Positions 1 to 38,891 of a stretch of 38,891 nt of DNA are shown here, in pieces. The stretch covers positions 1 to 38,891 of the forward strand of contig JANXEK010000012.1 of assembly GCA_025058595.1 (NCBI GenBank), read 5' to 3'. Made by a program: the position numbers and the translations under genes. Source of the stretch: Candidatus Bathyarchaeota archaeon. Its GTDB lineage: Archaea; Thermoproteota; CALKCG01; B24; DRYS01. Numbering within the stretch: position 1 is the stretch's first letter; the number at the start of each line of letters is the position of its first letter. The notes beneath the pieces are model-generated. The model saw only the letters and a program-made list of their open reading frames with translations, did no database searches and was not told where the DNA came from.

Positions 1-51
1 AACCTCTATCTTGACATATCTCTCCCCGGACTCTAATACTCGGATTTCCAT
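1..51 (-). CDS. rpoL: DNA-directed RNA polymerase subunit L (N-terminal fragment)
   Basis: Seventeen codons from an ATG at 49-51 run to the window edge and read MEIRVLESGERYVKIEV. This matches the start of archaeal RNA polymerase subunit L (Rpo11, related to eukaryotic Rpb11/AC19), which pairs with subunit D to nucleate polymerase assembly. The fragment is very short, so the call rests as much on context: rpoL directly follows csl4 in many Thermoproteota, and here the gap after the csl4 stop is 13 nt, as expected for an operon. The rest of the gene lies outside the window. Confidence 0.75.
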   Translation of the reverse strand, partial: MEIRVLESGERYVKIEV

Positions 52-64
52 ACCTATATCCCCC

Positions 65-649
65 CTATACTACCTTAAAATTACCGTAATATTTACTTAT
101 CCTCCTCTGCTCTGTTACATTGCATCTAACGCATACAAGGCTCTGCTCCTTCCTCTCTAGTATCGAACCGCAATAGGGGCATCTAGCTAGTATAACCCCG
201 AAACCCGGTCCAGATATGGTGAGATGGTATACGTTATTGCAGTAGGATACGATCGATGCATATATATTATCACCAGGCTTAACTATGTCCCTCATATTAT
301 CGGCTTTAATTTTCTTCAACCTAGATATATGCAGGATACCTGTGAATGGGGGTTGAAAAACTTTAGATCTACCTACGACTTTAAGTATATGAGCGAAAGC
401 TATTCTATCGCTTACTTCGTATACTAAACAGTATACGTTATCGCCGGGTTTAGGTAGCGGATATCTACATAGCGTCTTCTCTATGTAGACGATACGTTTA
501 TCCATATCGAATACGGGGTAACCCACCATCGATGATCTTACGATACCTAGATCCTCATAGAACCCGTATTTAGGTTCAAACTCCTCTACCACAGCTACTC
601 TATCCCCAGGTACAACTATCTCTTCACGTCTCACTACACCGCTAACCAT
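65..649 (-). CDS. csl4: Exosome RNA-binding subunit Csl4
   Basis: 194 residues. Csl4 forms the RNA-binding cap of the archaeal exosome with Rrp4 and helps recruit DnaG. The order fits the family: an N-terminal domain beginning with a conserved PGDRVAVVEEF-type segment (about residues 14-24), a central S1-like RNA-binding domain (about 68-150) and a C-terminal zinc ribbon with CPYCG and CVRC pairs (about 156-178). The gene overlaps the upstream methyltransferase by 8 nt and is followed after 13 nt by rpoL, so it is cotranscribed with translation genes. Family length is typical. Confidence 0.92.
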   Translation of the reverse strand: MVSGVVRREEIVVPGDRVAVVEEFEPKYGFYEDLGIVRSSMVGYPVFDMDKRIVYIEKTLCRYPLPKPGDNVYCLVYEVSDRIAFAHILKVVGRSKVFQPPFTGILHISRLKKIKADNMRDIVKPGDNIYASIVSYCNNVYHLTISGPGFGVILARCPYCGSILERKEQSLVCVRCNVTEQRRISKYYGNFKVV

Positions 650-1277
650 GTCGAGCTACCACCTTATACACGTTTATCTTAACGCTATGTCTAGGTTTCC
701 TATGGAAGCTGAATAGATACGGTATCTCTATCTCGGCTACATATATAGCCTCTATCCTTCCACCACATTTTTCTACATAGCTCTTTATAAATTCATCGGT
801 TCCACTCTTATGCATACTATACACTACACGCCCAGTTTTCAAAGCTTTAAAGAGGAATATCCTATCAGCTCCTCTACGTTGGACGCCGAACGGAGGGTTC
901 TGTACGACAGTATCGCACTTACATTTTAGATTCAAGCTAGCTACATCTGCTTGAACCCAATCTATAGTATCTGATACATCTAGCGTCTCAGCATTCATCG
1001 AAGCAGTCTCTAAAGCCGATCTATCTATATCGACCCCGATAACATAGTATGCGCCTAAGAGGGCTGCGCCTATCGATAGAATACCCGTACCGCATCCAAG
1101 ATCGAGTACGACCCTACCATATATATCCCCGTTAAGATATGCTACCCTCAATACCTTTACAGCTAGATCGACTGGTGTAGGATACTGCTCCAAGCTAGGC
1201 TTAGGTTTGGGATAGCTCGCAAGTCTAGATAGATCTATCTCGATCTTCTTCCAATTAGGTATCTCTGAAAAGTTCAT
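642..1277 (-). CDS. Predicted RNA methyltransferase (COG2263, METTL5-like)
   Basis: 211 residues with a class I SAM-dependent methyltransferase fold. The SAM-binding glycine loop VLDLGCGTGIL lies near residue 58, an acidic ribose-binding residue follows in GVDID, and the NPPFG motif near residue 127 is the (N/D)PPF/Y signature of N6-adenine methylases. This family includes the METTL5-type rRNA methyltransferases, so a nucleic-acid adenine target, probably rRNA, is inferred; the exact target cannot be read from sequence. It overlaps the dph2 3' end by 23 nt and csl4 by 8 nt, which indicates tight translational coupling. The dph2-methylase-csl4-rpoL order is a known archaeal arrangement. Confidence 0.85.
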   Translation of the reverse strand: MNFSEIPNWKKIEIDLSRLASYPKPKPSLEQYPTPVDLAVKVLRVAYLNGDIYGRVVLDLGCGTGILSIGAALLGAYYVIGVDIDRSALETASMNAETLDVSDTIDWVQADVASLNLKCKCDTVVQNPPFGVQRRGADRIFLFKALKTGRVVYSMHKSGTDEFIKSYVEKCGGRIEAIYVAEIEIPYLFSFHRKPRHSVKINVYKVVARHG

Positions 1278-2244
1278 CCCACCTTCTAACCCCTAAAGCT
1301 ACCATTACCTCGCTAGGATTCAATACAGGCTTATCTATCCTGAAGCTATCCTCTAAAGCTAATCTAGGGCATGCAGTATTAACGAATACCTCTATACTTC
1401 TGAAACTCGAAAGTATGTCCGGATCGAATATATGCATCGGTAGGATATAGACGGTCTTACCATGCTCTCTCAGGAGATATTCGATTTCTCTGACCTTATC
1501 TAAATCCATCTGACCAGGTTGAAGACCTAGTAATATACCGAAGATCCTAGCATCCACCGCTTTAACTATAGATGCATACCTCTTTGCTAGAAACCTCCTC
1601 TTCACATCCTTCAGATCCGTTACCTGGAGTGTGAACGGGTCGACTGCGAATGTAGGCTTTCCGGTCGCTAAAGCTACACCTAGCGGGTGGAACAAACCCC
1701 CACCTATATAGAGGAATGCATCGACATCGTCCGCTATATCCTCCGCAGCCGATGTATCGCATCCAAGTATCTGACCTTCATAGATAGCCCTGAATCTAGG
1801 CTTACCTATATATACTATCTTCCCATATTCTTCAAGAATTCTTTTAGCCTCCATCAGCTTACCTATATGCTGAACTATAGTTACGAGCCCTATCTTACGA
1901 TAGCCTTTTAAGATACTCATAGCTTTTGATACAGCCTGCTTCACATCCAGATCCGATCTCACTTCTACGTATAGAACTCTATTCGAATCCATACCAGGTA
2001 TAGCTGCATGCCCCATATGGATTATCAGGTCGACAGACAGCTTCCTAGCTGCATCGTAGGGTAACATACAAGCTCCGAAGCATGGATCAGCCGAAACGTA
2101 GACCCTACATCCAAACCTATCTCTAATTAGATCGGCGAGTTTAAGAGCATACTCAGAGAAACCTTCTGGAGCTTGGATTAAAACGCATCTAGGATTATAC
2201 CTTTCGATCCCAGCTGAAATCTTCTCGTAATCTACGGTGAACAC
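1255..2244 (-). CDS. dph2: Diphthamide synthase Dph2 (3-amino-3-carboxypropyl transferase)
   Basis: 329 residues. Archaeal Dph2 is a noncanonical radical SAM enzyme that moves the 3-amino-3-carboxypropyl group of SAM to a histidine of elongation factor 2, the first step to diphthamide. The three cysteines that hold its [4Fe-4S] cluster, one per domain, are visible: C59 in DPCFGAC, C163 in LGCDTS and C293 in NTACPRLALED, matching the C59/C163/C287 pattern known from Pyrococcus. Length and spacing are normal. It lies 37 nt after the L10e gene and overlaps the downstream methylase, so it belongs to the same translation-related operon. Confidence 0.93.
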   Translation of the reverse strand: MFTVDYEKISAGIERYNPRCVLIQAPEGFSEYALKLADLIRDRFGCRVYVSADPCFGACMLPYDAARKLSVDLIIHMGHAAIPGMDSNRVLYVEVRSDLDVKQAVSKAMSILKGYRKIGLVTIVQHIGKLMEAKRILEEYGKIVYIGKPRFRAIYEGQILGCDTSAAEDIADDVDAFLYIGGGLFHPLGVALATGKPTFAVDPFTLQVTDLKDVKRRFLAKRYASIVKAVDARIFGILLGLQPGQMDLDKVREIEYLLREHGKTVYILPMHIFDPDILSSFRSIEVFVNTACPRLALEDSFRIDKPVLNPSEVMVALGVRRWDELFRDT

Positions 2245-2281
2245 TTAAGCTCCCATAAAATCACAGATCTTCTCCGAGGTA

Positions 2282-2782
2282 TTAACTCTTCTTCGAAACG
2301 ATTATAGCAGTCTCTATGGGTATTTTGTAAGCAGCCCTCTTAAGCGCTTCGCACGCTTTCTCTACACCATCCTCGTTAACCTCTACGAAAGCTATAACCT
2401 GACCTGGGGAGACCCTTGCAGCGGTACCTATAGGTCTACCGAAAGCTCTGCGCATACCTTGAGATAATCTATCTGCACCTGCACCTGTCTGCATTTTATG
2501 CTCCCTTAACACTATATGCGGATATAGGTTAACCCTGAAATGATAGCTATCCACGTTTAAACTGGTCTCTAGATACTTGTTAGCAGCTAGCCTAGCAGAT
2601 TCTAGGGCGCTATCTCTTATCTGCCCCCCCTCCTTAGCTACGAGCTCCACTCTACACGGAAACCCAGCTTTAGTATTCCCCATGTCAAGCCTAACCAGTT
2701 TAGGTTGCGGTACACCGTCTATATACTCACGTCTAGTGTAAGGTGAACTCGACGGTATACGGTAGTTCCTACCTTTAACCAT
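2282..2782 (-). CDS. rpl10e: Large-subunit ribosomal protein L10e (uL16 family)
   Basis: 166 residues, colinear with archaeal L10e: basic N-terminus MVKGRNYRI, then a central segment typical of uL16/L10e including LREHKMQTGAGADRL and GRPIGTAARVSPGQ, which contact the 23S rRNA near the peptidyl-transferase centre. It is the first gene of the minus-strand operon. An AT-rich TTTAAAT at 2816-2822 lies about 35 bp upstream of the ATG and is a plausible TATA box, consistent with a short leader. Length and start are standard for the family. Confidence 0.95.
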   Translation of the reverse strand: MVKGRNYRIPSSSPYTRREYIDGVPQPKLVRLDMGNTKAGFPCRVELVAKEGGQIRDSALESARLAANKYLETSLNVDSYHFRVNLYPHIVLREHKMQTGAGADRLSQGMRRAFGRPIGTAARVSPGQVIAFVEVNEDGVEKACEALKRAAYKIPIETAIIVSKKS

Positions 2783-2886
2783 GGCGTTATCATGTTCATC
2801 GATGGAATCCTCAGATTTAAATGTTTATAGGGAGTATTATCGTTAAATGTGAACGGCTCTACTTCGAGATACAGGTTGGATAAGCT

Positions 2887-3789
2887 TTGAGAGTCTTACC
2901 TATCAGCTTCGATTCTATGGGTACTCGAAGTATGTGTATCTACGTAGAGACGAGCGATGTGAAGATTATAGTAGATCCGAGTGTATCCCTCGCACCTGTA
3001 AGGTATGGTCTACCCCCTCACAGTCTAGAGATAGAAAAGATGAAGGAGGATTGGGAGAAGATACTAGAATATGGTTGTAAAGCGGATATACTAATAGTTA
3101 CGCATTACCATTACGATCATCATAACCCGGATGAAGGGTTAGATATGTATGATGATAAGATAGTCTTCATCAAGAATCCTAGGGTTAACATCAACCTTAG
3201 TCAGAAGCTTAGAGCAGCGTACTTCCTGGAAAGGATGGGTAGCCTTCCATATAGATTGGAGGAGGCTGATGGAGGGGAATACGTATTCGGGTCTACGAGG
3301 ATTAAATTCTCTAAGCCGGTATTCCACGGTACGAATCCTAGGCTCGGATACATATTAGAGGTTCTCATAGATAACGGTGTGGAGAGGTTGGTCTATACGA
3401 GCGACGTGGAAGGTCCATCCCTAGACGATCAGGTGAACTTCATGATAGAATCCAAGCCTACGATGGCCTTCGTAGACGGCCCCATGACCTATATGCTCGG
3501 CTACAGATACCCTAAAGCTAGCCTTGATAGATCCATAGAGAATCTATATAGGTTGATGGATGGAGGTCATGTTAAGACTCTCATCTTAGATCACCATCTA
3601 CTAAGGGATCTAGCTTGGATGGATAGGATGAAGCCCCTCCTAGATAGAGCAGGCAAAATCGACGTGAAAGTTATGACAGCCGCTGAGTTTATAGGCCGGA
3701 TTCCCTCGCTCCTGGAAGCTAAGAGGAGGGAGCTATACGAGCTCTACCCTGAGAAGCCGTCCAGAAGGTGGAGGATACGCGAAGAATAA
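2887..3789 (+). CDS. Metallo-beta-lactamase-fold hydrolase (UPF0282 family)
   Basis: 300 residues. The metal-binding HxHxDH motif is THYHYDHHNP (H73, H75, D77, H78), with further conserved histidines in VFHGTN and LILDHHLLRD. Sequence and length fit UPF0282, an archaeal MBL-fold family with no assigned substrate, so only a metal-dependent hydrolase role is supported. The start is TTG at 2887; the N-terminus MRVLPISFDSMGTRSM matches the family beginning, so this start is preferred. It is divergent from the L10e operon across about 100 bp and convergent with the DUF763 gene, whose end is 6 nt away. Confidence 0.82.
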   Translation: MRVLPISFDSMGTRSMCIYVETSDVKIIVDPSVSLAPVRYGLPPHSLEIEKMKEDWEKILEYGCKADILIVTHYHYDHHNPDEGLDMYDDKIVFIKNPRVNINLSQKLRAAYFLERMGSLPYRLEEADGGEYVFGSTRIKFSKPVFHGTNPRLGYILEVLIDNGVERLVYTSDVEGPSLDDQVNFMIESKPTMAFVDGPMTYMLGYRYPKASLDRSIENLYRLMDGGHVKTLILDHHLLRDLAWMDRMKPLLDRAGKIDVKVMTAAEFIGRIPSLLEAKRRELYELYPEKPSRRWRIREE

Positions 3790-3795
3790 TCGATA

Positions 3796-4932
3796 CTACC
3801 TCAACCCTAATCTATCCATATAGCTTGATAACCTCTTGAACGCTTCAAGCTTCTCTCTATCGCCTAACTTAGATTTATCGTACGCTTCATCCAGAATAGC
3901 TATAACCTCATCGTAGACTCTACGGAGTATAGGAAATGGTATGCCATCCTTCCCTCCGAACGCAAAGCAGTATTTAACCGGATCCCTCCAGCTCGGCGGC
4001 TCACCGTAGATTATCTGTGATAGTAGAGCTAAACCCCTAACGGTAGCTGGTCCTACACCCTTTAAAGCTAATAGCTCCTCATAACTGGACGGCTTAACTC
4101 TATACGCAGCTTTCAAAGCATCCCAGTTTACGGATTCAGGGTTAAGCTTAAGCCTCATCTGAGGCCTCCTTTCGACCATGTTTAACCCTAATATCTCCTC
4201 TATAGTCTTCTGCCTATTATCCAAGCTTAACTCGGATAGAATTCTCCTAAGCCTAGATGGGTTTTCGCATGCGAGATCTACAGAGGCTCTTCTACAACCT
4301 TCAGATTCGTATGCAACCATGTTTAATACATAGCTATGTCTACCATCACCAACTATAGCTTCGTGAGGTTCTACTACGAAGCTTCTAACTCTATCCGATA
4401 TCCAGTGATACCTTCTAGCCCATCCTAAATCTTCGTCCATACCCTGCTGTACGACAGCCCACCCTCCATCTTTACATACGAACATAGTATGATGGTATAC
4501 CTTGTAGCCATCCTGTATAGCTGCATTATCTACTTTAGCCGTAAGCCTACTAGCATATCTAAGCTTATAGGCTTCTTCATCGGAGAAGCCATAGATCTTA
4601 CATATCTCTAGAATCTCATCCTGCGCCCTCCTCCCCTCAGAACCTTTACCTCCTACAGCTCTAATCCCTACATCGATCTGGGATGATAATACGCTTTTAA
4701 GAACGCCGCATAGGACTGTTGTCGTACCGCTACTATCCCAATCATAGCCTAATACGCATGCTAGGCTTTGAAACCAGAAGGGATCAGATATTCTTACGAG
4801 TATACCTTTATATCCATATTCGTCATACATTATCCTCAATATTATGGAGCTTAAAGCTTTCATACGCTCGATAAGCCATCTGGGAGTCTTACCCTCATGC
4901 AGTGGTAGATCTGCTACACCAGATCTCTCCAA
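3796..4932 (-). CDS. DUF763 domain protein
   Basis: 378 residues matching DUF763, a family found in thermophilic archaea and some bacteria with no established activity. The N-terminal family signature MERSGVADLPLHEGKTP is present, as is a YHHTMFV segment near residue 145. A helix-hairpin-helix-like stretch GVGPATVRGLALL lies near residue 293, typical of non-sequence-specific DNA binding, so a role in DNA metabolism is a reasonable inference and no more. The gene is transcribed from its own promoter: an ATATATATA tract at 4958-4966 lies about 30 bp before the ATG. It is divergent from the flavodoxin gene. Confidence 0.8.
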   Translation of the reverse strand: MERSGVADLPLHEGKTPRWLIERMKALSSIILRIMYDEYGYKGILVRISDPFWFQSLACVLGYDWDSSGTTTVLCGVLKSVLSSQIDVGIRAVGGKGSEGRRAQDEILEICKIYGFSDEEAYKLRYASRLTAKVDNAAIQDGYKVYHHTMFVCKDGGWAVVQQGMDEDLGWARRYHWISDRVRSFVVEPHEAIVGDGRHSYVLNMVAYESEGCRRASVDLACENPSRLRRILSELSLDNRQKTIEEILGLNMVERRPQMRLKLNPESVNWDALKAAYRVKPSSYEELLALKGVGPATVRGLALLSQIIYGEPPSWRDPVKYCFAFGGKDGIPFPILRRVYDEVIAILDEAYDKSKLGDREKLEAFKRLSSYMDRLGLR

Positions 4933-5008
4933 AGATACATCGTATATGTGATTTTGAATATATATAAGATAAGGTTTATGACCTATAGGATGGGTTAGAA
5001 TCTATCGG
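4933..5008. promoter_or_regulatory. Divergent promoter region (DUF763 / flavodoxin)
   Basis: This 76-bp spacer separates two head-to-head genes. ATATATATA at 4958-4966 sits about 30 bp before the DUF763 ATG on the minus strand, and TTTATG at 4975-4980 sits about 32 bp before the GTG of the flavodoxin on the plus strand. Both distances fit archaeal TATA boxes with very short or absent leaders. The boxes were read by eye only. Confidence 0.4.
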
Positions 5009-5491
5009 GTGGATATGGCAAAAATACTTGTCGTATACTATTCTAGGACGGGTAATACTAGGAGATTAGCCGAAGTATTCGCTGAAGCTTTGAGGGAGGA
5101 AGGATTGGAAGTCGATCTGAAATCTATCTCAGAAGTTAAACCTGAAGATCTAGAAGCGTATGACGGTGTAGCTGTAGGTTCTCCGACATACTATGGGCTT
5201 ATGGCCTCGGAAGTTAAGAAGCTGATAGACGACTCTGTTAAGATACATGGTAAGCTGGATGGCAAGGTTGGAGCTGCATTTACATCTGCTGGAGGATATT
5301 CCACCGGAGCTGAGACAACCATACTATCAATAATATTATCTATGCTTATACACGGTATGATAGTTCAAGGGGATCCTGAGGATTACCACTACGGTGTAGC
5401 GGTTAAAGGTAGGGGAGGGAAATCTGATATAGAAGCTACGAGGCGGAAAGCTAAAAGGATGGCGGATCTAGTTAAGAAGCTTACGAGTTAA
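5009..5491 (+). CDS. Flavodoxin / WrbA-like flavoprotein
   Basis: 160 residues with a flavodoxin fold: the FMN phosphate-binding loop SRTGNTRRLA follows the first beta strand, YDGVAVGSPTYYGLMAS is the flavin-side loop, and AAFTSAGGYSTGAETT is the second flavin loop seen in WrbA/NAD(P)H:quinone oxidoreductases. It probably carries FMN and serves as an electron carrier or quinone reductase; the partner is unknown. The listed start is GTG at 5009. An in-frame ATG at 5015 gives MAKILVVYYS, the more usual family N-terminus, so the true start may be six bases later. Confidence 0.88.
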   Translation: MDMAKILVVYYSRTGNTRRLAEVFAEALREEGLEVDLKSISEVKPEDLEAYDGVAVGSPTYYGLMASEVKKLIDDSVKIHGKLDGKVGAAFTSAGGYSTGAETTILSIILSMLIHGMIVQGDPEDYHYGVAVKGRGGKSDIEATRRKAKRMADLVKKLTS

Positions 5492-5594
5492 TCGTAACTC
5501 TATGTAGCATCTCAACTTTAATACCCTTATTTTTCGGTTATAAATCGATACCGGCACACCTTTATACGTGAGGATAGCGTAGATAATCTAGCGA

Positions 5595-5828
5595 GTGGGA
5601 TGCGGCTTGTCTTCTAAGAGAAACGAGAAATCCACGAGGATAATACCTCATAAGCATTGCCCCGTATGCGGTGTAGCTATCCCTATGGATAAAGAATACT
5701 GCTCCAGTGAATGCGCTGAGACCGATATGAAGCAGAAGAAGCAGTTAGACCGTATGAGGAAGCTTGTATACATAATGATAGCTGTTATGATAGCTTTAAC
5801 TATCCTTATGATGTCCTTCGGACGCTAG
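5595..5828 (+). CDS. DUF2116 zinc-ribbon membrane protein
   Basis: 77 residues. A CPVCG...CSSEC zinc ribbon (C22, C25, C36, C40) is followed by a short basic/charged coil and one C-terminal transmembrane segment (about 58-75). This layout defines DUF2116, a small archaeal family of unknown function. The listed start is GTG at 5595; a TTG at 5607 would give a protein four residues shorter, and the conserved core begins only near residue 19, so the start is uncertain. A possible TATA box TTTATAC at 5561-5567 lies about 31 bp upstream. It is followed by the next gene after 16 nt. Confidence 0.75.
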   Translation: MGCGLSSKRNEKSTRIIPHKHCPVCGVAIPMDKEYCSSECAETDMKQKKQLDRMRKLVYIMIAVMIALTILMMSFGR

Positions 5829-5844
5829 AGGGGGCTATCTAGAG

Positions 5845-6504
5845 TTGAGTAGGGATGTAAGGAAGCCTAAAATCGTAGAGATGCTCGGAGACCTTGTAGA
5901 ATCCTATGCCGTAAGCGGCAGGTATACCTACCTTAAGATTAGAGGATCACGCTACGACTACATGATCTACGGCAGAGGGGCCGCCGGGTTATACATTATC
6001 TCATCTATATTAGCGGTTTATACGGTATGCAGCGAGGATGATATGGATGAAAGGTATGATCCAGTATTTAGGAGGCTTAAATCCATGGAGTGTATATGGG
6101 ATAACCGTAGGCGGTTGTTTAAACCGAACCCCATGTTAGATGATCTTAGAGAGTATATACCGGACCTGCAGGTATCTACGGAGCTCGCTGATCTGCTTAA
6201 CCAAGATAAATCTATTATGAACTCTATGCTTAGGTTAAAGCCTTCATCGCTATCGATAACACTCTTCTCTATACCGCCGGAGTATCAGCCGTTCACTATG
6301 TATAGAGAAGCTTTAATGAAAGGTATGGCTGAATACTATAAGCTTCCGCTAGCTATACGTTGGCATGTATCGATCGTTAAATCGCATCCACCCTTCTCTA
6401 AACCTTCGATACACGCTATCATAGATATGCTGGAATCTATCCTAGCATACGTGAGATCTGAGGGGGATAGATCTTTAAGCATGTATAACGTGAGTATAGG
6501 TTGA
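5845..6504 (+). CDS. Uncharacterised protein, 219 residues
   Basis: I do not recognise the family. The start is TTG at 5845 preceded by a purine-rich GAGGGGG at 5829-5835, a possible ribosome-binding site. The protein looks soluble, with a mixed alpha/beta pattern, a hydrophobic strand GLYIISSILAVYTV near residues 48-61 and an extended proline-containing segment SHPPFSKPSIHAI near 188-200. No metal-binding cysteine pairs, P-loop or signal peptide is seen. It lies 16 nt after the DUF2116 gene and 6 nt before the ROK kinase gene, so it is probably cotranscribed with both. Codon use is like its neighbours, which argues for a real gene. Confidence 0.65.
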   Translation: MSRDVRKPKIVEMLGDLVESYAVSGRYTYLKIRGSRYDYMIYGRGAAGLYIISSILAVYTVCSEDDMDERYDPVFRRLKSMECIWDNRRRLFKPNPMLDDLREYIPDLQVSTELADLLNQDKSIMNSMLRLKPSSLSITLFSIPPEYQPFTMYREALMKGMAEYYKLPLAIRWHVSIVKSHPPFSKPSIHAIIDMLESILAYVRSEGDRSLSMYNVSIG

Positions 6505-6510
6505 TGTTCC

Positions 6511-7503
6511 ATGCCTTATGTCGATAGATTTACGATTTCCGTCGATATAGGTGCTACGAATATAAGGGTAGCCCTAACCGATGGAGCTAGGTTGATCGAT
6601 AAGATAATGGAGCCTACCGTTAGGCTTAGGGATAGCTTAGATCTAGCTATGCAGGTTATCAGGTTATCTAGAATTATTATAGGTAAGCATAGGGTTGAAG
6701 GTATAGCTGCGATAGGTATAGCTACGATAGGCCCTATGGATATGAGGACCGGTGAACTGTTTAACGTAGCAAACCTAGCTATGGAAACCCGTATCGATAG
6801 GATACCTTTAAAGAAGCCTATAGAGGATGAGTTTGATACGCCCGTATTCATGATAAACGATGCTAGCGCAGCAGCTTTAGCAGAACATATGTTCGGTATC
6901 GGTGTTGGTCTAGCAAACCTGGTATACATAACTCTAAGTACAGGTATCGGTGGAGGGGTCATAGTAGATAACAAACTAATTAAAGGTAAGGATGGAAACG
7001 CTCATGAGGTAGGCCATATAGTTGTCGATATCGAGGAGAGGCTTATCTGCGGATGTGGCGGTAGAGGGCATTGGGAAGCTTACTGTTCAGGTTCAGGGAT
7101 ACCTAAGTATACAAGGCTTATAGCCGAAAGCGAAAAGGATCTATGGTCTTCAAGCCTACTCTACCAGGAAACAGGTGGATGCCTAGATAGGGTTACATCG
7201 AAGCATGTATACGATCTAGCTAGACGTGGAGATAGGTTCTCCATGAAAATCGTAGAGAGTGTTGGTAGGATCAACGCTATGGGTTTCGCATCTGTGATCA
7301 ACGTATACGATCCAGAGCTTATAACGGTGGGAGGATCGATAGCATTCTACAATCCAGACCTTACACTACCATACATAGAGAGGTGGGTTGGAAGATACAC
7401 GGTTAATAGGGTTCCACGTATAACTATAACGCCTCTAGGTGCAGATATAGGTCTATATGGAGGTATGGCGGCAGCTGTTAAAGGCTTGAAGGGTGAGATT
7501 TAG
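6511..7503 (+). CDS. ROK-family sugar kinase (glucokinase-like)
   Basis: 330 residues. The ROK fold is clear: phosphate-1 motif VDIGATNIRVAL (D12), the catalytic aspartate in MINDASAAA (D117), the second phosphate loop STGIGGGVI (about 143-151), and the ROK zinc/sugar region with EVGH (E166, H169) and CGCGGRGHWE. The zinc motif has His at residue 187 where bacterial members usually have Cys; this HW variant also occurs in archaeal ROK glucokinases. ATP-dependent phosphorylation of glucose or a related hexose is the likely role. It overlaps the next start by one base (TAGTG). Confidence 0.88.
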   Translation: MPYVDRFTISVDIGATNIRVALTDGARLIDKIMEPTVRLRDSLDLAMQVIRLSRIIIGKHRVEGIAAIGIATIGPMDMRTGELFNVANLAMETRIDRIPLKKPIEDEFDTPVFMINDASAAALAEHMFGIGVGLANLVYITLSTGIGGGVIVDNKLIKGKDGNAHEVGHIVVDIEERLICGCGGRGHWEAYCSGSGIPKYTRLIAESEKDLWSSSLLYQETGGCLDRVTSKHVYDLARRGDRFSMKIVESVGRINAMGFASVINVYDPELITVGGSIAFYNPDLTLPYIERWVGRYTVNRVPRITITPLGADIGLYGGMAAAVKGLKGEI

Positions 7504-8291
7504 TGTCTAGGTGGACTGGGCTAACTTTATGCGTAGTAGGTTATGGAAGAGGGTCTGGTAAAACAAGGGTTGTAGAAGAGCTTACGAAGATACTAGTCTC
7601 TAGAGGTTATAGCGTAGCTACGGTTAAGCATTGCCTCCATCCTATAGATGTGACTGATAAAGATACATATAGGCATAGAGCTGCAGGTGCTAGGGCTACG
7701 CTAGCTATCTCTAGAGGTGAGGTTGCACTCTTTCTGACTGATTCTAAGGATAGCTTGGAGGGTTATTTCGATCTACTTCCATCGACCACGTTTACATTGA
7801 TAGAAGGTTTCAGAAGGCTGAATTATCCTAAAATACTATGTATCGCAGATGAAGCTCATCTAAGCGATATAGGCTTTGATATGGGGAGTTTAGTAGCCGT
7901 GGTCATATGTAGAGATAGCGTTAAAATTAGCGGTATAGATAAACCTGTATTTTGTCTAAATGATCTTAATTCTCTAGCCGATATCCTAGTAGATATGGCT
8001 CTAGCCAGGATAAAACGTATGCTTGGAGGATCCGATTGCGGTAGATGCGGCTTCAAAGATTGTAGAAGCTTCGCTTCGGCTATGCTTAAAGGAGAAGTGA
8101 ACCCCTACCTATGCATACTGAGTAGAGGATCTAGGATCGAGATATTCTTCGATGGAAAGCCTATCCAGTTGAACATCTTTACTGAGAAGATAGTCTTCTC
8201 GACTCTTAAGGGTCTACTTTCATGTTTTAAAGGATTGGAAAAGCTAGATGACGCAAACGTTAAGTTTAGATTAGAGATTTCGTCGTTTTAA
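7503..8291 (+). CDS. mobB: MobB-type molybdopterin dinucleotide biosynthesis protein with C-terminal Fe-S domain
   Basis: 262 residues in two parts. Residues 1-170 match MobB: P-loop GYGRGSGKT (13-21), VKHCLHPIDVTDKDTYRHRA (41-60) and LIEGFRRLNYPKI (99-111). MobB is a GTP-binding accessory protein for the guanine-dinucleotide form of the molybdenum/tungsten pterin cofactor, needed here by Fwd. Residues 171-262 add an Fe-S domain with cysteines 179, 182, 187 and 204, the same 3-5-17 spacing as the N-terminal [4Fe-4S] motif of both CdhE proteins in this window. The function of the tail is unknown. The GTG start overlaps the ROK stop. The ACS-like operon begins 97 bp downstream. Confidence 0.82.
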   Translation: MSRWTGLTLCVVGYGRGSGKTRVVEELTKILVSRGYSVATVKHCLHPIDVTDKDTYRHRAAGARATLAISRGEVALFLTDSKDSLEGYFDLLPSTTFTLIEGFRRLNYPKILCIADEAHLSDIGFDMGSLVAVVICRDSVKISGIDKPVFCLNDLNSLADILVDMALARIKRMLGGSDCGRCGFKDCRSFASAMLKGEVNPYLCILSRGSRIEIFFDGKPIQLNIFTEKIVFSTLKGLLSCFKGLEKLDDANVKFRLEISSF

Positions 8292-8334
8292 CCTCTATCA
8301 GGAGATCTTTAGGATTAACTACGTATAAACCTAG

Positions 8335-8388
8335 ACTTTACATAAACAACGTTTACATCGATGTTGAACCCATGTTTCCGTTTGGCAG
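8335..8388 (+). promoter_or_regulatory. Putative promoter/operator of the ACS-like operon
   Basis: Two adjoining symmetrical elements lie just before the TTG start at 8389. TAAAC-AAC-GTTTA at 8343-8355 is a perfect inverted repeat with a 3-base centre, and ACATCGATGT at 8355-8364 is a perfect 10-bp palindrome sharing one base with it. An AT-rich TTTACATAAAC at 8337-8347 could include the TATA element. No Shine-Dalgarno sequence is seen before the TTG, so a short or leaderless transcript is likely. Regulator binding is inferred only from the symmetry. Confidence 0.3.
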
Positions 8389-10467
8389 TTGAGATCCAAC
8401 GATCTAGGATCTGGGAAAAATCTACATCTTCTCGTAGATGAGCTAAGTAAGCTGCTAGATATCGTTAAGGATAGGTATTCTACGGCTGTGGAAGCTTATA
8501 TCAAGGATTTTCCTCTTGTACTCTCCACCTTACTACTAGGTAGAAATGTATCCAACGTATACGATCTCATTACGATTCTGGATAACGCCGTTAAGTTTTT
8601 AGTGGATTCAAAGGCTTCGATCAGAAGTTTAGCGATTCTATCCGTATACGAGTTGAGGGCTCTACTAAACTTCATATTTTCTAGATCTTCTGTGAAACCT
8701 ATGAGTGATAGCGAAGCTAGAACATATGCTTTCAAGCTTATCTCAGGTGTAGCTCCAGGACTACTCGTAGTCGTAGGTGATGATCCGATAGCTTTAGAGA
8801 AGTTTCTATCTAGAGCTCAGAGACTCGGCTTCGTAGTATTCGTGGTATCTAGCCGATTCCGTGAAGTACTTGATAGCGGACTCGTAGTAGATGGGAGGAG
8901 GGGGTTGATACGATACGTATCGGGTGATCCGATAGACGGGCTAGTATACTCCATAGGTTTAGCTGTGAGGCTTCTATCGATCTCGATCGGGCCGCTCACT
9001 CGTGAGAATTTACTTGAATACCTACAGAAGAGGATACGTCTAGGTGTGGTTACGCTATCAACATCGGATAAGTTCGAGGCTATACTGGATGCTATCTCAA
9101 ATCTAGGTGTGTGCACGGTTGTATCGGCTGGTGTAAACTATGATACAGGTGGTGCCATCTACATCGATAAGATCGAAGATATACTACCTGCGATATGCGG
9201 TAGACTCGGTATATCTGTGATCCTAGAAGAGGAGCTTCCGATAGGTTTCAGCAGCATGTATGAGGGGAAGAGCGTAAGGGATAGGGATGTATACGTAGAG
9301 TTCGGTAACGTGAAGCCATACTTCGAGCTTGTAGTATCACGTAGACTTGAAGAGGTTATTGATGGATATATAGAGGTTATAGGAGCTGATATAGATTCTA
9401 TGCGTGAAGGGTCCGTACAACCTCTAGGTCTATTGGTAGAGGTAGCTGGGGTTAGGATGAAAAGTGAATATGAACCTGTTATAGAGAGGAGTATCCATAG
9501 GATAATAAACCACGGCGAGGAGACCTGGCATGTCGGTCAGAGGGATTCCGGGTGGATAAGGATAACCAGGAGAGGCTTCGATAGAGGCTTCAGGCTTAAA
9601 CATCTAGGCTTCATGCTTTATATAGGTTTAAAGAGGCTATACGGCGATATCCTCGATAAGATTCAGGTCAAAATATATACGGATGAAGATCGGGTTAAAG
9701 ATCTTCTCAAGATAGCTAGAGGTATATATGGTGAGAGGGATCGCAGGTTAATAGGGCTACTAGACGAGGATGTCGAGAGATACTATATATGTACTATATG
9801 CCAAAGCTTCCTATCGAGTCATGTATGCGTAATAACACCTGAAAGGCCAGGTCTCTGTGGTACTGTAACCTATATAGATGCAGAGATCGCATACGAGCTT
9901 AGAGGAGAGGCTTCAAGTATCAAGCCTGTGGATAGGGGTAGACCTATAGATGTATCTAGAGGTGAATGGGAGGGGGTGGATAAAACTGTATTCCAGCTTA
10001 CCCATGGAGCCGTCAATAGAGTATCGTTATACAGTCTAGTTTCTAACCCTACTACATCTACGTTTAGCTTTGAATGCGTATCAGTATTCATACCCGAGTG
10101 TAACGGGATAATGGTTGTAGATTATAGCTATAGGGGTGAAACACCTATCGGTCTATCCTTCGTTGGTATCGTAGGTATGATAAGCGGTCTACAGATGCCT
10201 GGATTCTTAGGACATTCACGTAGATGGATCCTAAGCCGTAAATACTTTAGAGCTGAGGATGGGTTGAAGCGTATAGTATGGATGCCTAGATTTCTTAAGG
10301 AGGTTCTAGGTGAAGAGTTTAGGGATAGATGCATCGAGGATGGCGTTCCAGATCTACCTGAGAAGATAGCCGATGAGTATACCGCTAAGACGTTAGATGA
10401 ACTTCTAGAATGGCTCGTTAAGGTTAGGCATCCAGTCTTAGAGCTTCCACCAATACTGACGTTCTAG
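8389..10467 (+). CDS. Acetyl-CoA synthase paralogue, bacterial-type architecture, distal-nickel motif lost
   Basis: 692 residues, aligning end to end with bacterial ACS (AcsB): an N-terminal region (about 1-280) that in AcsB docks CODH and carries the CO tunnel, a middle domain (about 280-450) and the A-cluster domain (about 450-692). Archaeal CdhC normally lacks the N-terminal region. The [4Fe-4S] ligands are intact: C468, C471, C480 and C490, with the 3-9-10 spacing of Moorella C506/C509/C518/C528. The Cys-Gly-Cys that binds the distal nickel and bridges the proximal one is replaced by T558-F559-S560 in NPTTSTFSFEC, while flanking residues (ECNGIM, RIVWMP) are conserved. Classical acetyl-CoA synthesis is therefore unlikely. 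The protein is full length and undamaged, so it appears selected for another role. The start is TTG, the only one before an in-frame stop at 8365. Confidence 0.88.
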   Translation: MRSNDLGSGKNLHLLVDELSKLLDIVKDRYSTAVEAYIKDFPLVLSTLLLGRNVSNVYDLITILDNAVKFLVDSKASIRSLAILSVYELRALLNFIFSRSSVKPMSDSEARTYAFKLISGVAPGLLVVVGDDPIALEKFLSRAQRLGFVVFVVSSRFREVLDSGLVVDGRRGLIRYVSGDPIDGLVYSIGLAVRLLSISIGPLTRENLLEYLQKRIRLGVVTLSTSDKFEAILDAISNLGVCTVVSAGVNYDTGGAIYIDKIEDILPAICGRLGISVILEEELPIGFSSMYEGKSVRDRDVYVEFGNVKPYFELVVSRRLEEVIDGYIEVIGADIDSMREGSVQPLGLLVEVAGVRMKSEYEPVIERSIHRIINHGEETWHVGQRDSGWIRITRRGFDRGFRLKHLGFMLYIGLKRLYGDILDKIQVKIYTDEDRVKDLLKIARGIYGERDRRLIGLLDEDVERYYICTICQSFLSSHVCVITPERPGLCGTVTYIDAEIAYELRGEASSIKPVDRGRPIDVSRGEWEGVDKTVFQLTHGAVNRVSLYSLVSNPTTSTFSFECVSVFIPECNGIMVVDYSYRGETPIGLSFVGIVGMISGLQMPGFLGHSRRWILSRKYFRAEDGLKRIVWMPRFLKEVLGEEFRDRCIEDGVPDLPEKIADEYTAKTLDELLEWLVKVRHPVLELPPILTF

Positions 10468-10477
10468 GTGTAGAGAT

Positions 10478-11329
10478 ATGATCCTTAGGTATAGTGGTTC
10501 ATATACGGTTAAAATCGAAGCTAACAAGTTCTCGTTAGAACTAGTAGGCTGGAATCCTCCGCTACTAGCTCTAACTGCACCTTTGGATATGAATGACACG
10601 TATAGAAAGGTATTCATAGCTAGAGGTTTAGATGTAGATAGAGTGGATGATCTAGCTTTAGATATATCCTATAAATTCGATCCCGATATGCTGTGCATCG
10701 TTCTCCCTAGAGTTGTAGGATCAGATAGCTTAGATCGCTATGTGGATCTATCTCTATCGATCCTAAATAGGGTGGGTAAACCTTTGATGATCCTAGATGC
10801 AGGTTCAGTATCTAATAGATCGATAATCGAAGGTATAGTCGAGAGGGTTGGGGAGTATGAGCTTATGATAGGACCAGCCGATATGGATAATTATAGAACG
10901 TATACAGCTCTAGCGTCTATCTATAAACAGAATCTCTTAGCTAGATCCACTACGGATATAAATCAAGCTAAACAGCTTATACAGCTTATCGCAGAGACAG
11001 GAATCCCGATTGAACGTATAGCTCTCGATATAGCGTCGACAGGGTTAGGCTTAGGACTCGAGGATACTTATAATTTGGTTGAGCAAGCTAAACTATTATA
11101 CGGTAAGGGGGATCACCTACTCTCCGTACCTATAGCTGCTTTCACATGGGATGCCTGGGATTCGCCTGAGGTATACTTAGATGGCTTATCTATCTCTAAG
11201 GGTGCGGTTTGGGAGATGATAACAGCTTCAGCTTATATCCTATCTTCAGCCGATATCATAATACTCCTAGATCCAGAAGCCTTTCTGTACGCTAGGAGAC
11301 TTATAGGTATGTTATCCAGTGCGGTGTAG
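10478..11329 (+). CDS. Divergent CdhD-like corrinoid Fe-S protein small subunit
   Basis: 283 residues, homologous to the TIM-barrel delta subunit (CdhD/AcsD) of the corrinoid iron-sulfur protein, which with CdhE carries the methyl group to ACS. Shared landmarks with the canonical CdhD downstream are the DIN segment (STTDINQAKQL), GLGLGLEDTYNLVEQ matching the GYGIEYAFSVMER region, and the WEMITASAYILSSADI terminal helix. It is about 116 residues shorter than the canonical copy; the N-terminal part with the GATRSEGGSRG loop is missing or reduced. It starts 10 nt after the ACS-like gene with AGGTG before the ATG and is followed after 3 nt by the CdhE-like gene. Identity to the canonical copy looks low, so function is inferred only as a partner in the same complex. 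Confidence 0.8.
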   Translation: MILRYSGSYTVKIEANKFSLELVGWNPPLLALTAPLDMNDTYRKVFIARGLDVDRVDDLALDISYKFDPDMLCIVLPRVVGSDSLDRYVDLSLSILNRVGKPLMILDAGSVSNRSIIEGIVERVGEYELMIGPADMDNYRTYTALASIYKQNLLARSTTDINQAKQLIQLIAETGIPIERIALDIASTGLGLGLEDTYNLVEQAKLLYGKGDHLLSVPIAAFTWDAWDSPEVYLDGLSISKGAVWEMITASAYILSSADIIILLDPEAFLYARRLIGMLSSAV

Positions 11330-11332
11330 TCT

Positions 11333-12682
11333 ATGTTTAGGAAGGTTCAACCTATGCAGATATATATGCTTCTACCTAGACGGAATTGCGGTGGATGCGG
11401 TGTAACTACATGCTTAGCTTTCGCAGCTAAGCTCGCTAGCGGTGAGGCGACACCAGATCTATGTCCATTCCTCACACCCCAAGCTAAAGCTAAGATCTCC
11501 ATGCTAACTATGCCTCCTGTGAAGCTTGTATCCATAGCTTCATCTACGGCTTCGATAGAGGTTGGGGGGGAGGAGGGATTATTCAGACACGATGGAGGGT
11601 TTAGGAGGGAGGCTAGGTTAGCGTACCCTGTAGATCTATCATCAGATGTAGATGAAACTATGGGTATCGTCTCATCTATAGATTCGATCATAGTAGAGCG
11701 TATGGATTCGAAGTTATCCGTAGACTTCTACCTCGTAGATATGAGGGGTATGGATTTAGACTTGGTAGAGGATAGGTTAAAGATCCTCCGCACATATACG
11801 TGTAAACCTCTAATATTGAGGGCTGATAGCCTAGACGCATACTTCTCAGCTTTAAGAATCTTAAAGGATGAGAAGCCTGCTATCGTAGTAGATTCTTCGA
11901 TGATAGCTTCAGAGAAGCTTACAGGTATACAATCTTTGGAAGAATATCCTATCGTAGTCTTGGTAGAGGATATCACTATACTAGATGAGGCAAAAGCTAA
12001 GATGGAAGTTATAGGCATAGATAGGATCATCCTAGGTGTACGCTGCCATGATATCGGTAAGCTTTTAAGGTATACTTCGGTTATGAGGATGAAAGCTTTA
12101 GAGGGTGATAAAAGGTTTGGATATCCTATACTAGTCGATCTAGGTGGGGTTATAGATCACTATGAAGGTTTAGCTACCGTGACAGTATCGCTTCTCAGGT
12201 ATTCATCGATAGTCGTCCTACCTAGATTTATGCGTAGAGAGTGTATCGAAGGCCTACTGGTCTTTAAACAGTCTATATATACGGATCCCAAGAAGCCTAG
12301 GATAGTAGATCCGGGGATGTATAGCGTCGGATCGGTTTCACGATCTTCGCCTATAGTTGTAACGTCTAACTATGCTCTAACTTTCGATATAGTTAGAAGG
12401 GTGATCAAATCGTCAGGTGTAGGATGCTGGATTCTCGCAATCGATACCGGCGGGTTATCTGTAGCTTCAGCTATAGGTGGTGGTAGGTTTACGGCTAGAC
12501 AGGTGGTCGAAGCTATCCAAGCTTATAGGGATAGAGTCGATCTAGATAGAGTGCCTATAATTATCCCAGGTTTAGCTTCGAATATAAAGCCTGAGATAGA
12601 AGCTTTAGGGTTCAACGTTTTCATCGGACCTATTAAGGCTAGGGATCTTCCGATGCTCATCAGATCCCTAGAGTATAGATAA
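11333..12682 (+). CDS. Divergent CdhE-like corrinoid Fe-S protein large subunit
   Basis: 449 residues, homologous to the gamma subunit (CdhE/AcsC). The N-terminal [4Fe-4S] motif is intact with C19, C22, C27 and C44, identical in position to the canonical CdhE of this window; in the family this cluster reduces the corrinoid. A central TIM barrel follows, and the C-terminal corrinoid-binding region keeps TSNYALTFDIV, AIDTGGLSVASAI and VPIIIPGLASN, matching the canonical copy. Methyl-corrinoid chemistry therefore looks possible. The gene ends in a 15-nt tail-to-tail overlap with cooC. It is the last gene of the three-gene paralogue operon. Confidence 0.85.
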   Translation: MFRKVQPMQIYMLLPRRNCGGCGVTTCLAFAAKLASGEATPDLCPFLTPQAKAKISMLTMPPVKLVSIASSTASIEVGGEEGLFRHDGGFRREARLAYPVDLSSDVDETMGIVSSIDSIIVERMDSKLSVDFYLVDMRGMDLDLVEDRLKILRTYTCKPLILRADSLDAYFSALRILKDEKPAIVVDSSMIASEKLTGIQSLEEYPIVVLVEDITILDEAKAKMEVIGIDRIILGVRCHDIGKLLRYTSVMRMKALEGDKRFGYPILVDLGGVIDHYEGLATVTVSLLRYSSIVVLPRFMRRECIEGLLVFKQSIYTDPKKPRIVDPGMYSVGSVSRSSPIVVTSNYALTFDIVRRVIKSSGVGCWILAIDTGGLSVASAIGGGRFTARQVVEAIQAYRDRVDLDRVPIIIPGLASNIKPEIEALGFNVFIGPIKARDLPMLIRSLEYR

Positions 12683-13441
12683 CTTTTTAGCTATAGATTT
12701 AACCGCTAGAAGGGATGGGCTATCGTCTGGCAGCCTAAGTATAGATATACCCTTCATATTGTATAGCGATACATTCTCATCGTAGGGTATGTATCCTCCA
12801 TACTCTAAGCCTATGCTGTTCGCATACTCTCTGAGTATATACTCATCCTTCTCATCGAATAAATTCCCTATGAGCACCATACGTTTAACTTCTACGTGAA
12901 CTTCTTCCGCTACCTCTTTTATCCTAGAGACAGTTTTAAACCCCATACGCGATCTATCTGTAATTACGAACATTACATCTACATCGCTATCAACCCTCCT
13001 ACTTATATGCTCTAAACCTGCCTCCATATCCATTATGGTCACATCGTAGTTTTGTATGAGGTTGGTTAGTATCAACGTAAGCATATAGTTGACGCTACAG
13101 TAACATCCTTCACCTTCACCTCTACCCATAGCTATCAGATCGAATCTAGGATTCTCAACTAGTATCTCGTATATCCATCCTTCGAGCATATCCCTCTTAC
13201 TAGCGTCGTAGCTTATCCTACCCATCTGTATATCGTCTTTGAGTTTAGCAGCTATATCCGCTACAGTACCTTTAACCTCAACCCCCAATGCTTCGGGTAG
13301 ATTGGTAGCTGGATCTCCATCGACCATGAGTATAGTCTTATCGGTTTCATCTAGATACGTTCTGAGAAGCAGTACTGATAGGAGTGTTTTACCTACGCCA
13401 CCCTTACCTGATACAGATATAACGAATCCTCTACGCTTCAC
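12668..13441 (-). CDS. cooC: CooC-type nickel-insertion ATPase for CODH/ACS
   Basis: 257 residues, a SIMIBI-class P-loop ATPase with a deviant Walker A motif SGKGGVGKT (residues 11-19) and the CooC metal-binding CxC motif GCYCSVN (C113, C115). CooC dimers bind nickel and deliver it to the C-cluster of CO dehydrogenase, and related proteins mature the ACS A-cluster. It is divergent from cdhA across 83 bp and lies between the paralogue operon and the canonical operon, so it could serve either. A 12-bp palindrome at 13461-13472 lies where its TATA box should be, about 25 bp before the ATG. Confidence 0.9.
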   Translation of the reverse strand: MKRRGFVISVSGKGGVGKTLLSVLLLRTYLDETDKTILMVDGDPATNLPEALGVEVKGTVADIAAKLKDDIQMGRISYDASKRDMLEGWIYEILVENPRFDLIAMGRGEGEGCYCSVNYMLTLILTNLIQNYDVTIMDMEAGLEHISRRVDSDVDVMFVITDRSRMGFKTVSRIKEVAEEVHVEVKRMVLIGNLFDEKDEYILREYANSIGLEYGGYIPYDENVSLYNMKGISILRLPDDSPSLLAVKSIAKKLSIL

Positions 13442-13460
13442 ATCTACATCCTCCGAATCC

Positions 13461-13472
13461 TATCATATGATA
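13461..13472. promoter_or_regulatory. Perfect 12-bp palindrome in the cooC-cdhA divergent spacer
   Basis: TATCATATGATA is its own reverse complement. It lies 25 bp before the cooC ATG and 53 bp before the cdhA ATG, so it may include the cooC TATA element and could serve as an operator for both genes. A second symmetrical motif TTACGTAA lies at 13498-13505, about 20 bp before cdhA. The regulatory role is inferred. Confidence 0.35.
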
Positions 13473-13524
13473 TCGACGGTGAGCTACACTATTAACATTA
13501 CGTAACGAACCCTTAACTCATACG

Positions 13525-15888
13525 ATGGCATCGCTATCCAGATGGAAAGTTATGTCTAAGAGGGATTTCAACCTTAGAGTTAAGAAGCTTGTATCGGATA
13601 TAGTTCAAGCTGAAGAGCTTGAGATATCTTTCGGAAGAATACTCGAAGAGTGGGAGGAGCCTCTCGGACCTACACCTTTCCCCTCGATAATCGATCTTAG
13701 ACGCTGGGATCAGATACTCTTAGAGAGGTATAAGCCCTTCTACATGCCTTTCTGCGATCTATGCTGCCTCTGTACGATGGGTAAATGCGATCTAACAGCA
13801 GGTAAGAGGGGTGCATGCGGTATAGATATGTCTGCGCAACAATCTCGTATAGTCCTCCTAGCAGCTTGTATAGGTGCTGCAACCCATACAAGCCATGCTA
13901 GACATCTACTCGAGTATCTTATATCTAGGTACGGTAGGAATCATCCTATAGATTTAGGCGGCAATATATACTTAGAGGCGCCTATAATCAGGCTTGTATG
14001 CGGTATAAAGCCTAGAACCATAGGAGATCTTGAGGATGCTTTAAGCTATGTAGAGGAGCAGATAATCTCCCTACTAGCGGCTACCCATACCGGTCAGGAG
14101 GATAGCTGGATCGATTTCGAATCTAAGGTATTCCACACCGGTATGCTGGATCATGTAGCTTTAGAGATAGCCGATATAGCTCAGATAGTAGCTCTAGGGT
14201 ATCCTAAGGGTGATCCTGAAGCCCCCCTCACAGAGATAGGCTTAGCAGCTATAGATCAGAATAAACCTGTTATACTCGTAGTAGGTCATAACGTACCATC
14301 GGCCGCTTCGATAGTAGACTATCTAGTCAAAAGTAAGATGTATGGATCAGTAGAGGTTGCAGGTATATGCTGTACGGCACATGATGTAGCTAGGTACAGC
14401 CCTACGGCTAAGATCGTAGGCCCCCTTTCATGGCAGCTTAGATTCGTTAGAAGCGGTCTACCAGATGTAGTGGTCGCCGATGAGCAGTGTATAAGAGCCG
14501 ATATACTACTGGAAGCTGCTAGGGTGAAAGCACCTGTCATCGCAACTTCCGTAGAGAAATGTATGGGTTTACCAGATGCTACGGGTGAACCTATAGACTC
14601 CATAGTCGAGAAGCTTGTGAGCGGATCTATGCAAGGCGTCGTATTCCTAGATCCTGAAAGGGTAGGGGAGCTAGCCGTTAAAACCGCACTGAAAGTATTC
14701 CCGCATAGGCAGAAGGTTAGATCTCTACCATCGGATGAAGAGTTAAAGGTTCTAGCTTCTAGATGCAGGGGCTGTAGATTCTGTGAGAGAGCATGTCCTA
14801 ACAATCTACCTATAGCCGAAGCTATGAGTACAGCTTCTAAAGGCGATTTCAACGCTCTCGCATACCTATACGAGGTGTGTATAGGGTGTGGTAAATGCGA
14901 GGGGGCCTGTCCTCGGAATATACCTGTACATAGCGTTATAGTCCAGGGTGCTAGGAAAATCTGGAGGAATGAGAGGTTTAAGATTAGAGTCGGTAGAGGA
15001 CCTATACAGGATGTAGAGATAAGGAATGTCGGTAGACCTATAGTCTTCGGTGAAATACCTGGGGTTATAGCTTTCGTAGGATGTTCGAACTACTATAACG
15101 GTGGACGTGAGATCGTAGAGATGGCTGAGGAATTTTTGAAGAGGAATTATATAGTTGTAACTTCCGGGTGCGCGGCTATGACGTTAGCTATGGCTAAAGA
15201 TGAGGAAGGTAGATCGCTGTATGAGAAGTATAGCGGAGCTTTCGATGCAGGTGGATTAGTGAACGTAGGTTCATGCGTATCTAATAGCCATATAGCCGGA
15301 GCGGCTATAAAGATCGCAGCTATCTTCGCTAAGAGGAATCTTAGAGCTAACTATGAAGAGATAGCCGACTATATACTGAATAGGGTTGGAGCCGTAGGTG
15401 TAGCTTGGGGTGCTATGAGTCAGAAGGCTGCAGCTATAGCTGCGGGATTCTGGCGTTTAGGTGTACCTGTAATAGTAGGTCCTCATGGAGCTAAATATAG
15501 ACGTTTTCTCTTAGGTCGTAAAGAGGATGAAAGCTCATGGTATACCTATGATGCTAGGACCGGGGATAGAGTGTATGCTGGCCCAGCTCCGGAGCATCTA
15601 TTCGTAGCTGCTGAAGGTAAAGAGGAAGCTATAGTTATGATAGCTAAGCTATGTATGAGACCGAACGATACGAGTAAGGGTAGAGCTATAAAGCTTTCAC
15701 ACTACATAGATCTGAGTAAAAAGTTCTTCGGAAGTCTACCAGATGATCTACACCTATACGTTAGGAGGGAAGCTGATATACCCCTAACATTGAAATCTGA
15801 GGTTATAAAGTTCCTCAAGGAGAAGGGTTGGAGTGAGAAGCCTATACCCGATCCAACCCTTCTACCTAGACTCGTGAGGAAAAGGTGA
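13525..15888 (+). CDS. cdhA: CO dehydrogenase/acetyl-CoA synthase alpha subunit
   Basis: 787 residues, the nickel CO dehydrogenase of the archaeal CODH/ACS complex, interconverting CO2 and CO. Visible parts: an N-terminal cysteine group for the B and D clusters (C77, C80, C81, C83, C88, C98); two ferredoxin motifs, CRGCRFCERACP (from 414) and CIGCGKCEGACP (from 452), found in the archaeal alpha subunit and absent from bacterial CooS/AcsA; and C-cluster ligands H255 (GHNVPSA), C283 (GICCTAHD), C322 (DEQCIRAD), C520 (VGCSNYY), C549 (TSGCAAM) and C584 (GSCVSNSH). All key residues are present, so the enzyme should be active. First gene of cdhABCDE, 6 nt before cdhB. Confidence 0.96.
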   Translation: MASLSRWKVMSKRDFNLRVKKLVSDIVQAEELEISFGRILEEWEEPLGPTPFPSIIDLRRWDQILLERYKPFYMPFCDLCCLCTMGKCDLTAGKRGACGIDMSAQQSRIVLLAACIGAATHTSHARHLLEYLISRYGRNHPIDLGGNIYLEAPIIRLVCGIKPRTIGDLEDALSYVEEQIISLLAATHTGQEDSWIDFESKVFHTGMLDHVALEIADIAQIVALGYPKGDPEAPLTEIGLAAIDQNKPVILVVGHNVPSAASIVDYLVKSKMYGSVEVAGICCTAHDVARYSPTAKIVGPLSWQLRFVRSGLPDVVVADEQCIRADILLEAARVKAPVIATSVEKCMGLPDATGEPIDSIVEKLVSGSMQGVVFLDPERVGELAVKTALKVFPHRQKVRSLPSDEELKVLASRCRGCRFCERACPNNLPIAEAMSTASKGDFNALAYLYEVCIGCGKCEGACPRNIPVHSVIVQGARKIWRNERFKIRVGRGPIQDVEIRNVGRPIVFGEIPGVIAFVGCSNYYNGGREIVEMAEEFLKRNYIVVTSGCAAMTLAMAKDEEGRSLYEKYSGAFDAGGLVNVGSCVSNSHIAGAAIKIAAIFAKRNLRANYEEIADYILNRVGAVGVAWGAMSQKAAAIAAGFWRLGVPVIVGPHGAKYRRFLLGRKEDESSWYTYDARTGDRVYAGPAPEHLFVAAEGKEEAIVMIAKLCMRPNDTSKGRAIKLSHYIDLSKKFFGSLPDDLHLYVRREADIPLTLKSEVIKFLKEKGWSEKPIPDPTLLPRLVRKR

Positions 15889-15894
15889 TATCGA

Positions 15895-16443
15895 TTGTCT
15901 ATGTATAGGTTTCCCGAGCCTTGGGCTACGGCTGAGATACCTGGACCTAAGAAAGCCGCTATTCTATCTAGACCTGAATCTCTAGTAGCTATAATAAAGA
16001 GGTCTAATCGTAGACTTCTCGCCGTGGGATCTAAAGCTCTAGATAAAGTGGAGGGTATCGATATCGTTGAGCTTATCCGTCTCCTCTCCTCTACTAAGTT
16101 GTTCACTATCGTAGCTTCTAGGAATATAGCTTATAAGCTTGAAGGTAAAGGTATACCTATCGCCGCATCTATATCCGTATACGAGCTTGGAGATAGGTTG
16201 AGAGATGGCAATTGGACAGGTTTCGATGGAGGTGGGAAGTATGGTCTGACGGCTTTCATAGGTTTCCCATACATAACCCTATGGCTCGTGCTATCTGGGC
16301 TTAAACACTTCGCTCCAAGCTTATCTACGGTTAGTTTGGATCCGTACTATCAGCCTCATGCATCCTGGTCTCTACCTAATGTTAGAGGTGGAGAATGGTA
16401 TTCATTTATTAAGAGGGTAGTAGATAGTCTTGAGGTGATGTAG
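15895..16443 (+). CDS. cdhB: CO dehydrogenase/acetyl-CoA synthase epsilon subunit
   Basis: 182 residues, the small epsilon subunit that binds the alpha subunit and is found only in the archaeal-type complex. It resembles nucleotide-binding DHS-like Rossmann domains: the family segment EPWATAEIPGPKKA opens the protein, and GFPYITLWLVLSGLKHFAP near residue 121 and SLDPYYQPHASWSLPN near 149 are typical. The start is TTG at 15895, 6 nt after the cdhA stop. Its presence next to cdhA, and absence from the paralogue operon, marks this operon as the complete system. Confidence 0.92.
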   Translation: MSMYRFPEPWATAEIPGPKKAAILSRPESLVAIIKRSNRRLLAVGSKALDKVEGIDIVELIRLLSSTKLFTIVASRNIAYKLEGKGIPIAASISVYELGDRLRDGNWTGFDGGGKYGLTAFIGFPYITLWLVLSGLKHFAPSLSTVSLDPYYQPHASWSLPNVRGGEWYSFIKRVVDSLEVM

Positions 16444-16446
16444 TCT

Positions 16447-17868
16447 ATGTTTCAAGATATACCTGTGGATGTAGGTATAGCATACGAGGGGGAGCGTATC
16501 CGTAGGGATGATATGTACGTAGAGTTCGGAGGACCTAGAATCGATAAGAAGTTCGAGCTTCTAAGGATTAAACCGTTAGATGTGGTTGAAGATGGAAAGA
16601 TATCTGTGATAGGCCCTGATATCCATCAGCTTAAGGAGGGAGGAAGCTATAGGCTTGGTATCTACGTAGAGGTAGCTGGGAGTCAACTTTCAGAGGATCT
16701 TGAAGGAGTTTTCGAGAGGCGTATACACGAATACCTCAACTATATACAAGGGTTTATGCATCTCAACCAGAGGTACGATATATGGTGTAGGCTTAGTAAG
16801 GCTAGCTACAACAAAGGGCTTAATAGCTTCAAGTATCTAGGTCTCGTATTGATACGCCTGTTCAAATCGGAGTTTCCGATAATAGAGAGGATGCAGGTTA
16901 CCTTCATAACCGATCCTGATAAGGTTGCTGAGATGTGGGAGGAAGCTATGAAGGTCTATGAGGGTAGGGATGCTAGAGCTAGAGGGTTGAAGGATGAGGA
17001 GGTCGATACGTTCTATGGATGTGTTTTATGCCAAAGCTTCGCACCTACCCATGTATGCGTAATAACGCCACAAAGATACTCTAACTGTGGCGCTATGAGC
17101 TGGTTCGATTGCGGAGCTGCTGCACGTATAGATCCTAAGGGGCCGATCTTCCCTATACCTAAAGGTGAACTCTTAGATCCTGTGAGAGGTGAGTATACGG
17201 GTGTAAACGAAACGGCGAGAGCACGTTCGCTAGGAGCTATAGAACGTGTATGTCTATATACCATGTTCGGTTATCCTCATACTAGCTGCGGATGTTTTGA
17301 AGGTGTAGCGTTCTATATACCGGAGGTCGATGGGATAGGTATCGTTCATAGAGATTTTAAAGGTCCGACCGTTAACGGGCTTGCCTTCGCAGCTTTAGCA
17401 GACGCTACCGCCGGGGGTAGGCAGGTTGACGGATTCCACGGTATATCGATAGAGTATCTTAGATCTCCTAAATTCCTTCAAGCGGATGGCGGATGGGTGA
17501 GGGTTGTATGGATGCCATCGGCTATCAAAGAGAGGATGAAAGGGTTTATACCTGATGAGCTACTGGATAAGATAGCTACGGAGAAGGATGTATCGAATAT
17601 AGATGAGCTTAAGAGGTGGCTGGAGGAGAAGGGTCATCCGGTAGTGAAGCGTTGGGTTGAAGTAGCTAAGCCGGCCCCCATGGTTGAAGCTAGGGCTGAA
17701 GAGGTTAAGGCTGTCGAAGCTAAGCCAGAAACACCTATGATCTCAGCGCCTACGGTTGAAGCTGTAGTACCTACGGCTATACCTGGTGTATCTCTGAGGA
17801 TAACGTTTAAGGATGCTAGGATCTATGCTAGGAAGGTTATCGTTAGGAAGGTTAAAACTGGTGAGTAG
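16447..17868 (+). CDS. cdhC: Acetyl-CoA synthase beta subunit, canonical archaeal form
   Basis: 473 residues, the short archaeal ACS without the N-terminal CODH-docking domain. It joins a methyl group from CdhDE, CO from CdhA and CoA into acetyl-CoA. The A-cluster is complete: C192, C195, C204 and C214 for the [4Fe-4S] part and CGC at 281-283 in PHTSCGCFEG for nickel. After about residue 405 an Ala/Glu/Pro-rich linker leads to a conserved tail ending RKVIVRKVKTGE, a C-terminal extension also seen in methanogen CdhC. GAGGTGAT precedes the ATG. It provides the direct internal comparison for the paralogue at 8389-10467. Confidence 0.96.
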   Translation: MFQDIPVDVGIAYEGERIRRDDMYVEFGGPRIDKKFELLRIKPLDVVEDGKISVIGPDIHQLKEGGSYRLGIYVEVAGSQLSEDLEGVFERRIHEYLNYIQGFMHLNQRYDIWCRLSKASYNKGLNSFKYLGLVLIRLFKSEFPIIERMQVTFITDPDKVAEMWEEAMKVYEGRDARARGLKDEEVDTFYGCVLCQSFAPTHVCVITPQRYSNCGAMSWFDCGAAARIDPKGPIFPIPKGELLDPVRGEYTGVNETARARSLGAIERVCLYTMFGYPHTSCGCFEGVAFYIPEVDGIGIVHRDFKGPTVNGLAFAALADATAGGRQVDGFHGISIEYLRSPKFLQADGGWVRVVWMPSAIKERMKGFIPDELLDKIATEKDVSNIDELKRWLEEKGHPVVKRWVEVAKPAPMVEARAEEVKAVEAKPETPMISAPTVEAVVPTAIPGVSLRITFKDARIYARKVIVRKVKTGE

Positions 17869-17871
17869 GGG

Positions 17872-19071
17872 TTGGGTACGCGTAGGAAGGATCTGGGAGA
17901 ATCTTTCCTAGAATGGCTTTTAAAATTGTTATCGGAATCTGAGGAGATAGAATTCGAAGATTTCAACCTAGAAGCTTCCGAGTTTCAGCTAGATGTGACA
18001 GGTATAGCTTCTATCGTTAAACCTATGCTAGAGGCTGCTAAGTCTATGGAGGCTAGAGCTATAGAGCTCATCGAGGAGCTTCCTAAGCCTGAAGCGATGT
18101 TTACGAATCGTATAGCGGAGGTTAGGATAGGCGCTACCAGATCTGAGGGCGGATCTAGGGGTAGGGTTATAGTTATAGGTGGGGAGGTTACTATGCCGTT
18201 TTACAGCTTCTCAGCTTTGAACCCGAATCCACCGGTAGTTTCTGGAGATGTATTCGATTGGAAGCTTCCCCTACCTAAACCTTTGAGGGATAGCTTCGGT
18301 GACGCTATGGATGATCCTGCCGAGTGGGCTAAGCTCTACATAGATAAGTTCGACGCGGATATGGTGACAGTCGAGTTAACCAGTACGGACCCATCGATAA
18401 GGGATACGCCTGTGAGGGAAGCTGTGAAGGTTGTAGAAAACGTTCTTCAAGCTGTAGACTCCCCCGTTATGGTTGGAGGTTCAGGTGATCCAGTTAAGGA
18501 TGTAGAACTTCTGACGGAGGTTGCAGCTATCTTTGAAGGTGAGAGGCTCCTCCTAAGCTCCATACCCTCGCCTGAGGATAGGTTTAAACCTATAGCCGAA
18601 GCTGCTAAGCGCTACGGGCATAACGTCGTAGCGTGGGCCTCTCTAGATATAAACCTTCAAAGGGATCTTGACAGAGCTATACTAAATGTTCTCCCGCCTG
18701 AACGTATAGTTATAGATCCTACCTCAGCCCCTCTAGGCTACGGTATAGAGTATGCGTTCTCCGTCATGGAACGTATACGTATAGCAGGGCTTATGGGTGA
18801 TAGAGAGTTAGCTCTACCCATGCTATCGGGTACGAGTAACGCTTGGGGTGCACGTGAGGCATGGCTTAAAACACCTGAACTCGGACCTAGGGAGGTTAGA
18901 GGGCCTCTCTGGGAGGCTATTACAGCTTTAACGTTCCTCCTAGCTGGATGCGATCTATTCATAATGATGCATCCCCTAGCGATAAAGACTGTTAAGCAAA
19001 CCATCTCATGGCTCTACGGTAGATGGGATACACCGGCTAAAGCTATACCTAACTGGTTGGAGGAGATGTAA
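17872..19071 (+). CDS. cdhD: Corrinoid Fe-S protein delta subunit
   Basis: 399 residues, the TIM-barrel small subunit of the corrinoid iron-sulfur protein that carries the methyl group from the pterin to CdhC. Typical features include VRIGATRSEGGSRG near residue 85, GGEVTMPFYSF near 103, SLDINLQRDLD near 261, PLGYGIEYAFSVMERIRIAG near 286 and the C-terminal LWEAITALTFLLAGCDLFIM. The start is TTG at 17872, 4 nt after cdhC. The residues before about 80 form an acidic N-terminal extension. The gene ends directly before the cdhE ATG. Confidence 0.94.
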   Translation: MGTRRKDLGESFLEWLLKLLSESEEIEFEDFNLEASEFQLDVTGIASIVKPMLEAAKSMEARAIELIEELPKPEAMFTNRIAEVRIGATRSEGGSRGRVIVIGGEVTMPFYSFSALNPNPPVVSGDVFDWKLPLPKPLRDSFGDAMDDPAEWAKLYIDKFDADMVTVELTSTDPSIRDTPVREAVKVVENVLQAVDSPVMVGGSGDPVKDVELLTEVAAIFEGERLLLSSIPSPEDRFKPIAEAAKRYGHNVVAWASLDINLQRDLDRAILNVLPPERIVIDPTSAPLGYGIEYAFSVMERIRIAGLMGDRELALPMLSGTSNAWGAREAWLKTPELGPREVRGPLWEAITALTFLLAGCDLFIMMHPLAIKTVKQTISWLYGRWDTPAKAIPNWLEEM

Positions 19072-20478
19072 ATGGCTAAGAAGATTAGCCCTATGGATGT
19101 ATACAAGCTGCTACCTAGACTTAACTGCGGTAGATGCGGTATATCTACATGTCTAGGTTTCGCAGCTAAGCTTGTAGAGAGAGCGGCTAGGCTTGAGGAG
19201 TGTACACCGTTATTTGAGGAGGAGAGGTATAGGGATAATCTATCTCAGCTTAGAGAGGTTTTAAGGCCGCCGGTGTTGGAGGTAGCTTTCGGCCCTCCAG
19301 GTAGGGAGGTTAGGGTTGGGGGTAAACTCGTATTGCATAGACATGAACTTAGATATATGAATCCTACGGTTTTAGCCGTCGATGTATGGGATGATATCGA
19401 GGGGGATCTGGAATCTAGGGTGAAGCTTGTCGATAGCTTAAGCTACACCTATATAGGTCGAGAGCTTAAGCTTAACGCTTTAGCGTTAAGGTGTAGATCT
19501 GGCGATCCATCTAGATTCCAGGATCTAGCTGAGAAGGTGTCTAAGCTTACAGATCTACCGATCATTCTTTGTAGCTTAGATCCTGAAGCATTGGAGGCTG
19601 CGTTGCTAAAGGTCGGCGATAGGAGGCCTCTCATATACGCAGCTACAGAAGATAACTGGCGGGATCTATCCGAGCTGGCTAAAATGTACGGATGCCCGAT
19701 AGTAGTATCCTCTCCCGGGAATCTATCTAAGCTTAGAGGTCTCGTTAAAGTTTTGAACGATGAAGGTGTAGATAGGCTTGTATTAGATCCGGGTACGTAT
19801 GTAGGTGAAGGCTTAGCTTATACTGTGAACAGCTTTACCCTTCTAAGATGGCTTGCATGCAGGCAGGGTGATAGGCTATCAGGCTACCCGCTTCTAGCTA
19901 TACCTGCAGTCGTATGGGCTGATGAAGGGTTTAGAGGTAAACCGGAGGAGGCTAGCTGGATGGAGGCTACGGTTACAGCTATGATGATAGCTAGATACGC
20001 GGATATAGCGATAATCCATGGGGTCGAGGTGTGGCAGCTTCTCCCGAACCTGATACTTAGAGAGAATCTATATACGGATCCGGTTAAACCTGTAAGCGTA
20101 GAACCAGGATTAAGGGAGTTTGGATCTCCGGATGATAGATCACCTCTCCTAGTGACTACAAACTTCGCTCTAACATACTTCACAGTATCTTCGGATATAG
20201 AATCCGCTAAGCTCAACTGCTACCTCCTAGTAGTCGATACCGAAGGCTTATCGGTAGAATCCTCGGTAGCTGGACGTAAGCTTACGGCTGAGAAAATAGC
20301 TGAAGCTATGAAGGAGTATAGGGTTGCGGAGAAGGTTTCCCATCGTAAGGTAGTTATACCTGGCTTAGCCGCTAGGCTTAAAGGAGAGTTAGAGGATCTA
20401 ACCGGATGGGAGGTACTGGTTGGCCCTAGGGATTCATCGGATATACCGAGTTTCCTAGCTAAGTACTGGAGGATATAG
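19072..20478 (+). CDS. cdhE: Corrinoid Fe-S protein gamma subunit
   Basis: 468 residues. The N-terminal [4Fe-4S] cluster uses C19, C22, C27 and C44 (NCGRCGISTCLGF and EECTPL); it reduces Co(II) to Co(I) of the corrinoid. A TIM barrel and C-terminal corrinoid-binding domain follow, with TTNFALTYFTV, VVDTEGLSVESSV and VVIPGLAARL. CdhDE accepts the methyl group from methyl-tetrahydromethanopterin. The ATG abuts the cdhD stop. The gene ends in a 20-nt tail-to-tail overlap with the AOR gene on the other strand. Confidence 0.95.
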   Translation: MAKKISPMDVYKLLPRLNCGRCGISTCLGFAAKLVERAARLEECTPLFEEERYRDNLSQLREVLRPPVLEVAFGPPGREVRVGGKLVLHRHELRYMNPTVLAVDVWDDIEGDLESRVKLVDSLSYTYIGRELKLNALALRCRSGDPSRFQDLAEKVSKLTDLPIILCSLDPEALEAALLKVGDRRPLIYAATEDNWRDLSELAKMYGCPIVVSSPGNLSKLRGLVKVLNDEGVDRLVLDPGTYVGEGLAYTVNSFTLLRWLACRQGDRLSGYPLLAIPAVVWADEGFRGKPEEASWMEATVTAMMIARYADIAIIHGVEVWQLLPNLILRENLYTDPVKPVSVEPGLREFGSPDDRSPLLVTTNFALTYFTVSSDIESAKLNCYLLVVDTEGLSVESSVAGRKLTAEKIAEAMKEYRVAEKVSHRKVVIPGLAARLKGELEDLTGWEVLVGPRDSSDIPSFLAKYWRI

Positions 20479-22207
20479 ACCTCCTTTCCATATATAGGTC
20501 TAGAAGCTTTCTAAACCTTTCCTCGGATAGTATACCTGAAGCTGAAGGTGTCTCGAACAGTCTTCTAGGCACGTATATTCGCCTAGGATCGAATCCCTCG
20601 CTAGACTTGATACGATATATATCGGTGTAGATCTCTTTTCCTATACGTATAAGCTCATCTAAGCTATAATCGAATCCTACGGTCTTTAGAGCATCGATTA
20701 CTACATCCGGGCTATACACTCTCCTAGAGAACATACATGCAACTAGGCTTACAAGGATGTTACGCCAATCCTCCTCTTCGATTATCCTATCGATAAACTC
20801 CTCATCGGTGTACCTCCTCTTCAAAGCTTGTTGATCTATATCATAGCCTGCGTTACTGTTATGCGAGTGGCGTGAAGCAACTAGGAATCCAATTATCGAA
20901 GCGTAGCCTGTATGATATCCAGGCATACCATTACCGGCTATCTGTATAGCGTAATCCCTACCACCGTAGACGTCGGTTAGCTGCTTCAAACCTTGAGCTG
21001 CATAGATGTATAGATCCTTATCACCGTACGCTATACGCTTAACAGCCTCCAGATATGGATCGATATCCCCCCAGCTTAGCTTCAAACCGTTCGTATCGCT
21101 GTCGCTTATCAACCCTGATTCGTATGCTTCGGTCATCCATGCAAGTACGTTTCCTAGAAGCATTGTATCGAACCCGTATAGGTTCGCCGTGTATATAAGC
21201 CTCAGTATATCTGTAGGATTCTTTAAGCCTAGGTTTGTACCTAGGGCATACATAGACTCATAGTTGTAGTATACATCGATAGGCTCGTATTCGTAGCCTC
21301 TAGCGAACTCTAATCTGAGCCTAGCTATATGCATACATCCTATAGGGCATAGGGGACATGAAGCTTTCCTTTCGAGTAGTGTTTCCCCAATCTTCTCTCC
21401 TGAGATATCCTCCGCATACTCGAATTTAGATTCCCTAAAATTCCTCGTAGGAAGAGCTCCTATCTCGTTTAGAACCATTATGTTAGCTGGTGTCCCTGTA
21501 TAATGGTATTTAGCCATAGCATCCGTCTCGACTATCACCCTATACAGCTTTTCGAATAGCCTCCTATAACCTTCGGGATCCTTAGGCTTGATAGAGCCGC
21601 TGCCTCTAATCCTTAAAGCCTTCACATTCCTCGAGCCAAGTATCGCTCCTAGGCCTAGCCGACCGAAATAGTTGTACCTATCTACGTTAACAGATGCATA
21701 GAAGCATACTCTTTCACCAGCTAGACCTATACTAACTATACTCTCCATAGCCCTCGTACATGTTCTAAGCCTCTCCTCAACCTCTAGGCTACTAAGACCT
21801 AGTAGCGGCTTCGCATCTCTGAACCTCACGTTGGAATCCTCTATATCGATGAAAACCGGTTTATCAGAGTATCCTATGATCACTATAGCGCCGTATCCAG
21901 CCATTCTTATCGCTATCGAAAGCCTCCCGCCAGCGTGGCTCTCACCGTAGGTCCCTGTTATAGGTGATTTGAAAACAGCTACAGTCTTAGATATTGATGG
22001 ATATAAACCGTTAAGCGGCCCCACCGTGAATACTACGGGGTTCTCAGGATCGAATGGGTCGGATCCAAGCTTACATTTTTCAGAGTATAGCTTAACGGCT
22101 ACGCCTAGTCCACCTATCCTATCATCGAATAGGTCTCTCCTATCTTCGACCCAGCTCCTTCCATCGGATAGATCTATGTAGAGTATCCTCGATAGAGTAT
22201 CCGTCAT
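20459..22207 (-). CDS. Aldehyde:ferredoxin oxidoreductase family tungstoenzyme
   Basis: 582 residues. AOR enzymes use a tungsten bis-pterin cofactor and a [4Fe-4S] cluster to interconvert aldehydes and carboxylic acids with ferredoxin. The cluster ligands C284, C287, C291 (CPLCPIGC) and C491 (LVACMFSRR) match the Pyrococcus AOR pattern (288/291/295/494). The N-terminal domain shows GGLGVAVKLY, VGPLNGLYPSISK and GTYGESHAGGRL, which bind the pterin. The substrate cannot be read from sequence. It follows its ferredoxin partner after 3 nt and overlaps the cdhE end in antisense. Its position suggests handling of aldehydes or acids linked to acetyl-CoA metabolism, which is inference. Confidence 0.9.
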   Translation of the reverse strand: MTDTLSRILYIDLSDGRSWVEDRRDLFDDRIGGLGVAVKLYSEKCKLGSDPFDPENPVVFTVGPLNGLYPSISKTVAVFKSPITGTYGESHAGGRLSIAIRMAGYGAIVIIGYSDKPVFIDIEDSNVRFRDAKPLLGLSSLEVEERLRTCTRAMESIVSIGLAGERVCFYASVNVDRYNYFGRLGLGAILGSRNVKALRIRGSGSIKPKDPEGYRRLFEKLYRVIVETDAMAKYHYTGTPANIMVLNEIGALPTRNFRESKFEYAEDISGEKIGETLLERKASCPLCPIGCMHIARLRLEFARGYEYEPIDVYYNYESMYALGTNLGLKNPTDILRLIYTANLYGFDTMLLGNVLAWMTEAYESGLISDSDTNGLKLSWGDIDPYLEAVKRIAYGDKDLYIYAAQGLKQLTDVYGGRDYAIQIAGNGMPGYHTGYASIIGFLVASRHSHNSNAGYDIDQQALKRRYTDEEFIDRIIEEEDWRNILVSLVACMFSRRVYSPDVVIDALKTVGFDYSLDELIRIGKEIYTDIYRIKSSEGFDPRRIYVPRRLFETPSASGILSEERFRKLLDLYMERRSISSST

Positions 22208-22210
22208 AGC

Positions 22211-22624
22211 TTAAACCTCTCTATAGACTATGACTTCATGTGGGCAGTATTTAGCGCATTCCCCGCATTGAGTACATATTATAGGGGTTTTTCGTTCATC
22301 ATCCCAGAATAACACTCCTAACACGCATGCATCCATACAATCCCTAGTTTCGCATGAACGACATTTCCCAGGATCGATCAGTGTAGGTCCACCTCCGGTC
22401 TGTTCTGCTAAAGCTTTATGAGGGCATGCAGCTATGCATGGAGCATCCACGCATCCAGGACATATAGATACTATAGGCTTCCTGGAAGGTGTATTGTACA
22501 AAACCAGTATAGCGGATTTTAGAGGGGAGGAGATCCCTCCGTAGAGTTCTCTAGAGCATGCGAATACGCAGTTCATGCATCCTATGCATCGCTCTGTATG
22601 AGCTAACCTTATCCTAGCAGGCAT
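22211..22624 (-). CDS. Four-cluster ferredoxin-type electron-transfer subunit of AOR
   Basis: 137 residues of the HycB/CooF/DMSO-reductase-B family. Four cysteine groups are visible: CIGCMNCVFAC, CPGCVDAPCIAACP, CRSCETRDCMDAC and CTQCGECAKYCP, enough for four [4Fe-4S] clusters. Such proteins act as the electron-carrying subunit of molybdo- or tungstoenzymes. It is 3 nt upstream of the AOR gene and almost certainly its partner. No Shine-Dalgarno sequence is seen before the ATG, so the transcript may be leaderless. Confidence 0.88.
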   Translation of the reverse strand: MPARIRLAHTERCIGCMNCVFACSRELYGGISSPLKSAILVLYNTPSRKPIVSICPGCVDAPCIAACPHKALAEQTGGGPTLIDPGKCRSCETRDCMDACVLGVLFWDDERKTPIICTQCGECAKYCPHEVIVYREV

Positions 22625-22671
22625 CCCAGGTAACCAGGCTTCTATACGAGGTTTAGGCGGATAGCCTCGAT

Positions 22672-22761
22672 TTAACGTGTAGCATAATAATCTATGTAAT
22701 CGATCAGTCTATCGAAGATATCGTTAATTCCGTAGTATCTGACCTCCTGCGATAACCTCAT
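22672..22761 (-). CDS. Possible 29-residue small protein upstream of the ferredoxin/AOR pair
   Basis: An ATG at 22759-22761 opens a 29-codon frame ending in TAA at 22672. The peptide is rich in Asp, Tyr and Arg (for example FDRLIDYIDYYATR at its end) and looks like an amphipathic helix. No ribosome-binding site is seen and I recognise no family. It could be a small gene, a leader peptide or chance. Listed because the spacer is otherwise unexplained. Confidence 0.18.
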   Translation of the reverse strand: MRLSQEVRYYGINDIFDRLIDYIDYYATR

Positions 22762-22790
22762 ATCAGTGTTACGATGGAGCTATGGTAAGG

Positions 22791-22797
22791 TTTATAT
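22791..22797 (+). promoter_or_regulatory. TATA box for the dolichol-kinase-like gene
   Basis: TTTATAT is centred 27 bp before the ATG at 22821 and is preceded by a purine-rich AAGG. This is the spacing expected for an archaeal promoter giving a leaderless transcript, which fits the lack of a Shine-Dalgarno sequence. Confidence 0.5.
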
Positions 22798-22820
22798 CTG
22801 TACCGAGATCTATTCGATAG

Positions 22821-23501
22821 ATGGATATGATCGGGTTGAACGAAGTTCTATCTGCTTCTATACTTTTTGTATGGGTTTTAACGTTGGTTTCAGTTATCAC
22901 TAGGAAGCTGTACGTTTATATGCGTTCGAAGGGGTTGGAGCATAACGTAGCCGTATATTATAACCGTAAGGTTATACACATGTTAGCCGGAGGGTTATGC
23001 GCCGCTTTTATACCGTTTCTATTCGAGACGCCTGTAGTACCGTTTATATTCGCTTTAGCGTTAGCTCTCCTAACCTATATACCGCATAGGAGTGGTAGAC
23101 TTATGTACTGGTTCCAGGTCGAGGAGAACGTTTACGAGACATCGTTCTGCATAATGTGGGGTGTAGTTATATCTATAGGCTGGCTCCTATCGAACGGAAA
23201 CTTCTGGGTAGGTATCCTACCGGTACTCTTCATGTCGTTTGGAGATGCGGTAACTGGTATAGTTAGGAATAAACTGTATGGTAGGAGGACTAAATCTTGG
23301 TGGGGTAATCTAGCTATGGCTTTCCTCTCTATACCGTTAGGTGCTATACTAGGGTTAGCCGGAGTTATAGCTGGAGCTGCAGCATCTATCGTAGAACATT
23401 TCGAGTTTAGATTCATAGACGATAACGTATCTATACCGTTAGTATCGTTGGTGATACTCCTGTTAGCCGAAGTTTATGCGCCGTGGATGCTGTACCTATA
23501 G
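22821..23501 (+). CDS. Dolichol kinase / CTP-dependent lipid kinase (SEC59-like)
   Basis: 226 residues with about six or seven hydrophobic segments, an integral membrane protein. The cytosolic motif SFGDAVTGIVRNKLYGRRTK (about residues 139-158) is the CTP-binding signature of the dolichol kinase/phosphatidate cytidylyltransferase superfamily, and NRKVIHMLAGG near residue 48 is the other conserved family block. In archaea such proteins phosphorylate polyprenol-type lipids with CTP, feeding lipid-linked glycans or ether-lipid recycling. The exact lipid is not known. It has its own promoter and is followed by the DUF89 gene. Confidence 0.85.
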   Translation: MDMIGLNEVLSASILFVWVLTLVSVITRKLYVYMRSKGLEHNVAVYYNRKVIHMLAGGLCAAFIPFLFETPVVPFIFALALALLTYIPHRSGRLMYWFQVEENVYETSFCIMWGVVISIGWLLSNGNFWVGILPVLFMSFGDAVTGIVRNKLYGRRTKSWWGNLAMAFLSIPLGAILGLAGVIAGAAASIVEHFEFRFIDDNVSIPLVSLVILLLAEVYAPWMLYL

Positions 23502-23528
23502 TCTAGTATCCTCCATCCACCGTGAACG

Positions 23529-23537
23529 TTTATTATA
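23529..23537 (+). promoter_or_regulatory. TATA-like box before the DUF89 gene
   Basis: TTTATTATA lies 36 bp before the TTG at 23568 but only about 9 bp before the TTG at 23541. A transcript from this box could not include the earlier start, so the box, if real, favours the later one. Confidence 0.35.
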
Positions 23538-23540
23538 GGG

Positions 23541-24452
23541 TTGCAAGAATTATCTGGGCTAAGTAAGTTGAAGCCTCATCCAGAATGTATACTATGCTTG
23601 GTAAAGGTTAGAGGTAGGGAGATACTATCGTCTAGTTTAAGTCTAGAGGATAAGCGTAGATGTTTAGAGTGCTTGTTGCTGGAGCTGTCGAGGCTTCTAT
23701 CGATGGATACGTCCGTCCCGGTTATAGCTACGAAGCTCTTCCGTCTAGTACGTAAGCTTACAGGTATCGACGACCCCTACGCCGTAGAGAAGAGGCTAGC
23801 TAACGATGTAGCTTCTAGGTTTAGACCTATAGTCGAGGATTGGGTTGATTCTACCGGAGATCTCTATCAACGTTTTCGTAGAGCTTGTATATCTACGGTG
23901 GTTGGTAATACGATAGATGTAGGTGCGTCGGAGCATAGGTTCTCGCTCGATAACCTCTTAGATTCTGTAGTCGGAGCCGAGTTAACCGTAGATGATACGA
24001 AGATCGTATTCGATATGATATGCAAGCGTAGGGGCAGGATAACATATGTATGCGATAACGCGGGTGAGATAGTTTTCGATAGTATCCTGATCAAGATCCT
24101 AGAGGGTATGGGTTGGAGGGTTGTAGTACTGGTTAAAAGCGAACCATATCAGAATGATGCTATGTTAAACGATGCATTGGAGGCAGGTATACCTGAGGTT
24201 GCATCCGAGGTCCTCTCGGTAGTGCCGGGTACATCTGGGTTGATACTAAGCGAGCTACCGGTGGAAGCTTTAGAAGAGCTTAAGGGATCAGATATAGTAT
24301 TCATGAAAGGTATGGCTAACCTGGAGACGTTAGAAGATGTGAGAACGTATGGTAGGCCAGTGGTTTGTCTACTGCAAGCTAAATGTACACCTATCGCTCG
24401 TATCCTAGATGTACCGGTTAAATCTAACATCGTGAAGCTATTCAAAGCTTAA
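23541..24452 (+). CDS. DUF89 damage-control phosphatase (ARMT1-like)
   Basis: 303 residues. DUF89 proteins are metal-dependent phosphatases acting on damaged or side-product phosphometabolites. The family core is visible: CILC near residues 16-19, GNTIDVG (123-129), CDNAGE (171-176) with the metal-binding Asp and Asn, and FMKGMANLE near residue 255. The substrate is unknown. The longest frame starts at TTG 23541, but TTG 23568 gives LKPHPECILC, the usual family N-terminus, and fits the upstream TATA-like box better. The promoter of the next gene overlaps its stop. Confidence 0.87.
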   Translation: MQELSGLSKLKPHPECILCLVKVRGREILSSSLSLEDKRRCLECLLLELSRLLSMDTSVPVIATKLFRLVRKLTGIDDPYAVEKRLANDVASRFRPIVEDWVDSTGDLYQRFRRACISTVVGNTIDVGASEHRFSLDNLLDSVVGAELTVDDTKIVFDMICKRRGRITYVCDNAGEIVFDSILIKILEGMGWRVVVLVKSEPYQNDAMLNDALEAGIPEVASEVLSVVPGTSGLILSELPVEALEELKGSDIVFMKGMANLETLEDVRTYGRPVVCLLQAKCTPIARILDVPVKSNIVKLFKA

Positions 24453-24456
24453 ATAT
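24450..24456 (+). promoter_or_regulatory. TATA box for the flavin reductase-like gene
   Basis: TTAAATA is centred about 26 bp before the ATG at 24479 and overlaps the DUF89 stop codon. The distance predicts a leaderless transcript, and no Shine-Dalgarno sequence is present. Confidence 0.4.
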
Positions 24457-24478
24457 TCTAAATTCGATTTAGTTTCCG

Positions 24479-25003
24479 ATGCCTATGGAGCATATATTTC
24501 GATACGCGGATAGGGTATACCGTCATCTGAACGATGAAGGGCTGCTTTTAGGATCTGTATCGAGGGAGGGGCGTTTCAACTTTATGACGGTGGGATGGGG
24601 GTTTCTAGGCGTTATGTGGCGTATGCCATGCTTCATAGTAGCCGTCAGACCGAGTAGGTATACCTATAGGCTTATAGAGGATACAGGCGTATTCACGGTA
24701 AACATCCTTCCAAAAGGTATGGAGGGTATAGCTTCGTACTGCGGATCGGTTTCAGGTAGGGAGCGGGATAAGCTATCTGATCTTAAGATTAAAGCTTCGA
24801 AAGGTGTTAAGGTAGATGCTCCTATCATCCAAGACTGCCCTATAATCTACGAATGCGTGGTAAGGTATAAGTTTCGACTCGAAAGGGATAGGATTCCTAG
24901 GGATATACTGACTACGATATACCCCTCGGATGATCTTCATACACTGTATCTTGGGGAGATAGTCTATACACGTATAGATGAGTCGAGGGTAGATCTTCTA
25001 TAG
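24479..25003 (+). CDS. Flavin reductase-like (flavoredoxin) FMN-binding protein
   Basis: 174 residues of the flavin reductase-like domain family. The split-barrel FMN-binding signature is seen in FNFMTVGWGFLGVMWRMPCF (33-52) and in AVRPSRYTYRLIEDTGVFTV (54-73), with YCGSVSGRERDK near residue 81 typical of flavoredoxins. It probably binds FMN and transfers electrons between NAD(P)H or ferredoxin and an acceptor. It precedes the fwd operon by 60 bp, but a hairpin and a separate TATA box lie between them, so it seems to be a separate unit. Confidence 0.85.
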   Translation: MPMEHIFRYADRVYRHLNDEGLLLGSVSREGRFNFMTVGWGFLGVMWRMPCFIVAVRPSRYTYRLIEDTGVFTVNILPKGMEGIASYCGSVSGRERDKLSDLKIKASKGVKVDAPIIQDCPIIYECVVRYKFRLERDRIPRDILTTIYPSDDLHTLYLGEIVYTRIDESRVDLL

Positions 25004-25013
25004 ATTTAATGGG

Positions 25014-25032
25014 AAACCTAAAATATAGGTTT
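25014..25032 (+). promoter_or_regulatory. Perfect 7-bp inverted repeat at the fwd promoter
   Basis: AAACCTA-AAATA-TAGGTTT has two perfect 7-base arms and a 5-base centre. It begins 11 bp after the flavin reductase stop and ends inside the fwd TATA box at 25030-25038. It could be an operator covering the TFB/TATA region of fwd, or the terminator hairpin of the gene before, since it is followed by TTTT. Both are inferences. Confidence 0.45.
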
Positions 25033-25038
25033 TATATA
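25030..25038 (+). promoter_or_regulatory. TATA box of the fwdDBAC operon
   Basis: TTTTATATA lies about 30 bp before the fwdD ATG at 25064, the expected place for an archaeal TATA box with a short leader. It is the only strong candidate before the operon. Confidence 0.5.
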
Positions 25039-25063
25039 GATCACCGTTAAGGGTTTAGAGAGT

Positions 25064-25462
25064 ATGAGCTGTAGTGGTAGGTTGAAGATAGTATTGATAA
25101 CCGGTAGGAGTATCAAACAGGGTAGATCCAAGGATACGGGTAAATTCTTCGATGAATATCGTGAAGCTATATCTGTATGCGAGATGAACCCTATGGATAT
25201 GGAGGCGTTAGGTATAGCTAGAGGCGGGTATATCGATATATCTTCTCCATACGGATCTGTAACGGTTCTAGCTACACCTTCACCCGATATCCCTAGAGGG
25301 GTGGCGTTCATACCCTATGGAATGATAGCTAACATGCTCATACCTCCCGATACGGAGGGAACCGGTATGCCTAGATCTAAAGGTTTAGAGGTATGGGTTA
25401 CCCCTTCGGTTAGACGCCCCCAAGATCTCAGATCTCTAGTTAAATCTGTAGGAGGTGTATAA
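25064..25462 (+). CDS. fwdD: Formylmethanofuran dehydrogenase subunit D
   Basis: 132 residues, the small domain that closes over the pterin cofactor of FwdB, corresponding to the C-terminal domain of molybdopterin-dinucleotide oxidoreductases. Features are TGRSIKQGRSKD near residue 14, DMEALGIARGGYIDISSPYG near 46-65 and the PRGVAFIPYGMIAN cofactor-contact segment near 77-90. It starts the fwdDBAC operon, with its own TATA box and inverted repeat, and is followed by fwdB after 6 nt. Confidence 0.9.
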   Translation: MSCSGRLKIVLITGRSIKQGRSKDTGKFFDEYREAISVCEMNPMDMEALGIARGGYIDISSPYGSVTVLATPSPDIPRGVAFIPYGMIANMLIPPDTEGTGMPRSKGLEVWVTPSVRRPQDLRSLVKSVGGV

Positions 25463-25468
25463 TCTTCT

Positions 25469-26794
25469 ATGGCTATACCTTCCATCCTGGTAGAGGAGAA
25501 GACTACTGAGTATACCGTCGAGGATGTGGTCTGCCCATTCTGTGGATGCTGCTGCGACGATCTGATAGTAACTGTTAGGGATAGTAGGATAGTGGATGTT
25601 AGGAATGCTTGCGCTTTAGGTGCATCGAAATTCCTCCATATGAATGAAGGTAGGCTTCTCAAACCTAAGATAGGCCGTTTCGATACGGCTAAGGAGGTTT
25701 CGGTAGATGAAGCTATCGAAACCGTAGCGAACCTCTTGAAGGATAGCAGCTATCCGCTATTCTACGGTTGGGCTTGTACATCGTGCGAATCTATACTTCT
25801 AGGTTTAGACCTAGCCGACCTACTCGGCGGTGCTATAGATAATACGAGTATAATCTGTCATGGGCCTACCGTACTTGCAGGCCAGGAGTTAGGCTTGATA
25901 GCAGCGACTCTAGGTCAAGTTAAGAATAGAGCGGATCTTATAGTCTACTGGGGATGTAATCCTCTGGAGGCTCATCCTAGACATTTAGCTAGATATAGCG
26001 TATCTGCTAGGGGTAGATTTATCGATGGTAGAAGGGATCGTAAAGTTGTCGTGGTAGATGTTAGGAGGACCGCTACCGCTAGGATGGCGGATCTATTCGT
26101 AGAGGTGAAGCCTGGCTACGACTACGAATTGTTATCCGCGTTGAAGATGCTCGTTAAAGATCTCGATCTAGAGGTAGATGAGGTGGGAGGGGTTCCTGTA
26201 TCTGAGATCGAGAAACTCGCAGATATGATGGTCGAAGCTAGATTCGGAGCTTTATTCTTCGGTACAGGTTTAACTATGAGTAGGGGTAGGGATAAGAATG
26301 TAGAGGCTGCTATAGAGCTTGTCAGATGCCTAAACTTTAAGACGAAATTCGTTTTGATACCTATGCGTGGACATTTCAACGTTACCGGAGCTAACGAGGT
26401 ATTCACTTGGAGGACTGGATATCCTTTAAGCGTAGATTTCAGTCAAGGTTACCCGCGTTATCTTCCAGGTGAGACTACGGCTGTGGATATACTTCGTAGA
26501 GGTGAATGCGATCTATTCTTCGTAGTGGCATCCGATCCTATCTCCCATCTTCCTAGACGTATCCTAGAGCATCTAGGTAATATACCTGTCGTAGCGTTGG
26601 ATCCTAAAATCACGCCTACAGTATACTTATCCGATGTAGCTATACCTGTAGCGTATACTGGTATAGAGGTTGAGGGGACTGCGTATCGTATGGATACCGT
26701 TCCGCTTAGGTTGAAGAAGATAGTGGAGCCTCCTCAAGGTATACTATCAGATGTGGAGATCCTGGGGATGATATTGGAGAAGTTGAGGGGGTGA
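25469..26794 (+). CDS. fwdB: Formylmethanofuran dehydrogenase subunit B (catalytic, Mo/W-pterin)
   Basis: 441 residues, the catalytic subunit that reduces CO2 to formate, which is then passed through a tunnel to FwdA. The N-terminal [4Fe-4S] motif CPFCGCCCDD (C22, C25, C29) with C48 is complete. The metal-ligand cysteine is C130 in IICHGP, equivalent to the cysteine ligand of tungsten in Methanothermobacter FwdB; no selenocysteine is used. YWGCNPLEAHPRH near residue 170 and the downstream pterin-contact segments fit the family. It is 6 nt from both neighbours in the operon. Confidence 0.95.
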   Translation: MAIPSILVEEKTTEYTVEDVVCPFCGCCCDDLIVTVRDSRIVDVRNACALGASKFLHMNEGRLLKPKIGRFDTAKEVSVDEAIETVANLLKDSSYPLFYGWACTSCESILLGLDLADLLGGAIDNTSIICHGPTVLAGQELGLIAATLGQVKNRADLIVYWGCNPLEAHPRHLARYSVSARGRFIDGRRDRKVVVVDVRRTATARMADLFVEVKPGYDYELLSALKMLVKDLDLEVDEVGGVPVSEIEKLADMMVEARFGALFFGTGLTMSRGRDKNVEAAIELVRCLNFKTKFVLIPMRGHFNVTGANEVFTWRTGYPLSVDFSQGYPRYLPGETTAVDILRRGECDLFFVVASDPISHLPRRILEHLGNIPVVALDPKITPTVYLSDVAIPVAYTGIEVEGTAYRMDTVPLRLKKIVEPPQGILSDVEILGMILEKLRG

Positions 26795-26800
26795 GCTTGG

Positions 26801-28504
26801 TTGAAGGAGGCTCTCCTTATACGTAACGGTATAGTGTACGATCCGATGAACGGAGTCGAAGGTGAGGTTATGGATATAGCGGTCGAGGGTGGGGTTATCG
26901 TGGAGGATGTCGATGAAAGGGAGGCTAAGGTTATAGATGCATCAGGTATGCTTATAATGCCTGGAGGGGTAGATATCCATAGCCATATAGCTGGATCTAA
27001 ATCGAATATAGGTAGATTGCTAAGGCCTGAGGATCATAGGAGAAGCTACGAACCTAGGACTGCTGTAACTCGTTCAGGTGTAGGTCATACTGTACCTTCG
27101 ACTAAAACCACAGGCTACAGGTATGCTAGGATGGGATACACCACGGTTTTCGAAGCAGCTTCTCCTCCGCTTAAACAGAAGCATACATGGGAGGAGCTTA
27201 ACGATATACCTATAATCGATAAAGCCGCTCTAACTGTTATGGGTAACAACTGGTTTATCATGGATTTCATAAGCCAGGATCGTATAGAGGATGCTGCGAT
27301 CTACGCTGCCTGGCTTCTGAAATCTACGAAAGGATATGGTATCAAGATAGTGAATCCAGGAGGCGTGGAAGCATGGGGTTGGGGTGGAAACGTATACGAT
27401 CTAGACGATCAGGTTCCATACTTCGGTATAACTCCGAGGGAGATCGTAGAAGGTTTATGTAGGGTGAACTCTATACTGAACCTCCCGCATACGATACATG
27501 TACACACTAATAGGTTGGGTATGCCTAATAATTGTTGGACCGCGCTTAGGACGGTTCATACGATAAGAAAATCGTTCGGTGGAGGTAGACCGTTGATCCA
27601 TATAACCCACTGTCAGTTTTCAGGTTACGCGGGATCGACGTGGACTACGCTTAGATCCGGGGCTGAGTATATAGCTAAATACGTGAATTCGATCGATCAT
27701 GTGACTTTAGATATAGGACAGGTTGTATTCACCGATACTACGACTATGACTGGGGATGGACCGTTAGAATTCCGATTATTCCAGTCGCTAGCGGGTAAAT
27801 GGGCTAACGCGGATGTAGAGGTTGAAACCGGTGCAGGTGTAGTCCCGGTTAAGTATAGCCGTAGAAGCTATGTAGGTACGATACAATGGGCTGTAGGCTT
27901 AGAATTAGCCCTCCTTATAGATGATCCGTGGAGGGTATGTCTTACGACCGATCATCCGAACGGTGGACCCTTCACAGCTTATCCTAGGGTTATATCTTGG
28001 CTTATGAGCTCTAAAGCTAGGGGTAAGGTTATGGAGAAAGCTAATCGTAGAGCTCTAAAGTATACGGTTCTTCCATCCATAGATAGAGAATATACCTTCA
28101 CGGATGTAGCTATAGTTACGAGGGCTGCACCGGCTAGACTACTAGGTTTGAAGAGTAAGGGTCATCTAGGTGTAGGGGCTGACGCCGATATAGCTATATA
28201 CGATATAGATCCTAGGAAGATAGATCCAGCCGTAGATTACCGTATGGTTAGAAGAGCGTTGAGGAGAGCAGCTTATACTATTAAGGGTGGACGTATAGTG
28301 GTCGTTAAAGGCGAGGTTGTAGAAGATATACCAGGTCGTAGTATATGGGTTGATGTAGCCGTTCCTGGAGATAGGATCGAAGAGGTTATCAGGGAGGTTA
28401 AACCGAGGTTCGAAGAATTCTATACCGTTAAACTCAGCAATTATCCTGTACCAGAGTCTATGCTTATAGGTTCATCGCCTATCAAGGTTAACCCGTCTAT
28501 CTAG
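26801..28504 (+). CDS. fwdA: Formylmethanofuran dehydrogenase subunit A (amidohydrolase)
   Basis: 567 residues, the dinuclear-metal amidohydrolase subunit that condenses formate with methanofuran. Ligand motifs are H60 and H62 in DIHSHIAGSK, the lysine expected to be carboxylated, K182 in GIKIVNPGG, histidines in IHVHTNRLG and HITHCQFSGY, and the catalytic aspartate in LTTDHPNGG. The start is TTG at 26801, giving MKEALLIRNG, a good family N-terminus. The set is complete and colinear with methanogen FwdA. Confidence 0.95.
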   Translation: MKEALLIRNGIVYDPMNGVEGEVMDIAVEGGVIVEDVDEREAKVIDASGMLIMPGGVDIHSHIAGSKSNIGRLLRPEDHRRSYEPRTAVTRSGVGHTVPSTKTTGYRYARMGYTTVFEAASPPLKQKHTWEELNDIPIIDKAALTVMGNNWFIMDFISQDRIEDAAIYAAWLLKSTKGYGIKIVNPGGVEAWGWGGNVYDLDDQVPYFGITPREIVEGLCRVNSILNLPHTIHVHTNRLGMPNNCWTALRTVHTIRKSFGGGRPLIHITHCQFSGYAGSTWTTLRSGAEYIAKYVNSIDHVTLDIGQVVFTDTTTMTGDGPLEFRLFQSLAGKWANADVEVETGAGVVPVKYSRRSYVGTIQWAVGLELALLIDDPWRVCLTTDHPNGGPFTAYPRVISWLMSSKARGKVMEKANRRALKYTVLPSIDREYTFTDVAIVTRAAPARLLGLKSKGHLGVGADADIAIYDIDPRKIDPAVDYRMVRRALRRAAYTIKGGRIVVVKGEVVEDIPGRSIWVDVAVPGDRIEEVIREVKPRFEEFYTVKLSNYPVPESMLIGSSPIKVNPSI

Positions 28505-28516
28505 GAGGTGTGTATC

Positions 28517-29335
28517 GTGAGGGTAACGTTTAGACCTTTAACCCCGTTCAAAGTCCCGGTGGATCTTTCACCTATAACCCCAGATAACCTGGAGGATATG
28601 GATATCGGTGAGATTAGATCTCTACAGATATCCTTAGGCTCTAAACGTAAGAGGGTTGATGAGGTATTCTCGGTAGAGCTATCTGAGGATGCGGAGGGCG
28701 AGGTAGCTGTAGTGTTCATGGGAGATTTCAGTAAAGCTAGAGGGATAGGCTCAGGGATGAGTAAGGGTAGTATTACTGTTAAAGGTTCAGGCGGTCTTAG
28801 AGTCGGTGAGTATATGCGCGGTGGGACGATAGTAGTCGAGGGTGATGTCGATCACTGGCTCGGTATGGGTATGCGTGGCGGATCTATAAACGTTAAAGGA
28901 TCGGCTGGAAGCTATGTAGGTGCTCCTCCCAAAGGATCGTCTAAAGGTATGCGTGGCGGATCTATAATGATCGAGGGGGGTGCAGGCGAATGTGTAGGAG
29001 CCTATATGCGTGATGGTAGTATAGAGGTTAAAGGTAGTGTAGGTCTATTCCCAGGGTTAAGGATGCTAGGAGGAGTGGTTGTGGTATACGGGGATTGTAT
29101 GGGGAGAGCTGGTGCTAGGATGAAGGATGGTAGAGTGATAATACTCGGTAGAGCAGGTTCTATACTCCCTACATTCCAGATAGAGGAGGTACGACCGTCC
29201 GTTAGAGGGGTACGCGAAAGGTTGGAAGGACCGTTCTACGTATTCCAAGGCGATCTATCAGAGGATGGACGGGGCCGTCTCTTCGTATCTAAACAGTCGA
29301 ACCCTGAACTGGAGTACCTCGAGAAACTACTCTAA
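28517..29335 (+). CDS. fwdC: Formylmethanofuran dehydrogenase subunit C (beta-helix)
   Basis: About 272 residues. FwdC is a right-handed beta-helix related to the C-terminal domain of glutamate synthase; the repeated G-x-x-M-R-G-G-x-I units near residues 95-190 form the coils and probably scaffold FwdA and FwdB. Two of these repeats share 22 identical bases (from 28868 and 28947). I place the start at GTG 28517, because GGAGG at 28504-28508 sits 8 nt before it; the alternative GTG at 28508 overlaps that site. The 3' end overlaps the DUF488 gene tail by 9 nt. Confidence 0.92.
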   Translation: MRVTFRPLTPFKVPVDLSPITPDNLEDMDIGEIRSLQISLGSKRKRVDEVFSVELSEDAEGEVAVVFMGDFSKARGIGSGMSKGSITVKGSGGLRVGEYMRGGTIVVEGDVDHWLGMGMRGGSINVKGSAGSYVGAPPKGSSKGMRGGSIMIEGGAGECVGAYMRDGSIEVKGSVGLFPGLRMLGGVVVVYGDCMGRAGARMKDGRVIILGRAGSILPTFQIEEVRPSVRGVRERLEGPFYVFQGDLSEDGRGRLFVSKQSNPELEYLEKLL

Positions 29336-29785
29336 AGATTTCGCATCTTTATACTTCACTCTCTCTTCGCTCAAACTTTTACGTTTAAGGATTATATGTA
29401 TCACTTCAACCCCCCTCTCGATTAACGCTTCTGCTATAAACCTTCTATGACATCGTCTAGGATCTGATTCGAGGCATAGTATACATAGCCTAGTAGATGA
29501 CGCTATCTCTATAAGCTTCGATATAGCCTCCTTGAAGCATATACTCTCTACATGCTTCTCGTACCCTCCACTCCTATATCCTCCAAGCTCACCCCCCATC
29601 CAGAGGTAGCTTATACCCTTAGAATTCAATCTATACTCGAGATCATCCCTATCGTATCCTGCTATCCTAGATCTAGGCCATCTCCGAACATCTACGATAA
29701 GCTGTATACCATAACCCATCAATACATCTATGAGCCGATCTATACTCGACTCAGAATAACCTATAGTCCATATAGTTAACGCTAT
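29327..29785 (-). CDS. DUF488 family protein, apparently with an ATA start
   Basis: DUF488 proteins are small and cysteine/arginine-containing with no firm function. The core is clear: LIVDVRRWPRS and LCLESDPRRCHRRFIAEAL. The conserved family N-terminus TIGYSESSIDRLIDVLMGYG is encoded in frame upstream of the first usual start (TTG at 29720-29722). Between it and the in-frame stop at 29801-29803 there is no ATG, GTG, TTG or CTG. The best site is ATA at 29783-29785, six bases after GGAGGGGG, giving 152 residues. A sequence error or start at TTG 29722 with loss of the TIGYS strand are the alternatives. It follows the winged-helix gene with essentially no gap. Confidence 0.7.
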   Translation of the reverse strand: MALTIWTIGYSESSIDRLIDVLMGYGIQLIVDVRRWPRSRIAGYDRDDLEYRLNSKGISYLWMGGELGGYRSGGYEKHVESICFKEAISKLIEIASSTRLCILCLESDPRRCHRRFIAEALIERGVEVIHIILKRKSLSEERVKYKDAKSLE

Positions 29786-29787
29786 AT

Positions 29788-30207
29788 CTATCCCCCTCCA
29801 CTACGCGGAGTCCTATACCTACATACGAAGCATACCTCAGCCTCCTCACCTATAGTTATCTCGTATTTAGAGCAGAAGTATAGCTTAGAGCCGCTTTTAC
29901 TCTCTATACCTAGCTTAGATAGGTATACGCAATCCATAGACTCCATCGTCGTAGGATACTCTTCACGTCTAGCTTCACCAACCCCGCTAACCTCCCCGAT
30001 TCTGAGGGATATCTTATTACCTTCGCTCCTAATAACTCCAGCTTCTTCAAGGACTGTTAGTATGCTATCCACCCTCTTCTGCGCTACACCTTTATCCTTG
30101 AGCTTAGAGTATAGATCCTCGATAGCTATAGGCTCCTTTATACTCTCTAGGACTAATCTAACCCACTTCCTCCAGGTTTCAGGTTTAACTTCATGTTTAC
30201 CCGGCAT
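29788..30207 (-). CDS. Winged-helix protein with C-terminal zinc-binding cysteines
   Basis: About 139 residues; family not recognised. The N-terminal two thirds of the first 75 residues look like a winged helix-turn-helix (IAIEDLYSKLKDKGVAQKRV, then SILTVLEEAGVIRSEGNKIS). Four cysteines at 96, 115, 129 and 132 (numbered from the GTG at 30216) could bind zinc, the last pair being CFVC. The longer frame starts at that GTG, but GAGGTG ends six bases before an ATG at 30207, so I prefer the ATG. It is followed immediately by the DUF488 gene. A DNA-binding role is plausible, not shown. Confidence 0.65.
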   Translation of the reverse strand: MPGKHEVKPETWRKWVRLVLESIKEPIAIEDLYSKLKDKGVAQKRVDSILTVLEEAGVIRSEGNKISLRIGEVSGVGEARREEYPTTMESMDCVYLSKLGIESKSGSKLYFCSKYEITIGEEAEVCFVCRYRTPRSGGG

Positions 30208-30285
30208 TACGTACACCTCTCGTCCAACTCGATCGGGATAAAGATATATAGGGAGTGCGATTTATCTAAATCTTTCTGAGCCGGT

Positions 30286-31248
30286 ATGGGCACCCTATCT
30301 GTAAATAAGCTTGCTTTAAACCTCGTCGAAGAGCTTATGGATAACCATGAATACTATCAGGTTAAAGTTTCGAATGGACCGCTAGGATCGACGATAGTAG
30401 ATGCCGGTATAGAAGCTAGGGGTGGATTCGAAGCCGGTAGGATTATAACGGAGATATGTATGGGTGGTCTAGGTAAAGCTTCTATATCCTTCGAATCCTT
30501 CGATGGAAGGATCCTCCCGGCAGTGAAGGTTCATACAGATCATCCTGTGATAGCTACGATGGCTAGCCAGTATGCAGGGTGGAGGGTTAAGGTTGGTAAA
30601 TTCTTCGCTCTAGGTTCAGGTCCTGCTAGAGCTTTAAGCTTAGAGCCGAAGACGCTATACGAGAAGATAGGATATAGGGATGAATCGGATGAAGCCGTTA
30701 TAGTATTCGAAACATCTTCTAAACCTGATGAATCTGTCGTAGATTACGTGGCGGGTAAATGCGGTGTTAAGCCTAGCAACCTCTACATAATACTCACGCC
30801 TACTATGAGTCTATCCGCTATGGTTCAGATATCTGGACGTATAGTCGAGACAGGTATACATAAGCTTAACGAGATAGGGTTCGATATAAATAGGATAGTA
30901 TATGGATGTGGGTATGCGCCTATAGGCTTCCCCCATCCAGATTTCGGTAGAGCTATGGGTAGGAGTAACGATGTAATCCTATACGGTGGAGTGACATTCT
31001 ACGGTGTGGATTTCGAGGATGATGAAGCGTTGAGTAAGTTTGTATCGGAAACTCCAAGCTCAGCTAGTAGGGATTATGGCAGGCCCTTCCACCAGATATT
31101 CAAGGAAGCCGGATACGATTTTTACAAGATAGATCCACACCTATTCGCACCAGCATCGGTAACGGTATTCAACATAAGGACGGGTAAGGTCTATACAGCA
31201 GGTAGGGTGGATGTAGGGGTGTTATCTAGATCTCTCGGTTTATCGTAG
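30286..31248 (+). CDS. mch: Methenyltetrahydromethanopterin cyclohydrolase
   Basis: 320 residues, catalysing interconversion of formyl- and methenyl-tetrahydromethanopterin in the C1 branch. The sequence matches Mch throughout: SVNKLALNLVEELM at the start, VSNGPLGSTIVDAG near residue 28, ALGSGPARAL near 108, YGCGYAPIGFPHPDFGRAMG near 206-225 and the C-terminal LFAPASVTVFNI. Length is standard. A TTTATCTAAA at 30261-30270 upstream may be its TATA box. It is separated from fwd by two minus-strand genes, so the C1 genes form two units. No ftr, mtd or mer is present here. Confidence 0.95.
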   Translation: MGTLSVNKLALNLVEELMDNHEYYQVKVSNGPLGSTIVDAGIEARGGFEAGRIITEICMGGLGKASISFESFDGRILPAVKVHTDHPVIATMASQYAGWRVKVGKFFALGSGPARALSLEPKTLYEKIGYRDESDEAVIVFETSSKPDESVVDYVAGKCGVKPSNLYIILTPTMSLSAMVQISGRIVETGIHKLNEIGFDINRIVYGCGYAPIGFPHPDFGRAMGRSNDVILYGGVTFYGVDFEDDEALSKFVSETPSSASRDYGRPFHQIFKEAGYDFYKIDPHLFAPASVTVFNIRTGKVYTAGRVDVGVLSRSLGLS

Positions 31249-31265
31249 ATACCCTCACAGGTATC
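31248..31265 (+). terminator. Short perfect hairpin after mch
   Basis: GATACC-CTCACA-GGTATC starts at the last base of the mch stop codon and forms a perfect 6-bp stem with a 6-base loop. It is followed within a few bases by the AT-rich CAAATATCTTTATC. It may end mch transcripts, or act as a site for the small regulator-like gene downstream. Confidence 0.3.
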
Positions 31266-31310
31266 CAAATATCTTTATCTAGGGTAGATCTATAATCTAA
31301 CATAGAAGCC

Positions 31311-31568
31311 TTGATACAGGGTATAGTACTTATAAATATAGCTTCGGGTCTCGAAGAAGAGGTTGCATCCAAGATCAAGGATATACCATCCATATCCCAG
31401 GTATTCCTAGTCTACGGTACATACGACGCTGTAGCCTTAGTCGAGGTCGATGATATGGGTAAATTAAGAGATATCGTATTAGGCAATATCAGACGTATTA
31501 AGGGCGTCCTATCCACAACCACGCTTATAGTTATGGAGAGTATGAGCGGCTCTAAGCAACCCACCTAG
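31311..31568 (+). CDS. Stand-alone Lrp/AsnC effector-binding (RAM) domain
   Basis: 85 residues made only of the alpha-beta RAM domain of Lrp/AsnC regulators: MIQGIVLINIASGLEEEV at the start, then VYGTYDAVALVEVDD and the closing strand TTTLIVMESM. The helix-turn-helix DNA-binding half is absent. Such stand-alone RAM proteins bind amino acids or form assemblies with full-length Lrp proteins. The start is TTG at 31311; the TTTATC box at 31274-31279 could be its promoter. It follows mch by 62 bp. Confidence 0.85.
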   Translation: MIQGIVLINIASGLEEEVASKIKDIPSISQVFLVYGTYDAVALVEVDDMGKLRDIVLGNIRRIKGVLSTTTLIVMESMSGSKQPT

Positions 31569-31701
31569 ACGATCCAAGTAAGCCTAAAGCTACAACTTAC
31601 GCATATATGTGTATAGACATCTTCGCCCATCATACTTCATGTATAGATAGTGTGATGAAATATTCATTAACCGATGACCACATCTAGATTGTAAGCTAGG
31701 T

Positions 31702-32226
31702 ATGTGTGTAGTAGGTAGGGATAAGTTAGAGAGGTTAGTCGAAAGCTATAAGTGTATACATCCAGCTTCACCCGCGCTATTCGATGGCGATGGGTACGTA
31801 TTGACGGTTATGGAGGATGTAACGTTGCAATATCTAGAGCATAGGAATCTCATATCGTATGAGGTTGTATTCACCCCACCCAATATGGTTGCACATCTAA
31901 CCGCTAAGAGTAAGTATGGCCGTATGGGGTTATCATTCCTTAACGCTGCTAAAGTCCATTCAGGCTTCATAGGTAGGTTAGCATTAGAGGTTGTGAATCT
32001 GAGTAACGATCGCACTCCGATAACGATCATGCGTGGAGACCCCTTCATGCATATAGAGTTTATAACTAGGGATGGATCTCCGTCACCATATATGGGCCCA
32101 TACATGTTTCAATACATGACCGATGAGGAGGTAACGATCTACATGGATATAGTAGAAAAACATTTCCCTAACATATACGATATGGGGATGCTTAGGAAGC
32201 TAGCTCTATCTAGGATAAGGCTTTAA
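31702..32226 (+). CDS. dcd: dCTP deaminase/dUTPase superfamily protein
   Basis: 174 residues. The fold is recognised from PPNMVAHLTAKSKYGRMGLS followed by VHSGFIGRLALEVVNLS, matching the nucleotide-binding serine/arginine motif and the glutamate-containing motif of Dcd. The catalytic Glu (LALEVVN) and the Arg of KYGRMGL are present. Two usual residues differ: the common IDPGF is VHSGF, and the second Ser of the SS pair is Lys. It may be a dCTP deaminase or a related deoxynucleotide enzyme; activity is uncertain because of these changes. Confidence 0.75.
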   Translation: MCVVGRDKLERLVESYKCIHPASPALFDGDGYVLTVMEDVTLQYLEHRNLISYEVVFTPPNMVAHLTAKSKYGRMGLSFLNAAKVHSGFIGRLALEVVNLSNDRTPITIMRGDPFMHIEFITRDGSPSPYMGPYMFQYMTDEEVTIYMDIVEKHFPNIYDMGMLRKLALSRIRL

Positions 32227-32264
32227 GAAACGCCACGATACATAGAAATCGAGATGTAGATAGC

Positions 32265-32849
32265 CTATTCTATCTTTATCTTATACCCTTTGGATTTACC
32301 TTTACGTGGCAGGATAACTTCTAGGACTCCATTCTTATAGTTACTCCTAGCTTTCTCAGGATCCACAGGTGTAGGTAACTTTACCTCCTTGTAGTACTTC
32401 CTCTCAGGTGTATCGACGGAGATTATCAGTGTATCCTCAGTACCTTCAAGCTTTATATCATTCTTCTCGACTCCAGGTATCTCAGCTATAACCTTAACTT
32501 CATCATCCGTCGTCATAACATCTACTAGCGGCTCCCTCTCCTCCCTTATAGATACGCGCGGCCTACCATAAGGTTGAGGTTTAACGTTACCAAACTCTCG
32601 TACGATAGGTTTACCATCCGGCCCTATCGTTACAGAGTATCCGTAGACGAATGGGCCATACTCTCTAACCCTACTACCATCCGGTAGGGTACGTTCTCTC
32701 ACATACCTTTCAGGCATTTCACCGAGCATCTTCTCTATATCTTCAAACTCCCTCTCGAAGATCTCCTCTATCTCCCTCATCATCTCATCGAAGAAACCCC
32801 ATATCCTTCTTCTCCTATACGGGAACCATTCATCACTCAAATCAACCAC
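32265..32849 (-). CDS. hsp20: Small heat-shock protein (Hsp20/alpha-crystallin)
   Basis: 194 residues. An N-terminal acidic, aromatic helix-rich arm (about 1-45) is followed by a Gly/Pro/Tyr-rich linker and a C-terminal alpha-crystallin domain (about 105-194) with VKVIAEIPGVEKNDIKLEG and the family A-x-x-x-n-GVL signature as SNYKNGVLEVILPRK near residue 173. It acts as an ATP-independent chaperone in oligomers. The start is GTG at 32847-32849; it has a possible promoter inside the end of trm5. Confidence 0.92.
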   Translation of the reverse strand: MVDLSDEWFPYRRRRIWGFFDEMMREIEEIFEREFEDIEKMLGEMPERYVRERTLPDGSRVREYGPFVYGYSVTIGPDGKPIVREFGNVKPQPYGRPRVSIREEREPLVDVMTTDDEVKVIAEIPGVEKNDIKLEGTEDTLIISVDTPERKYYKEVKLPTPVDPEKARSNYKNGVLEVILPRKGKSKGYKIKIE

Positions 32850-32868
32850 CTTCGACTATCTACTAGAT

Positions 32869-33753
32869 TCACCCGGTATTTAACTCTTGCCCATCCATAT
32901 TTCTAGATACGTATAGGTCTACGACTATTTGCATCCAATTCGGACCCACACTCCTAACCCTCCTAGCTCTAGTATAGATAACCCTCCATCCCATCTTCTC
33001 TACCCTACGCTTAACCCTATCGACTTCATAATCCAACCCCATACTCTTCAAATGTATGAAGTTGTAGTAGTGTATCCAACCCCCTTCAGGTTTTAACGCT
33101 TCTAAAGCTACATCTAGGTATGCATACGCTAGATCAGGTAAAGGCTCCAATACACGATCCGCCACCCCCCTCAACCTAGATTCGATCGTTTGACGCGCAT
33201 CTCCTAGGATAGGTATAACCGTGTAACTTACATCGTTCATGTATACGTTCTCCTTCATAAGCATGTAAGCATCCCTACTGATATCTATCGAGTAAACCGC
33301 TTTAGGCTTACCTAGCCGAGCGATAGCTATCGAGAAGCATCCTACACCGGAGAACATGTTCACGATATATTCTCCCTCACGGGTAGACCTCGCTACCCTA
33401 ACCCTCTCGTAGGATAACCTAGGTGAGAAGAATACCTTAGATAGATCGACTTTATACCTGCATCCATATTCCTTATGGATGGTTACCGTACGTTCCTCAC
33501 CAGCCATATATGTTAAACATCTAACCCTAAACAGCGATCCTACAGGGCTATACTGACGTAGTACGGTCTTAACCCTAGGATTCGAATCGAGTATTATCCC
33601 CGCTATAACTTCATAGTCATTCTCGCATAGAGCTTCAGGTTCGAGAATCCTCACGATAGCTATATCCCCTACAACATCGTAGCTAGATGATACAGCTCTA
33701 GCTTTAATAGAGCCGAGTATACGTCTAAGCATATCCTTGAATTGCTTCGACAT
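32869..33753 (-). CDS. trm5: Trm5-family tRNA (guanine-37) methyltransferase
   Basis: 294 residues. Trm5 methylates N1 of guanine 37 in tRNA, preventing frameshifts. Visible parts are an N-terminal domain, the KVFFSPRLSYERVRVA segment before the SAM fold, VNMFSGVGCFSIAIARLG as SAM loop (about 130-147), SIDISRDAYMLMKENV as second motif and ADRVLEPLPDLAYAYLDVA as the catalytic motif region, with IHYYNFIHL following. The usual NLP or MPLP of the family is EPLP here. A Taw2-type relative is possible but less likely. It is 16 nt after the radical SAM gene. Confidence 0.83.
   Translation of the reverse strand: MSKQFKDMLRRILGSIKARAVSSSYDVVGDIAIVRILEPEALCENDYEVIAGIILDSNPRVKTVLRQYSPVGSLFRVRCLTYMAGEERTVTIHKEYGCRYKVDLSKVFFSPRLSYERVRVARSTREGEYIVNMFSGVGCFSIAIARLGKPKAVYSIDISRDAYMLMKENVYMNDVSYTVIPILGDARQTIESRLRGVADRVLEPLPDLAYAYLDVALEALKPEGGWIHYYNFIHLKSMGLDYEVDRVKRRVEKMGWRVIYTRARRVRSVGPNWMQIVVDLYVSRNMDGQELNTG
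32877..32883 (-). promoter_or_regulatory. TATA box of hsp20, inside the trm5 3' end
   Basis: On the minus strand TTAAATA is centred about 31 bp before the hsp20 GTG, within the last codons of trm5. It would allow hsp20 to be transcribed separately from the trm5 unit, as expected for a heat-responsive gene. Confidence 0.4.
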
Positions 33754-33769
33754 ACTCCTCTCATCGATT

Positions 33770-34833
33770 CTATCGTATACGTATCTCTCCCCTTATAGGT
33801 ATACTACACCCGCATCTAGGGCACTTCTTATCCCTCGTAAGCTTCACCGATACTAGATTTAACCCATAACGTTTTATGAGTAGATCGCCGCATACAGGGC
33901 AGTACGTATTCTCATAGGGATGCCCAGGTACGTTACCTATATAGACATATCTTAAGCCGTATCTTTTAGCTATCCTATAAGCCTCCTCTAGCTTAGATAC
34001 CGATGTCGGAGGAGCGTTGAATTTGTAAGCGGGGTAATATGCCGTAAAATGTATAGGGGTATCATCTCCCACACTCTCTACATGCCTCCTACAAACCTCC
34101 TCTATGCAATCCTCAGAATCGTTTACACCGGGTATAACTAGATTCACTATCTCTACATGTACACCCATTTCCAATGCTTTGGAAGCATTCCTCCAACATA
34201 CATCGACGTCGGCTGAACAGTATCTATGTACGGAGCTGCTACAACCTTTCACATCTATCTTAAGCCCATCCATACCGGCCTCCACTAGCATACGTAGAGC
34301 TTCTAGCGTCATATAACCGTTCGAGACAAAGTTACAGTACAACCCTCTAGATCTAGCTAGAGGGAATAGATCTAGACAGTATTCGAAGAGTAGCGTAGGC
34401 TCTGTAAACGATACGGATAACCCTTTACATCCGGATCTAACGGCTAGATCTACCATCCTCTCTACCGGTATATAGTTCGCTCTATACGGGTCTGGATCGA
34501 ATTTGGATAGATGCCAATTCTGACACCATGGACATGGAAAGTTACAGCTCCAAGTAGAGAATGTTAAAGCTACACTTCCAGGCCAGTAGTGGTAGAATGG
34601 CTTTATCGAGGGGGCTAACCCCCTTTCTCGATAGGATTCTCCGATATAGCGTTTATATCTCCGTAGACTAACGTATAGAGCTCTCCACCTACGTTGATCC
34701 TAGTTTTACAGAAGCCTCTACCACCATCATGGATTATGCATCTCCTCTCACAGAGGTTACATCTAACCCTCCCATCACCGAGCACCTCCTGAAGTCTAGC
34801 TCTCCTAACGATAGGCAACTCTAACAGGTTCAT
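33770..34833 (-). pseudogene. amrS: AmmeMemoRadiSam radical SAM enzyme, split by a frameshift
   Basis: Two frames together encode one AmrS-like protein of about 354 residues. Part one, from ATG 34831-34833, reads NLLELPIVRRARLQEVL, then CNLCERRC and FCKTRINVGGELYTLVYGD, the family N-terminal zinc-like region, and stops at 34615. Part two, in the -1 frame, encodes KPFYHYWPGSVALTF and the radical SAM motif CNFPCPWC (CxxxCxxC, codons at 34523-34546), then ends at 33770 with a CPVC...CPRCGC metal site. One extra G in the G5 run at 34619-34623 would restore a single frame. That run forms a hairpin with G5 at 34610-34614 on the plus strand. It may be a broken gene, a sequencing error, or programmed frameshifting. 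The AMMECR1/MEMO partners are not in this window. Confidence 0.85.
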
Positions 34834-34903
34834 CCTATAGATTATCGAAGCTAGTGAAAAGTAGATAAACTTCACCAGCGATAATATTAAGCTACAGATA
34901 GAC

Positions 34904-35626
34904 TTGAAGGATTTAGAGAAGCTTATAGCAACCATAGTAGGTCTCGTCGTAGTTAACGTACCGATATACCTATACTACGATCAAATACAGCATATACTAT
35001 TAGAGGCTAATCCATACCATATAGGGTTAGCTATGCTAACCCTATGCTTCCTAGGATCTATGACACCGTTCGTACCTTATACAGCCGTTATACTCTCTTT
35101 AGCGGCGGCTATGCCTCAGCTTAATATACTTGAGGTAGCTGTATGGGGTGGGATCGGGTCTGGTTTAGGTGAAACTATAGGTTGGCTGATAGGCCGCTAT
35201 CTAGGTGGAGCTTTAAGGGATTCAAGATATAGCGGCAGGATGGAAGCATTCTCAGCTATCGTGAATATGCGCAGGTATAGATGGTTAGTACCTATAGCCA
35301 TATTTCTATTCGCTTACACACCTTTGCCAGATAAATTCTTCTTCCTAATACTAGGAGCTGTAGGGTATAGTCTAGTTAGAGCCATCCCGTTTAGTATAGC
35401 CGGTAAGATATCTATGCTCTATACTATAGGTTTATTCGGTAGATTTCTTGGGATGGTAACGACGGAGCTGCCGGTATGGATGCCACTCTCTTTAGCGGTA
35501 GTACTAGTCGTAGGATTCACCATTCTGATAAGCGTTATAGATTGGGAGGAAATCGCTAGAAAGCTTTCCGTATACCCGGAAGATAGGGTAGATAAAGATT
35601 TATCCAGATCCCAAGGGTTAAACTAA
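34904..35626 (+). CDS. DedA/VTT-domain membrane protein
   Basis: 240 residues with about five or six membrane segments. The VTT (SNARE-associated, DedA-like) domain is seen in GSMTPFVPYTAVILSLAAAM (51-70) and in the re-entrant glycine-rich WGGIGSGLGETIGWLIGRYL (80-99). These proteins are lipid scramblase or transporter-like and support membrane homeostasis in bacteria. The start is TTG at 34904. The spacer from the amrS start is about 70 bp and divergent. The C-terminus is a charged tail after the last hydrophobic segment. Confidence 0.8.
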   Translation: MKDLEKLIATIVGLVVVNVPIYLYYDQIQHILLEANPYHIGLAMLTLCFLGSMTPFVPYTAVILSLAAAMPQLNILEVAVWGGIGSGLGETIGWLIGRYLGGALRDSRYSGRMEAFSAIVNMRRYRWLVPIAIFLFAYTPLPDKFFFLILGAVGYSLVRAIPFSIAGKISMLYTIGLFGRFLGMVTTELPVWMPLSLAVVLVVGFTILISVIDWEEIARKLSVYPEDRVDKDLSRSQGLN

Positions 35627-35641
35627 TTTTGATCGAGATTT

Positions 35642-37441
35642 ATGATTACATCCGATACAACTAGGAAGCTTAGGGATCACACACTATACTTGCTAGATAT
35701 TTACAGGTCTAGAGTTGAAAAGCTTAAAGATGCATACGATCTAGTTAGAGTCACAAAGAACTTAGACGTAATGAAAGCTGTAGATTTAGCTAGAAAGTTC
35801 TTCGGTAAAGGGAGATTTAGAGCGTTAGGTATCGATGGATCTATGAGGGCTGAGGAACGTCTAGAGATGCTTCTATTCTATGTATGCGCCTCAGGATACT
35901 CCTGTACTTTCGAGGTATCCGATTCTCATATCGACTTCCACATAGATACAGTTTTACGAGATGAAACTCTATCGTTCTCGACCGCTATACCTTTATGGTT
36001 TGAAGATATATCGAGTATCGCTACCATAGAGGAACTTACAGATGCTGAGATCGATATCAATAGATTCATCGATAAGATACCGAATGCTTTCATGGCTCTA
36101 GCTGAGATCTATACAGCCTATAAAGCGGCTTCACCGGATAAATCTGATATAAAGATTCTACTGCTCGATAAATCGATCTATTCGACCTACAGCTATCTAT
36201 CCGTCCGTGTTAAGAAACTTATAAGTATAGGTAGATCCGCTCTCGAAGGTCTAGAAACTAGATACGGCAATTTCACCATAACCGATCTCCTCCTATCCTT
36301 CATGTTCGGCTCAGGAGACATCTATATACCTCATAGGCAGTCTTACCTTCAATTCCATGCACTCAAGCTTATAATGGATGAAGGGCCGATATCATGGTCT
36401 TCGATAAAAGAGAAGCTTAACATATCTTCATCGTCTGAAGACTGGATTCTCAAGAAGCTACGCACGATAAACAAGAGGTGTAGGGGAACGCTATTCGTAG
36501 AAGATAGAGGTTTATTCTATCCATCCGAAGATTCTAGGAGCTACTGGCCTAGATCCGTAGAAGCTGCGTTAAACGTTGCATCCAAACTACTAGAAGGTAG
36601 AGATTATCCCTTAATTATAGAGGATAGATGGGTCAGGCTTCTAGATTGGGAAGCTATAACTTTCATAATATTACAGGCTTTGATAGATCTATGCGTGAAA
36701 GATCGTAAGCTTTTGATAGGTATAGCTAAGGATACGACTGCAACCGATCTAACTAGATCTACGATACCCTATATGAAGCTTAACGGGGAGCTGGATCCAT
36801 CGACACCTATACCTAGCCTTAAAAGCGATAGAGCCCTCCTATCAATCCTAAGCGCTGAACGGTATAATGATATAAAGACTCCTTGGCGTACCGTAGCTTA
36901 CGATGCGTGCTTCTCGACTCTATTCCATCCACCAGGATTCGATGTTATGAAGGCCGCTCGTAAAAGGGTTGGCCGTGAAAGGCTTTTCGCTAAATCCTAT
37001 TTTCAGCTTAGAGAATTTTCATCAGATCCTAAAGTTAGAACGCTGGTATTCCTATACGATAGACCGATATACCTCGAAGATCTAAACATGGTTAGACGTA
37101 TAGAGATTGAAGAAGCTAGCGGGAGGGCTTCTATAGAGCCGTTCTATGAAGGGGTAGATGGCTTAAGCCTTATAGATAATCTCATATTGTACATATTATC
37201 TATGATGGATGAACCGCAGATTCTAGAAGCTACTGGGCATAACAAACTACTATACATAGCGGATAAAGCTGTTAAAGCTGAAGCAAATTTAGCTATAGGT
37301 TTACTCAAGGGTGTAGCCGACATACATCTAGAATCTTTTTCACGTAAGATGAAGACATTCTACCTATCTAGGAGTTTTAGAGAATATAGACGTGAATCTG
37401 AGTATGCGAGGAGGCTGGTTTCGAGTGGAAAAGCAGATTAG
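35642..37441 (+). CDS. nurA: Long NurA-like DNA repair nuclease
   Basis: 599 residues, longer than usual NurA (often about 340-450). NurA resects DNA ends together with HerA. The family start is ALGIDGSMRAEERLEMLLF (61-79) with D65 and E71/E72; further matches are ILLLDKSIYSTYSYL (172-186), LLIGIAKDTTATDL (357-370) and a C-terminal ATGHNKLLYIADKAVKAE. Between about residues 238 and 290 is an inserted winged-helix-like segment (LIMDEGPISWSSIKEKLN). The gene overlaps the HerA start by 17 nt. Similarity is recognised by eye and is weaker than for most genes here. Confidence 0.68.
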   Translation: MITSDTTRKLRDHTLYLLDIYRSRVEKLKDAYDLVRVTKNLDVMKAVDLARKFFGKGRFRALGIDGSMRAEERLEMLLFYVCASGYSCTFEVSDSHIDFHIDTVLRDETLSFSTAIPLWFEDISSIATIEELTDAEIDINRFIDKIPNAFMALAEIYTAYKAASPDKSDIKILLLDKSIYSTYSYLSVRVKKLISIGRSALEGLETRYGNFTITDLLLSFMFGSGDIYIPHRQSYLQFHALKLIMDEGPISWSSIKEKLNISSSSEDWILKKLRTINKRCRGTLFVEDRGLFYPSEDSRSYWPRSVEAALNVASKLLEGRDYPLIIEDRWVRLLDWEAITFIILQALIDLCVKDRKLLIGIAKDTTATDLTRSTIPYMKLNGELDPSTPIPSLKSDRALLSILSAERYNDIKTPWRTVAYDACFSTLFHPPGFDVMKAARKRVGRERLFAKSYFQLREFSSDPKVRTLVFLYDRPIYLEDLNMVRRIEIEEASGRASIEPFYEGVDGLSLIDNLILYILSMMDEPQILEATGHNKLLYIADKAVKAEANLAIGLLKGVADIHLESFSRKMKTFYLSRSFREYRRESEYARRLVSSGKAD

Positions 37442-38891
37442 GATATTCGACGATATAGGCGGGTTCTTCCAAGCTAGGCTTAGAGAATATCGCCTAGTCA
37501 CGAGGACATCTAGGATAGGGGGATCTGAGGTATCGCTTAAAAGTCATCTGGTAAGGCTCGACGTAAAGTTCAACCAGTTTGTGCTAGATAAGCTGCATGA
37601 GCCGTGTTTCATAGCTATCGAGAGACCTATAGTCGACGGTAAAACCTATCTAATATACGAGGCTACGGCGTTGAAGGCGGAGCATTATCAGATGCTTGGT
37701 ATGGAGGTATCGCTACCGATACCTGTGAGACAGGAGTTCTTAGATCGTGTAAGGGAGGGATGGGGTACCGATGAAACCTGGATAGATGTAGAAGCAGTGT
37801 TCACAGGCTATCGTATGGATGTATGCGATGATATACCTATCTTCCGTCGCTCCAATCTAACACCTCTACCAGGGTTTGAAGCTAAACTCCTCTCGGCTGA
37901 AGCTCTAAGATATATGTTATGCGTAGAGGGGGGAGCCGATATAGGTAGGCTTATAGGCTTCGATATACCTTTAACGATAGATATAGAGTCATTGATAAAA
38001 TATCATGCTGGGGTCTTCGGATTCACTGGATGTGGGAAATCCAATCTTACATCCTTGATAATACGTAAAGCTATGGAATGTATACCAGATCTATCTGTGG
38101 TAGTATTCGATATAGCTGGAGAATACGCTATACATTTACTCGACGCTCTGCTAACCTCTGGAGGATATATAATATCTAGCGAACACTACGAATCTCATCA
38201 ATCTATCCTAGATTCTCAAGCTATACCTGAATCTCTGGAAGAAAAGATAGGCTATAAACCCTTAGAGAACGGTTTAAAGCTGATGGCTGAATCCGGTAGG
38301 ATCTTACATATACAAACCTCAAGCTATGTAGAATACACAGGTATAACTCTACACGATCTATTCGAATGTCTAGAGGAGAGGGCAGCAAAGACGGAGACTA
38401 GCAGTCTGCAGGTAAGACATGCTTTAAAAAAGCTTAGCCATCACCTATTCAAGGTTAGAAAGGTTACCGAGGCGGATCTGAAAGAGCGTAGGATAGCTGA
38501 TTTAGATCCTGAGGATAAAGCTTTCGTAAAGCGAACGCTTGAAGAGCTTGCAAATAGCGTACACGAGAAGTCAGGTGTGAGAACCATGGTTGAATTCCTA
38601 CTGGGAGAGCTTGAAAATCCTAATGAAGAAGAGTCTAAGGTACTTACACCTCAAATCCTAGTAGAGGAAGCCTTAAAGCCCGGTTTCAAGCTATCTGTCG
38701 TCTATATACCTGACCCTTTATCGGCTAGGCGAAGTGTAACATCATTCCTAGATCGCCTATTACTAGTTAAGAAAACTATAGGCGTCAAGCGTAAGGTGCT
38801 AGTAGTCTTAGATGAGGCTCAGGAGTATATACCCGATAGGGCTAGTAGAGAAGATGGAACTATGGATTCCAATAGAAGCGTAGAAGCTCTA
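37425..38891 (+). CDS. herA: HerA-type DNA-translocating ATPase (5' part, cut by the window end)
   Basis: 489 codons are in the window, from GTG 37425-37427 to the edge, with no stop. The Walker A motif FGFTGCGKSNLT (about 198-209) follows an N-terminal domain that is expected to include the HAS-barrel, and GRLIGFDIPLTIDIESLIKY precedes it as in HerA-like ATPases. The Walker B motif VLVVLDEAQEYIPD (about 458-471) lies near the edge with catalytic E464. HerA hexamers pump DNA to NurA for resection. The start overlaps the nurA gene by 17 nt, so the two are translationally coupled. Confidence 0.85.
   Translation, partial: MEKQIRIFDDIGGFFQARLREYRLVTRTSRIGGSEVSLKSHLVRLDVKFNQFVLDKLHEPCFIAIERPIVDGKTYLIYEATALKAEHYQMLGMEVSLPIPVRQEFLDRVREGWGTDETWIDVEAVFTGYRMDVCDDIPIFRRSNLTPLPGFEAKLLSAEALRYMLCVEGGADIGRLIGFDIPLTIDIESLIKYHAGVFGFTGCGKSNLTSLIIRKAMECIPDLSVVVFDIAGEYAIHLLDALLTSGGYIISSEHYESHQSILDSQAIPESLEEKIGYKPLENGLKLMAESGRILHIQTSSYVEYTGITLHDLFECLEERAAKTETSSLQVRHALKKLSHHLFKVRKVTEADLKERRIADLDPEDKAFVKRTLEELANSVHEKSGVRTMVEFLLGELENPNEEESKVLTPQILVEEALKPGFKLSVVYIPDPLSARRSVTSFLDRLLLVKKTIGVKRKVLVVLDEAQEYIPDRASREDGTMDSNRSVEAL

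Follow-up and report, generated by a model that had tools for sequence, protein, structure and literature searches.

Two hot-spring archaea carry, next to a normal CO2-fixing acetyl-CoA synthase (ACS), a second ACS-like protein, here designated ACSpar, which retains the four cysteines of the [4Fe-4S] ligand block and has Thr-Phe-Ser or Thr-Leu-Ser in place of the Cys-Gly-Cys motif. In ACS, Cys-Gly-Cys holds the distal nickel and bridges to the proximal nickel. We propose, with a probability of about 0.45, that ACSpar does not synthesise acetyl-CoA but is a pseudo-ACS with the Fe-S cluster alone, which docks with a corrinoid protein of its own and handles electrons or methyl groups. A natural ACS with only the Fe-S half, accompanied by its own corrinoid partner and standing beside a working copy, would allow the roles of the Fe-S cluster and of nickel to be separated experimentally, and would illustrate the rebuilding of a carbon-fixation complex into a pseudoenzyme. 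If this reading is true, ACSpar would be a naturally evolved nickel-free derivative of an enzyme that ranks among the oldest in carbon fixation.

The gene lies in a 38,891-nt window (the whole stretch of DNA that was analysed; contig JANXEK010000012.1, GCA_025058595.1, Candidatus Bathyarchaeota archaeon), and all coordinates without a locus prefix are positions in this window. The features of the locus, with the basis of each assignment, are as follows.

6511–7503, + strand: ROK-family protein, encoded upstream of ACSpar and linked to it in both species
7503–8291, + strand: MobB/FeS-domain fusion, also encoded upstream and with the same linkage in both species
8389–10467, + strand: ACSpar, a predicted nickel-less ACS homologue of the long AcsB type (ORF, profiles and AF2 model), with domains A1 (residues ~1–280), A2 (~281–446) and A3 (~447–692)
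8977–8979, + strand: S197 of ACSpar, at the site of the CO-alcove Phe229 of Moorella (alignment; Ser in both species)
9790–9858, + strand: [4Fe-4S] ligand block C468-x2-C471-x8-C480-x9-C490 of ACSpar, with QSFLS replacing QSFAP (alignment)
10060–10068, + strand: T558-F559-S560 of ACSpar, where the nickel-binding Cys-Gly-Cys stands (alignment)
10478–11329, + strand: CdhD/AcsD-like CFeSP small subunit with a shortened N-terminus (Pfam CdhD, 61 bits)
11333–12682, + strand: CdhE/AcsC-like CFeSP large subunit (Pfam FeS and CdhD; NF003195, 311.8 bits with a cut-off of 306)
12668–13441, − strand: CooC-type P-loop ATPase between both modules, also found beside the second CFeSP genes in genomes G004 and G005 and in G368
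13525–20478, + strand: canonical archaeal cdhA-B-C-D-E operon, complete (profiles)
16447–17868, + strand: CdhC of the canonical operon, with intact PHTSCGCFEG

Identity and metal-site residues of ACSpar

The ACSpar frame begins with TTG and runs without interruption over 692 residues. Its A2-A3 part is homologous to AcsB/CdhC (PF03598 and PF19436 above the cut-off), with Pfam scores of 168 bits for CdhC and 280 bits for ACS_CODH_B_C. Among the full-length profiles, the bacterial alpha/beta ACS model PRK09529 scored 555 bits, as against 356–366 bits for the archaeal CdhC models, and the score remained below the NCBIfam equivalog cut-off for the bifunctional alpha/beta ACS (554–555 vs 800–809 bits). 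The AlphaFold2 model (pLDDT 84) superposed on the truncated ACS 3git over A2-A3 with a TM score of 0.92 (1.8 Å, 412 columns), and its A1 domain matched the A1 domain of ACS with a TM score of ~0.7 at 17% identity. Among intact proteins, the closest to ACSpar is the long archaeal ACS of G368 (40–44% identity), a genome of another family. In the tree, whose programme flagged the amino-acid composition of both ACSpar proteins, ACSpar and its sister-species orthologue stand beside the G368 protein within the clade of bacterial-type ACSs (99/96). The stem leading to the two is long (1.5 changes per site), and the CdhC of their own genomes branches elsewhere. A recent duplication of the local CdhC is ruled out by this tree. 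Judged from its sequence, ACSpar is a bacterial-type three-domain AcsB homologue and not a CdhC duplicate. The term paralogue, used in the sequence-only reading on which this study builds, must therefore be taken with a qualification, as ACSpar branches with long AcsB proteins and apart from the CdhC of its genome; that reading had also not included the long bacterial type of the protein or the two diverged CFeSP-subunit genes that follow it.

The residue assignments of the sequence-only reading were borne out by the alignment: C468, C471, C480 and C490 (spacing 3-9-10) align with C506, C509, C518 and C528 of Moorella ACS, and T558-F559-S560 with C595-G596-C597. The orthologue of the sister species has Thr-Leu-Ser (TLS) at the latter site, so that the loss is common to both species and is no local error. 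Cys-Gly-Cys was present in all 40 intact ACS/CdhC sequences of one alignment and in 98/98 other distinct complete ACS/CdhC sites, ACSpar (TFS) and its orthologue (TLS) being the only exceptions; likewise, QSFAP occurred in 99/99 other sites collected and QSFLS in these two proteins only (both counts cover nearly all matches of a 398-genome phylum sample, plus the class). The Ala-Pro pair after CxxCQSF (A513-P514), invariant elsewhere, is thus L475-S476 in ACSpar. A further change concerns Phe229, which forms a wall of the CO alcove and whose mutation to Ala abolishes autotrophic growth in acetogens (PMC11321310): its equivalent is Phe in all six long ACSs compared and Ser in both ACSpar species. 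ACSpar keeps the equivalents of F512, R429 and W427 and 64 of the 84 near-invariant ACS positions of A2-A3. T558 and S560 are the same in both species, and C563, C571 and C648 are also conserved. The suggestion that C563 serves as a substitute nickel ligand was not upheld, as Cys also occupies this position in G368 and in about eight CdhC proteins that have Cys-Gly-Cys. Among the papers searched, none describes an ACS that lacks Cys-Gly-Cys or a maintained nickel-less ACS.

The ACSpar module, its neighbours and its conservation

ACSpar is followed by the CdhD-like and CdhE-like genes with gaps of 3–10 bp. In both species, the CdhD-like protein lacks the invariant N-terminal segment GATxxEGG(S/T)R in the alignment, and many positions that are invariant in real CFeSP are lost; its model is a TIM barrel with 4djd_D as the closest structure. 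The CdhE-like protein retains the four FeS cysteines (C19, C22, C27 and C44) and, in the corrinoid domain, T344, N346, L349, T350, D371, T372, G374 and S376, and its TIM barrel is ~20% identical to others. An origin of this protein by duplication of the local CdhE was rejected (AU p ~1e-4). Its closer affinity is to the second CFeSP of family f2 or to G368, and the tree picks neither. The sister species shows the same order throughout, including the ROK-family gene, the MobB-FeS gene, the module, CooC and cdhABCDE. The genome has a single CODH gene, and a CODH partner of the module's own was accordingly rejected; since a RACo homologue is encoded elsewhere in the genome, the module is not explained by a lack of RACo.

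Several other genes of the window are worth recording. A 219-aa protein encoded at 5845–6504 has no Pfam match and is 72% conserved and linked in the sister species. In this genus alone, a gene that fuses MobB to a CFeSP-type FeS domain is linked to ACSpar; its homologues in the rest of the class lie away from the ACS locus. Formylmethanofuran dehydrogenase-like genes (annotated by eye) and mch (NCBIfam) occupy 25064–31248.

The sister-species orthologue of ACSpar is 72% identical in amino-acid sequence and lies in the same gene order, and the gene is present in only these two species among the seven genomes of the class. The occurrence of the same cluster with the same loss in a sister species ruled out an assembly error or chance. 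A pattern scan of genome contigs yielded the sister record JAGTQC010000006.1 as the sole match, the patterns having been taken from variable stretches, so that the scan is no measure of distribution; no match was obtained in the viral contigs scanned, and the plasmids scanned gave one remote ACS only.

The frames of all three module genes are intact in both species. For ACSpar, the CdhD-like gene and the CdhE-like gene, the pairwise Nei-Gojobori dN/dS between the two species was 0.21, 0.15 and 0.27, respectively, compared with 0.06–0.19 for the canonical cdhA-E genes. Within ACSpar, it was 0.30 for A1, 0.12 for A2, 0.15 for A3 and 0.09 for residues 463–500, the Fe-S loop. The proportions of differences at codon positions 1, 2 and 3 were 0.21, 0.13 and 0.41 (third vs others, p ~2e-33). 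Identity between the species rises from 57% in A1 through 78% in A2 to 84% in A3, the Fe-S domain and best-conserved part. In the CdhE-like protein, it is 88% for the FeS domain, 62% for the TIM barrel and 78% for the corrinoid domain; canonical CdhE has the same ranking with a smaller contrast. ACSpar is thus maintained by purifying selection that is somewhat relaxed and is tightest at the Fe-S site. The maintenance of the frame, which the sequence-only reading had described as intact over 692 residues, is thereby confirmed.

Proposed function and alternative explanations

We predict that ACSpar still builds a [4Fe-4S] cluster on C468, C471, C480 and C490 and that it would be unable to hold two nickels or trap CO, hence would make no acetyl-CoA. 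We further propose that A2 and A3 dock with the CdhE-like corrinoid protein in the manner of a genuine ACS on CFeSP; the bare cluster would then face the corrinoid, passing electrons or holding or gating methyl-corrinoid. Such a methyl-handling reaction would be separate from the acetyl-CoA synthesis by the canonical operon. A published AlphaFold3 docking model (PMC12289521) places A3 of ACS against the corrinoid domain and A2 against the FeS domain, and the domain conservation of ACSpar and the CdhE-like protein follows this arrangement; this favours the docking role as support and not as proof, because canonical CdhE ranks likewise. Other observations count against the proposed function, besides its basis in two species only. 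The f2 genomes keep a second CFeSP without a second ACS, so that the corrinoid protein may not need ACSpar as a partner, and the CdhD-like partner has lost many CFeSP-invariant positions. Moreover, the RACo homologue could reduce the corrinoid, which lessens the need for ACSpar as a reductive activator; the idea of a reactivation partner of the corrinoid protein is accordingly possible but weakened. More broadly, we tentatively entertain a repurposed nickel-free ACS/corrinoid complex, in which the bare cluster may reduce, gate or hold a methyl carrier on the docked corrinoid, or may act as a NifEN-like scaffold.

That ACSpar still works as an acetyl-CoA synthase, with nickel or another metal on the Ser/Thr oxygens, C563 or other cysteines, is highly improbable. 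The sharing of T558 and S560 and of the three downstream cysteines by both species would fit such a site, but C563 is matched by Cys in many intact ACSs, no relative deviates from Cys-Gly-Cys, the CO alcove is lost too and a complete canonical operon is present. Given the absence of Cys-Gly-Cys, of the alcove Phe and of a dedicated CODH, classical acetyl-CoA synthesis by ACSpar appears very unlikely. The claim that normal synthesis should be blocked is, on these residues, strengthened by the losses at Phe229 and A513-P514. A functionless relic of a bacterial-type ACS/CFeSP module now being lost would account for the long branch, for dN/dS values of the module above those of most canonical genes and for the absence of a second ACS from the sister families. 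This explanation is quite unlikely and already disfavoured, however, as both species, at 72% identity, retain all three frames intact, dN/dS is far below 1, third codon positions differ most and the cluster loop is the most constrained part.

Two further explanations take ACSpar to be functional without catalysis, and we regard each as unlikely. By analogy with NifEN beside NifDK, it might serve as the scaffold or platform on which the canonical A-cluster is assembled, holding a nickel-less [4Fe-4S] intermediate or helping CooC to load CdhC. The CooC-type gene between the modules, the nickel-free cluster site kept under selection and the linked MobB-FeS fusion gene are consistent with this role; on the other hand, CooC also accompanies the second CdhD/CdhE in f2 genomes having no second ACS, most ACDS-bearing genomes do without such a protein, and the paired CFeSP-like subunits are left unexplained. 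Alternatively, ACSpar might have a sensory or regulatory role, as a dead enzyme monitoring the methylation of the corrinoid, the redox state or the CO state and governing the canonical complex. Its retained fold and cluster site with catalysis lost, its position adjoining the canonical operon in both species and the linked ROK-family gene would suit a sensor, but Pfam revealed no output domain in ACSpar, and a protein with neither nickel nor F229 is unlikely to bind CO.

Comparison with known systems

Compared with bacterial AcsB (Moorella 1oao, Carboxydothermus 1ru3 and C. autoethanogenum 6ytt), ACSpar has the same three-domain length and fold, the [4Fe-4S] ligands, a long sequence match (E ~1e-123) and the same tree position, whereas it lacks Cys-Gly-Cys and Phe229, has QSFLS for QSFAP and is only ~19% identical in A1. 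Archaeal CdhC shares the four cluster cysteines and is 36–40% identical to ACSpar in A2-A3; however, CdhC has Cys-Gly-Cys and no A1 domain, whereas ACSpar has A1 and no Cys-Gly-Cys and groups with bacterial-type AcsB.

Relative to CFeSP (CdhD/CdhE, AcsD/AcsC), the CdhE-like partner keeps the FeS cysteines and corrinoid motifs, but its TIM barrel has diverged (~20%), and the CdhD-like partner, a TIM barrel near 4djd_D, lacks GATxxEGG(S/T)R. Family f2 of the same order has a second, well-preserved CdhD/CdhE pair and no second ACS (L042:11650-13999, L043:11554-13862 and L044:7844-10154); in the f2 genomes G004 and G005, this orphan CFeSP module comes after the canonical genes and CooC. An ancestral second module of the bacterial type that was reduced differently in each family is plausible but not proven. 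Another genome of this order, G002 (95% complete), has no CODH or ACS match, unlike the others in the class.

The long archaeal ACSs of G368, G044, G030 and G218 belong to the same phylum and, unlike ACSpar, all have Cys-Gly-Cys and the Phe229 equivalent. In G044, G030 and G218, the long ACS stands immediately before cdhA and a separate CdhC is also present, and in G044 and G030, unlike in the ACSpar module, no second CdhD/CdhE pair lies at the long ACS. Such operons with two ACSs, a long A1-bearing one with Cys-Gly-Cys and CdhC, occur in other archaeal families (L021:14309-16390, L023:2-1930 and L074:9560-11665). In G218, a further CdhE-like gene (L074:18705-19901) follows cdhE on the opposite strand and is cut by the end of the stretch. 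The G368 set is of the bacterial type, CooC-AcsD-AcsC-AcsB (L073:6935-12351), with intact Cys-Gly-Cys, and a separate bacterial-type CODH is found elsewhere in that genome, which suggests that the bacterial carbonyl branch was transferred into this archaeon.
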